Below the pieces are notes generated by a model. It was not told where the DNA came from and did not search any database. It saw nothing but the letters and a program-made list of their open reading frames with translations. From NCBI GenBank assembly GCA_029237695.1, contig CM055265.1:121597078-121661077 (forward strand): 64,000 nt of DNA, in the 5' to 3' direction. Within the stretch, counting starts at the first letter, position 1, and every line of letters starts with the position of its first letter. Source of the DNA: Conchocele bisecta (lineage: Eukaryota; Mollusca; Bivalvia; Lucinida; Thyasiridae). The position numbers and the translations under genes were made by a program. This document shows positions 1 through 64,000 of the stretch, piece by piece.

Positions 1-450
1 TGATTCCACACAGTGGATTGGTTGGAATGTGTAATGGGATACCGGGACTTTCCCATTTTGACGAAATGTGAAAGTTGTCCCGCATAGCTCATTGGTCGGA
101 AAGTGTGATCGGATTGCCCGGGAACATACGGGATTTCCCGAGGAATGTTAGTGAAAGATGGCGGCGGTCTGGATAGCGTGGTATTATTAAATATAACGGA
201 TAAAATGGGTTATGTAAACTATGAGGACGATACAGATAAACTACGAGTGGTGGTGAATCACCAGGCATGGGAGATGGGTTGGGGTAAGTCTTTGAAGCAG
301 ATTAATAGCCCATCACAGTCGCTAAAAATCGTAGAAAGTTTGAATCGATAAAACATGATGAGATTACACCCAATGTCTGGCGGGGTCGCTTCACTACCCC
401 GCCTACTCGACAAGAGTTCGTCCTCGAACACAAACACGTATCGAAATATC
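1..450 (+). promoter_or_regulatory. Possible promoter-like region with a YY1-type motif
   Basis: Inverted CCAAT boxes (ATTGG) lie near 17-26 and at 91-95. The 11-mer AAGATGGCGGC, a textbook YY1 motif common near metazoan start sites, is at 155-165. A 68-codon open frame follows (145-351) but shows no recognisable domain. The combination resembles a housekeeping promoter and first exon. However, AAGATGGC-type motifs also occur in repeats of this window (for example near 5018 and 30869), so a repeat origin is equally possible. Confidence 0.25.
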
Positions 451-2383
451 CACACATACATGTCGTCATAACACCATAGTCAAAATTACTGTAATGCTTA
501 TCAAGAAATAAAAAGGGAAGAATAAACAATTCAGTGAGCCTCTACTTAAATCTACTACTAATGCAGATCATTCCACTCTATCTGGACAACCGATATGCAA
601 AAACTCTGAGAATTCCAGCCTAACGCCGTACATACGGTTACATATCATTATATGTACATTCCAGTGTACTCAACTGAACAAAATAATGAAATAGCAATGC
701 AAATTATACATCTGAAATCGCCTGTACATACCCTACTAGTAACACCATTGTTCTTAATTGGAAGTCCTTTGCTATCCTAACTCAGACAAAATCCATAATA
801 TTACCAAATGCATGGCAGTGAGTGCCAATAAGGATTGTCTGTTTATATTGGATTAAGCGGTTTCCATAACAAACGTTGTTGAAGTGGAATACCGATATGT
901 GCAAGAGCAACTATACCGTACGACATTAATGCAAGAGCACACCGAGTATGTTGCCACTGTCGCTCGGATTACCGGTACCTACCCCGATGAAGTGGAAGAA
1001 ATATGCTTGGGAATCCGAATATCAGTGCGACTCGATCGACAGAAAACATCTCAATATATCCCAGCTATTCATCGCTAAACATCAAGGGATAACAGCTGAA
1101 CATCTGACTATACTGATGTCATTGAGTGTCCTATGAACTTAAACACCACTAAGTCCATCCTTTCAGACAGAACATCACCTGATGCTCTCACCATCGCGAT
1201 GCCCATCGAAATCCGGGTTCAGCTGATCAGCTTATACCCTGAGATGACAATTGACCAGCTGCGGATTCCGATATGGATGTCGACCAGATAACATAAACAG
1301 GAAACGTTAATCCGACAGGATAGTGATTATTATTGTTGTATTCACCTCAACATATGAGAGTAGACAGTTGGTGCTGCCACCGATCCATGAATTTACCACC
1401 ATACGTCCACGAGTGTAGATCCAGTGATATTCAAGACATCACCAACTGTGAATCGCATACAACATGCAGTTATCATCGGGCAACGTACTAGTTGTATAAA
1501 TAAACATTTTATTATATATATGTATATGCCCATGCTTTATCACTTAGCTCTGTTGAACATGTGCAATCATATGTCTGCATGTATATTGTGTTCCTTTTAT
1601 TCTAGAATTCAGTAACAACCATTTAAGACCGATAATTTCTACCTATCTAATTATGAATTATGAATATTACATGCCATTCAGTCAATTAAACAATGGAGCA
1701 CTGGATTGATTTTACATGCGCGTTGATAATTGCAGTACAAAATGGAAATACATGTACATAAATAGACAGGTACATAATATACAATTATTAGTAGGCACTA
1801 GTACTTTCATACTGATATCATAGCTTACCCCCTAATTTAAGTGACCTTACTGTAGTCATTGTATTATCCAAAGGTGCATAAACACACTGATTGAGATTCA
1901 GTCTAGTCCATATTTACAAACTGCTTCCTAATCAGGATCTATTATGTCAGGCACATTAATGCACACTGCCTATTTGTATGAAATAACAAACTATTAAATA
2001 GCTACTCTGTCTGACCAGACAGTGAAATATCAGTTATTTATATATATCGGACACTGTGTGCATATCGTATTATATGCTTCTATTCATGCACCTAGTATGT
2101 TCCTCTAATTCGTGTGGATAATAACTAAAACCTATGCATGTTTACCTGGCATTATTTATGACATGTATAATATGCCTCAGCTAACGAAATTCGGCACTGC
2201 ACACCACTATCGCTGCTCAAATCTCCGACGCCTGCTGGTCAGGCGGACTGCCAGCGGTTTAGACAGCAACAGGATACATACATCACCGAACTCGCGTAAA
2301 CTGCCATATTATAGAGAAAATGTATTTTGTATATGTTTTGATTGGTTTATAATTCCCTCAGCTCACCAAATCATTTGTGGTGA
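451..2383. other. No gene recognised; AT-rich intergenic DNA
   Basis: Reading frames here are short (under about 95 codons), unlike any family I know, and sit in AT-rich sequence. No TIR, tandem array or splice-consistent exon chain was seen. Confidence 0.5.
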
Positions 2384-3433
2384 TTAGCACCCGTATGATT
2401 TGTGGAGCTGGAAATCTGTTTTTTCCATCCACACACTCGAGAGCCGATATGTCCTCTCACCATCCGTAAACTCCTCAACCTTCTTGATACAGAGAACATT
2501 CGCGGGTATAAATTTTACGGAATGGTGAGAGGGTCCGGCCTTTATGGCCCTCTCCCGAGCGTCTCTCAACACATCTGCGTGGGGCCCGTCCTGGTAAGTG
2601 GACGGGGCACCCAAGAAGAATAACTTTGGCTCGTGACAGTCCACCTCAGCCGTTGTCAAGGACATCGGGTAATCCGGCTTGGGTGGAATAGTATTTAATT
2701 GCGCTATTGGCGATTCCGGTCGTAGTGCATCAGGGATACAGGCGTTTCTTCTGGACATTGACACATCTAGGGGCTCATCCTGGGGAAAGGTAGGTGGCTG
2801 AACTTTAGTGTGCACTGAAATGGACGGCGGGCTCGATTCCGTGGTGGAGGTGGCAGATCTAGGAGGCGGGCTGGAATTCCTTGTGGAGGCTGCAGGAGAC
2901 TAGCTGCTTGGGGAGGCGGCAGGAGATGGCCTCGATTCTCTGGTTGAGGCGACAGAGCCGGATGGTGGGCTGGAATTCCTTTTGGATGCTGCAGGAGACA
3001 GGCTGCGTGGGGAGGCGGCAGGAGATGTGCTCGATTCTCTGGCTGAGGCGACAGAGCTGGGTAGTGGGCTGGAAGTCCTGGTGGAGGCTGCAGGAGACAG
3101 GCTGCGTGGGGATTGAATTCCTGGTGGAGGTACCGGGAGAACTAGATGGCGTGCCGTACTCGGGGTCGTGTGGCGTATATATATCATCCACCGCGTCTCC
3201 TACTTCGGCCATCAAGTCTATGCCATCCGTATCTGGACATGCCAGGCCATCATCGGTGGGCAATGAACTTCCAGTGCAGAATGTTGCCGTTGGCTTGAAA
3301 GGGCCGGGTGATGGTATACGCATGTGGCAAGGGAAACGGTGCCGGTCCAGCAACATTTGTCTACTTCTAGGGACACTGAAGTCACAGTAGTCGCATGAAA
3401 TGTTGGGCCCATGGCCACTCATATTTGACCTCA
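2384..3433 (-). pseudogene. Decayed Ser/Pro-rich repeat protein gene of unknown function
   Basis: Read on the minus strand, the N-terminal part (about 3433-3200) has a CxxC...H...H arrangement (CDYC followed about 15-20 residues later by RHRFPCHM) that could be a zinc-finger-like unit. The middle (about 3180-2830) is a Ser/Pro/Ala-rich tract with the phrase SLSPAAS repeated every 33 codons. The C-terminal 143 residues (2815-2384) look like ordinary globular protein and end at a stop. The frame is broken by a shift near 3150-3190 and by a TAG near 2900. I do not recognise the family. It could be a decayed host gene, or an exon whose breaks are assembly errors. Confidence 0.35.
2871..3125. repeat. 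99-bp minisatellite inside a coding frame
   Basis: Copies of CTGGAATTCCT(T/G) with the following GGCTGCAGGAGAC begin at 2871, 2970 and 3069. The period is therefore 99 bp, or 33 codons. Because the period is a multiple of three, the repeat keeps the Ser/Pro-rich frame open on the minus strand. Confidence 0.75.
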
Positions 3434-3925
3434 TAGGAGATGGGAATATCTGGTAGGGGAAGCATATGGTGCTGGGAATACGGGCCACTCATATTTGAGC
3501 TCATAGGAAATGGAAATATCTAGCAGAGGGAGTATATGGTGCTGAGAATACGGGCCACTCATATTTGAGCTTATAGGAGATGGGAATATCTGGTAGAGGG
3601 AGTATATGGTGCTGGAAATACGGGCCACTCATATTTGAGCTTATAGGAGATGGGAATATCTGGTAGAGGGCGTATATGGTGCTGGGAATACGGGCCACTC
3701 ATATTTCAGCTTATAGGAGATGGGAATATCTAGTACGGGAAGTATATGGTGCTGGGAATACGTGCCACTCATATTTGAGCTTATAGGAGATGGGAATATC
3801 TGGTAGAGGGAGTATATTTGTGCTGCGAATACGGGCCACTCATATTTGAGCTTATATGAGATGGGAATATCTGGTAGAGGGAGTAAATGGTGCTGAGAAT
3901 ACGGGCCACTCATATTTGAGCTTAT
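3412..3925. repeat. 70-bp minisatellite, about seven copies
   Basis: The phrase CGGGCCACTCATATTTGAG recurs at about 3481, 3551, 3621, 3691, 3761, 3832 and 3901, so the period is 70-71 bp. The period is not a multiple of three, and the open frames across it are by-products of the repeat. Confidence 0.9.
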
Positions 3926-4575
3926 AGAATATGGGACAACTGGGGAAGGTGGGAAGACGGGGTGAGGGGCAAATGTGGTTGGAAAATGGGAATACGGTGA
4001 GAGGGGTAAAGGGGTGGGGAAATATGTGGAAATGGGAATACGGTGTGGGGCATGTTTGAGGTCATAGAAGGTGGAAATATGGAGAAATGGACAACTGGGG
4101 AAGGGGAACACGATGAGAGGGGTCAAGGGGGTGTAGGATTATGTGGGGAATTTGAATACGGTGTGAGGGGGCTCATGTTTGAGCTCATAGAAGGTGGGAA
4201 TATGGAGTAATTGACAACTGGGGAACGGGAACACTAGGAGAATGGAAGACGGGGTGCGGGGGCAATTGGGGTGGGGAAATGGGAATACGATGAGAGGGGT
4301 CAAGGGGGTGGGGGAATAAGTAGAAATGGTAATACGGTGTGGGGGGGTCTCATGTTTGAGCTCATAGAAGGTGGTAATATGGAGTAATGGACAACTGAGG
4401 GTAGAGGAAAACTAGGATAAGGGAGAGATGGGGGTAAGGGAAAAAATGAAAAATGGTGGGAAATGGGAATACGGTGGAAGGGGTCAAGGGGGTGTGGGAT
4501 TATGTGGAAATGGGAATACGGTGTGGGGGGGGGGGGGCTCATGTTTGAGCTCATAGAAGGTGTAAATATGGAGTT
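3926..4575. repeat. Degenerate G-rich tandem repeats derived from the 70-bp array
   Basis: Blocks containing CATGTTTGAGCTCATAGAAGG recur near 4049, 4171, 4349 and 4540, separated by purine-rich text such as GGGAATACGGTG. The spacing is irregular (about 120-190 bp). The blocks share the CATRTTTGAGCTYATAG core of the neighbouring 70-bp array and probably grew from it. Confidence 0.7.
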
Positions 4576-7500
4576 ACAGCGCTTATAGACGGCCCGCCAA
4601 CCCCAAGAAAAGGCCTCCAATAATGTTTTGATGGATATGGGTGGGTACCCCCGCATATTTGACCTTTAGGGGTCATTTTGGAGGTAATTTAAAGGTAATG
4701 TTGACCCAACATTTCTCATTGACATGGGTGTATAAATGCACGTATATAATTTATAACAACATTGATAGCCGTCTGCTGATGAACTATGTTCGTAGCTATA
4801 TAATAGGATTCTGAAAATGCCGAATTATTGAGAAAAAAAAATGGTCTGAAATTCAAAATGGCCGCCAATTTGTCAAAGAAACAAGAAAATATAATGTTGT
4901 ACGTCATATCTGTCTTACTATTTTAATAGCTATAATGATAATAAGTATATTGTTCGATAGACAAATTGTTTACAAACATTGTTTCATTTTTCTCAAAGTT
5001 ACAGTTCGTAAATCCAAGATGGCCGTTAAAACAGTATGTTGTATTCAATTTGTTCTCATTTAGCATATTGCTGACTTTGAAGAGATTTCCCTTTAGCAAG
5101 TCATTTTCATGAAATTTGTGACTAATAGTATCCTTCATTTTGTATTATTGATTAAACTAACAGAACATATTTTAAAGTTGGGACAATTGGAGCTACATTT
5201 CCTGCAACCACACATTCAAACTAAATTTTGAAAAGTATAAAATGAAATATCTCTGTAACCAGACGAACAAACACTAACGATAATAATTTTTTTACAGTTT
5301 TCGGTAGTTTTCGGTACACAATTCATTGAAATGCGTATATTTTGGTCTAAGCCTTTACATTCAAGATCCGCCATATTGGAAAACTGAAGAAAAAAACCCA
5401 CAATGTTTCTGTTGTCAGATAAGGTCAAAACATAAATGTTATGAGGTTTCCCCGCTTAGCCTAATTGTTGCATGGTATGTGGAAATTTAGAGTTGATCAT
5501 CATTTCAAAATCAAATATGTCCGACATCTACACTCTTGATAAACATATACTAATATATGTATGCGGAAATAGCTGACACACCATGTGTTACCACTAATTT
5601 CAGCATGGCAATCCTTATAAATGGTAAATTGCTAACGTTTAGCACCGTATTTTAATATATGCTCTCTCCACCCTCCAGAATCATAAAAATTTGATATATA
5701 TTGTAACGTGTCTAATGATTGAGTTTTGTATATAACGGCCTATCAACAGCTAAGGTCGTTTAAAGCCGGATCAACGGGGTCCATCCCGTATTTAACCTAT
5801 ATATACATACTGTTGGTAAATACCAAAATCAGAACTAACTATTTCCATGAAGAAAATGTATACTCAGCCGTAAAATTAGAATGACCGCACCTGATTCAGG
5901 TCCATACCACACCATAGTCACTTAGTTCCATCTCAAAAAGTAATAATATTGTCACTAATTGTATTGCCTTTTAATTAGATATGACAGGATTCCCCCCTCA
6001 CGTACCAGAAGGTCGAAAGTCTAAATGAGGTCTAAACCATGTCGGGATTCCGGTGAAGAGAAATATTGATCGTTTCAATATACTTCGCGTGCTCGCAACC
6101 AACCACATACCGAACGTATATAATAAACAATATAATTACATAGTGCGTATTTATCGGGACTATTATTCCATTGGAAGAAAGCGAAGCATGTAGACCTTGG
6201 ACATGCTGATAATCAAGTCACTCAACACGACCATTTGATAGAACGTTTTCATTTCACCATGGTGTCATGGAGGAAACAGTAGGACACTACTTTCCAGTGT
6301 ATACTAATTATATGATGACAGCACAAATCACATGCATAATTTGCAAACACGGATACTCAAGGGCCAGCATCTCCAAGATGTATTTGGATATATAATATGG
6401 ATTATGAACTAGACGAAGGCGACTACATATATAGTATTCCAAGAGGGACAAGCACTCATGGACATTTCTGAAGATTTATTTTGGCTTAAGTTATAAATAA
6501 GCTTGTTGAAAGCGTATAATGGAATAACGCAAATAACGATATAGGTCTGTATCAAAATCAGCAATGAAGAAACATATGCGGTCTCTTATATTTTAGAGTT
6601 GACTAATTAATGAGCAAACTTGATCTTCTTCAATAAGACTGCTTCAGATTCTCCAGATATCTGCAAATAACAATACCACTATGACAACTGGTTTTATTGT
6701 TTTAATTGTTAGTTTTATATACGATTTGCGTTTTGTTTTTGGCGGGACTGTACACCGCTTTACCCATTTTCATGATTAGCTATATCTCAATTGGCATTAT
6801 GAAGGTATATGTAGCTCTTTATGTTCTGCAAATAAACCAAATGTACTTGTAGTTGTAGTTGACCAGCCACTGTAAAATAAAACAAATTAACTATTGATAT
6901 ATAGACTTGTGTATATGTTACTTGGAGATGTATACATATTGTTTCACCTCATGTATGTGTTTGGGTACAGTGTGGTTTCTTGGACAGAATAGCTCAGGAT
7001 AATGATGAATGATGAATGCCACATCATAATATTCAACGTCGCATCGGGACACAAATGTATGTGGCTCTCATCAAACTATGGTGATTCAGTTGTGGGGATT
7101 AGTTGAAATAACATAGTGTTAGGATCCTTTTAGCAGTGTGTATTACTAGTAACAGTGTTTAAACTCTATAGATATAACGTGTTGCCGCTATGTCAGATCT
7201 ATGCTGTATTCATAATTGTCTGGAGTTTCATTCACATGATTAATTTAGGTCACAATTTGACAGGAAAATAGTGAAGTAAAAAACCTAATTTCCTTATCTG
7301 ATAGAACTTTGCATAAACAATTATCATTCTACTAGGCAATATGCACGCAATGCCATTCTGCCAGGGATGGTCATATAATTATCACACACGGTAAAAATGT
7401 TCGTGTTCGTTTCAATGTGGCTGCTACGGCTTCCGCATATAATACAGTGTTCCGGTTAGGGCTCTAGTCAAATGAAGCACTAAGCTGTAAGGTACACGGA

Positions 7501-9383
7501 AACTGTAATATATTAAGGCTAAATCGTGTATGTAACATATCAATTTAAATTATTTGGATCACACCGAATGATACATCTGACAATGTATTACACACACAAA
7601 TCATTGAATTGCATGCTCAACACGAGAAACAAGCCATATCTACAGGTGAAAATGACTCTCAATCAGCACGCAGCAACATTGACGGTGATGCTGTTAATCG
7701 ATATGTCGTTATCTTCAATATCACAATGCAGTAATTTGCAGGTAATTCAGCATGATCTTTGTTTTGATATTGAAAACATAATTATGTTCTTTGTTGGGTG
7801 TAATTGTGTGAGATATAATTGTAAGATTCTCTGCTAAATGAACATGACTTCAATTTAATCATAAATTAATGTTTGGTGGACAGTACAGTTATTGTAACGA
7901 ATGAGAATTAACCGACATGCGAACAGTATAAGCCATGGCGCGAGTACATTGTTGATCAAATTCACATGGTAATGTATTTACCACGTATGGAATTAGAGGT
8001 GAGGCCATTATAATTAAATGGTGCGCCCATATTCCCGTATTCCTAAAATTATATTTGTCCAATCCAGAGGAGTTTGGTAACCGTGTTTGTTTATATACAT
8101 GTGTCATATTGGCTATGTGGTTATCTAATACTGCCCCGATCATTCTGATGGTGACCACATTAGTAGGTGAATAATTGAATTGGTGTTAGCAAATGATTCA
8201 AAGGTATTTTCACAATTCGGGTCTGACAACCATATGCAAGATATATGCAAATTTCTCTAACGATATCTGTGAAAATGACTCACTGTGTTTGCTTCATTGA
8301 AAATCCCATTTAGCCTGGGTACTACATCATGGGCAGATTTAGTGAGCAAACACAATGTTAGATGTACATTCCAGGAAATAACACAATGAAACATTTAACC
8401 ATTTGAACACTGTAAGTTTGTGTTTAACGGCGGCCATCTTTGATTTTAAATTAGTAAGCGACATGTCATTGCATACTAGTAAATGACATATCATACTATA
8501 CATACATTGTAGCGAGATTACATTTCACATTTTATTGCATATTTTGCAGTTTCGCGGCCATCTTCAATATTTATTTTTACATTACCTGGCTGATTTACTA
8601 AATATTTAGTATCGCCAATTGATAACAGGCCATGCTGTTTTTACTTGTATGAGTTATGTATGCATTCAAATAGCGAAATGCAGGCAAACTGAGCTTTTTG
8701 TCTTAATTTTACCTATGAATGACCTTGGAACTATCCCAAACAGTCCAACTTGAGTGTAGACCCATATCTAACCGTATAGTTGTGAAAGGTATAACCCACG
8801 TTCAGCACTCATTTATACAAAATGTTGAAAGGATAATCCCCGAGTAATGAGTGGAATCGTGACAATTTACAAGTTATTAATTTGAAAAGTTCACATATGT
8901 AATTAGTGGCGGCCATCTTGGAATTAAAGTTAGCAAATGATCTAATATGCTATTTATGAAGACATTCAGTAACAAACACATACACAGAGCTAGTTTATGT
9001 TGCATATGCACGAACATGTCGGTTTTTCCATATACATGTAGTGTCACTATTTTGGCGGCCATTTTGATTTTTTATTCTTTAATTTTCATTTTGTATTACT
9101 AACAATAATTGTGCTACTAGCATTTAGCTTGTTTCCATCGTCAACATTGATTTTATTAGTGATGATTACCTATATATGGCGAACATTAAGACACCTATGA
9201 TTGTTCTTAACTTGACCCATAAATTACCTCAAAATGACCTTCAAAGGTCAAATTTGAGGGGGTACCCACCCCTATCCGATAGCTTACCCACCATAGATAT
9301 AAACTAGCATGGGTATCCATTTGTAACAAAAATTTGCCATCAAAACTTTGTTTTCATCCCCGTCTATTATGGAACTGCGCTGT
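4576..9383. mobile_element. Large TIR-bounded DNA element without a transposase
   Basis: The left flank (ACAGCGC at 4576, then TAGACGG, GTTTTGATGG and GGGTGGGTACCCC up to about 4700) reappears inverted on the right (GGGGTACCCACCCC near 9260 out to GCGCTGT at 9377-9383). The similarity continues into TTTGACCTTT..GGTCATTTTG..GGTAATTTA. Nearer the middle, (A)AAATGGCCGCC-type motifs occur on the left (about 4858, 5018) and inverted GGCGGCCATYTT motifs on the right (about 8433, 8553, 8908, 9053). No long frame or DDE signature was seen inside, so this is probably a non-autonomous element about 4.8 kb long. The superfamily is undetermined. Confidence 0.5.
5430..8400. other. Interior of the TIR element; no gene seen
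   Basis: AT-rich sequence with no frame over about 105 codons. A short SINE-like piece (about 5870-5965, minus) shares the CCATACCACACCATAGTCAC phrase with the dispersed SINE-like family found later in the window. Nothing else is recognisable. Confidence 0.5.
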
Positions 9384-9945
9384 TAAAGGGTTTCAGTCGA
9401 TTGACATGCACACTCTTTGGGTGTGACCTTGCACTTCTCTGAATGTTCATGGTTACCTCGGAGATGACCTTAATGACCTTGAAGGGACCTTCCCACTTCA
9501 TTTGTAATTTTGGGGAAATGCCTTTAGTTTTGGTATAGAGCCGTAACCATACTACATCACCTTCATGATACGTGGTTTTACGACCTTGCTCGTATAACCG
9601 TTTCTGTTTGATACTGGCTTTGGTCATTTGATCTCGGGCCAAATTCTGCACAACTTTCAAATGCTTTTGCAGCTTATGGACATATGCATGTTGGTCAGTT
9701 TCTGGGTCGTTGGGCGGGGGCGGATATAGTAGGTCTACTGGCAAATATACCTCGCGACCGAGCATCATCAGGTTGGGGGGTGAGTCCAGCACTCTTATGT
9801 TGGGAAGAGCGGTATGCCATGAGCAAGATTGGCAATATTTCATCCCAATCTCTTTGATCGGGAGATATATATTTGCTGAACATATCCTCAAGGGTCCTGC
9901 TAAGTCGTTCTACAAGACCATCACTTTGGGGGTGATCCAGGTAGG
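9367..9945 (-). pseudogene. Ty3/gypsy retrotransposon integrase C-terminal fragment
   Basis: The minus strand encodes the end of a gypsy-type Pol polyprotein. An integrase core tail with the LVERLSRTL-like phrase lies near 9900 and is followed by a frame break near 9800-9850. Next come the typical MLGREVYLPVDLLYP loop, a GDVVWL...GPFKVI GPY/F-type module, and VHVNRLKPF at the end. The catalytic core, RT, RNase H and LTRs are absent, so this is a dead remnant. On its upstream side it joins the E1 Polinton fragment near 9945-9960, and its last codons touch the right end of the preceding TIR element. Confidence 0.85.
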
Positions 9946-9959
9946 AGCTACAATCTCCC

Positions 9960-10281
9960 CCAACTGCACAGGTGTGGTTGGGGGAACTATCGGAGATTGA
10001 ACCGCAGCTGTCTTCGGATGGTTTGCTGTGTCTAGCCCCAACTGCCGCTCCTGAGCTGGTGCGGTTGGAGCTGGAACAAATAACGACTGTTTGGCCTATC
10101 GAAGCTCGGCGAGTATTTTATCTTGTTTAGCTTTTCGGGTGGCAGCCGCTGCCCGCCCAGCTGCCTGTCTATTTGGGTTTTTGTGTCATGCAATCGGAGA
10201 TAGTTCCCCCAACATGCTCGGTAGCGGAGTTGGAAGTGCAATCAGCTCCGTCACTCTCGCAGGTGTGTCTTGTGTCATCAT
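9960..10281 (-). pseudogene. E1 copy of the QAAGRAAAATRK protein
   Basis: Starting at the ATG at 10281, the minus strand encodes a short N-terminal stretch (MMTQDTPARVTEL), meets a TGA near 10190, and continues in frame with KNPNRQAAGRAAAATRK and QDKILAELR before another stop. The E2 homologue is at 43952-43422. A basic (K/R)R(V/Q)AAG motif ahead of a membrane segment is, from memory, common in small Polinton proteins. The E1 copy lacks the convincing C-terminal membrane segment of E2. Confidence 0.6.
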
Positions 10282-10490
10282 TTTCTGAGCTTATAGTTCG
10301 TGGGCATATATTTCCAAATTGACAGTGCTTAGCCGTGGTCAACGCGGTTGTCAGCGGAGCTAAGTACATTCCAAACTTGTGATAAATTTAGCAGCAGGCT
10401 GTTCTAAGAGTGTGTCCTACAAAATGGTCAGTCTCTAGATCGCCAATCAACCCCGCGGTGTTTGGTATAGGTAGAAGCAACAAATTGATT
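10282..10490 (-). pseudogene. E1 fragment of the DLETDPF conserved Polinton protein
   Basis: The minus strand encodes PNTAGLIGDLETDHF, then HTLRTACC, a TAA, and FGMYLAPLTTALTTAKHCQFG. This matches the C-terminal half of the E2 gene at 44518-43855. The N-terminal half is replaced by the GTTMAGCA short-repeat array, so the gene is truncated as well as interrupted. Confidence 0.65.
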
Positions 10491-10495
10491 CCCAC

Positions 10496-10640
10496 ATTTT
10501 TAAGCATTTGTTCAGCATTTGTTAAGCATTGTTAAATATTTGTTCAGCATTTGTTAAGCATTTCTTAAGCATTGTTAAGTATTTGTTCAGCATTGTTAAG
10601 CAATTGCTAAGCATTGTTAAGCATTTGCTCAGCAGTTACT
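10496..10640. repeat. Short tandem array of TTGTTMAGCA units
   Basis: Units of 10-13 bp such as TTTGTTCAGCA, TTTGTTAAGCA and TTGTTAAGTA follow one another about twelve times just downstream of the ATPase stop. The same kind of array sits at the same relative place in E2 (44690-44760), so it was present in the common ancestor. It lies between two minus-strand genes. Confidence 0.85.
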
Positions 10641-10648
10641 AACGAGCG

Positions 10649-11262
10649 TTAAGCTGCGCTTATTACTTTGTAAGCAGTTGGTTGATCAGTCTTTAGCAGA
10701 AGCTTGGCGTGCTTAGTTTCCGAAAGCATCTGCCGAACCTCCCGGCGTTCCTCGCGCGTAGGGATAACGTCGTTCTCTCGAAGACAGTCATCGAATGAGT
10801 CTCGGTCCTTGCAGTGGAAGAGGGCGACCCATTTCGTTTGCTCGCGCAGATCCTTGAGGAGATCCATACGCTTTGCCCCGCATGGCGGCCAGAAAATGCG
10901 AGCTCGGAGAGCATGTCCTTCTTTGTGGTCATCGCCGCCTTGGCCGAGCAGTCGTCAATCACGTATAGGGTGGACTCACCCTGGAAGCTTTGGTATAAAC
11001 CACGCAGCCAATCGTGAAGCCTGTCACCGGGGTCAATAACGTATACCTCATGGTCGGTCCATATCCACGGGCGCCGCTGATAAGTCTCGTTGTGCCACAC
11101 AGTGGGACACAGGATCACAATGTGTCGAAAGGCATCGTGGTAGGACCCCTCGAGCAAGTCCAGGATCAAAACCGTTTTTCCGCATCCTGTCTGCCCACAT
11201 ATTATGACAGAGTGGGCATCTTTCGGTAGAGTTTTAGTAGAGTGCTGAGACGTATCGACCAT
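10649..11262 (-). pseudogene. E1 genome-packaging ATPase (FtsK/HerA-type), frameshifted
   Basis: The minus-strand product begins at 11262. Walker A is GQTGCGKT near residue 25 and the Walker B-like strand is TLYVIDDCS near residue 105, followed by the sensor-like SELAFSGRHAGQSVW. This pattern fits the A32/FtsK-HerA family that pumps DNA into capsids of Polintons and large DNA viruses. Compared with E2, a segment of roughly 23 bp is missing near 10861 (GAGGAGATCC join). This shifts the frame, so the KDLREQTKWVALFHCKDRDS tail is read in another frame. The first 29 bp overlap the end of the capsid gene. Confidence 0.85.
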
Positions 11263-12316
11263 CTTCGATGTTGAGTTGTGCGTCTGTGATTATATATAAG
11301 TACACGTTCAATGGCCCAGCTCCATCCGCCTCTTTGGTTATCTGGATCCTCACGCCCTCGCTAGCGTTCTCAACTTGGCGTCCACTACCGTGCATTTGGT
11401 CGTCGTCACTGGCTCGCATGTCTAGCCATAACGCGTATTTGGTAGTCTAGGGACTGCGCGAGGGAGACGTCTGAGAGCCGCAGGTCTTTGGCAACCGCGG
11501 CAACCTCCGGGGAGTGCTTAGAGCCGGCAGCAAACTGTTTTCTGGCTTCGTCCCACTGCTGGTGCGCGCGAAAGCCCTGGCTGTATAGCTGATTGGGAGC
11601 TCCCTCGATAGTCACCTCGACTGGGTTCTGATCAATCGCTCGAGTTCGGGTATCGTGACCATGTCGTACTCCAGCGAAACATTGTCGATGGTATGCGTCG
11701 ATGCCATGTCAGTGGCTATGAGAACTCGGCCGTAGTCGTTGAACGTTAGTTCGTATTCGAGGCGGTCAGCCAAAGCGCTCTGATAGTAGAGCATGTGACT
11801 CTCCTGCAACTCAAAGTCGAGCGGGATGTAGAAGCGGTTGCCGTAAGCGGCCGCGATCGCGTTGTCGCTCGCGACGTTATCTGCCTTGTCACCAGCACTG
11901 ATTCTAAGTCTGGTTACGTTCTTATTTCTGCTGGTGTTAATACCCTGATAGACCGCGTTTTCGCCCTCTTGCGCCGTCTTCCACAGGTCCTGGTAACAAT
12001 GGTAGACGTCGCTGTCGTCGATCGACATCACCTCATTACCAGAAATCTTTATCATAGTCTTCTTAACGATGGCGCGACCCAGGTTCTGAACGACGGTACG
12101 GTCCGCGTCTGTCGACGTCAGCGAAATAGTGAAAGCGAGGCGAACAGTCCCCGGCACAATGACGAGTTTGGGGAAGCGGGCCAAGAGCTACTGGTTCTGG
12201 TCGATCGTGGAGGGGTTGTTCGTAATAACGACGCTGTGTCTCACGCCTTTCGCCGCGAGGGGCTGCCGCAGTCTGCGGTATGGATTGAGTTTGCGGCCGT
12301 ATTGACTCGAAGACAT
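11234..12316 (-). pseudogene. E1 probable major capsid protein, broken
   Basis: The product starts MSSSQYGRKLNPYRRL at 12316 and reads through IVPGTVRL, KISGNEVMSIDDSDVYHCY and AYGNRFYIPLDFEL to ITDAQLNIEDG at the end. It is the homologue of the 424-codon E2 gene at 46778-45504. Lesions are a TAG near 12188, an internal deletion of about 190 bp near 11625 joining RLIRTQ to the VTIEG region, and a frameshift near 11440. Its length, the position next to the packaging ATPase and the beta-rich look support a jelly-roll capsid role. The fold itself is inferred. Confidence 0.65.
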
Positions 12317-12338
12317 ATTTTCAGTGAAACTAAATAAC

Positions 12339-12371
12339 TCTATTAAACCCGTATGATTTTTTCTTTAATAC
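12339..12371. promoter_or_regulatory. Divergent TATTAAA promoter pair between capsid and acidic-protein genes (E1)
   Basis: TATTAAA at 12341-12347 and its inverse TTTAATA at 12364-12370 flank CCCGTATG. The same arrangement is kept in E2 (46797-46826), while nearby non-coding bases have drifted. The capsid gene starts on the minus strand at 12316 and the acidic gene on the plus strand near 12403, so each TATA-like box points toward one of them. Confidence 0.55.
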
Positions 12372-12402
12372 ATCGCTAAAGACGGCTGGTTACGATATTG
12401 AT

Positions 12403-12675
12403 ATGGACGAATTCGATCATGGTGACATCGATGATGACCTCGATGATGATGACCTCGATGATGATAACGATAACGAAACGCTCTTCATAGAGACTCCAGC
12501 CGGTGAGGAAATAGGTGGCGCTAGCAACACCATTAGTCTAAGTCAGGAATTAATCGAGTCAGTTGTAAACGACTACTACAATAATTTGGCAGAAAATGGT
12601 GTGGTCCCATCTGTCGGCCGCGACTACTCCAAGTTCGAATTGGATCTGCGCGGTAGGTTGCGACTAAAAGCATAA
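12403..12675 (+). CDS. E1 small acidic Polinton protein
   Basis: A 90-residue intact frame. The first 30 residues are almost all Asp with Ile/Leu (DDDLDD repeats), then come FIETPAGEEIGGASN and a conserved tail, NDYYNNLAENGVVPSVGRDY followed by FELDLRGRLRLK. The E2 homologue begins further upstream with an ATG that is ACG here, so this start may be secondary. The tail resembles a small protein widespread in invertebrate Polintons. Its role is unknown; a scaffold or nucleic-acid mimic is only a guess from the charge. Confidence 0.6.
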   Translation: MDEFDHGDIDDDLDDDDLDDDNDNETLFIETPAGEEIGGASNTISLSQELIESVVNDYYNNLAENGVVPSVGRDYSKFELDLRGRLRLKA

Positions 12676-12716
12676 CATGTCCAAATCATCAACACGAGGA
12701 CATAAAACCCCCAGCG

Positions 12717-13572
12717 CTGAGCACCATTGCCGGAAAAAACCTGGGCTGTGGCCAAATCGTAAGGGCCGAACTCGGATTCAAGGTTTGGAAGCCTGGTAAA
12801 ACAATAATGCGGGCCCGTGCTGTAGAGACCCTACAGTCTACCGACGAAACGCTGGAAAAGACGACCGCCGCTATAGAAACGGTATATCTCAGCGATGTCA
12901 CTCGTGTAGCCACCGACGCTATTCACACAATGAAGATCAGCGAAAGCGAGATAGACGGAATACTCAGCACGATGGATGACCCACTGTTACCTCTTCGCGA
13001 CCTCCGGGGACTCGATAAGGCTCTGCAAACGGTCCGGGGCGAACTGGTCCTTAACCTCTCCAAGCTCGCTTGGAGGCTGCATCGGCTTGCCGTGAGGCTC
13101 TCCACACCCAAATAAGTCGGATCCGCGAAACAATCTCGAGGGTTCTGCACGAGGAGACGACACTCGGTGAGCGTCTTCGCACTCTGTTCAGAGAGCAGGG
13201 CTCACAATAGTAAGCATCCTCACAGCTCTCGGCATGACTATATCAACCATAGTTCTAGCTATCACTGGTGGTGCGGCGGCTGCCCCCGCACCAAAACCCG
13301 CGCCAGCACCCGCGCCAGCAAACGCGCCATCCGGCGGAGCCAAGGAGTGGGTAAAAAAGCATATAAAAGCCCTCGCCAGTCTCCTGGATAAATTAGCCGG
13401 AAAGGCGGCTGCCGCGCTGCCTGGGTTGATTGTGGGACTCGTCTCCTACTTGTTATCTATATCATCAAAAACGGCCGGATGGCTCGCCGAGAATGCTAGG
13501 GCTTTAATCGTGGCGATCGCCGGTCTCCTACTATTCGCCGCCCGAGAGTTTCTAAAATCAAAACGCGAATAG
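12717..13572 (+). pseudogene. E1 coiled-coil membrane protein with amphipathic C-terminus
   Basis: The frame begins with a CTG where E2 has ATG (12717). It passes IAGKNLGCGQIVRAELGF and a helical region, loses about 120 bp near 13065 at a repeated AAGCTCGCTTGG, then continues in other frames with LGERLRTLF-type sequence. It ends in an Ala/Pro hinge, GGAKEWVKKHIKALASLL, ALPGLIVGLVSYLLS and ALIVAIAGLLLF. Amphipathic helices plus a terminal hydrophobic segment suggest a virion membrane-active or internal protein. From memory, the family is common in cnidarian and mollusc Polintons and is usually annotated as uncharacterised. It converges with the next minus gene, overlapping by 15 bp. Confidence 0.65.
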
Positions 13573-14017
13573 TCCGACCGCCACGAGGGCGACGACGAGC
13601 CCTAATTTCTCCTCCTCGTGGGCTGTGGCACTAGGTCCGAAGGAACTTGTTGATGCATCAAGTCCTTTTGGAACAACGGTGGAACTTGATGAGACACTAG
13701 TTCCGAATGAACTTGATGTGGTGCTTCGTGGTGCGGTGGGTGCTTGCGGTTTTATGAAATCGTTTCCACGCGCGGTGCGCTTGATGATATCCGCGTTCAA
13801 TGTTCCCGCTATGGCCGATTTTTGGTTGACTGTGGCGATTACGATCTGATTATTGCAAACGTCAACCCGGTAGTCTCGTAGTATCATATTGCTCGGCGCC
13901 ATATACACACCTATTCCAAATACATAGTCTACTGGGGTGCCGCCATACTGCAAAATGTATTAATACCGCTGGATCGCAACCGGGAGGTCCACCGGAGATG
14001 AGATGGCGTCCTCGACC
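13558..14017 (-). pseudogene. E1 C-terminal part of conserved Polinton protein (TPVDYVFGIG family)
   Basis: Minus-strand codons from 13953 read TPVDYVFGIGVYMAPSNMIL, then QIVIATVNQK and a Ser/Thr-rich linker, and end in a hydrophobic stretch (LGLVVALVAVGLFAF) that is probably a membrane anchor. Upstream sequence to about 14017 still matches E2 but out of frame. The N-terminal two thirds present in E2 (48.5-49.46 kb) are missing, cut off at the tandem repeat. Confidence 0.65.
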
Positions 14018-14531
14018 ATCGAAAGTGCAGGCAAAACCTGCAGGGAGCCATTGCACCACGGCGTCCAATACGCTATGAAGAATGCAATGGTCATTCACTA
14101 CGAAACTGTTATGAAATATGTTAATTTTAGCTTGAATCCAGCACATGTGATCAAAAAGGATTAGTAGCCGTATACGTTCGCCCTTTCCCGATTCGTTCCC
14201 GTATTTTTTGGTACATTATAAAATGCAATTCACTTTTGATCGAAAACAACGCACTGGGTGACACAGAGTTTGAAAATATTTATGTTCGACATCTTTGGTT
14301 TATCTACGTGTATCATATGTTTCACCTAACTACAGTCATTGCTCACAGAAACTACGATGTTGTATAAATTCCGTTTTGGGCGCATTTTATAAATGGCCAG
14401 TTGTAAATCGTCTTTCGTACGTTATGGCTTAGACACGAATTGTTTGGGTACGTTCAACATTGGTACCCGGCTTCAAGGACGGGCAGGTATGCTTTAGTTG
14501 AATACTTTCACCAATACTTTCATTCAGGACT

Positions 14532-14613
14532 CACTAGCGCAGTGGTCTAAGGCGTCGTGTTCCTCGTTCAACGTATGCAATGGTATGTCGTCGTAGTTCA
14601 AATTAGAACGAGA
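14532..14613 (+). ncRNA. tRNA-like segment, unit 1 (plus strand)
   Basis: TAGCGCAGTGGTCTAAGGCG is an excellent Pol III A box and D-arm sequence. About 50 bp later GTAGTTCAAATTAGAAC resembles a weakened B box. The anticodon region does not fold cleanly by eye, so this looks like a decayed tRNA or a tRNA-derived SINE head rather than a working tRNA. Copies are at 16506-16587 and 18481-18563. Confidence 0.5.
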
Positions 14614-15957
14614 GCGTATAATTTATACTTTTCATTTTATTATTTTTTTGATTTCCTATTACGATTTTTCTTTTTGCATAAACGTGTTTATGCGATCTGG
14701 AAATTTGCAAAATATCAATAATTTCGACATAAACTACCCATAAATTCCAAATCTGCTTTGCAAGTTATACGAGTATCAAGGATGAAGATCTTTTTTAATT
14801 GATATTTGTATCACACTGGGCATTTTCAACTGTCAGCTATGTGATTGCAACGGCATTGCATGGTGCCGTTTTCATCACTTCGTATTTACATGTTCTTATT
14901 CCGGTCATGCGAGGTCATGACTTATATTGCGCATGTAGTAATGATTATGATTACTGCGGCACCTATTAAGAAAAGAGTTGTGTCTGAATGATCCACTTTT
15001 GAAGTTTTGTTATGTAGGTTTTTTTAATTGAGAGATGCAGAAAACATTGAATGTGTGGCGGTAAGGGGGCTGTTACCAGTTAATTTCAAATTATGAATTT
15101 AACGCCCTCGAACAGCATGCATTTAATGCCATATTCCAAGTATGTGGGCAGACAGCAAAATGTGTTCGACATTTGTGGGCAAGACACGCTAGAAGTTTTT
15201 AAATAAACACAAATATGCTGCTCTATTAGTGTTCCTTACCTATGCAGGAATGTGAACTATCTCTGTGCCGCCTCTTTAAGATGATCAAATTCTGAGGCGA
15301 AATTTCCACTTTCGGACCATGCCGTGTCACGTCACTTGCGGAAGTAGAGACTGAAAGTTGCATATTTTCTCAATCATCATCCAGAGGAAAATGTACTGTC
15401 GTGGTGCAAACCCATTCCCATCAATTCGTTTTCTCTGGAATAAGTTATAGTTTGAAACTCCCAGAAATGTCTGTTGTTTTGATTAGTGTGTGTCACAACA
15501 TACCCTAAATGCGTCGTTGCTAATTTCTGACCAATGGGAACAGGTCAGATGACACTGGAATGAGCATTCATTAATTAATATGATGTAAGCTCTGATTAAA
15601 ATCAAATATCAAGTAGAACATAATAATTCAACAATCAAAGTCAATTTTAATCAGCAGAAAGTGTAATATTTATAAATTTCACCAGTGCCATTGTACGAAG
15701 CTGGATATTCAAATATCCTATTTGCATGTGACCTTACAGGCTGAAATTCCGAACATATAAAGCGCTGTAATACAGTGTTTACTAAAGTTAGTTTTATTCT
15801 GAATAGTGTCTTCCAAACTGAATGGCAAACATTATGTGTATATAAAAAAACATACTGTGTCGATGCGCACGCTGATCTTATGCTACATTTGTCGCAACAG
15901 AAATGATGAATATTCGAATCTGCAGAAAAAAGTTTAAAAAAAAATAAAAAAATATTC

Positions 15958-16041
15958 TGATTGGGGATTCGAACTCATATACGTGTCATACCATCGAAAG
16001 TGCATGCAAGATCTGCACGGAGCCATTGCACCACGGCGTCC
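15958..16041 (-). ncRNA. tRNA-like segment, unit 2 (minus strand)
   Basis: Read on the minus strand, GACGCCGTGGTGCAATGG supplies an A-box-like start. GTGCAG..CTGCAC can pair around a short loop, and GAGTTCGAATCCCC is a near-perfect B box and T-loop. The same segment lies at 17931-18014, 19107-19190 and 24075-24156, with only the 5' half at the start of unit 1. It resembles a tRNA-derived promoter facing the opposite way from the plus-strand one. Confidence 0.5.
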
Positions 16042-16505
16042 AATACGCTATGCAGAATGCAATGGTCATTCACTACGAAACAGTTATGAAATATGTTAAT
16101 TTTGGATTGAATCCAGGACATGTGATCAAAAAGTATTAGTAGCCGTATACGTTCGCCCTTTCCCGATTCGTTCCCGTATTTTGTGTTACATTATAAAATG
16201 CAATTCACTTTTGATCGAAAACAACGCACTGGGTGACACAGAGTTTGAAAATATTTATTTTCGACATCTTTGGTTTATCTACGTGTATCATATGTTTCAC
16301 CTAACTACAGTCATTGCTCACAGAAACTACGATGTTGTATAAATTCCGTTTTGGGCGCATTTTATAAATGGCCAGTTGCAAATCGTCTTTCGTACGTTAT
16401 GGCTTAGACACGAATTGTTTGGGTACGTTCAACATTGGTACCCAGCTTCAAGGACGGGCAGGTATGCTTTAGTTGAATACTTTCACCAATGCTTTCATTC
16501 AGGAC

Positions 16506-16587
16506 TCACTAGCGCAGTGGTCTAAGGCGTTGTGTTCCTCGTTCAACGTATGCAATGGTATGTCGTCGTAGTTCAAATTAGAACGAG
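16506..16587 (+). ncRNA. tRNA-like segment, unit 2 (plus strand)
   Basis: Near-identical copy of the plus-strand tRNA-like sequence of unit 1, with the same A box and weakened B box. Confidence 0.45.
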
Positions 16588-18480
16588 AGCGTATAATTTT
16601 TAATTTTCATTTTATTATTTTTTTTATTTCCTATTACGATTTTTCTTTTTGCATAAACGTGTTTATGCGATCTGGAAATTTGCAAAATATCAATCATTTC
16701 GAGATAAACTACCCATAAATTCCAAATCTGCTTTGCAAGTTATACGAGTATCAAGGATGAAGATCTTTTTTAATTGATATTTGTATCACACTGGGCATTT
16801 TCAACTGTCAGCTATGTGATTGCAACGGCATTGCACGGTGCCGTTTTCATCACTTCGTATTTACATGTTCTTATTCCGGTCATGCGAGGTCATGACTTAT
16901 ATTGCGCATGTAGTAATGATTATGATTACTGCGGCACCTATTAAGAAAAGAGTTGTGTCTGAATGATCCACTTTTGAAGTTTTGTTATGTAGCTTTTTTT
17001 AATTGAGAGATGCAGAAAACACTGAATGTGTGGCGGTAATGGGGCTGTTACCAGTTAATTTCAAATTATGAATTTAACGCCATCGAACAGCATGCATTTA
17101 ATGCAATATTCCAAGTATGTGGGCAGACAGCAAAATGTGTTCGACATTTGTGGGCAAGACACGCTAGAAGCTTTTAAATAAACACAAATATGCTGCTCTA
17201 TTAGTGTTCCTTACCTATGCAGGAATGTGAACTATCTCTGTGCAGCCTCTTTAAGATGATCAAATTCTGAGGCGAAATTTCCACTTTCGGACCATGCCGT
17301 GTCACGTCACTTGCGGAAGTAGAGACTGAAAGTTGCATATTTTCTCAATCATCATCCAGAGGAAAATGTACTGTCGTGGTGCAAACCCATTCCCATCAAT
17401 ACGTTTTCTCTGGAATAAGTTATAGTTTGAAACTCCCAGAAATGTCTGTTGTTTTGATTAGTGTGTGTCACAACATACCCTAAATGCGTCGTTGCTAATT
17501 TCTGACCAATGGGAACAGGTCAGATGACACTGGAATGCGCATTCATTAATTAATACGATGTAAGCTCTGATTAAAATCAAATATCAAGTAGAAAATAATA
17601 ATTCAACAATCAAAGTCAATTTTAATCAGCAGAAAGTGTAATATTTATAAATTTCACCGGTGCCATTGTACGAAGCTGGATATTCAAATATCCTATTTGC
17701 ATGTGACCTTACAGGCTGAAATTCCGAACATATGCAAGCGCTGTAATACAGTGTTTACTAAAGTTAGTTTTATTCTGAATAGTGTCTTCCAAATTGAATG
17801 GCAAACATTATGCGTATATAAAAACATACTGTGTCGATGCGCTCGCTGATCTTATGCTACATTTGTCGCAACTGAAATGATGAATATTCGAATCTGCAGA
17901 AACATATTTTTAAAAAAAATTAAAAATATTCTGATTGGGGATTCGAACTCACATACGTGTCATACAATCGAAAGTGCAGGCAAGACCTGCACGGAGCCAT
18001 TGCACCACGGCGTCCAATACGCTATGAAGAATGCAATGGTCATTCATTACGAAACAGTTATGACATATGTTAATTTTGGATTGAATCCAGCACATGTGAT
18101 TAAAAAGGATTAGTAGCCGTATACGTTCGCCCTTTCCCGATTCGTTCCAGTACTTTTTGTTACATTATAAAATGCAATTCACTTTCGATCGAAAACAACG
18201 CACTGGGTGACACAGAGTTTGAAAATATTTATTTTCGACATCTTTGGTTTACCTACGTGTATCATATGTTTCACCTAACTACAGTCATTGCTCACAGAAA
18301 CTACGATGTTGTATGAATTCCGTTTTGGGCGCATTTTATAAATGGCCAGTTGTAAATCGTCTTTCGTACGTTATGGCTTAGACACGAATTGTTTGGGTAC
18401 GTTCAACATTGGTACCCGGCTTCAAGGACGGGCAGGTATGCATTGGTTGAATACTTTCACCAATACTTTCATTCAGGACT

Positions 18481-18563
18481 CACTAGCGCAGTGGTCTAAG
18501 GCGTTGTGTTCCTCGTTCTCAACGTATGCAATGGTATGTCGTCGTAGTTCAAATTAGAAGAAG
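18481..18563 (+). ncRNA. tRNA-like segment, unit 3 (plus strand)
   Basis: Third copy. The A box is kept; a two-base insertion (TTCTCAACG) lies between the boxes and the last stem base pairs differ. Confidence 0.45.
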
Positions 18564-19241
18564 AGCGTATAATTTTTACTTTTCACTTTATTTTATTTTT
18601 GATTTCCTATTACGATTTTCTTTTTGCATAAACGTGTTTATGCGATCTGGAAATTTGCAAAATATCAATCATTTCGACATAAGCTACCCATAAATTCCAA
18701 ATCTGCTTTGCAAGTTATACGAGTATCAAGGATGAAGATCTTTTTTAATTGATATTTGTATCACGCTGGGCATTTTCAACTGTCAGCTATGTGATTGCAA
18801 CGGCATTGCACGGTGCCGTTTTCATCACTTCGTATTTACATGTTCTTATTCCGGTCATTCAAATATCCTATTTGCATGTGACCTTACAGGCTGAAATTCC
18901 GAACATATGCAAGCGCTGTAATACAGTGTTTACTAAAGTTAGTTTTATTCTGAATAGTGTCTTTCAAACTGAATGGCAAACATTGTGCGTATATAAAAAA
19001 CATACTGTGTCGATGCGCACGCTGATCTTATGTTACATTTGTCGCAACTGAAATGATGAATATTCGAATCTGCAGAAACACATAAGTAAAAAAAATAAAA
19101 AATATTCTGATTGGGGATTCGAACTCACATACGTGTCATACCATCGAAATTGCAGGCAATACCTGCACGGAGCCATTGCACCACGGCGTCCAATACGCTA
19201 TGAAGAATGCAATGGTCATTCATTACGAAACAGTTATGAAA

Positions 19242-19936
19242 TAATTGGTGATTCCCTGTTAAGTGGTGTGAACAAGAAAGGGCTTAAAGGGGGCATTCAC
19301 AAACATGCAATTGGGGGTGCGACAATCCGGACAGTATCAGCGGAAATTGACATGTATGATTTGAATTCGTTCTCCAATGTAGTGATATATTGTGGCGGTA
19401 ATGATGCTGCAAACGACACCGACATAGAACTGTTCGAGGAGAGGTACGATCAACTACTGGCGAAAATTAAGGCGGCAAATAGTGACTGTCATATATACAT
19501 ATGCAGCGTCGCCCGAGAGGAGATATTAACGTTGACCACATAAACACCAGCATAGACAGATTGGCCGTCTACTGGTCGAACAAGTGTGCAGTGTATTGCA
19601 GACACCAACGGATTCTTTTATGATAAGAATGAAATGCTGCTACAACGATATTTCAACCGCGACCGAATCCATCTGACACTTCCCGGGATAAAGCGTTTGC
19701 TGCACGCAATACACAACCACATCGCCGTGGTTACAGACTACGAAACATGTGTTTTCGTGCGCCACCAACGAGGGTCTGACGACAAACGAGCCAGAGGAAC
19801 TCGTGATCACCAAGACGTTAGTCGAAACAACACGAACCGTGGTTCACAACAAAATGGACATGGGAACAATGTGAGGGCCGGCTTGTGTTACTATTGTCGT
19901 TTAGCTGGTCACAAAATTGCAGACTGTCCAAATAGG
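19242..19936 (+). pseudogene. Retrotransposon ORF1: SGNH-hydrolase-like domain plus CCHC zinc knuckle
   Basis: The preserved part starts with IGDSLLSGVNKKG, the block I Gly-Asp-Ser of SGNH/GDSL hydrolases. It passes VIYCGGNDAAND (block III GxND) and, after a frame break near 19540, DRIHLTLPGIKRL (block V DxxH). It ends with CYYCRLAGHKIADC, a CX2CX4HX4C knuckle. Esterase domains of this kind occur in ORF1p of CR1 elements, with the knuckle for RNA binding. The N-terminus is lost at the insertion edge. Confidence 0.75.
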
Positions 19937-20299
19937 TAGCATTTAGGCATTAATGCCATGTCGTGGAATGCAGGCGGACACATAACATTACATAATAATA
20001 GATTTGCTCAATTACATGAAATGTGCTCCGTGTGTAATGAAATTAGGTGCACCTGCAATAAAGTATATATAGGCTACACTGCCCTGGACAATATCGAACT
20101 AAATGAATTAGACACGGCTACAATTACCAATGATTGTCAATCAGGTGGTAATTCAGCACAGCATATGAACGTTTGTGAAATTACGCGACATGTCAAAACA
20201 TGCAGTAACAATATATGTGATAATGTTTCTACAAATACATTACGCTCGCCATCGTATATGCAAAACAACAAGGAAAATGAATCCACCACAAATGTAGTT

Positions 20300-21246
20300 A
20301 ATCTAAATTTAAGCAAGAAAGGGTTTAACATTGGTTATTTAAATATACAGGGTATATGTGCGCGGAATCTTAGCAAATTTGAAGAATTGAAATATATGTT
20401 AAAATCAAACGAAAATGAAAATCTGCATATTTTCGGCTTAAGTGAGACTAAACTGAAATATCACAAAACTACAGGTTTATTTAAGATAGACGGATTTCAA
20501 ACTCCGTTTCGTAAAGACAATATTGACAATGCAGGTGGGGGGTTAATGGTCTATGTTCGTGATGGTGTAATTGTAAAGCGTAGGGGTTGGATGACTTGAA
20601 AATGTTTAATATATCATGTATCTGGCTGGAAATTACTCCCGAAAAAAGCAAGTCATTTTTAGTAGGATGTTTATACAGACCCCCGCACTCCAAAGTAGAA
20701 TGGACTGACAGGTTTGAACAATTAATGGACAATACAATGAACGTAGGAAAGGAAATAATTTTATTAGGAGATGTAAATAAAAACTTGTTATGCGATACCA
20801 CTAATAGAGAATGGTCAAATTACATTCACGCGTTGGGCCTTAGCCAGTTAATTAGTGAGGCTACTCGTGTAACAGATATCTCACGCACGTTAATTGATCA
20901 CATCTACGTAACCCATGAAGAACATATTTCGCAAATTAGTGTTAAAGAATTAAATATCAGTGACCACCGTGCAATTTTCTGTAATCGGAAGCTAAATTAC
21001 ATACCTAGAAAACACGCGCATCATGAAATCAAGTATAGATCATTTAAGCATTTTGATGAAATAGCATTTGTAAATGATTTAAACGCCGTTGAATGGGAAA
21101 ACTGTACATTCATTTTAATCATATTGATGACATTCTTGACGCATGGACGACACTGTTTGTTAACGTGGTTAACACTCACGCTCCTTTGCGGATACACAGG
21201 ATTAAAACTAAAATACAACCTGATTGGCTATCATCCGAAATTTTAG
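20300..21246 (+). pseudogene. Retrotransposon ORF2: AP-like endonuclease domain
   Basis: Successive frames carry YLNIQGICARN, IFGLSETKL, GGGLMVYVRDGV, VGCLYRPPHS, LLGDVNKNL and SDHRAIF. These are the ordered landmarks of the exonuclease-endonuclease-phosphatase fold used to nick target DNA. A one-base slip in the GGGG run near 20583 and another break near 21090 interrupt it. An upstream frame from 19958 includes CSVCNEIRCTC, a possible zinc-binding leader. Confidence 0.85.
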
Positions 21247-21259
21247 ATTGCATAAAAGA

Positions 21260-23195
21260 TAGAAATAAGTGTAAAATTAACGGTAATTATGAACAATACA
21301 AATTATTACGAAATAAAGTATCAGCTTTAATAGAAAAATCTAAAACGGATTCGTATAAATCTAAAATTGAAGAAGGCAAGGATGACCCTCGTACTATCTG
21401 GAAATTATTCAAGAATTTGGTGCATCAAAACATGATGGTAAATCGGAACAGTTATTAGGTATAAACAGTCTAACTGGTCAGCTATGCACAGAAAATACAC
21501 ATATGGCGAATATTTTTAACGAATATTTTTCCACTATAGCATCTAATCTTAAAGGTCCCATTCCAGAATCAAATTTTGATCATATTAAAAATTTCGTAAA
21601 CGAACATACACCGCAAAATTATAATTTTAACATTCCTTTGATTAATGAAATATTCGTAAAAAGGTATTTAACATCATTAGATATGTCAAAATCTACTGGA
21701 CTAGATTTAATAGGGCCACGATTGTTAAAATTATCTGCCACCGCTATCTCGAAAAGTATTACATATGTAGTAAATGTGAGTTTCACTAGTTCGATCTTCC
21801 CCAGTGCATGGAATCAAGCAAAAGTACATCCTCTGTATAAAAGCGGTGCAAAAGACGAAGTGAATAATTATCGTCCGATATCAATTTTGCCGACGCTTTC
21901 AAAATTAATTGAAAAATGGGTTCAGAAACATTTTATGGAATATTTAACAACGTTTAAACTATTGCATCAAACCCAGAGTGGATTTCGTACAGGTCACTCG
22001 ACAGAATCAGCGTTAATTGTTCTTCTTGAAAACTTTTCTACAAGCAATAAATCGGGGTAAATTAGTAGGGTGTATTTTAGTCGACTTTCGTAAAGCCTTC
22101 GATCTTGTTGATCACAAAATTCTCCTGGATAAACTTAGACTATACAAGTGCAGTAACGTAAGCCTGGGTTGGTTCAAATCATACCTGGAACAAAGGCAAC
22201 AACTTGTTTCTGTAAATGGAGAAACATCTGAATCTCTACCTATCAACTGTGGAGTACCCCAGGGGTCAATTCTTGGACCGACACTTTTTCTTTTGTTTAT
22301 AAATGATTTGCCACTTATTCTCCGTCAACACGTAACAGGAACCGATCTGTATGCAGATGATACAACAATTTATGACATGCAATCAACTGTAGGGGACTTA
22401 AAATACCGTTTACAACAAGCACTTGACAGTTTAGAATTATGGTGTGAGGCTAACGGCATGATGCTTAATAAAGGAAAAACCAAAATCATGTTAATAACAA
22501 GTTCACAAAAACGAACATGTTTGCGAGACAAAATGATTGAACTCAAATATGACAATGTAAGCCTCGATATCACTACCGGTAATAAAATTTTGGGTATACA
22601 TGTAGATGAAAATCTCCAGTGGAATGACCAATTTAACGGTATCTCAAAAAAGATTTCATCATATCTCTGGCTATTATATCAAATCAGACCTTATTTATCT
22701 ACTGAGCATCGAATATTATTCTATAAGGCCTATATTCAGCCACATTTCACATATTGCAATATAGTATGGGGAAAATCGTCAAATCGAAATATGTACATAA
22801 TAACCAAACTTCAACGGCGAGCATGTAAAATCATTCTGGGAAACGAATATATTGATTTGCAAAACTCATTAGAATTACTCAACATTTTGACCTTTGACGA
22901 AAGCGTATTTCTCCAAAAAGCGAAAACTATGTACAAAATAACTAATAAAATGGCCCCCCAATATTTATGTGAATTATTTGAAATGCGCACTAATCACTTA
23001 CAAAATACGAGTATGGTATTAAGGTCTGAAACAGATATGAATTACGAAGTTCCCAAACCTAAAAGTAATCTCTTTAAAAACAGCTTTTCATACTCAGGCG
23101 CGCTAATCTGGAATAGTATTCCAATTGACATAAGACGTTCCACGTCGTTAAATACATTTTCCCGTAATTGTCTTAACTGGATGAAGGGTCGATAG
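21260..23195 (+). pseudogene. Retrotransposon ORF2: reverse transcriptase
   Basis: Frames in order give STGLDLIGPRLLK, YRPISILPTLSKLIEKWV, TQSGFRTGHSTESAL, FRKAFDLVDHKILLDKL, GVPQGSILGPTLFLLFINDL and the catalytic YADD with its flanking DLYADDTTIYD. The thumb and C-terminal region (PHFTYCNIVWG, KLQRRACKIILG) follow to the stop at 23193-23195. Breaks near 21455-21500 and 22040 make it non-functional, while the catalytic aspartates remain. Confidence 0.9.
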
Positions 23196-23669
23196 CGGCT
23201 GAAGTAGCGGTATTATCAATTAATATAAACTTGTTAATTGTGCCCCCCGCCAGCGTCACTAATCACGAAATTACGATGTATGGTATGGAGTTTACAATGA
23301 CCGCGTGTTTGATTTGCCATGATACAATTGGTCTTGTGGAGCTTAGCGACCGTGTAACCCTATATCAGGCGCACGAGAACGAATTGTAGCGTCTTATAGC
23401 AAAAACTGAAACTATCACTGAGAAATAAACGTGTTAAACCCAGTTCAAGCTGCGTCGATGCGCAGTATGATATGGGACTGTCGGGACACATGTACCACTT
23501 TTCGTTATGGCTCATCATTATTATTTCTTCATGTTAAATTCACGTATGCATACAACATGTAATCATTTCAATATGTATTGTATATTTATGTATGTACATG
23601 TAATGCACTTCTTAAGAGGGCCTCGGGGAAGATTGGTTCCGACCAACCGAGTCACCCTCTATAAATAAA

Positions 23670-23694
23670 GAATATCTATCTATCTATCTATCTA
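23670..23694. repeat. (TATC)n retrotransposon 3' tail
   Basis: About five TATC units directly follow AATAAAGAA at the 3' end of the non-LTR element and mark its right border with the tandem repeat. Confidence 0.8.
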
Positions 23695-24567
23695 ATACGA
23701 TGTAAGCTCTGATTAAAATCAAATATCAAGTAGAAAATAATAATTCAACAATCAAAATCAATTTTAATCAGCAGAAAGTGTAATATTTATAAATTTCACC
23801 GGTGCCATTGTACGAAGCTGGATATTCAAATATCCTATTTGCATGTGACCTTACAGGCTGAAATTCCGAACATATACAAGCGCTGTAATACAGTGTTTAC
23901 TAAAGTTAGTTTTATTCTGAACAGTGTCTTCTAAACTGAATGGCAAACATTATGCGTATATAAAAAACATACTGTGTCGATGCGCACGCTGATCTTATGC
24001 TACATTTGTCGCAACAGAAATGATGAATATTCGAATCTGCAGAAACACATTTAAAAAAAAAAAAAAAAATATTATGATTGGGGATTCGAACTCACATACG
24101 TGTCATACCATCGAAAGTGCAGGCAAGACCTGCACGGAGCCATTGCACCACGGCGTCCAATACGCTATGCAGAATGCAATGGTCATTCACTACGAAACAG
24201 TTATGAAATATGTTAATTTTGGATTGAATCCAGCACATGTCATCAAAAAGGATTAGTAGTCGTATACGTTCGCCCTTTCCCGATTCGTTCTCGTACTTTT
24301 TGTTACATTATAAAATGCAATTCACTTTTGATCGAAAACAACGCACTGGGTGACACAGAGTTTTATATACTTTCAAAAGTCAATTACCAATATAATTGGG
24401 ACTCCCTCTTTTCAAAATTATTTTCTCCAAAAATTCATAAATTTGCTGTCGGGAGACAATTTTCCTCGTTAACCAATTTTTGATTTTTCGGGGGTGGTGG
24501 GGGTATTATAGAGGGTTATAAATGATATCACGGTAGGTGGTATCATTTTGACTCCCTTACTACTACT

Positions 24568-24705
24568 GGTCCTATACACTATACAGTATAGCCTAGAATG
24601 AGCCATGTATTGGGTCCTATACACTATACAGTATAGCCTAGAATTAGCCATGTATTGGGTCCTATACACTATACAGTATAGCCTAGAATGAGCCATGTAT
24701 TGGGT
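24568..24705. repeat. 45-bp minisatellite, three copies
   Basis: GGTCCTATACACTATACAG starts at 24568, 24613 and 24658. Each unit contains the palindromic CTATACAC/CTATACAGTATAG phrase and ends GAGCCATGTATTG. The preceding stretch 24365-24567 shows nothing recognisable. Confidence 0.9.
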
Positions 24706-24709
24706 CCTA

Positions 24710-25696
24710 CTGTCTGTTTCACAAAAGCTGCCCAAATTTTACGACTATATAAAAAATGCAAATACAATATTTGTTTTGATAATATTAAATTAAAGCAAAA
24801 TTTAAGAATGAGCCTTCTTTTTATTTCGTGAAATTTGGTCAAATATTGATTTTATTGCGAAAAAACAATTTCCCCATGTTAAATCCCCATAGACATCTTC
24901 AATGGGAATTTAACATGTGGAAATGTTTTGAATTTCAGAAATACTGGACCGATTTTCAAAATTTAACTTTTGTTTTCTTAGTTAGATCATTGACAAGCTA
25001 TCTAGCCAGGTTTCAGATTCCATTTCCATAGAAATCTATATCCCTTGAAGGATTGCTTAAATAATGCAACACAGCATACCTGTGGACTGTGGACAAATGC
25101 CACACATCCAAGCTGCCCTTAATATGACCTTGACATTTTGAACTTTGAACTTTTTCTTACATTAATATGTTCGCCGGGAGTTTCGCAATTCTGTCATAAC
25201 TTCTATTTCCGTTGATAGATTACTTCAATATTTAAATACATCATGCTTGTGTAAAAATGCCACACATCCGTGATGCCCTTTCTATAACCATAACCTTTTG
25301 ACCTTCACACCTTTGAACTTTTTCACACGTTAAGAAGTTCGACGGAGTTTCGCAATTCTGTCATAACTTCAGTATCAATTGAATACTTCAATATTTCAAT
25401 ACATCATACTGATACATCCATGCTGCCCTTAATATGACCTTCACAATTTGACCTTGACAACTTTGAACTTTTTTGAGTTTCTCAATTCTGTCATATCTAT
25501 ATCCATACTGATAGTTAGATAATTTACAATACTAATAATAAATGCTAAATTCCCATAGAAAATCAATTTTGCGTAATAAAATCAATATGTGACCAAATTT
25601 CAGGAAACAAAAAGAAGGCTCAATCGTAAATTTTAATAATATTTAATATCAAAATATTGTTTATATGGCCGTAAAAACAGACAGTGAAACAGACAG
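24710..25696. mobile_element. MITE with CTGTCTGTTTCAC termini, copy 1
   Basis: CTGTCTGTTTCAC at 24710 and its complement ending at 25696 bound 987 bp. Both are preceded or followed by TA, as in the Tc1/mariner target duplication. The inverted ends extend about 140 bp and include GAGCCTTCTTTTTATTTC. The middle holds about three copies of the TGACCTTGACC/AACTTTGAACTTTTT satellite-like unit. There is no coding capacity. Confidence 0.8.
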
Positions 25697-25699
25697 TAG

Positions 25700-27225
25700 G
25701 TTCGAGTCTTCAACCTGTGACCGGGCACAGATACACGCTTCAGCCACATATCAAATCATGATAAAATGTGATTATTACATGAGTGGCAGGCTAATGAAAA
25801 AGACAGTGAACGATGTTTTCCTATAATGCGTTACATATGATGCCAGAAACATTTTAAAGTATCACTTCAATAATTATATTGTTTTATTTTAGCAGAAGAC
25901 GCGACTATAGTTTAATATTACATAATTCCAGCACAAAAATATTTACACAATTCCCTAACATTTGATTGGCTCGTAGCAAGTCTCTGTCTAAAATTTATAT
26001 CCCAGTAAACTCCCACGCCGAACTACTTTCCGTAACCATGAGGCGCAGTTAAAATAATTCTTAAGAAAACGGAAAATAAACACATTTTCTTGATGAATTT
26101 ATTTCAAATGCTGGAATTATAAGGAATGAATGGCCTTTTTGTTGAATTTATCGGGGATATAAACTTGGAAAAGTCGCGGGAATACTGGACGAGGCCTTCC
26201 GGCCTTCATCCAGTATTCCCGCGACTTTTCCAAGTTTATACCCCGATATATTCCACAAAAAGGCCATTCATTTCTATACTAACGGATTGCTTCACTAGTT
26301 GGATACTTGATACATGTGAGCATTTGCCACCCACTCGCATCTCCATTAACATGACCTTGACCTTTTGTACCTTTTTTGCATCAAAACGTTTGTACACGTT
26401 TCTTCATTATCGTATAACATTCATATTACTTGATACATTGCTTCAATATTTGGACACTTGATACATGTAAGCATTTGGAACACACTCATGCCGCCATTAA
26501 CACGACCTTGACATATTTTACCTTCACGTGGTTGTGGAAACTCTTTTTCTTCAACCTTGACCTTTTTCGTGTTTGAAGTATGCACTTCTCTGACAGTTTT
26601 TGTGATGCTGACTTTAGCACATGCCCATGATCATGTTATGGTCAAATGCCTCGGCAGGCGCGACACCGCTTCCGTGGCGGAATTCTTGTGTTTATATATC
26701 AGTTACCATCTTTCAAAGCTCATTGGGCCAATTTTCTTAAATTATATGAATGTTGACACATATAGATAAGTCTTCTTGTGAGATGAAATAACAATGCATA
26801 TGACCAGGTTATCACCGGCCACTCGATAACTTGTCGATAAGTTAACGGCATGATGTCACATGTATAAGTCGTGACCGCATGTGTGCGCCATGTGAGATGT
26901 CAACATTAATGAGAACTAAAATGTCAGTTTACCTTCCTGTTACGGTGCGTACTTGTCTGTTAGATTGGCTGCGCACGCAGCATGTAAATGAACTAAATTG
27001 TATACACATGTTTATAACTATTCACAATGATAGTTAGTTTACATACCAATGTGTGAATGGCTATTGCAATTCTCAATGTACATTTTCTCAGGTACTGAGA
27101 CAAGATAACCATATACTACGGTTATCAGTATATGAAGACGGTGCAGTTCCTTTGCGAGAACACGAGGATATAAACAAAGTCGAGGTAAACATTTGTTTTT
27201 CGTATTTAATGTAAATTAAACTACA
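25700..27225. other. No gene recognised; contains one long hairpin
   Basis: Mostly unique-looking AT-rich DNA with scattered TGACCTTGACC phrases and the hairpin at 26124-26272, listed separately. Confidence 0.5.
26124..26272. repeat. Long perfect-looking hairpin (about 65-bp arms)
   Basis: AATGAATGGCCTTTTTG through GTCGCGGGAATACTGGA returns almost perfectly inverted after the short loop CGAGGCCTTCCGGCCTT. This is a foldback element or the result of an inverted duplication. Confidence 0.9.
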
Positions 27226-27372
27226 TATGGCTGTGACTGGAGAAATGGGGTTTATGGGTTTTGCGACCAGTGCAGATCCAGATCAGCCTGTGCATCCGCA
27301 CAGTCTGATCAGGATCTGCACTGTTCGCCATTCAATACTACTCCCAATAGCACACTTATGTACCCGGTTCAT

Positions 27373-27643
27373 ACGGAGCCCCGCAGGGACGTACACTTTT
27401 TTTTTTTTATTAATTTGTGCCAACGAAATAACACGGGAACGAATTGTTAATTCGTTGGAACGAATTGTTAATTCGAGGGAACGAACTGTTAAATTGAGGG
27501 AACGAATTGTCATTTCGAGGGAACGAATTGTTATATCGTGGATCGAATTGTTAATTCGAGGGAACGAATTGTTAAATTGAGGGAACGAATTGTTATTTCG
27601 TGGAAACTTATTAAAAGAATCCATGTCCTCTGCGGGGCTCCGT
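27373..27643. mobile_element. Small TIR element with ACGGAGCCCCGCAG ends and an internal minisatellite
   Basis: ACGGAGCCCCGCAGGGAC at 27373 is answered by GTCCTCTGCGGGGCTCCGT ending at 27643. Inside, GGAACGAATTGTTAATTCG-type units of about 24 bp repeat seven to eight times. The long frames on both strands across it are repeat artefacts. Confidence 0.7.
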
Positions 27644-27769
27644 AATGGATCTCGGATCAAGATCCATAGTGCATGTTCGAAGCATGATGCGTGTTTATTA
27701 TGCGATAGCAGGGAGGGCATATTGCGTTGCTCTTGAGGTTCCATGCGTCCGTACGTCCGTCCGTGTACA

Positions 27770-28345
27770 TTTACGTCAACACGTTTGTAAGATTGTCTCC
27801 ATCATGTAATATCTGCAATATTTCTTGAAGGATGATTGCTTTAATATTTGGACAGTTCATTCACATGACTATGTGTGACGCACTCGCACCACCAATGACA
27901 TGACCTGGACCTTTGTGACCTTACTGATGGTGCTGAAACCATTTTCTTGCGTCGAACGGTGTGTAAGTTTCTCCATTATGTAATATCTTCAATATTACTT
28001 GAAGAATTGCTTTAATATTTGGACAGTTCATTCACATGAACACGTGTGACACAATCGCACCACCAATCACATGACCTTGACCTTTGCGACCTTCGAAATG
28101 GTGCTGAAACACTTAGCCATTTTCTTATGTCAAAACGTTTGTAAGAGTTTCTTCATCATGCAATATCTTCAATATTACTTCGAGGATTGCTTTAGTATTT
28201 GGACAGTTCATTCACCTGAACATGTGTGAAACAATCGCACCACCATTGATATGACCTGGACCTGTGTGACCTTCAAATGTTGCTGAAACACTTAGCCAAT
28301 TTCATGTAAAAAAGTTTGTAAAACTTTCTCAAAATAATTTGAAAT
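27770..28345. repeat. Satellite-like tandem units rich in TGACCTTGACC
   Basis: Three units of about 170-180 bp share GCTTTAATATTTGGACAG, TTCATTCACATGAACAC and CATGACCTTGACCTTTG. They belong to the same broad family as units at 25060-25500 and 32815-33440. Confidence 0.75.
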
Positions 28346-28839
28346 TTGTGTAAATTTAAAGTTTTCTTTTTATACACAATCTCTAGTTAGACTGCGGATG
28401 CACAGGCTGATCTGGAGCTACACTGGTCGCCAAACCCCATTTTTCCAATCATATCCAGAATCAAGAAATAAATACCAAGCACTGTGTATGTTTAGCTCTT
28501 ATTACCGCTTTTCGTCCTTCATCCGTTAACACTTTTCCGACATATTCGTTTTTTGAATCGCAGGGCCGATGCTAACCAAACTTTACGGGGATGGTATATG
28601 CGTTACTCCTTTTCAGATTTGTTAAAATGGACGCCATCGCATTTCCAAGATGGCGTCGTAGAAAAGTAGGTCAAGTTCTTAAAAAATAATTCTCCTCAAC
28701 CGCCAGACTGATTTCGACTAAATTTGGCAGACATAATCGATAGTCGATGCTCTTTCAGATTTTTAGCTCCACTATTCGAAGAATAGTTAGAGCTTATGTT
28801 GTCACCCCGGCGTCGGCGTCGGCGTCGGCGTCACCGTCA
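28346..28839. other. No gene; GGCGTC triplet run and dispersed repeat piece
   Basis: Contains an inverted piece of the CCAGTGTAGATCC/CAGGCTGATCTGG dispersed repeat (about 28390-28440) and a short GGCGTC tandem run near 28806-28830. Confidence 0.5.
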
Positions 28840-29400
28840 CGCTTTGGATAAGGTTTTTAGTCAAACTTGTATATGCAATACTACTGGCACTACACCCACC
28901 ATACTTGGACAACTTCATCTCCTAGCGATGTACATCAATAACCCTTGATCTATAGTTGACATTGACCTACATTTCCTCTTGAATTACTTAGTTAATTCCC
29001 CTTGGTTAAGGTTTTTAGTCAACCTTGGTGAAGGTTTTTAGTCAAGCTTGTACATGGTATACTATTGTGCATACAGACACCATACTTGGACAACCTTTTC
29101 TCATAGTGATGTACATCAATAATCCCTGACCTATATTTGACCTTGACCTACTTTTATCCTTGGATTACTTAGTTATTTCCCCTTGGTTAAGGTTTTTATT
29201 CAAGCTTGTATATGGAATACTCCTGGGCCTACAGCAACCATACTTGGAAAGCTTCACCTCCTAGTGATGTACATCAATAACCCCTGACCTATATCTGACA
29301 TTGACCTACATTTAACCTTGAATTACTTACTTAATTTCCTTTGATTAAGGTTTTTAGTCAACCTTGGTTATGGTTTTTATGCAAGCCGCGGCCACCTTGT
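28840..29400. repeat. Three tandem units of about 170 bp
   Basis: Each unit reads AAGGTTTTTAGTCAA, CCATACTTGGACAAC, GATGTACATCAATAA and TGACCTACATTT. The units sit head to tail from about 28847 to 29390. Confidence 0.8.
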
Positions 29401-29661
29401 TTGTGAAGCTATGTGTACATCGACAACCCTCGTAGTCGAGCTATGCTGTTCTCTTACAGCTCTTGTTTAAAATGATGACCTCGGGATCAAAAATAGGCGG
29501 GGCATGGGGGTCGAGTAGTTGTCAAAGTTAACATTTGACCAAATATGGTCCTGTTATATATCAAATCAAAGGTATCGAGGAGACGGGTCACATTGGACAA
29601 TTTTTTACGCCATTTTGAGAAAAAAAACCGGGATGTATTACACTTTCACCTTGTACGCACT

Positions 29662-30149
29662 GGTGATTCTAGCGTTTCTTGGATGGTCAATTATTGTTTG
29701 TATATACATGAAACACCTTTCTAAACAATGTACAAAACAATTCAAATACGCCCGGGTGTAAATATAATAGTACTTAGAAAGGTTTAAAACTCCCATTCGC
29801 CACCATTGAAACAAAAAGCAAGAATTTAGGTTAGTGAGACGCGTTTTTAGTGCAGTTTACACTCGAAATCTTTGAGATTTATGTTAATGTATTAGCAACT
29901 GTAAAATCTATGCCGAAAACCCACCCCAAGCAGCGGTTTCGACACGCTGTAATGCGTTGTATAGGCGAGTTCCAGATGTCTACATCGCGTGGCTTTTTGT
30001 TTCAATGGTGGCGAATGGGAGTTTTAGACCTTTCTAAGTACTATTATCTTTACACCCGGGCGCATTTAAATTGTTTTGTACATTGTTTAGAAAGGTGTTT
30101 CATGTATGTACAAACAATAATTGACCATCCAAGACACGCTAGAATCACC
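29662..30149. repeat. Large inverted repeat, about 158-bp arms
   Basis: GGTGATTCTAGCGT at 29662 through AACAAAAAGC at 29819 is repeated inverted from 29992 to 30149, leaving a spacer of about 172 bp. Frames running through the arms (29519-29761, 29850-30200) include a hydrophobic stretch but are not supported as genes. Confidence 0.88.
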
Positions 30150-31315
30150 TGTGCTTGTACGGGCTGGCGGGCGGTTGCAGCTTGTCAACGCAATAACTAA
30201 AGTTCTATCGATGCACGTGTTTTCACCGATGTCTGTGCGCAAATACAATAACAATTTTCTTGTGAATTAAGACGTTGCTGCTTATGTTTACATGCACCTG
30301 CATGCACCTGACATGAAGTGGTGTCGACGTTACACATATGGAGCTCGGTGTGACATGGTGTTTTACACATCATCTAATCCATACGTCTGTGGCATTTTGT
30401 ATTGAATCTGGTTTTATCCCGTCAACACAGTGCGTATGTGCCGTGAAACACGATGCCGTGAACATTTTTGATATCCTGTCAATACGACCTATTTTTGTTG
30501 CATTTTAACTCCATTTGTAGGTGTTGAAGTGATAAATAGGCATGTAGGTTAGTGCCGTGAATGGGAAAAATATCTGGCGTAGGAAACGGGATATGCTCTG
30601 CAGAGCCTCGCCCATCCCGTTTTCTAAGCCTTGCCGGATATTTTTTTCACATTCACGGCACTAACCTACTATTCTCTATATATCCATTATGTGAGTATTA
30701 CGATTATTCGTAATCCTATTTTAGTGAGGTACGGTAGTCAAATAAATTCGCACATCTGGCTAACCTTTCCAAATTTGGCACAATTGACATTCAGATAATA
30801 CCGTTCAAGAATTTTGATGGAAGCAATCTGACTTTACATGTTCTCGGATATGTCTAGCAGAAATCCAAGATGGCCGTCAGTCAAGCATGTTATTGGCATA
30901 TCCTAACAATGGGTGATGCTATGTGCAATCATTTGATATTGTTTTTATAGTTTTTGAGATAACGGAGTATGTTGGTGAAGTTTGTGAAATGATTCTGGGT
31001 CAAGGTCACGTTCTGTAAGCCAGGTTCAGTGTCAAATGACCCTGAAATGTAGAAATATTCTTATTCCAGTCTGTTTTTTGTGTCAATTATAAGGCGTTAG
31101 TGCTGATTGTTTCAATTGATGAAGTACTTTTTGTTTTGGAGGGGCTGGGGATCAATGTCGTATATATTGTGGTCAACGTCAAGTTACGTCACTTAGGCTG
31201 GGTTAATGTGGTCGAATCCCATATTTCACATGTACGGATGGGGGAAAGCCTCAAAATCAGTACTAAACATTTAGAAAAAATATTCTTTATAGTCAGCCTT
31301 TAAGTGAGAATAAAC
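30150..31315. other. No gene; hairpin and repeat pieces
   Basis: Holds the hairpin 30544-30669 and a SINE-like piece (TTATGTGAGTATTACGATTA, about 30689). No exon or frame is supportable. Confidence 0.5.
30544..30669. repeat. Foldback around GTAGGTTAGTGCCGTGAATG
   Basis: The sequence GTAGGTTAGTGCCGTGAA at 30544 returns inverted, ending at 30669, with an inner CTCTGCAGAG centre. Arms are about 55 bp with a few mismatches. Confidence 0.85.
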
Positions 31316-31410
31316 TGATCTGGTGTCAGGTCCTCACCACACCAGAGTCACGTAGCCCTACTCCATAAAGGTAAATAGGTTTAGTACTATTGTTACTACT
31401 TTTATAATGG
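31316..31410 (-). repeat. SINE-like fragment, minus
   Basis: CTGATCTGGTGTCAGGTCCTC and ACACCAGAGTCAC are the complement of the GTGTGG..GACCTGGCA..GATCAG core found in the plus-oriented copies at 33960-34310, 36385-36595 and 62785-63185. Confidence 0.6.
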
Positions 31411-31541
31411 GCATAGCCGGATACACCTCTGAAGTAGCAAGAAAGTCAAGCCCGATGGTCAGCCTTCGCATGCTCTCAACCAGCTGCCCGTCCGAAAAAA
31501 GTATGCAAGTTATGCTTTCAGACGCTTTCTGGAAAGCATTA

Positions 31542-32110
31542 CTGTCTGTTTCACGAAAGCTGCCCAAATTTTACGGCTATATAGACAATTCAAAAACAAT
31601 ATTATTTTCGATAATATTAAATTAAAGGAAAATTTAAGAATGAGCCTTCTTTTTATTTCATGAAATTCGGTCAAATATTGGTTTTATTACGAAAAATTGA
31701 TTTCTCTATGGGAATTTAACATGGGGGAAAAAGAGGTAAAGGAGTGTGGGATTAGTAAAAAAAACGAAAAATTTTGGAAATTGACTCCGAAACCTAGCTA
31801 GATAGCTTGGATATGATCTAACTAAGAAAACAAAAGTTAAATTTTAAAAATCGGTCCAGTATTACTAAAATTCAAAAAAATTTCCCCATGTTAAATCCCC
31901 ATAGACATCTTCACTCCGTGAAGATGTCTATGGGGATTTAACATGGGGAAATTTTGTTTTCGCAATAAAATCAATATTTGACCAAATTTCACGAAATAAA
32001 AAGAAGGCTCATTCTTAATTTTTCCTTTAATTTAATATTATGAAAAGAAATCTTGTTTTTGAATTGTTTATATAGCCGTAAAATTTGGGCAGCTTTCGTG
32101 AAACAGACAG
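31542..32110. mobile_element. MITE with CTGTCTGTTTCAC termini, copy 2
   Basis: This 569-bp foldback starts CTGTCTGTTTCACGAAAGC and ends with the exact complement, flanked by TA on both sides. The arms are over 150 bp and share the GAGCCTTCTTTTTATTTC phrase with copy 1. The core is an inverted CCCCATAGACATCTTCAC motif. Copy 1 has instead a satellite-like core, so one TIR pair carries different cargo. Confidence 0.85.
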
Positions 32111-32814
32111 TAAGTCATATTAGCAGGACATGGTACGCAATGGATAACTTGCCAGATCACATATGCAGCTTTTTCTGAACGTATGTTAACATCCAAGTAC
32201 ATATACATGTAGTCGTTGTTAACAGACCTACCATGAAACTTGCATAGCTTAGCACACTATAGCTAATACAATTGTCTTGGTTTTTGCTATAAACTGGAGA
32301 ATACCTTGTTGTGTGTTCCCAGATAACAAGGCAACTTGGTGTTGAATTGATAGTAAGTGAAAAAATCATCGGTAAAAAATACAACACATGGAGAAAACAT
32401 GCAACACCATATTGTCTAACTGGTACAGTCCTACAACAATATCATTGAAAACCACATATGAGACACGCCAATATTTATTATAAATAAAGTCAAAAGTCAA
32501 CAAAATGTTCAGAGTACATGCGGAATATGTAATCTGAATATTTTGTCAACATTTGACGCCATTTACGGAAAAGATTGTCAATTTTGTAAACGTATTTCAT
32601 GAATTAAGCAAATGTTCGAAGGTACAAAATCCCATGGCGTGTCTCGTAATTGTTATATCTAAAATGCCAAATTATGTATAATGAATTCCATAATATGGTT
32701 TTTGTCACGCCCGCTTGCGGACAGCGCGATATAGTCGATACGTGCGTCCGGGTTAAAGTCGCAATGCAGGCGGAGGCATATAGTGTTTGGACTGTGCGTC
32801 CGTCTGGCACATTA

Positions 32815-33440
32815 AAAAGTTTGCCAGAGTTTCTCAATTATGTCATAACTTCTATATACCTTAAAGGATTACTTAACTATTTCAATACAGCATACTTGTG
32901 GACAAATGCCACACATCCATACTGCCCTTAATATGCATTGACCTTGACCGTCACAACATTGAACTTTTTGACACATTAAGAATAAGTTTGCTGGAGTTTC
33001 TCAATTATGTCATAACTTTTGTATCCCTTGGTGGATTACTTCAATATTACAATACATCATACTTGTGGACAAATGCCACATATCCATGCTGCCCTTAATA
33101 TGACCTTGACCTCTTGACCTTAAAACTTTGAACTTTTTCAGACATTAATACGTTCGCAAGAATTTCTCCATTCTGTTATAACTTCTATATCCCGTGATGG
33201 ATTACTTGTTGATACTTGTGGACAAATGCCACACATCCATCCATTAATATGACCTTCACCTTTTGACATTCACAACTTTGAACTTTTTTTACACATTAAG
33301 ACGTTTGCCGGAGTTTCTCAATTATGCCATATCTTCTATATCTCTTGAAGGATTACTATAATATTTCAATACATCATACTTGTGCATAAATGCCACACAT
33401 CCATGCTGCCTTAATATGACCTTGCCATTTTGACATTCAC
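32815..33440. repeat. Satellite-like tandem units of about 170-180 bp
   Basis: Four units share GGAGTTTCTCAATT(A/C)TGTCATA, ACATCATACTTGTGGAC, ATGCCACACATCCATG and TGACCTTGACC. They are homologous to 25060-25500 inside MITE copy 1. Confidence 0.85.
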
Positions 33441-33959
33441 AACTGTTCTTATGAATATTTATCACTTTTGGTTACTTAACTTTACCACGGTTTCTCCAAT
33501 CTGCCACTGGGGGCATTCGTGTGCCAACAGGCCACACTTCTTTGTTGGTTAAAGTTTTTCGGTGTACTATCAAAGACTCGGCAGGCGCGACATGTGGGCC
33601 CCGGCCATCTTGTTTGGAAAGGGAATGAGGACCTCGCTTACTATGACAAATAGATAAGTCGATCATGTCGATATCAGGATGAGATTGGATCGTAATGAGA
33701 AGTCTGGAGATCAACGAATTATCTATCTCTTGAGTTTTGAGTCAGTGCGCTTCGCAATGGTGGTTGATTGCATCCTAAATCAGCTGGGAAAATAATTTAA
33801 AGTCAAGCAGCAGACGAACACAAATAGAAGTTGTTGTGTGTATGCTGTCCCGCCGCTTTTGCTGCCTGTTTTGATTTTTTTTTCTGAACCACACCTGCAC
33901 CACCAAGTGGGTGGCGGTAGGGCGAATGAGACGGCGTAAATTAACGGTATGGGTTCCTC
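33441..33959. other. No gene recognised
   Basis: Low-complexity and unique-looking DNA without exon-like structure. Confidence 0.45.
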
Positions 33960-34310
33960 CTTATATGAATCACGTCATTGAAGTTGAATTGGGTTATTGC
34001 CCATTATAAAAGTAGTAAGAATATTACTGATCCTGCTGCTTTTGGGAGGAGCCAAGTGATTCTGGTGTGGCGAGGACCTGGCATAAGATCAGGATTATTC
34101 TGATTTCAGGGCTGAATATATAGTTTTGTTATTGTAAATATTCAGTTCTGATTTTGGGATTTTCCCCCCATTTGTACATGTACTTGAACATGTACATGTA
34201 CGTGTACAGGTAATATATGGGATTTAGTACTAAACCCATTGACCCGGCCTTAAATGACCTTAGCTGTTGATAGGACGTTAAACCCCAACAAACAAACAAA
34301 CACATCTGCA
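33960..34310 (+). repeat. SINE-like element
   Basis: The core GTGTGGCGAGGACCTGGCA is followed by CAGGGCTGAATATA and the tail CCTTAGCTGTTGATAGGACG, TTAAACCCCAACAAACAAAC. The tail resembles the (AACA)n-ended V-SINE type described from molluscs (RUDI-like). This assignment is from memory and needs a library search. Confidence 0.55.
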
Positions 34311-34899
34311 CCACAAAACACATTTTCACAATATTTTATAACTATCAGGATGTTCACAGATTTGTCATCTTCGTACTTAGATTTTGTGCTGTAGAACGTT
34401 TTGGGAAATGTATTTACGCTGAAAACACGTCAAGCTGACGTTGATATGCATGCAGACAAGCGACAGACCGGATACAAATAGGCTTTGGTACACAAGGAAA
34501 TAAATATTTCAGAATTATTCAAACACACCAATTTCCAAAATTAATTTGACAAATACATAGCCAGAAACACATATAAATACAGATTTGTTTTTTATGGTTT
34601 CTTGAACATGACATCGACCTTGAAAGTGTGATATTTGCCTAAATTGGTTCAAAACATTTATAAGTTTAATCAGTGCCCTCAACTCATGGAGTAGACACTA
34701 TGTTTATGAAAATAGCACAACATGGAGTTGAAATATAGCGGTAACTGGTTTTTATTGGCGGCCTTCTTGGATTTGGCCCAATATGGACGATAAGGTGAAC
34801 ATCCAAATTGCTTCCATCAACATTCTGGAAAGACATAACATGAAGATCATCTGTGCCAAATTGAGAAAAGTTAGCCAAATGTGTGAATTGATGACCTTT

Positions 34900-35160
34900 T
34901 TGGGAAACTACCGTCCATCACTATATCCTGATTTCAGTGTTGAATATCTTTTTTTCTATGTAAATATTTCGTTCTGTTTGCTCTGCCTTAAATGACCTTA
35001 TATGTTGATAGGCCGTTGAACACCAATACACAAACAAACAAAACGTCATCTGATCCTCCCATTGATAGTTACGTGTACTGTTACAGACGGTTGGTTGGGA
35101 GCATGCGAAGGGTAATTTAACGATAGGGCTCATCGTTACCGGAATCCAGATATCCCCGGT
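34900..35160 (+). repeat. SINE-like fragments
   Basis: Two partial copies: a tail piece (TTATATGTTGATAGGCCGTT with ACAAACAAAC, to about 35045) and a head piece (GGGAGCATGCGAAGGGTAAT, about 35097-35150). Confidence 0.5.
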
Positions 35161-35543
35161 TAGTCCTCAAGTACAGTTTTTTTTTTTGGTTNGGCATTCT
35201 GCTACCGTGGACCCTCAATGTGTTAAATGACGACCGATGTCACTGTATAATATCGCTGATGTCGATCAGTATTCATGATTGCAAACAGGCATGTGTTTAT
35301 GTGCTCTTACATAGGATTTACTGTGGAACATCTCTAAACCGGACACCCTGGGGACCGGTTAGTCCTCAAGTACAGTTTTTGGCATTCTGCTACCGTGGAC
35401 CCTCAATGTGTTAAATGACGACCGATGTCACTGTATAATATCGCTGATGTCGATCAGTGTTCATGATTGCAAACAGGCATGTGTTTATGTGCTCTTACAT
35501 AGGATTTACTGTGGAACATCTCTAAACCGGACACCCTGGGGAC
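35156..35543. repeat. Direct duplication of about 190 bp
   Basis: Copy A (35156-35354) and copy B (35355-35543) run head to tail from CCGGTTAGTCCTCAAGTAC to GGACACCCTGGGGACC. Copy A has a longer T run and one ambiguous base (35192). Confidence 0.9.
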
Positions 35544-35577
35544 CTCCCAGGGTGTCCGGTTTAGAGAAGTTCCACTG
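35509..35577. mobile_element. Miniature pogo/Tigger-like hairpin
   Basis: CTGTGGAACATCTCTAAACC meets the inverted GGTTTAGAGAAGTTCCACTG with almost no loop, between TA dinucleotides. The CAGTGGAACCTCTCTAAACC consensus resembles pogo/Tigger TIRs. A second copy lies at 57370-57426. Confidence 0.65.
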
Positions 35578-35665
35578 TATGTGAGAGTAAAGTAAATACA
35601 TGTACGTGTTGTTGTTTGTATCAGTCATAGCTATACTAATCGTGCTGTTGTTTGTATATTTCCAG

Positions 35666-35744
35666 TGGCATGGCTTTACTGCAGGTTCTGTTTCTGCCAA
35701 TCAGCGGGATACTCGGTCTCACAGAACAGGGACTGTTTGGTCTT
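35666..35744 (+). CDS. Exon 1 (start codon exon)
   Basis: It follows the acceptor TATTTCCAG and ends before the donor GTACGT. The ATG at 35670 has G at -3 and G at +4, a good context. It encodes 25 mostly hydrophobic residues (MALLQVLFLPISGILGL...), the first membrane segment. An untranslated exon probably lies upstream, because the exon begins with a splice acceptor; it was not found. Confidence 0.65.
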
Positions 35745-38700
35745 GTACGTATACCCTACCACCTACGCTAATCTCAATATTTGTAAGTCTCTTTATTTCG
35801 AAATACATGTACATGTACTTGAATATTGTGCTTGGATCAAGCAGCTTAATTAGGTGCTTTGCCAACTAGCAATCAAGCAATTTGATTGTCTGAGTCTGAG
35901 CTGCGCTGCAGCTCAGACTCAGACAATCAAATTGCTTGATTGCTAGTTGGCATTGCCAATATCTGTTAGAAGCATTGCTACTCTGGGCAAGATTAACGCA
36001 GGCGGTTTTGTACTTACGCAAATATCACGCATGAAGTATATTGAAACAAAATGTGTTGTTTTAAGATGCATATATTGATAAACGGTGACATGAGTTGAGA
36101 CTTTTTTGATGATAATTATCCAGATGATTTGAAATTTCGAAATGTTTCAAATTCAGTTACCTATTAAAATGTATACATTTTCAGCCTTCCTTCACCCCAG
36201 TTCTGATTATTTTGTTGTGCATACTAAATAATACTTGTATCTATAAGTTATCTACATGTTGTAGTCGCATTTTCGTTATATACTTATTCGTCTGTCGCCC
36301 TGTTGAAAATTAAAACTGAAACGGTGCCGCACATTCTCAATATACATACACGTCCTACAAAGAGTTGTGAGTCTCAGGTGGGAGCATGCGATGGGTAATT
36401 TAACGATCGGGGTTCATCAATTTGTATGTGATAGTTGAATCTGGTTATAACCCTTATGTGGTATTACGATCATTCGTAATCCTATTTGAGGGAAGGGGCC
36501 AAGTGACTTTGGTGTGGTATGGACTTGGCACCAGGTCAGATTATTCTAATGTCCGAGCTGAAGGCCGCTAAACACCAATAAACAAACAAACAAAAACTAG
36601 AAACAGTTAAAAGTCCATAAAAAATTTGATGAAGGCCGGACGACCTTCATAACGTATTCTTAGGCTTATCCCGATAAGTTTTCAACAAAAAGTCGTTTAT
36701 TTCTACAAGACACTCCATTCAATAAGTTATGTATTGAACAATGGTTCGTTTATTGATGGCTTCAAATGTTTCGAAGCACTGCGCTATCTGGCACTATGTC
36801 CTCGAACACTGAAAGAACCATCGCGTACTTATTGTCTACCTTAGCATGCGTGAAACAAAAACGTGTGGTCTGCTGTTTGTATCGTTTGTATTCTTTTCTC
36901 AATAAAACATGGTTTGACAGCACTTAAGAATCATTTCCATTGGGAATGATTCTAAACTGTTGTCAACACATATTTTTGGTGGGACAAATTTAAAATAAAT
37001 AATGAGCAGCAGACGATAACATTTCTCCAGCAATGTAAGGGTATACTAAGTTATTCTTGTTTTACAGATAAATGTATACGATGTCTACTGCTACACGCCG
37101 CTGCAGACAACACTGTCTCCCTTGGTTGCAGCCGTTCCTAGATATGTCTACATCCGCGGCGAGAAAACCACCGTATTTACCGCCAACATTGTCTCCTGGG
37201 CGCGCACACTCCTGGTCATACCCGTTGCTTGGTGCTTAAAGTACGTTGAAACCATCACAGTCCAAGTATGTGTTTTGTGGAATAGCAAAACATGTTTTGG
37301 TTGTAGCAGCATGTATTGTATTCCTACTTTGTTATATATGCTATATATGCTATAAGTAGTATATAAGAGTCACAATGATATCATCACCCTCTGGAAGGCA
37401 CCGGCTACGCGCTGCGCCCCCCACCGCATGGTGGTATCATTGGTGACTCTTATATACTACTACCGCGAGACCATATATTTATGACATGAGAAGATACACC
37501 CTATTAGAGATAAGAATCCCTATGTTATACTCAGTATATTACAGCAATCTGTCCTTATATATAATGTACATTTATTACAAATAAAATATAAACTTACACC
37601 CTATTGAAGATAAAAATCTATTGGTTATACTCAGTATAATGTCTACCATAAAGCAACTGAGAGAGCAAGCTAAGAGTTGGGGAATTTCCCTAAGAGGTTT
37701 GAGACTCAAGAAAGATATAGCAGATAGGATAAGTGACGCGCGAGCCGTCGTCTACGAGGAGAGGCTGCGACGTGCGGTTTCGACCGGACGACTGCCCGCT
37801 GACCCTGAAAAACGCTCCGAGAAATTGGAGAACGAAACGACGGCCAGTCTTCGTGCCACTGCTTACGCGCAGCGTGTAAAAGAAGATCCCAGCGCGCGTA
37901 GAAAACCACTATACAAGGCGTACTACAATAAGATTTGTCAAGGGTTGGTTGGGAGACCTCCTAAGAGTAGGAGAGATATCGCCAGAGCTTTGGTGGAGGA
38001 GGGTCCCAGGATTCTCGCCGAAGAAGCCGTAGTTAGGGAAACTGTTGATAGGGGTAGGAGGAAGATAGTATGGACTTTCGAGAGGGGGGTAGATGGGGAG
38101 ATCGCTAATCGCATAATGAATAAAATTCATCCAGAGATGACCACGGCGTGTTATCTGAGGTATTCGTGCTCGTATCGTATTAGGAACATCGAGAACGACG
38201 AAACGATGATCTATCACAAACAATCAAAGGGCAGTCCGTGGATAAACGAGATTTCCAAAGCGGAGAGTTGGATAACCGATAGAGAGAAAGGTCGAATGGA
38301 CATCGACAAAGTTGATAGACCAAACACAAAATGGACCTTCGTTCGTTGGATATCGGTCGAGGTGAAGATGATCATCGACGCTCAACAACTTCTCATGGGA
38401 GCGGGAAAACTCCCAGACTGGTTAAGACAGAAAAAGGGAATGTATTCCGTCGACACGTACGACGACTACTTGTGTCTGTTTAGGTGCATAGCCATCCACC
38501 GTGGAGGGAGACCAGACCGCTGTTGTGAGAAGGCACGAACTCTAGCTCACGAATATCTCGGTCACGATAACGGACCGGATAGTAAGGGAATTCCCCTGAA
38601 AGATATTAAGAAGGTCGAAGAGCACTTCAAGATGTGCATTCGCGTTTACGAGCCCACCGACGAAGGAGTGTGGTACCTACTGAAGTGTCCGGCAAACTAC

Positions 38701-41700
38701 GACGCGGTCGGGGAGAAGATCATGACGATAGGAATGTTTGGAGGTCACTCTTTTCTCATAACGAACCTCCGCAAGATGACGAACGAGTACGGGTGCACCG
38801 GATGTCAACAACGGTTCACAAAGTCGTGTACGAGAAGGCGTTCTATCCTAAGGGGTCAGCGAGCGCGAGGTCGATTCAATGGCTGAACAGAGAAGAGGAA
38901 AGGGTGGGAAAGCACATACATCACGCCGACTGTGGTCACGGTGGTGAGAGGTGAGTGGCCGGCGATCCGGTCGACGGTTACTGTCACGAGACTGAAACCG
39001 TGTTTCAGTTTCACGGATGCTACTGGCACGGGTGTCCGAGGCATTGCATGAGAGGTAACGCGAGATCGCTGTACTAACGAGGACGAACATTCAAGACGCC
39101 AAGATAAGGGATGAGGGTTACGAGCTGGTGGTGATGTGGGAGTGTGAGTGGTTGAATGAGGTGAATACCTACTATCCACAATCACCGCGCGAGGAGGAGA
39201 CGACTCTGTACCCCCTCACCAGATAGTCTACGACTTCGAGGCGTATCTCGTCAAGTCAAAAACACTCAACCCACCAAAGACCTGACTTCGAGGTCGAGGC
39301 CCACGTTCCTATATCGGTGGTGTGATACGATGCATGAAGGGATAACCCACATCTGCGAACGAGATCCTGACACGTTAGTCGAGAAGTTCGTGACCGAGCT
39401 ACAGATGAGAGGTAAGGTAATCAGGGAGGGGGTTAGGAAGAAGTATCTGCCGGCCGATATAGATATGCTATCGAAGTCTCAGCAAGCAAAGATTGTCTCT
39501 TGGATTGACCAAGTCCCGGTGGTGGGGTTCAACTGTAGCAGGTACGACCTGAACCTCATCAAGCAGTACTTTGTAGAGAAGTTGGCGGCCACCGTGAATA
39601 AGGTGATGGTCGGAAAGAGAGCCAGCACGACGATGTTTCTGTTTACCCCGGAGTTTAGATTTCTCGACATCATTCAGTATCTGGGACCCGGTACCACGTA
39701 CGACCGGTGGGTTAAGGCGTACGACTGTAAAACGGTAAAGTCTCACTTTCCGTACGAGTGGTTCGATAGCGCGGACAAGCTCGACCATCCGGGGCTGTCA
39801 GACTATCCCGAGTGGTACTCGAAGTTGAAGGGTGAGTTCCTACTGTCGTTGTCCGAGTGGAAAGAGTGTAAGAAGGTATTCCGAGAAAATGGAATGAAGA
39901 CGTTCAAGGAATGGTTGCAACACTACAACGACTTGGATGTAGGACCGTTCCTGGAGGCTCTGACTAAAATGACTGAGTTCTACAGGGGAAGAGGAGTGGA
40001 CATACTCAATGATGCTGTGTCTCTGCCCGGTGTATCCCTTCAGTACCTACTCCGCGGGTCGATCGATGGGAAGGCGGACACGCCCGAGCTGTGGTGACCG
40101 AAGTCTGAAACTTACGAGATGATGAAGCAGGGATTGGTCGGTGGTCCGTCCACAGTGTTCTCCAGATACGCAGAGGCTGGCAGGTCGACGATCAGAGGTC
40201 AGGTAGGTAGTCGGGAGGAGAAGATGTGCAAGGCGGTGATGGGGTACGACGCCAATGCGCTGTATCTGTCTACCCTGTCGAAAGACATGCCGTGCGGGAG
40301 GAGGAGACGATGGTGGACGTGTGACGACCCGGAAAGACAGTCGTATATAGACTGTTCCGTGAGGGAGGTCAGGAGTGAAAAGTGGTTCGGATTTGCGGAG
40401 TTGGATATAGAGGTCCCGGAAACGTTGAGAAGACAAGTTTCTCGGAAATGTCACCGCTGTTTGTAATCGAGAAGTCGATGAGAACGAGGTTCCGCAGCAC
40501 ATGAAGGACTACCTGGCCGGGACCGGGAGGAAAAGGGTCGAAGGACAGAGAAAGCTCGTGGGGGCAATGTCCGCCAAGAAGATGATCATATACTCCCCAC
40601 TGCTAAAGTGGTATCTGGAGCACGGTCTTATCGTCAAGGCGGTACATAGGGTGATAGACTACACGCCCGGCAAACCGTTTCAATGGTTCGTGGAAGATGT
40701 CACCGCTGCCAGACGGACGGGGGACGTAGACAAGAGCAAGGCGGTGTTGGCGGAGATATTCAAACTGGTTGGCAACGCGTGTTGTGGCAAGCTGATAGAG
40801 GCACAAGAGAGACACCTGAACACCACATATACGAAGGATGAGAAGACTGTCGACCGGGCACTGAGGTCGGCGTGGTTCGAAGACCTGGAGGAGATTGGGG
40901 AGGCTTACGAGATATCGAGCAGGAAGACTCGAGTGGTGATCAACAGACCGTTTCAGTGTGGCATAGCGGTCTACCAGTTGGCCAAGCTCCGGATGCTGGA
41001 GTTCTACTACGACTTCTTGGATAAGTACGTGGATCGCGGAGATTTCGAACTTATACAGATGGACACTGACAGTATGTACTTCGCGGTGTCTGAGAAGACG
41101 CTGGCGGAGGTGGTGAGAAAGAAGATGAAGAGAAAGTTCAATAAGGAGAAGACCGAGTGGTTGGCGTGGGACGCGTGGAGCAACAGAACTCCGGGATTGT
41201 TCAAGCTGGAATTCGAGGGCGATAGAGCCATTGCTCTGTGTAGCAAGTGTTAATACGTGAGTGGTGACGGAAAATCTAAGCACTCGGCCAAGGGGATGTC
41301 GAAGAGATCTAACGATCTGGACCTGGGAGAAGAAACAAGAGGCTCTCGAAGGAGGTAGGGATATGGCGGAGAACAGGGGATCCGAATGGTAACGGGGTGA
41401 TGAAGACGTACAGGCAGGAGAAGTTGGGGTTGTGCGGCGTACTACGACAAGAGGAGAGTGATGGAAGACGGGTTGCACACAGAGCCTATAGGATAGGTAA
41501 AAAAGGATAGAATACTAAAGACTCTAACGATCCGGGGGTAGCTGGGTGTCAGAAGGTACCATAAGAAGTTCTTCGCGAACAAAACCGCGAGATGGACCAT
41601 CAGCCAAATAATAGAGCACGGGCTCATCGGGTTTGGTAATAGAGCGATCCAGATGATATACATTCAGAGACCACACGGGATCAGTCGCGCGGCGGCTGCC

Positions 41701-44700
41701 AGCTTCAAGCTCTCCCGGTTGATAGAGGTACCGGACGTTAACATCCGATGGAAGCGCAATCGGCGATTGCTGCTCCTCTAACCCAACGGGTCGCCCGCGC
41801 GAGACGGCAGAGGGCTTGCTCGTCACCTTTTTAGACTTGATGGCATCTACGGGCTTCTTACCTATCAATCTGGTCACCTCTCCGTTCAGTGCGGAGACCA
41901 CGGCGGGCAGTCTGGCCACCCACTCAGTCGATCGCGAAAGAGGGTCTACAAGTTCTTTAGCATATTGGTGTCCGAACAGCCTCTCAGCCAGGGTTCGATT
42001 GAAGCGCTCCACGATCCCCTGGTCCCGGTGGATGTTGACGCGGCCGCGTCTGATAGAAACTTTGTGCTTAGACTAATAGATGAGAGACCGCGCCATGAAC
42101 TCGCGGCCGGGATCGACCTGGAGAAGATTCGGCCATTTGAGAGGACTCCTCTTATATATTCGGGAAAGGCCTCCGGCCACTTCCTTAGACTCTTTAGTGG
42201 CCAACGGCTCAGCCCCCTTATAACGACTCGCTACGTCAACGATTGTCAGTGCGTACTTGTACGTTTTGCGACCGACGCGATCGTGAGGGAGAAACAGGAG
42301 ATCCGCTTGGTGAACTTGGTTCGGCACCGGCACGTCAAATTTCGGGCGCGGAATATTGTGAGGCGCGGGTAAATAGATCTGCCAGATGGCCTGCTTCTTG
42401 AGCCATTCCTTGACAGCGTTTTCTGAAACATTGGTCGCCGCAGCGAGGTTCTTGATGGCCGCGAGCCCATTCCAGTAGCCACGTGGGTTATAGTATGTAT
42501 TCGACAGCTTGCGCGTTAGTTTGGTATCAAGTTTGCGCGTGTTCATCGTATGCGAAGTATTCTAATATATCGGACAATCTCCAACATGCCCTCGCCAGTT
42601 CGTCCGGTAACTGCGTCGTTAATAATAAACCTTTGTTGGAAGTCCAATCGCGATTGGTTAAGTTCTTAAAGAACTCGGAGGAATCTAATTCATCCCTCAA
42701 CTCCCAATCGAGATTGGATGAAGGAGTCCAATCCCCAGTATTGGTGGAGGATTCCTAACATACCGCTTTGCGAAAAGGGTGGCCGCTTTTTCATCCTCGC
42801 GCCACGTCTCGAGAGAATCTCGGGCCAGACGAATCATACTCTTTGCACCAGCTATACGATGTTTTTGGGCAGTGTAGCCTACATCGATCATAGCGTAATA
42901 AAGTTCGTCAACTAACATCGTTCTATATATATATTTTTAAAAAAAAAAAAAAATTAATTAATTATTAATTTTGTAAAAATTAAAATCTAAATTGGATATT
43001 GTAGCCGACGAGACCCACTACACCCATTCCCACGACGATGAACGCGATCTCGCGGTCTTTTTGGGGCTCTGACGGTACATAGGAATCTAAAAGTTGGGGC
43101 TCGCGATCCATTGGATCGAGACTTTTGTGCGGATATGCCAGCGCGTACTCGCGGTTGGCTTCTTCAATGTTCTGAAAAGTTTACGCGGCGTGATTTTCGC
43201 GGCGAAGCTCTTCATTGACCCAGTCCAGATGGGCGGTTCGTTTTTTCGACCACGCCTCCTTTGCGCTATTGAGTTGTTCTACAGCCATCTTTGATAGTCG
43301 AGCATACCCGATACTGAAACCGGATATCACCACGGCGTGATAAAGCGCATTCACTAACATTTTACCATCTTGTTCAGCCATTGTTATAATTATTGCATAT
43401 AAAAGGGGTCGCGATCAATGTTTAAATGGGGCGCGATTGGTGTTTCGTAACTTTCTTCTGAACACTGGCTGGTTGTTTTTTCGATAATAGGGGGTATTTC
43501 CACACGCACATGGCACCAACAACTGCCAGACCACCACCAACAACCCAACTCCAATTCACGAATTTGGGTTCAATCGGATTCGCCCAACTCCAACGGCAGT
43601 TGGTATTGGGTGACAAATTCAAAGAATTTGGGTGTGCTTCCAATTCGTGAATTGGGGGTGTTGTTGTACTCAACTCTGTCTTCAGATGTTTTGCTGTCTC
43701 CGTCCCCATCAATTCACTAATTGGCTGCAACCCCAATCAAGATTGGAGTTTAGCCTCTCGAAGCTCGGCGAGTATTTTATCTTGTTTAACTTTTCGGGTG
43801 GCAGCCGCCGCCCGCCCAGCTGCCTGTCTTTTGGGATTTTTTATATGCGGTATGTTATCCAGTGGCGGAGTAACACTCGGGTTCGATTGGGTTGGAGCAA
43901 TCGGGTTCAACTCCGTCACTCTCGCTGGTGTGTCTTGTGTCATCATTTTCAAAATTATATTTTGTATTAGAGCTTATAGTTCGTGGGCATATATGTCCAA
44001 ATTGACAGTGTTTACCCGTGGTCAACGCGGTTGTCAGTGCAGCTAAGTACATTCCAAACTTGAGATGAATTGAGCAGCAGGCTGTTCTAAGAGTGTGACC
44101 TATAAAAGGGTCAGTCTCTAGATCGTCAATCAACCCCGCGGTGTTTGGTATACGGAGAAGTATACTAACGGCGGTTGCGTACAAATGAATAGCCGCCGAT
44201 CCGAGAGTTTTTGTCATCTCCGCACCTAACCTAGATTCGTATCGCGCGTACATTTTATCGATCTCCGCATCTGACATCTTATCCACCTGAAAAACTGAGA
44301 GACGCCTACCGAGATAATGCTCCGATTGTCCCCCAGCAACCAGCGCAGCTAGCCGCTCTCGTCTCGCCNGCATTTTCATTTTCATTCGGAGTCGTTGCAC
44401 TCAACCCAATACCAACCGCCGATTCCGATTGCTCTGTCGGATAATTATCTTTCAGGATGTTGGCAGTCGGAATTGAGGTTTCTTCTATTAGCTGATCGAG
44501 AAGTTCGTCGCAGTTCATTTTTCTTAAAATTAATTTAAATATTCTAACAAGTCTCATCACTTTAACATATTTATTTCTTAATTTTTTCAAAATTATTAAA
44601 ATAATAAAAGCGCACCACCCGATACTTATGATCACCATTATGCTCGCAACAAAGCTCGCAGCGGAGCACCAAATTGTTAACATTGTTAACCATTGTTCAG

Positions 44701-47700
44701 CATTTGTTCAACATTTGTTAAGCATTTGTTCAGCATTGTTCAGCATTGTTCAGTAATTGCTAATTTTCTTAAAATTACTCGGCAATTACTAACGAGCATT
44801 AAGTAATTGCTTATTACTTTGTAATAAATTAATTGATAACTTCGTAAGCAGTTGGTTGATCAGTCTTTAGCAAAAGCTTGGCGTGCTTAGTTTCCTGAAA
44901 GCATCTGTCGAACCTCCAGGCGCTCCTCGCGCGTTGGGATAACGTCATTCTCTCGAAGACAGTCATCGAATGAGTCTCGGTCCTTGCAGTGAAAGAGGGC
45001 GACCCATTTCGTTTGCTCGCGCAGATCCTTGAGGACGGCGTTGTACTTTTGAGTGGATATCCATACGCTTTGCCTAGCATGGCGGCCAGAAAATGCGAGC
45101 TCGGAGAGCATGTCCTTCTTTTTGGTCATCGCCGCCTTGGCTGAGCAATCATCAATCACGTATAGGGTGGGCTCACCCTGGAATTTTTGGTATAAACCAC
45201 GCAGGGTCGGTCCATATCCACGGGCGCCGCTGATAAGTATCGTTGTGCCGCACAGTGGGACACAGGATCACAATATGACGAAAGGCATCGCGGTAGGAGC
45301 CCTCGAGCAAGTCTAGGATGAAAACCGTTTTTCCACATCCTGTCTGCCCACATATTATGGCAGAATGGGCATCTCCAATCGTGTATTGGTATTGATTGCT
45401 AATTTTCTTAATTAATTCTTTAGAATTATCAAATTTATTAATTAATAAATCGTTAGATGATTTCTTAATTTTTTGAAAATTATGTATTAATAAATCGTTA
45501 GATTTAGTAGAGTGCTGAGACGTATCGACCATCTTCGATGTTGAGTTGTGCGTCTGTAATTATATATAAGTACACGTTCAATGGCCCGGCTCCGTCCGCC
45601 TCTTTGGTTATCTGGATCGTCACACCCTCGCTAGCGTTCTCAACTTGGCGTCCGCTGCCGTGTATTTGGTCGTCGTCGCTGGCTCGCATGTCTAGCCATA
45701 ACGCGTATTTGGTATTCAGGAACTCCGCGAGGGAGACGGCCGAGAGATGCAGGTCTTTGGCAACTGCTGCAACCTCCGGAGAGCGCTTAGAGCCGGCAGC
45801 AAACTGCTTTCTTACTTCGTTCCACTGCTGGTGCGCGCGAAGACCCGCGCTGTAGAGTTGATTGGGTACTCCCTCGATCGTCACCTCTACCTTCGTGATT
45901 TTGGGGTTATAGAATTTGTCGGTTTTTCGAGCACCGAGCGCGAACCGAGCATCCTCGAACAACATCAGTATACCTTTCATCGAGCGGGCGGGTACGTTGA
46001 CATTAATATTCGACAATGTGTCGCCTTTGTCTTTCGTCATCTTGCGATGGCGAAGAACTCGGTCGTAAAGTATGGCAACGCGCCCGGCGTACTGGGTTCT
46101 GATCAATCGCGCGAGTTCGGGCATCGTGACCATGTCGTACTCCAGCGAAACATTGTCGATCGTATACGTCGATAACGTCGATAACGTTAGTTCGTATTCG
46201 AGGCGGTCAGCCAAAGCACTCTGATAGTAGGGCATGTGGCTCTCCAGCTACTCAAAGTCGAGCGGGATGTAGAAGCGGTTGCCGTAAGCGCCCGCGACCG
46301 CGTTGTCACTCGCGTTGTTATCTGCCTTGTTAGCAGCCCCGATTCTAAGTTTGGTTACGTTCTTATTTTTGCTGGTGTCAATACCCTGATAGACAGCGTT
46401 TTCGCGCTCTTGTGCCGTCTTCCACAGGTCCTGATAGCAATGGTAGACATCGCTGTTGTCGATCGACATCACCTCATTACCAGAAATCTTTATCATAGTC
46501 TTCTTGACTATGGCGCTATGGCGCCGACCCAGGTTCTGAACGACGGTTCGGTCCTCGTCCGTCGACGTCAGCGAAATAGTGAAATCGAGGCGAACAGTAC
46601 CCGGCACAATGACGTCGTGAGTTCCGAGGTTGGGGAAGCGGACTAAGAGCTGCTGGTTCTGGTCGATCGTCGATGGGTTGTTCGTAATAACGACACTCTG
46701 TCTCACGCCTTTTGCCCCGAGGGGCTCACGCAGTCTGCGGTATGGATTGAGTTTGCGACCGTATTGACTCGAAGACATAATTAATTTTATTGAAACTATT
46801 AAACCCGTATGGTTTTGTCTTTAATAAATAATTTTAAAGATGGCTGATTACGATATTAACATGGATGAAATCGGCAGAGCCAATTACCTCGATGATTATA
46901 ACAATTACCTCGATGATTATGGTGATAACGAAACGCCCTTCATAGAGACTCCAGTTCCAATCCAATCGCAATTGGGGGAAATAGGTGGCGCTACCAGCAG
47001 CGTTGGTCAAAGTCAGTAATTACTTGAGGGAGCTGTAAACGACTACTACAACAATTTGGCAGAAAAAGATCTGGTCCCATCTGTCGGTCGAGACTACTCC
47101 AAGTTTGAATTGGATATGCGTGGTTGGTTGCGACTAAAAGCAGCAGATAACCCGATCGTCAACATGAATACCTGAAAACCTAGCAATGGGCACCATTGCT
47201 GGAAAACGGGGCGGTGGCGAAATCATAAGGAACGAACTAGGATTTCCAGATTGGAAGCGTGGAAAATAAATTATGCCGGCCCGCGCTGTAGTGGCCCTAC
47301 AGTCTACCGACGAAACGATGGCGAAGACGGCCGCCTCGATAGAAACGGTAGAGCTCTACAAACGGTCCGGGGCGAACTGGTCCTTAACCTCTCCAAACTC
47401 ACGGCACTGGATGAACATATCGCGCTAGAAGAAAGAAAACTGGAGGAAGCCGGTGACGATAGAGAATCTACCGAGCGGATCGCCGAACGACTGCGGTCTT
47501 TGCGGGACGAAAGAGAAGCTCGCTTGGAGGCCACCTCGGCTAACCGTGAGGCTCTCCGCACACAAATAAGTCGGATCCGCGAAACAATATCGAGGGTTCT
47601 GCCCGAGGACACGACACTCGGTGAGCGTCTTCGCACTCTGTTCAGAGAGCAGGGCGTCACGATAGCAAGCATCCTCGCAGCTGTCGGCATGACTATATCA

Positions 47701-50700
47701 ACCATAGTTCTAGCTTTCACTGGTGGTGCGGCGCCACCACCCGCGCCACCACCAGCACCCGCGCCAGCACCCGCGCCATCCGGTGGAGCCAAGGAGTGGG
47801 TAAAAAAACAACTAAAAGCCCTGGCCAATCTTCTAGCTAAATTAGCTGGAAAGGCGGCTGCCGCACTACCTGGACTGATCGGAAGTATCGTTTCTTACTT
47901 GTTATCTATATTATCAAAAACGGTCGGATGGCTCGCCAATAATACTTGGGCTTTAATCGTGGCAATCGCCGGTCTCCTACTATTCTCTGCCACCAATCGA
48001 GATTGGAAGTTCCTACAACCAAACCGCGAGTAGTCCTATCACCACGAGGGCGACGACGAGCCCTAATTTCTCCTCCTCGTGTGTTGTGCTTCCAATTTCA
48101 CCCAATTTGCGATTGATTGGTGTTTCTCCAATCGCGATTGGTCTGTTGACGATTGGGGGTGTGGGTGAAACAACGGGTTCAAATGAACTTGATGGGGTGG
48201 CCAATTCATGAATTGGGGGTTTTATGAAATCTTTTTTAAATTTATTTGAAATTACAACATCAACACCAATCGCAGATTGGGTGAACCCGATCATGTTGGG
48301 GGTGCCCTTGATGATATCCGTGTTCACGTTACCGTTGTGGCCGATTTTTTGATTGGCGGTGGCGATTACGATCTGATTATTGTAACCGTCAACCGGGTCG
48401 TCTCGTAGTATCATATTGCTCGGCACCATATAAAGACCTATTCCAAATACATAGTCTACTGGAGTGCTGGCATTCTGCAAAACGTCTTGATAATTCTGGA
48501 TCGCCTTCTCCAGGTCCACCTTAGCTGAGATGGCGTCCTCTACAAGTGCCAAGAATTGTTTTTGTGCATCAAACGCTGTTCCCGTGCCCAGTATAGAACT
48601 GCGAGATTGCTTCTGTGCGCCGAGGATGGCCCAGACGTATGTGCGAATGGAGTCGTTGACGCGAGTAACCCCGGCCTGCGTGAACCCTAGACCCGTATCT
48701 AACATAAATGTACCCCACGAGTCCTGAACCTCAGCAGCCTGCTGTATGTAATCGACGTGAGCCAGTTTCGGAGGTAACATTTTACAAGAAAACACGCCGC
48801 GGTGCCGACCTCCAGACACTTCCGACCCGAAAGTCATAGTCGCGGGGTCAAAATTCCCGGCGTTCCGACTGAAGATGTGGTCACCGGAGTGATCGTGTCT
48901 AAAATCAGTCTGTACCCAATTTCCAGACTGGCCCCGAATGAGGCGTCCCCGAGGCCGGTGCTGGTAGGAAATGCTTTCTGTCTCCAGTCCGCGTCTTTTG
49001 AAACGTTAAATTCGTTACACAGTCTTTCAAACGCCATACGGTCGTATGCGTTGGAAATGGGATCCCAGGCGTCGTCTTGAGGTAGTGAAATACCTAGTTC
49101 TTTGAGAATCCTAACCTAGTATAATACGCTGAAAGTTGTAGACACTTCGGAGCATGACATTCTTGGATGTCAGATGTTCTTTATGTGAAACTCCACACCC
49201 GGCTGTTGCGCACCATACAGCGAAATTCATTTGGTTCTGCCAAAACTGCATCGGTGTTGCTTTCCACCCGTTTACCGCCTCCATCGTAGTAATCTTGGGC
49301 AGCCTATATTGTTCAAAGATGTTAGGGAAGTTGGTGGCAAAGCCGCTGTTCGGTCTAACCGTTACGGTTGGGTGTACAAGGCGGTTAACAACGTCTTTTT
49401 GCGTGTATTTACCTCCGACCGGGTACTTTGCATTAGAGTTAAAGCTAAATGCTTTGGTATCCATTGAAAGATATTATTATGTTTGCTACTATCACTAATG
49501 TTCAAAAAGAGAGTTGTGAACTTCAAAAATCAATCGACAACTGCTGCGGAAAACGCCGGGTAGGCCTCAGATCAATCACCTTCACGGTTGGGTGGCAGAA
49601 TGTAGAAAAGAGTGAAGGGTTTTACTATGTGAAGGGTGAACAACAATTCGGTGTAAAGCTGCCTCACGGACTGTGGGGAATAAGACAGTCTCAAAAGATT
49701 TTGTCAACTCAGAGCTTGACGGTATAATCAACCTCACAGTATCGAATGCTACCTGGCTCGCAACAATGACCATCAGCAGTGATAATAAGGTAGTGGTCTC
49801 CCCGGGGTTGGGTATTCAACTCGGTTTTAAAGAGACATACTCCTCAAACAAAGGAGTGTTTACCCCGGGTGAGTACGTCGGTGATAATCCGGTGGACTTC
49901 GCCTTCACGAAAACTCTCAGGGTGCACCTGGATCGGGTGAACACATCGTACAACACGGTAGACGGATCCCCCAGCACATTACTGAAAAGCGTGCCCGCCA
50001 GCGACTGTTTCTATGGCGAGACTGTGACCTTAGACTTCCCACACCCCGAGATGAAAGTTTTGGAATCGGGACATATCCACGAATTTACGGTCTCTATTCT
50101 CGATGATCAAGCGAGAAAGTTGAAAAACGATTACCCGATTTCGGTAGTTCTCGAAATTTCCAATTGAGTATAGGTGCCCAATATTATAATTAATTTTAAG
50201 AATGAGTATATACGGACCAGGTAGTTCTTCCGATTGGGTGACAAATTCAAAGAATTTGGAACCGGCAGAAGGTGGATTCATCCCGACAGAGGGCGACTTT
50301 TTAACTACTGGAAAAACCAAGGACCTGATCAATAAAACTATATCGAAGGTCACAAACGGGATTCACAGGAGTATATCAGATATTAGAGTAGAAGCGCTGA
50401 CGGCGACTGCACAAATTGAGAAAGATCAGGCGGCTTATAAGGTGTTGCGCTCAGAGGACTCTCTCATCAGAGAAACGGAACTAAACGAATTAGCTAAAAA
50501 AATAACCAAATTTCGAAAAGAGAGCAGGTCGGATATTAATAAAGTCCGAGCAGACCGCCAGGCGGCCCTTACGTTGCGCTTAGAGGACTCTCTCATTAGA
50601 GATGCTGCATTTACCGAACTAGATAAAAAAATAACCAAATTTCGAAAAGAGGCTCGGTTGGGGGTTGAGGGGGTCCGAACGGGTATTGATAAAGCCCGAG

Positions 50701-53700
50701 AAGACCACCAGGCGGACCTTACGGAGGCTTATGAGGTGTTGCGCTCAGAGGACTCTCTCGTCAGAGAAGCGGCGGTTGCCGAACTAGATAAAAAAAATAA
50801 CCATATTTCGAAAAGAGACCCGGTCGGGTATTGATAAAGTCCGAGAAGACCACCAGTCGAACCTTGCGGAGGCCATTGCGGAGGCTTATGATGCGTTGCG
50901 CTCTCAGTAAAGAGGCGACACTTACTGAATTAGACGGAAAAATAGCCGAATTTCTGAAAGAGACCAGGTCGGGGGTTGAGGGGGTCCGAGAAGACCACAA
51001 GGAGGCCATTGCGCTCAGAGGACTCTCTCAACTTACTGAACTAGACAAAAAAATAACCGAATTTCAAAAAGATACCCGAACGGGTATTGAGAAAGCCCGA
51101 GAAGACCACCATGCGGATATTATGTTGCTCTCAGAGGACTCTCTCAACAGAGATGTGGCGGTTACTGAACTAGACAAAAAAATAACCGAATTTCAAAAAG
51201 AGAGCAGGTCGGATATTGATAAAGTCCGAGAAGACCACCAGGCGGATATTATGGAGGCTTATGATGTGTTGGTCTTAAAGCACTCTCTCAACAGAGAAGC
51301 GGCGGTTGCCGAACTAGACGAAAAGATAAACGAAATTTCCGAGGAACTGAAACATGATCGCATAGCCGCGACCAAAGCTCTTGAGGAGGCCTCTTATAAG
51401 ATTCGTACTGAGGCATATAACGCAAACAGTGAGCTTGCCGGAATAGTGCGAACAATGAAAACGCCAAAACGTGTTATAACAGTTTGGGCTGAGAAGCGGG
51501 GCCCATTGGTTGAGGGGCACTATGAATATTCGTTCGGTGCCAATGCGAGTAATAAATGTGGGGGATACGCTATGACAACTGCAGGTGAAGTTGTCCGAAT
51601 GGCGGTCTGCTCGGTTAATGGTAGTGGTAAACCTGTGGGCGCGGTCGCAATAAATATTGTAGTAGATGGGGAAGAACGGGGGATTGGAGTCACTAAAATC
51701 TCTGGAGATAGTTCGACGATTGTTGCGTTCGCCGGTGATGATCGATTTAGACTTTCCCAAGGTAGTGTTATTAACTTTGTTACGAAAATCGGTGACCCAG
51801 AGAGTTCTTCCACTATTGTCTCATTGTTAATTGAACTTATTGTGTAAATACTAATATATTGAACTAAATTTGTAAAATTTAAATATGAACGAATCACCGC
51901 TTCCAATTGTCAATACCGATCCATCAACACTGTATCCAACTCTCAATACCACTACATCAACACTGTATCCAATTAACGAAAGAAGTTCAGATTTTAGGTT
52001 GAATAATATCGTCGCTATGCAAGATATTTTAGTTAGAGAATGTGCAAATAGAAAAAGACACGCTAACAAATATAAGCGCGCGGCGAGCATGGCTGAAGCA
52101 TCTAGTACGGTTCTGGCAAGTTTATCTGTAATGAGTGGTGCGGGGATGCTGCAACGCTATCTACAATTGTAACGGTTCCACTTGCAGGGGTTTTGAGTGG
52201 AATTACCGTTTTATCTGGAATACTTTGTATGGTAATTAGGGCGGCGGGTGGAAAACTCGAGAAAAAAAGTAGAAAACATGATAGAATATCCGTTCTCGCT
52301 AGGTCTAAGAAAAATAGCATCGACATTATGGTGTCCAAAGCGTTGGCCGATAAGAAAATATCAAATTTAGAGTTTGAATCCGTGGTGGAAGAAATGGGGG
52401 GATATGAAGAATTAAAAAATGATATAAGAATCAAGGCGCACGCCACCATGCCCAAAATTGAGTGTACTGATTGGGATAAATTTAGAGTAAAACTTGGAAA
52501 TAAAGTCGGAGGAAATGTTACAGCACCATTATAAAATAATTAAAAAAAAAAAAAAATCTTATATTGGTGCAGTAAACAAATTTACATACCTATACAACAT
52601 GTGTTTTTCACTGAGAATTACACTGTAATCCTCGGCTATCAATTTCATGGGAACCCATGTAATTGATACACTCGGCAATAAATAACCCTCGGCTATCAAT
52701 TTACGCATGAAAAAACTGATAACTATATATACGTGTGTTGACCTTACAACCGTTAGTCTCATCTCGTGTGTTATTGATCCGGTATGACGTCCGTCTCGTC
52801 TGTTTAATGGTAGCAGTCTATGCATATGTGTGTATTTGGCGATGTAATTGCGTAGCTCAAAGGTGCCGGCCTAAAAGATTTCTGCCTAAGAGCTTTGCAA
52901 TTTCGGAAACCAAATTCACACATAGGCTCGCCTTACTTCGCTGGTTTCTCTTAATAGAGGAATTGGCAATGGGGTTCAAGGCGACCCAGACTGTGAGCCA
53001 ACAGATGCGTGGGCTTAAGAAAGAATCTGCCCAGTCGATGGGGGTGTTGTGCACGAGTGGAGGCTTTTGCTAATTTTTTTTAATTTTTACAAATTATTAA
53101 TATCTTTATAAGCGATATCGTAGAAATGTATATTCGTAAACGAATCGTTGGGTTTTAACAATTTTATATAATACACCTTAGTTTCATATCCGATACGCAT
53201 TATCCGTCTTAATGTTTGTATTTGCCTCTTGTATAGTTGACATAATTGCCGGTATAATATTGTAAATGCAACGTTTTTATCGGAGCGTAATAAATTACGC
53301 TGGTATTTCATATATTCGATATCGCCTAGTGTTCTCATTTTATAGAATTTATATACAGGATTATAACCCCCGTATTCTTCGTAAACTTCTTCAACACAGC
53401 CATTAAAAACTTTCAATTCCAATTGTATTGTATTATCCATTTTCTCTAATAATATTGGTACTTGTTTTTTCTGTTCAATTTTATAAAATTAGTTTGATAA
53501 TGTTTTTTTACAGTGTTTTAATGCTGTAGAAACACCGTGACTTATCAAAAACTACACATCTATTCTATCTTTCTAACTGACTTTCCGATTTGAATTATTA
53601 CTAAACGATAATACTTGCGAGCACGTAATCCCTTGTTAACCATTCGATGAGTAGCCTGAGTGCCACCACATGGTGGACATAGCAATGACTCGGATTTGGT

Positions 53701-56700
53701 CCCTACCCCACAATGCCGACATGGGCGAGGCGAAACGGAACCTCTTCGCATCCATGCACGGTGATGTTTGCAATATTCGTAAATACCGGTACGAAAACAT
53801 CTCTCGTAACTACCTGTCTTCAACCACGCACACTTAACTAGAACCATTATGTTATATATATACTGAGTATAACATAGGGATTCTTATCTCTAATAGGGTG
53901 TATCGTCTCATGTCATAAATATATGGTCTCGCGGTAGTAGTATTTAAGAGTCACCAATGATACCACCATGCGGTGGGGGGCGCCGCGCGTAGCCGGTGCC
54001 TTCCAGAGGGTGATGGTATCATTGTGACTCTTATATACTACTCTATATGATATATCAAATATAGAACAATGAGTGTAAAAACACCATCATGCGATTTGCT
54101 TGGTACATGTACTAGTATTTTATTATCGATCCTACACATACTTGTAAACAAGACGCGTTTGAAGACCAGTAGCCTATTTCATCAACATTGCAAAGTATAC
54201 TTTCCAAGCAAAGTATACTTTGAGGGAGCAATCATTGATTTTTCCGATATGCATTATTTCATGCAGAACTAACGATTGCATATATTTGACGATTAAAACT
54301 ATGCAGAATTATTATACTGAATTTATTACATTATCACAGCCAAAATTGGCTGTGATAATGTAATAAATTCAGTATAATAAAAATTAATAAATTTATTCTA
54401 AAATTGAAAATTTCTCCCTCCAAGTATACTTTGCTAGATAAGTATACTTTGCAATGTTGATGAAATAGGCTACTGGTAGAAACACGTTCAGTTGACATTT
54501 TATATAAGACAATTGAACATTGCTCCATTCAGTCGTTACACGGCTCCAACTGGCCTTCCTCATAATGCTACTCGTTGCCAGTCTGGTACATCTAAGGCCG
54601 ATTTCACCAACATATTTAAGTACCCTTATCATAAGTATGTTTTAGGGATAAATAGTTATCAATTTGGGCCGCGTTATGCGAAAACCGGGCTTAATGACAA
54701 AAAATTCATTTTTCGCTTTTTTGCATATTCTGAATACCGCATCTTTTAAAAGTTATATACCACAAAAAATATCAATGTATCTCAATTATATTTTATGTTA
54801 CATGTATTTTTGTAACACGTGGTAGAATTGCAAACGACGTTTTAGCTCAATGACGTAGCAAATACGACGTTAACATTAACGGGCGACTTCAACGTCAATA
54901 AGAACGTTTAAGCGTAATGGAGTAGTAAACGAATAGGCCTGCCATGTAGGTTGATTTTAAGTAGTGTATGTATAATTGTATACTATTAGTGAATAATTGA
55001 CAAACGACACGTAACCTTGGGCAAAGTCAACATTATCTTGTGTGTACTTTTTGCACAACTACGAACGCCATAAATATATGAGCCGCGCCGTGCGAAACCC
55101 GGGCTTAATGACAACTTTTCAGTTTTAGGCCAAGACAAAGTATGAAAATAATGTTTATGGCTCGTGTTGCAGTTGCTAATGTAACGTTATGTTTTGGATT
55201 GCGGCCCAAGTAACGTAATTTCGTATGAATAATTTTCAAATAAGGCAGAGTGAGGCGTTTCCCTCTTGTTTGCTGCTGTCTGAAATATTTTGGGGAATAA
55301 TAGCGACATCATTTAACATTTCGTATGCGACGACATATTTTAAAGTAGACAGTAGGCCGCTTATAACATTAACTTTGTGACAAAATACGATACCGGGCAG
55401 ATTTGGTAGCGTGATACCTTATACTTTTCGCCGTGTGTCTTTCTTGAGGATCGCATTACCATCTCCTGATCTATATTATTATGCAGTCAAGTGATAAACT
55501 GATGATTTGATACTACACAAGCACTTTCGACTACAAAAGCAAGTTTATGACCATCACATTTCCAATTAATATGTTGATGCATTTATTTTAAATTCAATAC
55601 AAACCCCGGATATTTCTGTCATTATATTGCTGCGTGTCTACCTCCATTTATGATAAAATGAGTGGCATTAAATGGCATATCATTCGCTAAGTACTGGATA
55701 TAAGTGTTCAAAAGTCTCAATTTACCAAGATAATATATGGTAATATCGTTGGCATACACTAGGTTGTTCATATTTAAGATTATTTACGAATCAAAGTGCA
55801 GTGTAAGCGAAGACTTCGCTGATATGTAGCCAGTTACATTATGAGCTCACCATTTTGAATTCATAAGGACAACCGACGAAAAAGAGTAAAAATGTCAAAG
55901 AACGACAGTTAGGCGACAATGTACAGCGCCTGAAGCATTTCTAAGTCATTGATGCTGCGAGGAACTCGTGCAAGTATCATTGCTATAATATTTTGTCACG
56001 ACACCATGGCCATAACGTCAAAAATGTATTCACGTTCAATGACGTCACAAGTACGTGACGTCAAGTCATGACGTCATAATATGTGTACCGAGGCACACGG
56101 TATCGCGTCTCATATTAGTGAAAGTTTCAGTAAGTTATCATTTTCCGTTTTCTGTTCACACTTAATGTTAACTGACACCAGTAAACATAAATGGGAGGGC
56201 AAACTGTGAACTTTTACGGCGACGCTAGACAATTTGAAACGTCGTTTTTCCGACGTCGTTTACCGCTTTTCATGACGTTGTCATTAAGCCCGGTTTTCGT
56301 ATGGCGCGGCCCATTTATACATCATTATGGTTTTATTTATTGAAATACAATGTTTTCTAACCAAATAAAATGGCTGTGCTAATGTAATAACAGTTACTAC
56401 AGTATAACAATTCTTAACACTTTTAATCATCAAATATAAACAGTAATTCGTTCTACATGTCCGCCACCGATGAGCCACACCGAGGCAGGATATTTTCTGG
56501 ATTTTATTTATGTTTTCATCAAAAAAGCAGATCGTAATTTGACTTGGTGTACTATATCCAATGCTTTTTAAAGAAAACAGGGGACAACCCCCAGGTAGCA
56601 AATATCATCAATTAATCTGCCATTCTCTATGAGTTCAAAACGTTTCCTATAAAAGGGCAAAATATTTTGTCGCAAATATTGTTCTAAAATATATCAGAAT

Positions 56701-59700
56701 GCAGGAAATGCGATGTAGATGTCAAAATAATCTCCGGCCCCCCCCCCCCCTGACAACGCTCTACTTTGCTTGTTGGAAGCATGACGGGTGTACCATTGGT
56801 GTAATATCGAATAGTGCATATCCTGATCAGACTGTGTGGATGCACAGATTGATCTGGATCTACATTGGTCGCAAAACCCATATGCCCCATTTCTCCAGGC
56901 ACAGCCACATCTCATGATTCACAATTACAGATATGACCACACATTTGCTGCCTTCTTATGTATCCTGTTTCACGACTTTCTCGACCACGTGGACGGTATT
57001 GTGGCCAAAGTGCAGCGGACACTTTATGGTCAGGTGGATGACCCTCTACTGGGAGGCTTCATGGACGCGTTTTGTGACAAGGTATATGGCCAATAATGAC
57101 TGCAGCATGGATTACTGGTCTTCTATTATATTATACAAGGACATATATAATATTATACAAGGACATACATGTTTATTGACCACTATTTGTCATTACTTGT
57201 GTCCCATTTTGCAATGTGTTTCGCTTAAGCCTTTACTAGGAGGTATTTGCCTCATGGACTAAGTCTACGACGCCAATGGTCAAGTGTAATAAACATACAC
57301 TTGCAATGCATATATTGTTCATGGTTGCAAAGCCCACATACGTCTTAAATGGCTCGTATTCCAGAATTACAGTGGAACCTCTCTAAACCGGACATCCTGG
57401 GGACCAGGGTTAGGGAGGTTCCACTGTACACGTATTTGCAAGATGTCACCGTCACAGAATTGAACACTGTCAATGAGTGAAATCTACTTTTCAGATCGTG
57501 AACGTGCTGTCCCTGTGGAACATATTAATTATGACCGACTATGGCGAGATGACGACAAGGCAAACGTTAGTGTTCGTGGGTGCTTGCGTCATTATAATCG
57601 CGTATGAATTCATCATCGGTGTAGTGAGGGTTCAGGACTACTTTCAAGCATATTATGACAGGTAATCGGGTGAGCCTAGTTGCAGCTATGTACATGTATG
57701 TAGGTGGATCCATTTATGTAATTCATTTTCAATATTCTGTTTCATATTTGATTAGATCTTGATTATAGCAATTGCTGTATTGCGTGCGTACATTGGCGTA
57801 TTCGCTAACTTCCTACACATATGACTACTTATAATCACAGGTTGAAGCTAAACACATATGTTTTACTCCCTCTATATACACATATACATATATATGTATA
57901 TGTGTATATAGAGGGAGCAACACATTTGTTTAGCTTATTTGTTTTTCATTTATTGATGCTTTTAGGCATATTTAATGTATTTATAGACCTCGGTCCGTTA
58001 CTTCAACCTGTGCTTATATTTGGATGCCATAGTAGTCGTGACAAAACGTGCCGTGTACCTTAGGAACAATTGAAGTGGCCGGAGGATGAAGAGGGCTATC
58101 TCCATCATGGAGTTAACCCTATTCTTCCGCTAGCTCCTTCAGTTAAAAAACGTTATTGAAGACGTATACTATCATTGTGCGTTGTGTATACCTTTTATCT
58201 TCAGATGTCTGCCAATAACACTTACTGTCATAGATATAAGCATAAATGCGTGTACACATAATTGCAATATTTCGCCTACGAGATTGAACGAGCACTTATT
58301 ATTAGAGGTAACGCACATTGTCAAGTATTAATTAACAACTAGAATTGACGTGTTTAATGTATTATTTGATCTGACAGGCAATATGGCGTGGAGAAGAAGA
58401 CGACACCGAGCATAGCCGCGGTGATGGAAGGCAAACTGAAAGAAAAGCTAGAGTCGTTGGGTATTGGCTTCCTATGTCTTGCTCAGTCATCTACAAATGC
58501 CGTTGACTCAGTAGGTAGGTGTTATTTGAAGATTAAATACAGATGCTAATACATTATGATTAGTCGGTTTGCAATGCATTGTGTTACATGTACCGGGCAT
58601 GACCAATAAAACAATAAACACGACGATGACAGTTATACTATAGTTATACATTGTTCGTTTAATCGGTCATGTTAATAAAAGTACTGACAATACTGAAATA
58701 TGTTATCTCCACAAACACTGATCGGTGTGTGGGGTAAGTTAACATTGTATAACACACTGGTGTAACTTGCAGGGTCAGTACTGAAATATATAGAAAAATG
58801 TCGACCCACTTTTACTGCTAGCTCCGTACTGTCCCGTGAGCCTAAATGTAATAGCTGATGTATTCATACGCACGACATGTCTGGATTCGTATCTTCCAGA
58901 ATGTAAGTGATAAACTGAGCACAGCCATTTAGGCGTAGCACGACAATGGCTGCCCCCATAGAAATGTGCGTGAAACAATATGCTACTTCAAGGGGGATAA
59001 CAAATAATATAAAAAGCGCCAGACCCAACTCTATGTCGAATTAGACCCTCTTTCTGAATTTCCTAATTCATATTCGTGTCACTAATTGGGCTGGCAAATG
59101 AAACATTGTGACGTCACCAGCTCAGCATAGCCCCAATTCAGCCTGTGCAGGATCAGGATTGTTGCAACTGCCATAAATAACGTTTCTTTATACGCAACAT
59201 ATCAGATATATTGGTACAGCACCTCCTGCGCCAATCTTGTCAATATTTTTATATGTGTTTAGTACAAAATACTTGAAATATTGTCATTGGAAGTAAGCAG
59301 CTTGATTGGCTGAGCCTGAGCTATGCTACAGCTCATGCACAGCCAATCAATCCGCTTTATTGCGAGCTGACATTGTCATGACATGTTCAGAAACGGTGAC
59401 ATCTGGGCAAGATTAACGCAGGTTGTGGTGTATGTATGTATGCTACAGCTCAGGCACAGCCAATCAAACTGCTTGATTGTGAGTTGATATTGATATTGCC
59501 AATAGATGTTCAGAAACGTTGACGTCTTGGCGAGATTAATGCAGGCGGTGGTGTACATGTAGCATTGTATGTGTTACAGCCGGCATATCTGGAATTGTGT
59601 GCTTGGTGCTGTCCATCCGACTCGCACACGCTAGTTTAGAACATAAACTGAAGTCGAGACGGAGCCAAAATAATCCAGCTAATGTGAACAAAGACATTGA

Positions 59701-62700
59701 ACTCAACATTGACAAACAGGAAGATATCACAGATCTTAAGGTGAGAACAAATCATTTTACGACTTTCCGTAATATTACATTATAAATGAGACTATTGAAA
59801 TTAAATCAGCTATTAAATAATAAATGGAGCATAGACGCACTTTACAACTTGAATAATACATCATAGGTTTGCCTGAATATCAGATGAAATGTAAATACTA
59901 TTTGTGCAATGTAATATGTTCTGAACTGTGTTTGCCTATTTGTCACGATTGTGGTGTTTATGCATTTATTATATTTAGTAGTTTACACATGTACGCCATC
60001 TTGCATATGTACGTATATCCTACCATAGCCGTGTATGTATGTTTTTGGTGCAGTTGCCTCGATGGAATAAACTATTATCTCGTGTTTTATCACACTGTTG
60101 AAATGTTATTTACTGCAACTTTGGGTACTTTTATTATTTTTGATATCTATTTCAGAAGAGCATTGCCGTGCAAACAGATATCACAGATGCAGTCGACGCC
60201 GAGCTAAACCAGAGGTATACTTTTTTCTAATAATATTTGTAATGATAATAATTTCGTTATTATGTTGGCAGTATGGTCTATCGGTTGTCAACGACAACCT
60301 GACCGGAAACTATAACGTAACGTATTTGATGGCCATACATGATCTGTCTGTTTCATCTCCAGGAAACGAAGCCTGTCGGACATCTGCGATAAACACGAAA
60401 AGTCCGACCTTCCAGAGAAACACGAGAACCTTCAGCAAACAAAGGCGGGCCTGACTCGCTCACACTCCGTGCCTTCGTGGGGGGTAAAGAGGAAAGTGGA
60501 CAAGGTCTACACCATCGGCTGCTTCGACTTGATGCACGAAGGCCATCTACGACTGTTTGACAACCTGCGTGAAATTGGCAAACAGGTTAGGAAATGTTAT
60601 GTAAATGTATAATTATGCTGACGAGTTATACACACGACTCTTTCTTTCTTTTTCTTTCTTTACACACTGCAACGCCCCCTTTCGGGATTATGTGCAAGAT
60701 CATATTGTATTCATATATGTGGCTGTGACTGGATAAATGGGGAATATGGGTTGTGTGACCAGTGTAGATCCAGAATCTGAACTATTCGCCATTCCATCAA
60801 TGAAACATCCGTCATGCTTCTCCCAAGCAATATAGATCATTGCCAGGCTACAGGTGTGTACTATTTGATCAGGAGCTACTCCGTCCACAAATCCCATTGG
60901 CCCCATTTCTCCAGAAGCAGTGTATACATATAACGTGTCTTGCTCAAAGACACAACGCACGCATCGGGTGAGGCTCGGGTGTCATTATGATAAATAGTAT
61001 CTGAATGTATGCCATATTGGAATTCAGCGTATAAAACAATTATATACAGATGTTCAAACATATTTACACGAATTTTAAAAGCTATGTAGGCGAATCACAG
61101 TCGACATACATGTTCCATCTCATTTTGTTCATGAGTCCAAGGCTCCAGATAAGGAATTAGTAATTGGGTATTGTCACTCGATCATTTCTGAAGCAATTGG
61201 GTATTTCAAAATTTTAATTGGGTAAAATAAAATCGCACTCCTGTTTACATATCAACAAACAGCAACTATTGAATAGTTTGCTTCGAAATGAAAACATGTT
61301 TTGGGATTTCATTAAAATTGTCTCCTTGGAGACAATTCTAATGAAATACCAAGATTTGTTTTCATGGAAAATAAGAAAAATATGCTATATTTGTGGTCTG
61401 TTTATTGCATGATAAACGTACCACAAAATTTGTATTGCTTTTTGATACTCGCTACTTCTGAGTTCAATTGGGTTTTTGGCAATTTTAATTGGTTATTTAA
61501 GAAAATACGCAGCTTATCTGGAGCCCTGTGAGTCACTTGAATACTGGTAATCTTCAGAAATGCTTCTGTGTAGAATATACTATAATATAGAAAGTCTCAA
61601 AATGTCAATATCGCCCGACCAAGCTGAAATTTGGTTTATGTTCCTCTCCAATTGCTTTAAATTTGTATTATCTCGAATACCGAACAATTGTCTAGGTCGT
61701 CATGTAACACGATTGCACATGAAATAATATCCCATTATCTGTACGTGCGGTTCTGTGTCTGTACGGGGAGATAATCCGCGATATAACAGTACATTGCCAG
61801 ACGTGTGTGTAGGTGGTGGTTGGCGTACACGACAGCCGGAGCATCTTCCAGTTGAAGAACCGCGTGCCTATCGACGACACCTGGCAGCGCATGATGAACG
61901 TCAAGAAGCACGTGGACGTGGTGAGTTGGCGCCATTCCCACATGTTGCCGCCGTGTCCGTATAATTCATGTGAATTTCTTATATTTAAGGGTGGGAAATG
62001 GCTCGAAGACCTTCCATACCCGGGTATAATTCATGTTAATAATAGTTGTATTAATACCTACAGTAGGATATCATTTACAGTGATAGGTACACACTTATAA
62101 CATCTTCATAGTTGGTATCGAGAGATACCGGAGCGGAATTATTTTCTCTCCCTACCAGTGTTTATGTGACACAAAAAGCATGCCCATTACAAAAATCACA
62201 TTACCTCACCCACTTGGTACTGCATGTATAAAGAAAGGTCGGCAAGAGTATGGCTAATATGGAAAAAGGCCCCCTCGTTTTTGACTCGCACAATACAATA
62301 CACATCGGTTAATTTTATGACTTGTGTCTCTGGCAATCGAAAAGGGCATTATTATGTGTGCGAATTTACATTCAAATCGCTGGTTCCAGCCGTTATTCAG
62401 TTATGCGAATTGTATATACCCCATATAAAGCGAAATATGCGTGTACGAGAGAATCCTACACATAATCTGAGGTTGTCCGACGTGGATTATTGGTCATATT
62501 TGGCTGCTTGCCGATCGCCAGCTCAAACTAATTTCGTGCACCACGACCATATACACTAGACACTCGAACCATACAAAGTTCGTAAATTTTTTATCTTTCG
62601 CCGATCTAAAAAAAAATGTTTTTGTTTTCTAATTTAATTGCCTTTAATTCATGATTTGATAACTATCACGATTGCGCCTTCCGGAATCCCGAAACTAGTC

Positions 62701-63857
62701 CGGCAGCCAAAGGCCGAATTTGGGCTTAACCTTGTTTTGAATAACTTAGTTTTCTGCCTGCGAAATTAATAGAGATTTGATCTGTGGGTGGCATGTGGGA
62801 GCAGGCGATGGGTAATTTAATGATCGGGGTTCATCCTTACCGGAATTTCGACTGGAGACCTGGTTTGGCCCTCACATACGTCTTTGGCATTTTGTATGTG
62901 ACAGTTGAATCTGGGTATACCCCCTATGTGAGTATTACGATTATTCGAAATCCTATTTTAGGGACGGTGCCAAGTGACTTTAGTGTGGTATGTACCTGGC
63001 ACCAGGGGTCAGGTTGTTCTAATTTCAGGGCTGAATATATTTTTCCTTGATGTAAATATTCCGAACTGATTTTGGGATTTTCCACCCAATGCAGCATGTT
63101 AAAACGGGATCGAACCCGTTTGCCCGGCCTCACATGACCTTAGCTGTTGATAGGCCGTTAAACACCAATAAATAAACAAATAAACAACATATTTGATCTA
63201 CTTACCATGGATTTCAAAACAAGTTTATAATACTGCATTCAAATATTTTTTACAAACCTCCGATTTTTACAGACGACTTATATATACATGTAATTGTATG
63301 TACATTTGGGTTCAGAAATATGATACAAATCTGCATTTAAATATTTTTACTAATCTATTTCATCACATTCTAAGCATATCTGAGACACAGTGTGGGTCAA
63401 TCACAGAGATTTGCACGTTGCGCCTTATCCGGGGGGGGGGGGGGGGATCCGGGGGGGGGATTTGCAGGTGTAGTATTAGTTAGCGAACAGTAATTCCTGC
63501 AATATACTCCGGTACTGTCCGACGGTACAGGGGTAGACTTCAAGAGTTACTGTTCGAAACTAATGAAGTATACACATACACCACTCCACGTCCACCCAGG
63601 TGTTCTGCGTGCACGGGACAGACCCGACGCCGTACCTACAGTGTATCTTCGACGTGAACGACTGCGCCACCAGCATGTACGTGCGCGGCGACGACATGCA
63701 CAATTTCCCTGCCCGAGACCTGACCGAGTCGCTGATGCCCGTCCAGTTCCTGCCATACACGCAGTCCGTCTCCTCCACGAAGATCAGGAATGACGTGTAC
63801 AACGCCTCGCAGTACGGGCCCCACGTCAGCCATGATGATGACGTCATGTTCTATTGA
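35666..63857 (+). CDS. Fused CDP-alcohol phosphatidyltransferase / cytidylyltransferase (10 exons)
   Basis: Ten exons (35666-35744, 37068-37240, 56931-57081, 57495-57661, 58378-58514, 59580-59740, 60156-60214, 60363-60585, 61813-61920, 63600-63857) join with matching phases. From the ATG at 35670 they give 503 codons before TGA. Residues about 1-260 form a polytopic membrane domain with the CDP-alcohol phosphotransferase signature D101xxD104GxxA...G124xxxD128xxxD132. Residues about 289-350 are a polar linker. Residues about 351-503 form a cytidylyltransferase with GCFDLMHEGH (HxGH at 366-369) and SSTKIR (477-481). The first domain transfers a phospho-alcohol from its CDP form to a lipid acceptor; the second would make that CDP-alcohol from CTP. 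The substrate is unknown. The order is opposite to archaeal inositol-phosphate bifunctional enzymes. A Polinton lies in intron 2. Confidence 0.85.
35861..35951. repeat. Hairpin in intron 1
   Basis: GCCAACTAGCAATCAAGCAA to CTGAGCTGC returns inverted, ending at 35951. A related TTGATTGGCTGAGCCTGAGC hairpin family recurs at about 59295-59480 in intron 5. Confidence 0.85.
36385..36595 (+). repeat. SINE-like element in intron 1
   Basis: GGGAGCATGCGATGGGTAAT, GTGTGGTATGGACTTGGCA and the AACACCAATAAACAAACAAA tail are all present in order. The rest of intron 1 (35745-37067) shows nothing else of note. Confidence 0.6.
37068..37240 (+). CDS. Exon 2: N-terminal membrane part of the CDP-alcohol phosphotransferase domain
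   Basis: Acceptor TTTTACAG and donor GTACGT. It encodes residues 26-82 plus two bases of codon 83, including RGEKTTVFTANIVSWARTLL. This is the TxxNxxTxxR-like helix that precedes the catalytic motif in this family. Exon 2 ends 115 bp before the Polinton insertion. Confidence 0.85.
37350..37354. repeat. Target-site duplication, left (CTATA)
   Basis: CTATA directly precedes the left TIR and is repeated at 54043-54047 directly after the right TIR. Polintons usually make 5-6 bp duplications. Confidence 0.85.
37355..37539. repeat. E2 left terminal inverted repeat with internal hairpin
   Basis: It matches the right TIR with four mismatches by eye over 185 bp. Its first 26 bases (AGTAGTATATAAGAGTCAC...) are complementary, with one bulged base, to 37435-37461, so the outer 107 bp can fold into a stem with a GC-rich loop. 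Confidence 0.92.
37597..37638 (+). promoter_or_regulatory. TIR-derived promoter-like motif upstream of polymerase
   Basis: The block ACACCCTATT..AGATAA.AATC ending GTTATACTCAGTATA, found in the TIR at about 37497-37538, is duplicated here and ends exactly at the polymerase ATG (37639). The near-palindrome TATACTCAGTATA could be an initiator or a binding site. Confidence 0.5.
37639..41496 (+). pseudogene. E2 protein-primed DNA polymerase B (pPolB), interrupted
   Basis: A SAP-like N-terminus (residues about 1-40) is followed by a terminal-protein-like region and the Polinton signature CLFRCIAIHRG. The exonuclease domain shows YDFEAYL (Exo I, about 39228) and GFNCSRYDLN (Exo II, about 39527). 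The palm has YDANALYLS (motif A, about 40245), KLVGNACCGKL (motif B, about 40761) and MDTDSMYF (motif C, about 41061). The end carries KHSAKG and YYDKRRVMEDG. It is broken by frameshifts at about 38.85-39.33 kb, 40.46 kb and 41.33-41.45 kb, a TGA at 40095 and a TAA at 41251. The catalytic motifs themselves are intact. Confidence 0.92.
41524..42546 (-). pseudogene. E2 integrase (retroviral DDE type), one in-frame TAG
   Basis: Translation starts at 42546 with a basic N-terminus, then the helical YYNPRGYWNGLAAIKNLA and WQIYLPAPHNIPRPKFDVP segments typical of Polinton integrases. The catalytic triad is readable: D in HQADLLFLP, D in LLQVDPGREF, and E in QGIVERFNRTLAERL. A beta-rich C-terminal module follows (WSLNVYHLDR..., a chromodomain/SH3-like region). 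A TAG at 42073-42075 separates the second D from the E, so the present copy would make a truncated protein. Confidence 0.92.
42527..42918 (-). pseudogene. E2 small protein with palindrome insertions, paralogue 2
   Basis: It starts MLVDELYYAMIDVGY at 42918 and is similar at its N-terminus to the next upstream gene (MLVNALYHAVVISGF), so the two are tandem paralogues. Near 42745 the frame shifts within a cluster of three CCAAT..ATTGG palindromes. In the shifted frame the sequence continues as NTGDW, NLDWE and NRDWT to a TGA at 42527 overlapping the integrase start. Function unknown. Confidence 0.5.
42980..43381 (-). pseudogene. E2 small membrane-anchored protein, paralogue 1, one in-frame TAA
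   Basis: A 134-codon frame from 43381 to 42980. A hydrophobic N-terminal segment is followed by a charged helix (KEAWSKKRTAHLDWVNEEL). A TAA at 43181-43183 interrupts it, and the same frame then continues QNIEEANREYALAY to a C-terminal membrane segment, EIAFIVVGMGVVGLVGYNI. The upstream sequence TTTTATATGC (minus) could be its TATA box. I do not recognise the family. Confidence 0.55.
43422..43952 (-). pseudogene. E2 QAAGRAAAATRK basic protein with C-terminal membrane segment
   Basis: One frame of 177 codons begins MKMMTQDTPARVTEL at 43952 and includes the basic motif KNPKRQAAGRAAAATRKVKQ, then KILAELREAK. A TGA at 43737-43739 falls in the middle of a CCAATCTTGATTGG palindrome, after which the same frame continues through PPIHELEAHP to a membrane segment, WVVGGGLAVVGAMCVW. 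In Polintons and some large DNA viruses a similar RVAAG-type helix precedes a membrane anchor. The homologue in E1 is at 10281. Confidence 0.6.
43855..44518 (-). pseudogene. E2 conserved Polinton protein (DLETDPF family), frameshifted
   Basis: It starts MNCDELLDQLIEETS at 44518. After a break near an ambiguous base (44369) it reads MSDAEIDKMYARYESRLGAE, IPNTAGLIDDLETDPF, HTLRTACCSIHLKFG and ALTTALTTGKHCQFG. Helical proteins with this DLE(T/N)D...L..G..L.....A.I..KH pattern are, from memory, regular members of animal Polintons. Their function is unknown to me. Its 3' end overlaps the start of the next gene by about 100 bp. Confidence 0.6.
44680..44828. repeat. TTGTTMAGCA array downstream of the E2 ATPase
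   Basis: Seven or so units such as TTTGTTCAGCA and TTGTTCAGCA, followed by AT-rich palindromes. It is positionally equivalent to 10496-10640 in E1, where the array is longer. Confidence 0.8.
44829..45532 (-). pseudogene. E2 genome-packaging ATPase, broken
   Basis: Translation starts at 45532. Residues about 11-53 are an extra Lys/Asn/Ile-rich segment (with SNDLLI twice) absent from E1. Walker A GQTGCGKT follows, then CPTVRHNDTYQRRPWIWTD, after which 44 bp present in E1 are missing and the frame shifts. IDDCSAKAAM, SELAFSGRHARQSVW and KDLREQTKWVALFHCKD are in a second frame, and a one-base insertion (TTTCCTGAAAG, about 44895) moves the last 20 residues to a third. It is a member of the A32/FtsK-HerA packaging family. 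Confidence 0.88.
45504..46778 (-). pseudogene. E2 probable major capsid protein, one in-frame TAG
   Basis: A 425-codon gene from 46778 to 45504, open except for a TAG at 46248-46250. Landmarks: RKLNPYRRL, LLVRFPNLGTHDVIVPGTVR, KISGNEVMSIDNSDVYHC, YGNRFYIPLDF, VPARSMKGILMLFED, FYNPKITKVEVTIEGVPNQL and LNVYLYIITDAQLNIEDG. Length, beta-strand character and position immediately upstream of the packaging ATPase (29-bp overlap) match a Polinton double-jelly-roll capsid protein. I could not verify the fold. It is the best-preserved virion gene here. Confidence 0.68.
46797..46826. promoter_or_regulatory. Divergent TATTAAA promoter pair (E2)
   Basis: TATTAAA (46797-46803) and TTTAATA (46820-46826) flank CCCGTATGGTTTTGTC. 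The capsid gene starts 19 bp to the left on the minus strand and the acidic gene 14 bp to the right on the plus strand. The block is conserved in E1. Confidence 0.55.
46840..47175 (+). pseudogene. E2 small acidic protein, one in-frame TAA
   Basis: It starts MADYDINMDEIG and has a duplicated NYLDDY acidic segment in place of the Asp run of E1. FIETPVPIQSQLGEIGG follows, in which five codons come from a CCAATCGCAATTGG palindrome absent in E1. A TAA at 47017-47019 is followed in frame by the conserved NDYYNNLAEKDLVPSVGRDY tail and a TGA at 47173. Confidence 0.6.
47186..48033 (+). pseudogene. E2 coiled-coil membrane protein
   Basis: ATG at 47186 begins MGTIAGKRGGGEIIRNELGF. A TAA near 47269 and a deletion of roughly 130 bp near 47355 (with a frameshift) break the start. 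From RGELVLNLSKLTALDEHI onward the frame is open: about 60 residues of heptad-like coil (EERKLEEAGDD, RLRSLRDEREARLE), then TTLGERLRTLFREQGVTIAS, a hydrophobic helix, a Pro/Ala hinge, the amphipathic KEWVKKQLKALANLLAKLAG and two further hydrophobic stretches. The C-terminal NRDWK comes from a palindrome missing in E1. The pattern suggests a virion membrane-active protein. Confidence 0.7.
48013..49464 (-). pseudogene. E2 conserved Polinton protein of about 480 residues, frameshifted
   Basis: It starts MDTKAFSFNSNAKYPVGGKY at 49464. Three blocks in changing frames give YTQKDVVNRLVHP, FAVWCATAGCGV, RMAFERLCNEFNV, VNDSIRTYVWAILGAQKQSR, GTAFDAQKQFLALVEDAIS and TPVDYVFGIGLYM, ending in a membrane anchor (LGLVVALVVIGLLAVWL). 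Breaks lie near 49115 and 48837. The family is familiar from cnidarian and mollusc Polintons but has no function known to me; a structural or minor-capsid role is plausible. The segment TQSAIGVDVVISNKF is an insertion relative to E1. Confidence 0.6.
49479..50167 (+). pseudogene. E2 putative minor capsid (jelly-roll-like) protein, one frameshift
   Basis: ATG at 49479 is only 14 bp from the divergent gene start at 49464. MFATITNVQKESCELQKS leads into a beta-rich sequence. A frameshift near 49675 follows KLPHGLW, and the rest is open: GVFTPGEYVGDNPVDFAF, KTLRVHLDRVNTSYN, SPSTLLKSVPASD, HEFTVSILDDQ and SVVLEISN. With about 228 residues and alternating beta pattern it would suit a single-jelly-roll penton-type protein, but no decisive motif is visible. 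Confidence 0.45.
50202..51847 (+). pseudogene. E2 fibre-like protein with coiled-coil repeats and globular end
   Basis: N-terminal 40 residues (MSIYGPGSSSDW...) contain a palindrome-encoded TNSKNLEP. The shaft is built from five or six units of about 45 residues carrying SEDSLIRDAAVTELDKKIT and KESRSDIDKVREDHQADI phrases, i.e. charged heptad helices. It ends with EELKHDRIAATKALEEASYK and a beta-rich head (VITVWAEKRGPLVEGHYEYS, GYAMTTAGEVVRMAV, DDRFRLSQGSVINF, TIVSLLIELIV). The layout resembles phage and adenovirus-like attachment fibres. An extra A in an A run near 50795 and breaks near 50900 interrupt the shaft. Function is inferred from architecture only. Confidence 0.6.
51885..52534 (+). 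pseudogene. E2 helical membrane protein (conserved Polinton family), one frameshift
   Basis: MNESPLPIVNTDPSTLYPTL begins a Thr/Ser-rich leader with a small duplicated PSTLYPTLN phrase. A basic helix with RECANRKRHANKYKRAASMA follows. A frameshift near 52145 falls inside a hydrophobic segment that continues as LSGITVLSGILCMVI. The C-terminus reads KKSRKHDRISVLARSKKNSI and MVSKALADKKISNLEFESVV. The KHxxIxxLAxSKxNTIxxxVSKAL pattern is one I associate with animal Polintons; role unknown. Confidence 0.6.
52535..53086 (+). other. Poly(A) tract and an unassigned frame in E2
   Basis: An A run (about 52541-52556) follows the helical membrane gene, then TTGATA-containing AT-rich DNA. The frame 52735-53073 (112 codons, ending GVLCTSGGFC) has several Cys and basic residues. 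I recognise no family, and the region has no detectable E1 counterpart. It could hold a decayed small gene. Confidence 0.3.
53087..53440 (-). CDS. E2 hypothetical protein, 117 residues, intact
   Basis: An uninterrupted frame with ATG at 53440 in strongly AT-rich DNA. It is rich in Tyr, Ile and Lys (EEVYEEYGGYNPVYKFYK, YKRQIQTLRRIMRIGY), with no clear motif or signal. It lies between the right-terminal Cys/His gene and the unassigned region, both also small. An early regulatory protein is possible but unsupported. Confidence 0.5.
   Translation of the reverse strand: MDNTIQLELKVFNGCVEEVYEEYGGYNPVYKFYKMRTLGDIEYMKYQRNLLRSDKNVAFTILYRQLCQLYKRQIQTLRRIMRIGYETKVYYIKLLKPNDSFTNIHFYDIAYKDINNL
53560..53847 (-). 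CDS. E2 Cys/His-rich small protein at the right TIR
   Basis: A 95-residue intact frame whose ATG (53847) lies 11 bp inside the right TIR. Two likely metal-binding groups are visible: CAWLKTG..RCF...YEYCKHH near the N-terminus and PCRHCGVGTKSESLLCPPCG in the middle, followed by a basic tail. Small proteins with C...C.....YCxxH and CxxCG repeats are, from memory, frequent in Polintons. It is probably transcribed from the TIR-borne motif, mirroring the polymerase at the left end. Confidence 0.65.
   Translation of the reverse strand: MVLVKCAWLKTGSYERCFRTGIYEYCKHHRAWMRRGSVSPRPCRHCGVGTKSESLLCPPCGGTQATHRMVNKGLRARKYYRLVIIQIGKSVRKIE
53858..54042. repeat. E2 right terminal inverted repeat with internal hairpin
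   Basis: Inverse of 37355-37539 with four mismatches by eye. The outer 107 bp (53936-54042) can fold on themselves as in the left TIR, and the inner edge carries TATACTGAGTATAAC next to the Cys/His gene. Confidence 0.92.
54043..54047. repeat. Target-site duplication, right (CTATA)
   Basis: CTATA follows the right TIR directly and equals 37350-37354. Confidence 0.85.
54151..54487. repeat. Nested foldback element in intron 2
   Basis: AGTAGCCTATTTCATCAACA and CAAAGTATACTT on the left return inverted on the right, ending near 54487. At the centre, 54308-54381 is a second, almost perfect palindrome (TTTATTACATTATCACAGCC and its inverse). Confidence 0.88.
54666..56312. mobile_element. TIR element with GGGCCGCG ends in intron 2
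   Basis: GGGCCGCGTTATGCGAAAAC with CGGGCTTAATGACAA at 54666 is mirrored by TTGTCATTAAGCCCGGTTTT and CGCGGCCC ending at 56312. A third partial copy lies near 55081. The 1.65 kb interior holds repeated ACGTCA/TGACGT motifs and no coding frame. A non-autonomous DNA transposon is likely. Confidence 0.65.
56313..56930. other. End of intron 2; dispersed repeat piece and C run
   Basis: A run of 12 or so C residues lies near 56740. Nearby is an inverted-type copy of the CTGATCAGACTG..GGATCTACATTGGTCG dispersed repeat (about 56750-56915), also found near 27235-27340, 28390-28440 and 60720-60925. Confidence 0.6.
56931..57081 (+). CDS. Exon 3: catalytic motif of the CDP-alcohol phosphotransferase
   Basis: Acceptor AATTACAG, donor GTATATGG. 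It completes codon 83 and encodes residues 84-133, with HDFLDHVDGIVAKVQ and DDPLLGGFMDAFCDK. The four metal-binding Asp (101, 104, 128, 132) and Gly 105/124 of the family are present. The R after the conserved A is K, and the loop to Gly124 is 14 residues instead of the usual 8. Confidence 0.92.
57082..57494. other. Intron 3 with a tiny pogo-like MITE
   Basis: A 57-bp hairpin at 57370-57426 (CAGTGGAACCTCTCTAAACC, inverse at the other end, TA on both flanks) is the only recognisable item. Confidence 0.7.
57495..57661 (+). CDS. Exon 4: membrane helices
   Basis: Acceptor CTTTTCAG, donor GTAATC. Residues 134-188 plus two bases of codon 189. IVNVLSLWNILIM and TLVFVGACVIIIAYEFIIG are hydrophobic helices following the catalytic exon, as expected for a CDP-alcohol phosphotransferase. 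Confidence 0.88.
57662..58377. other. Intron 4 with a palindrome
   Basis: The hairpin 57845-57936 (AAGCTAAACACA, CTCCCTCTATATACACATAT and inverse) is present. Nothing else was seen. Confidence 0.7.
58378..58514 (+). CDS. Exon 5
   Basis: Acceptor ATCTGACAG, donor GTAGGT (a second GTAGGT begins four bases earlier, but the later site keeps the phase). It completes codon 189 and encodes residues 190-234, including a loop (QYGVEKKTTPSIAAVMEGKL) and the start of a hydrophobic segment (LGIGFLCLAQSS). Confidence 0.82.
58515..59579. other. Intron 5 with GATTGGCTGAGC hairpin repeats
   Basis: Two related copies near 59295-59365 and 59440-59500 (AGCTTGATTGGCTGAGCCTG type and inverse) match the hairpin in intron 1. 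No gene was seen. Confidence 0.6.
59580..59740 (+). CDS. Exon 6: last membrane helix and start of linker
   Basis: Acceptor GTTACAG, donor GTGAGA. It completes codon 235 and encodes residues 236-288: GISGIVCLVLSIRLAHASL, then the charged linker SRRSQNNPANVNKDIELNID. Confidence 0.88.
60156..60214 (+). CDS. Exon 7: linker micro-exon
   Basis: Acceptor CTATTTCAG, donor GTATAC. 59 bp encoding residues 289-307 (KSIAVQTDITDAVDAELNQ) plus two bases. Both phases match the neighbours, which supports this short exon. Confidence 0.78.
60363..60585 (+). CDS. Exon 8: cytidylyltransferase HxGH exon
   Basis: Acceptor CATCTCCAG, donor GTTAGG. It encodes the end of the polar linker and then KVYTIGCFDLMHEGHLRLFD, the nucleotide-binding signature of the HxGH cytidylyltransferases (PCYT, GCT and TagD-like). 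HEGH is at residues 366-369. Confidence 0.93.
60586..61812. other. Intron 8; dispersed repeat and short foldback
   Basis: It carries a TTTC-rich run (about 60643-60660), the CCCATTTCTCCAG..GATCAGG dispersed repeat near 60720-60925, and a small inverted repeat (AAACATGTTTTGGGATTTCA, about 61291) with a GTCTCC..GGAGAC centre. Confidence 0.6.
61813..61920 (+). CDS. Exon 9: cytidylyltransferase core
   Basis: Acceptor GTGTGTAG, donor GTGAGT. Residues 383-418: VVVGVHDSRSIFQLKNRVPI and DTWQRMMNVKKHVDV. The V-G-V-H-D-S strand and the helix R..M.NVKKHVD match the second half of the Rossmann-like fold. Confidence 0.9.
61921..63599. other. Intron 9; SINE-like element and G-run
   Basis: Short unassigned frames (61813-62559) are not supported as exons. 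A nearly full SINE-like copy occupies about 62785-63185. A G run with an internal GATCC lies at about 63431-63459. Confidence 0.6.
62785..63185 (+). repeat. SINE-like element, longest copy
   Basis: GGGAGCAGGCGATGGGTAAT, GTGTGGTATGTACCTGGCAC, GGGATCGAACCCG (complement of a B box) and CCTTAGCTGTTGATAGGCCG lead to the AATAAACAAATAAAC tail. Confidence 0.6.
63600..63857 (+). CDS. Exon 10: cytidylyltransferase C-terminus and stop
   Basis: Acceptor CCACCCAG. Residues 419-503 and TGA. VFCVHGTDPTPYLQ, YVRGDDMHNFPARDL and QSVSSTKIRNDVY carry the GDD turn and the S(S/T)TxIR motif that binds CTP in this family. GC-rich third positions contrast with the AT-rich introns. Confidence 0.92.
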   Translation: MFCVHGTDPTPYLQCIFDVNDCATSMYVRGDDMHNFPARDLTESLMPVQFLPYTQSVSSTKIRNDVYNASQYGPHVSHDDDVMFY

Positions 63858-64000
63858 TGTGATGTCTTATAGGAGGTGTTTATGTTCATCTATTGCCACA
63901 GTATGTGACACCATTGAACGTAACCTGAATGCCCCGTCTGTAACGCAGGGCGACTTAAGTCTGACGTTGCTCCGTGTTACAGACAGACACTTTGAAAGTA
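63858..64000 (+). other. 3' flank of the host gene
   Basis: Presumed 3' UTR. No AATAAA signal is visible before the window ends. Confidence 0.4.

Follow-up and report, generated by a model that had tools for sequence, protein, structure and literature searches.

A sequence-specific family of short palindromes within the protein linkers of a Polinton element

Polinton E2 carries about 15 closely related palindromes of 14-17 bp, mostly within loose protein linkers, as determined by exact and one-mismatch pattern counts (Table 1). E2 lies in a 64,000-nucleotide stretch of Conchocele bisecta DNA, the window, which also holds the related remnant E1. The observation of a sequence-specific palindrome family in E2 is confirmed. 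As to its origin, we tentatively read the palindromes as short templated copies made by template switching, and prefer this to the selection of a palindromic site bound by a protein, which we consider less likely.

A palindrome family in excess of chance and of protein coding

E2 has the terminal inverted repeats (37329-37539 against 54069-53858, 94.8% over 212 columns) and the capsid proteins of a Polinton/Maverick; the capsid half at 45507-46247 has 2014 relatives, one of them named Major capsid protein in Elysia. None of the ten E2 pieces scanned gave a Pfam match above the cut-offs, the fragment matches to rve, for a retroviral-type integrase (E 3.7e-6, 27.6 bits), and to DNA_pol_B_2, for a protein-primed PolB (E 0.0012, 18.3 bits), falling under cut-offs of 32.6 and 25.8, respectively. 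No 6-bp target-site duplication was found at the borders defined by BLAST, which are themselves approximate. The gene names ATPase, penton-like and fibre-like are presumptive and in part follow the original prediction.

The exact pattern CCAAT-N2-8-ATTGG occurs 12 times in the window, 11 times in E2 (42644-48280) and once in host DNA (24387). E1 (9360-14016) contains no copy, and the 42 kb of window sequence beyond these stretches contains only the one in host DNA. All exact window copies of CCAATC...GATTGG (n = 6), CCAATTC...GAATTGG (n = 2) and CAAATTC...GAATTTG (n = 2, at 43614 and 50242, in the form CAAATTC-AAA-GAATTTG) are in E2. Allowing one mismatch returned 16 rows in E2, of which three were dropped: 43584, nested with 43590; 52335 (CCAAAGCGTTGG), beyond the 42600-50300 stretch; and 47099, which is ancestral since E1 carries CCAAGTTCGAATTGG at 12629. 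This leaves 13 members plus the two long forms, the number originally predicted. The CCAAT family is limited to 42.6-50.3 kb of E2: the wide stretch and the core both count 11, so the outer parts of E2 contribute 0. Members lie on both strands and use all three reading frames, and 14 of the 15 are inside reading frames, six of which hold members.

Table 1. Positions of the palindromes and of the elements compared (coordinates within the window)
Feature	Position	Context
Family palindrome CCAATCGCGATTGG	42644..42657	Perfect, 7-bp arms; intergenic, downstream of small (-) reading frame
Family palindrome CCAATCGAGATTGG	42704..42717	Final codons of small (-) reading frame; peptide PISIG
Family palindrome CCAAT-N7-ATTGG	42728..42744	Small (-) reading frame also holding 42704; PILGIG
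Imperfect family palindrome CCAATTCACGAATTTGG	43551..43567	Pro-rich tail gene (-)
Family variant CCAACGGCAGTTGG	43590..43603	Both arms altered together
27-bp unit with CAAATTCAAAGAATTTG (43614-43630)	43605..43631	Identical to 50233-50259
Family palindrome CCAATTCGTGAATTGG	43640..43655	Peptide PIHEL
Family palindrome CCAATCAAGATTGG	43733..43746	Contains in-frame stop of Pro-rich tail gene; 0/14 bases E1-aligned
Family palindrome CCAATCGTGTATTGG	45375..45389	In-frame extension of ATPase N-terminus, +117 bp vs E1; 0/15 bases E1-aligned
Family palindrome CCAATCGCAATTGG	46962..46975	Acidic N-terminal linker, +15 bp vs E1; 1/14 bases E1-aligned
Family palindrome CCAATCGAGATTGG	47993..48006	Near C-terminus of coiled-coil/TM protein (TNRDW); +12 bp vs E1; 4/14 bases E1-aligned
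Family palindrome CCAATCGCGATTGG	48128..48141	Penton-like protein linker (PIAIG); 16-mer in common with 42643
Family palindrome CCAATTCATGAATTGG	48201..48216	Penton-like protein linker; PIHEL a second time
Family palindrome CCAATCGCAGATTGG	48266..48280	Penton-like protein linker (QSAIG)
27-bp unit, second copy, with CAAATTCAAAGAATTTG (50242-50258)	50233..50259	N-terminus of coiled-coil repeat (fibre-like) gene
Polinton E2	37329..54069	Left to right terminal inverted repeat; ends approximate
E1 remnant	10008..14016	Collinear with E2 43676-48543; comparison copy without CCAAT palindromes

The 11 exact copies in E2 compare with a mean of 0.08 in dinucleotide shuffles (maximum 2 of 300), 0.32-0.44 under Markov models of order 3-5 (maximum 4 of 300) and 0.49 when the same CCAAT and ATTGG words were placed at random (maximum 4 of 2000). 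The reversed arrangement ATTGG...CCAAT occurs twice and the direct order once. The palindromes are thus more frequent than chance would give. Among all 5-mers, CCAAT is the top palindrome arm in the core (11), with TTTTT as runner-up (7), and outside the family there are 23 CCAAT/ATTGG words, close to the core expectation of 18.5. The 33 core palindromes with 6-bp arms comprise 10 of the family, 11 with other arms of at least two G/C, and 12 that are AT-rich (2.0 expected, maximum 7). Since the 11 other G/C-bearing arms compare with 7.3 expected (maximum 14 of 100 shuffles), the CCAAT family is the sole excess among G+C-containing arms. E1 has no palindrome excess (5 vs 4.8 and 1 vs 1.4).

When the member-bearing pieces were recoded synonymously, the mean was 1.00 palindromes (maximum 5 of 3000) against 12 observed, and the phases of the 12 members of CCAAT type that lie in reading frames, read off the encoded peptides, are split 5/3/4. 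The protein sequence is therefore not the cause of the palindromes. That chance, base composition or repeated peptides produced them is most improbable: linkers do have words such as TTGGGTG in common and PIHEL recurs, but the shuffle, Markov, placement and synonymous-codon controls all fall short of the count.

Comparison with E1, shared flanks and relatives

E1 and E2 are about 80-90% identical at the DNA level in long blocks, with collinearity firm from 10089 and a weak match at 10008; over 167 codons of the capsid gene, 130 are identical, 18 differ synonymously and 19 change the amino acid. As predicted, E1 is without the palindromes at the places compared: all seven members in the shared stretch, which sit in linkers and termini, fall on bases with no E1 counterpart (permutation P 5e-5). 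This permutation excluded 47099, as E1 has it too (including it would give 7/8), and CAATTCACTAATTGG, at 43710, was not among its intervals. Net length differences between E2 and E1 are multiples of three in 5/5 places, within four E1-comparable reading frames, in keeping with the idea that the palindromes are tolerated within viral proteins. The acidic and coiled-coil proteins, originally listed as separate, proved upon alignment to form opposite ends of a single gene in relatives.

The gain at 46962 is compatible with insertion of a whole unit. At 43733, the E2 stretch in the Pro-rich gene falls short of its E1 counterpart by 9 bp, so this is not a clean insertion. The polarity of change could be examined at one site, 47993, from one alignment. 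Here the net gain is smaller than the 14-bp palindrome, and CGA-GAT-TGG (R-D-W) aligns with an R-E-W-like motif in the tails of relatives; for both reasons, whole insertion is doubtful. The motif is variable, with exact R-[ED]-W in 7/19 relatives (R in 13/19, E or D in 14/19, W in 11/19), and the T-N of 47993 is found in 0/19 of their tails. The E2 tail has 35 residues, relatives most commonly 32 (range 25-50). From this alignment, 47993 was probably not inserted whole; its core codons would be ancestral and the palindrome completed from existing bases.

Sequence is also shared between sites. The 27-bp unit is an exact copy in two different genes, including 10 bp of flank, and is the longest exact repeat of the E2 interior (fibre repeats and the 44.7-kb array left out); 16-, 15-, 14- and 13-mers are also repeated at or beside family members, among them identical 14-mers at 42644/48128 and 42704/47993. 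Flank sharing is 1.78 against 1.10 +/- 0.14 at random core positions, and 1.75 against 1.16 +/- 0.16 at random linker positions (P 0.003); for the 11 CCAAT-type members alone it is weak (P 0.025). Half-sites outside palindromes lie near them, 6/10 being within 150 bp of one against 28% expected (P 0.04). Within the ATPase extension, the AT-rich portion has a 17-mer that recurs in a distant intergenic stretch (44756/45395), so that short copying may extend beyond the palindromes.

We examined as relatives the best 120 each of 2014, 470 and 602 matches. Of eight palindrome-encoded peptide motifs, none but QS[RG]L occurred among 240 relatives, the window's own P0241/P0242 aside; the 12 listed of the 15 QS[RG]L matches were all QSGLG in capsid proteins, and in a reversed-sequence control two motifs were each matched once. 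Six motifs were absent from the best 120 coiled-coil relatives. Searches of viral contigs with queries for the capsid, penton-like and coiled-coil proteins yielded no relatives, and neither the 27-bp unit nor a pair of CCAATCNNGATTGG palindromes spaced by 5-35 bp had a match there (0 each). Genome contigs yielded no relatives with the capsid and coiled-coil alignments, a search of limited sensitivity with two peptide patterns per alignment query. In the literature on Polintons and palindromes, we recognized nothing as such a family among titles and abstract openings.

Proposed templated copying and its alternatives

We infer template switching as the process, along with the direction of copying and a timing before integration. 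While an ancestor of E2 was still replicating as a virus, DNA synthesis or repair would have jumped template at short microhomologies, copying stretches of about 6-30 bp to new places, either out of another part of that genome or by fold-back. A palindrome would spread best, since its arm can pair with itself or, whatever the orientation, with any further copy; a chance GATTGG half-site would be a sufficient landing pad, to be completed to a full palindrome, and copies would survive chiefly at gene ends, within linkers and at places that preserve the frame. Published work describes templated inverted insertions of 5-34 bp of the fold-back type in yeast (PMC11724301), which could also serve fold-back events without copying between sites, and perfect stems arising from template switching in one event (PMC8794818). 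Against templated copying, E1 lacks the excess and the family is known from one element only. Moreover, what ordinary template switching copies is simply the sequence close at hand, which should give each site arms of its own; that one arm sequence dominates in E2 requires either many copies from one source or selection. A self-spreading 14-bp palindrome, multiplied by viral replication errors through self-complementarity alone as half-sites became full copies, is conceivable though doubtful; on this reading, it has become part of several viral proteins.

Selection is the principal alternative, possible but less probable than templated copying: CCAATCGnGATTGG would be recognized by a DNA-binding protein, dimeric and either viral or host, that acts in regulation, packaging, segregation or, as proposed for cyanobacterial HIP1, methylation. 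Point mutations and small indels would create sites at any position where the encoded protein can bear them, which suits the single dominant consensus, the preferred gap of 4 (6/11 CCAAT members), the use of both strands and all frames, 47993, perhaps partly built from existing codons, and the concentration of half-sites near the palindromes. A fixed site would not be expected to vary in gap from 4 to 7, nor to change both arms together (CCAAC/GTTGG, CAAATTC/GAATTTG, CCAATTC/GAATTGG), and the 27-bp copy and flank sharing speak against selection, as does a distribution in clusters of 2-5 inside about 200 bp with no member in the 5 kb to the left of the stretch and none in E1. An unlikely alternative is that an enzyme acting in trans inserts the 14-17 bp palindrome as a unit. 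The sequence family, the little flank shared by most CCAAT-type pairs, the identical 14-mers and the missing E1 counterparts agree with this, and the originally proposed mobile mini-palindrome holds to the extent of a family without E1 counterpart, kept in frame and including a 27-bp copy; 47993 (+12 bp) and 43733 (-9 bp) speak against movement as a unit, although insertion plus deletion could explain either. No target-site duplication was seen by eye in the 12-base flanks, E1 being the sole empty-site reference. We know of no enzyme that moves a 14-bp unit. Independent local fold-back events favoring GATTGG half-sites, with no copying between sites, would fit the resemblance of 47993 to half-site completion, but other G+C-containing arms are at chance and the 27-bp unit is common to two genes, making this account improbable. 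Slightly less credible still are functional RNA hairpins like those at the 3' ends of Mimivirus transcripts: 42704 and 42728 run up to a stop codon, 47993 is followed by one after about 25 bp, and the AT-rich palindromes are intergenic, but predicted RNA stems are of 4-7 bp (-1.1 to -5.2 kcal/mol) and reading frames of one strand or the other contain nearly all members.

If copying is right, E2 shows how little length a sequence needs in order to spread and serves as a natural archive of how template switching shapes the linkers of viral proteins; a self-spreading palindrome would rank with the smallest selfish sequences yet proposed. Should the sites instead be selected, the family is a lead to a factor of animal Polintons, as yet undescribed, that binds or modifies DNA.

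Comparison with known palindromic systems

Mimiviridae transcripts are terminated by hairpin-forming palindromes (PMC4402537), and E2 likewise has palindromes near some gene ends; unlike those stable hairpins, its stems are weak and mostly internal. HIP1, an octamer that is highly frequent in the genomes of cyanobacteria and has been linked with methyltransferases (PMC4390886), is similarly a very short palindrome in large excess. However, it is a single fixed palindrome, whereas the E2 arms and gaps vary and the excess is within one 7.7-kb stretch.

The comparison originally made with Rickettsia palindromic elements stands in principle only. Those elements are about 150 bp long and encode a conserved peptide (PMC10969869). 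Both place a palindrome inside functionally unrelated genes without breaking the reading frame, but the longest unit shared in E2 is 27 bp, far from that size, and its members, in an animal Polinton, are spread over three frames with no one conserved peptide. With template-switch and fold-back insertions, E2 would have in common short inverted copies, one-event stems and microhomology; the events described in PMC8794818 and PMC11724301 are not tied to one sequence, whereas in E2 one arm family dominates.

The palindrome family within the window

The window carries two related Polintons, E2 and its sister remnant E1, which are about 80-90% identical in DNA over long blocks. Of the 12 exact CCAAT-N2-8-ATTGG palindromes that we counted, E2 carries 11, E1 none and 42.0 kb of other stretches (14400-37000, 53900-64000 and 1-9300) one. 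With one mismatch allowed and three exclusions, E2 holds 13 family members plus two CAAATTCAAAGAATTTG, the same total as in the original prediction; 47099 (sites are named by start coordinate) was left out, as a similar word is present in E1 too. An excess over shuffled E2 had also been predicted and is confirmed, the 11 copies comparing with a mean of 0.08 after dinucleotide shuffling (maximum 2 in 300), 0.44 under a Markov order 5 control (maximum 4 in 300) and 0.49 pairs when the same words were placed at random (maximum 4 in 2000). Reverse-order word pairs number two in the same stretch and direct-order pairs one. Among all 5-mers ranked as arms in the E2 core (42600-50300; gaps 2-8), CCAAT came top with 11, followed mostly by AT-only words or pieces of family arms.

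A core census (6-bp arms, loops up to 4) returned 33 palindromes: 10 family members, 11 with other G+C-containing arms (7.3 expected, maximum 14) and 12 AT-rich ones (2.0 expected, maximum 7). E2 thus shows two excesses, the CCAAT family and AT-rich palindromes. A mild general excess is not unique to E2, since 7-bp-arm palindromes surpass expectation both in its left and right parts (4 vs 1.3 and 4 vs 1.2) and in host stretches (7 vs 3.9, 13 vs 5.6, 8 vs 3.8), with 1 vs 1.4 in E1; the CCAAT family is unique to E2 within the window.

Features of the window and sites of family members (gene names in part from the original prediction)
Feature	Position	Remark
Polinton E2	about 37329-54069	terminal inverted repeats match at 94.8% over 212 columns
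E1 remnant	10008-14016	collinear with E2 43676-48543; first 33-bp match weak
Sequence interrupting E1 at 14015	14015-24363	~2 kb; several copies, about 94-97% identical
TTGTTMAGCATT-like short direct-repeat array	44676-44770 (E2), 10500-10640 (E1)	adjoins ATPase gene 3' end; possibly a regulatory or replication element
Second palindrome group, AT-rich	42952, 42965, 44579, 44761, 45413, 45466	TAATTTT-NNN-AAAATTA in several cases; located between E2 genes and in the ATPase N-terminal extension
17-mer shared within E2	44756, 45395
Long perfect hairpins outside E2	31877-31955, 35519-35567, 35860-35952, 54309-54380, 57866-57917	22-45 bp arms, loops 0-5
Fibre-like gene	50190-51847	degenerate coiled-coil repeats, split over two reading frames
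Family site		end of small reading frame and space after it
Family site		Pro-rich tail
Family site		ATPase N-terminus
Family site		coiled-coil/TM protein, acidic N-terminal linker and C-terminal tail
Family site		penton-like protein, juxtamembrane linker
Family site		fibre-like protein, N-terminus

Coding context and comparison with E1

Family sites fall at gene ends and linkers; their coordinates place none of them inside the capsid gene or the cores of the ATPase and the penton-like protein. The penton-like juxtamembrane and acidic linkers differ in length and sequence among relatives. Synonymous codon redraws of the seven member-holding coding pieces gave a mean of 1.00 (maximum 5 in 3000) versus 12 exact matches (10 CCAAT-type, 2 CAAATTC-type), and the 12 CCAAT-type members in frames occupy the three reading phases 5, 3 and 4 times. 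The encoded peptides, QS[RG]L excepted, do not recur in the relatives listed. The family is not driven by protein sequence.

While 72.6% of E2 bases in the shared stretch align to E1, each of the seven members tested falls where few bases align (0-4 out of its 14-16; P 5e-5), as expected if E1 lacks the palindromes at the compared places. In-frame tolerance was likewise upheld: between this one element and its one sister remnant, the net difference in length (E2-E1) is a multiple of three at all five places that can be compared (+12, +15, +117, +66 and -9), versus 14 of 43 single gaps in aligned blocks (a hand count that includes some intergenic gaps, with the change at 47993 listed as 6+6 and that at 46962 as 2+13). 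The pattern suggests that these changes arose while the genes were still in use, ahead of the later decay.

E2 is decaying, with in-frame stops between two capsid pieces (46248-46250) and inside the family palindrome 43733-43746 of the Pro-rich tail gene, and its penton-like frame appears broken too. The capsid half at 45507-46247 has 2014 protein relatives; the 120 best include a 'Major capsid protein' of Elysia marginata as well as proteins from lucinid-clam symbiont MAGs, which makes a mollusc host likely. Polinton proteins P0005, P0010, P0164 and P0200, which public MAGs assign to Candidatus Thiodiazotropha, are probably clam host DNA inside symbiont bins.

Origin of the palindromes

Relatives permit polarity only at 47993. 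BLAST places an aligned core between two 6-bp gaps there and MAFFT a single 12-bp gap. Against 19 protein relatives only T-N is extra, ahead of R-D-W, and none has residues at that point; at the positions aligned to R-D-W, 13 of the 19 show R, 14 show E or D and 11 show W, and seven match R-[ED]-W exactly. The E2 coiled-coil/TM tail has 35 residues; the commonest length is 32 (42 of 84; range 25-50) among the 84 of 120 relatives with a separable tail, many near-identical. From alignment and tail lengths, this palindrome was probably completed from bases already there, a reading we favour over insertion plus a small deletion.

Elsewhere whole units look copied. The exact 27-bp repeat at 43605-43631 and 50233-50259 includes 10 bp beyond its palindrome; disregarding the fibre repeats and the array at 44.7 kb, no exact repeat of the E2 interior is longer. 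Repeats of 16, 15 and 14 bases also recur between members, and flank sharing exceeds that at random positions, by a modest margin when only CCAAT-type members are considered (P 0.025).

The mobile mini-palindrome of the original prediction would fit by length at 46962 (+15), but transposition of a whole unit has no simple fit to 47993 (+12) or 43733 (-9) and seems improbable. Selection for a putative palindromic protein-binding site would account for the dominance of one arm sequence, which template switching alone leaves unexplained; it is nonetheless rather unlikely, as the 27-bp copy, the variable gap and the arms changing together find no explanation in it. We tentatively prefer short templated copying by template switching, which fits most observations: the family is sequence-specific, absent from the sister copy and frame-keeping, with a half-site apparently completed once and flank copied once. 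Such copying would place palindromes at new sites, and palindromes would be favoured because each could anneal to every other copy, whichever way round it lies.
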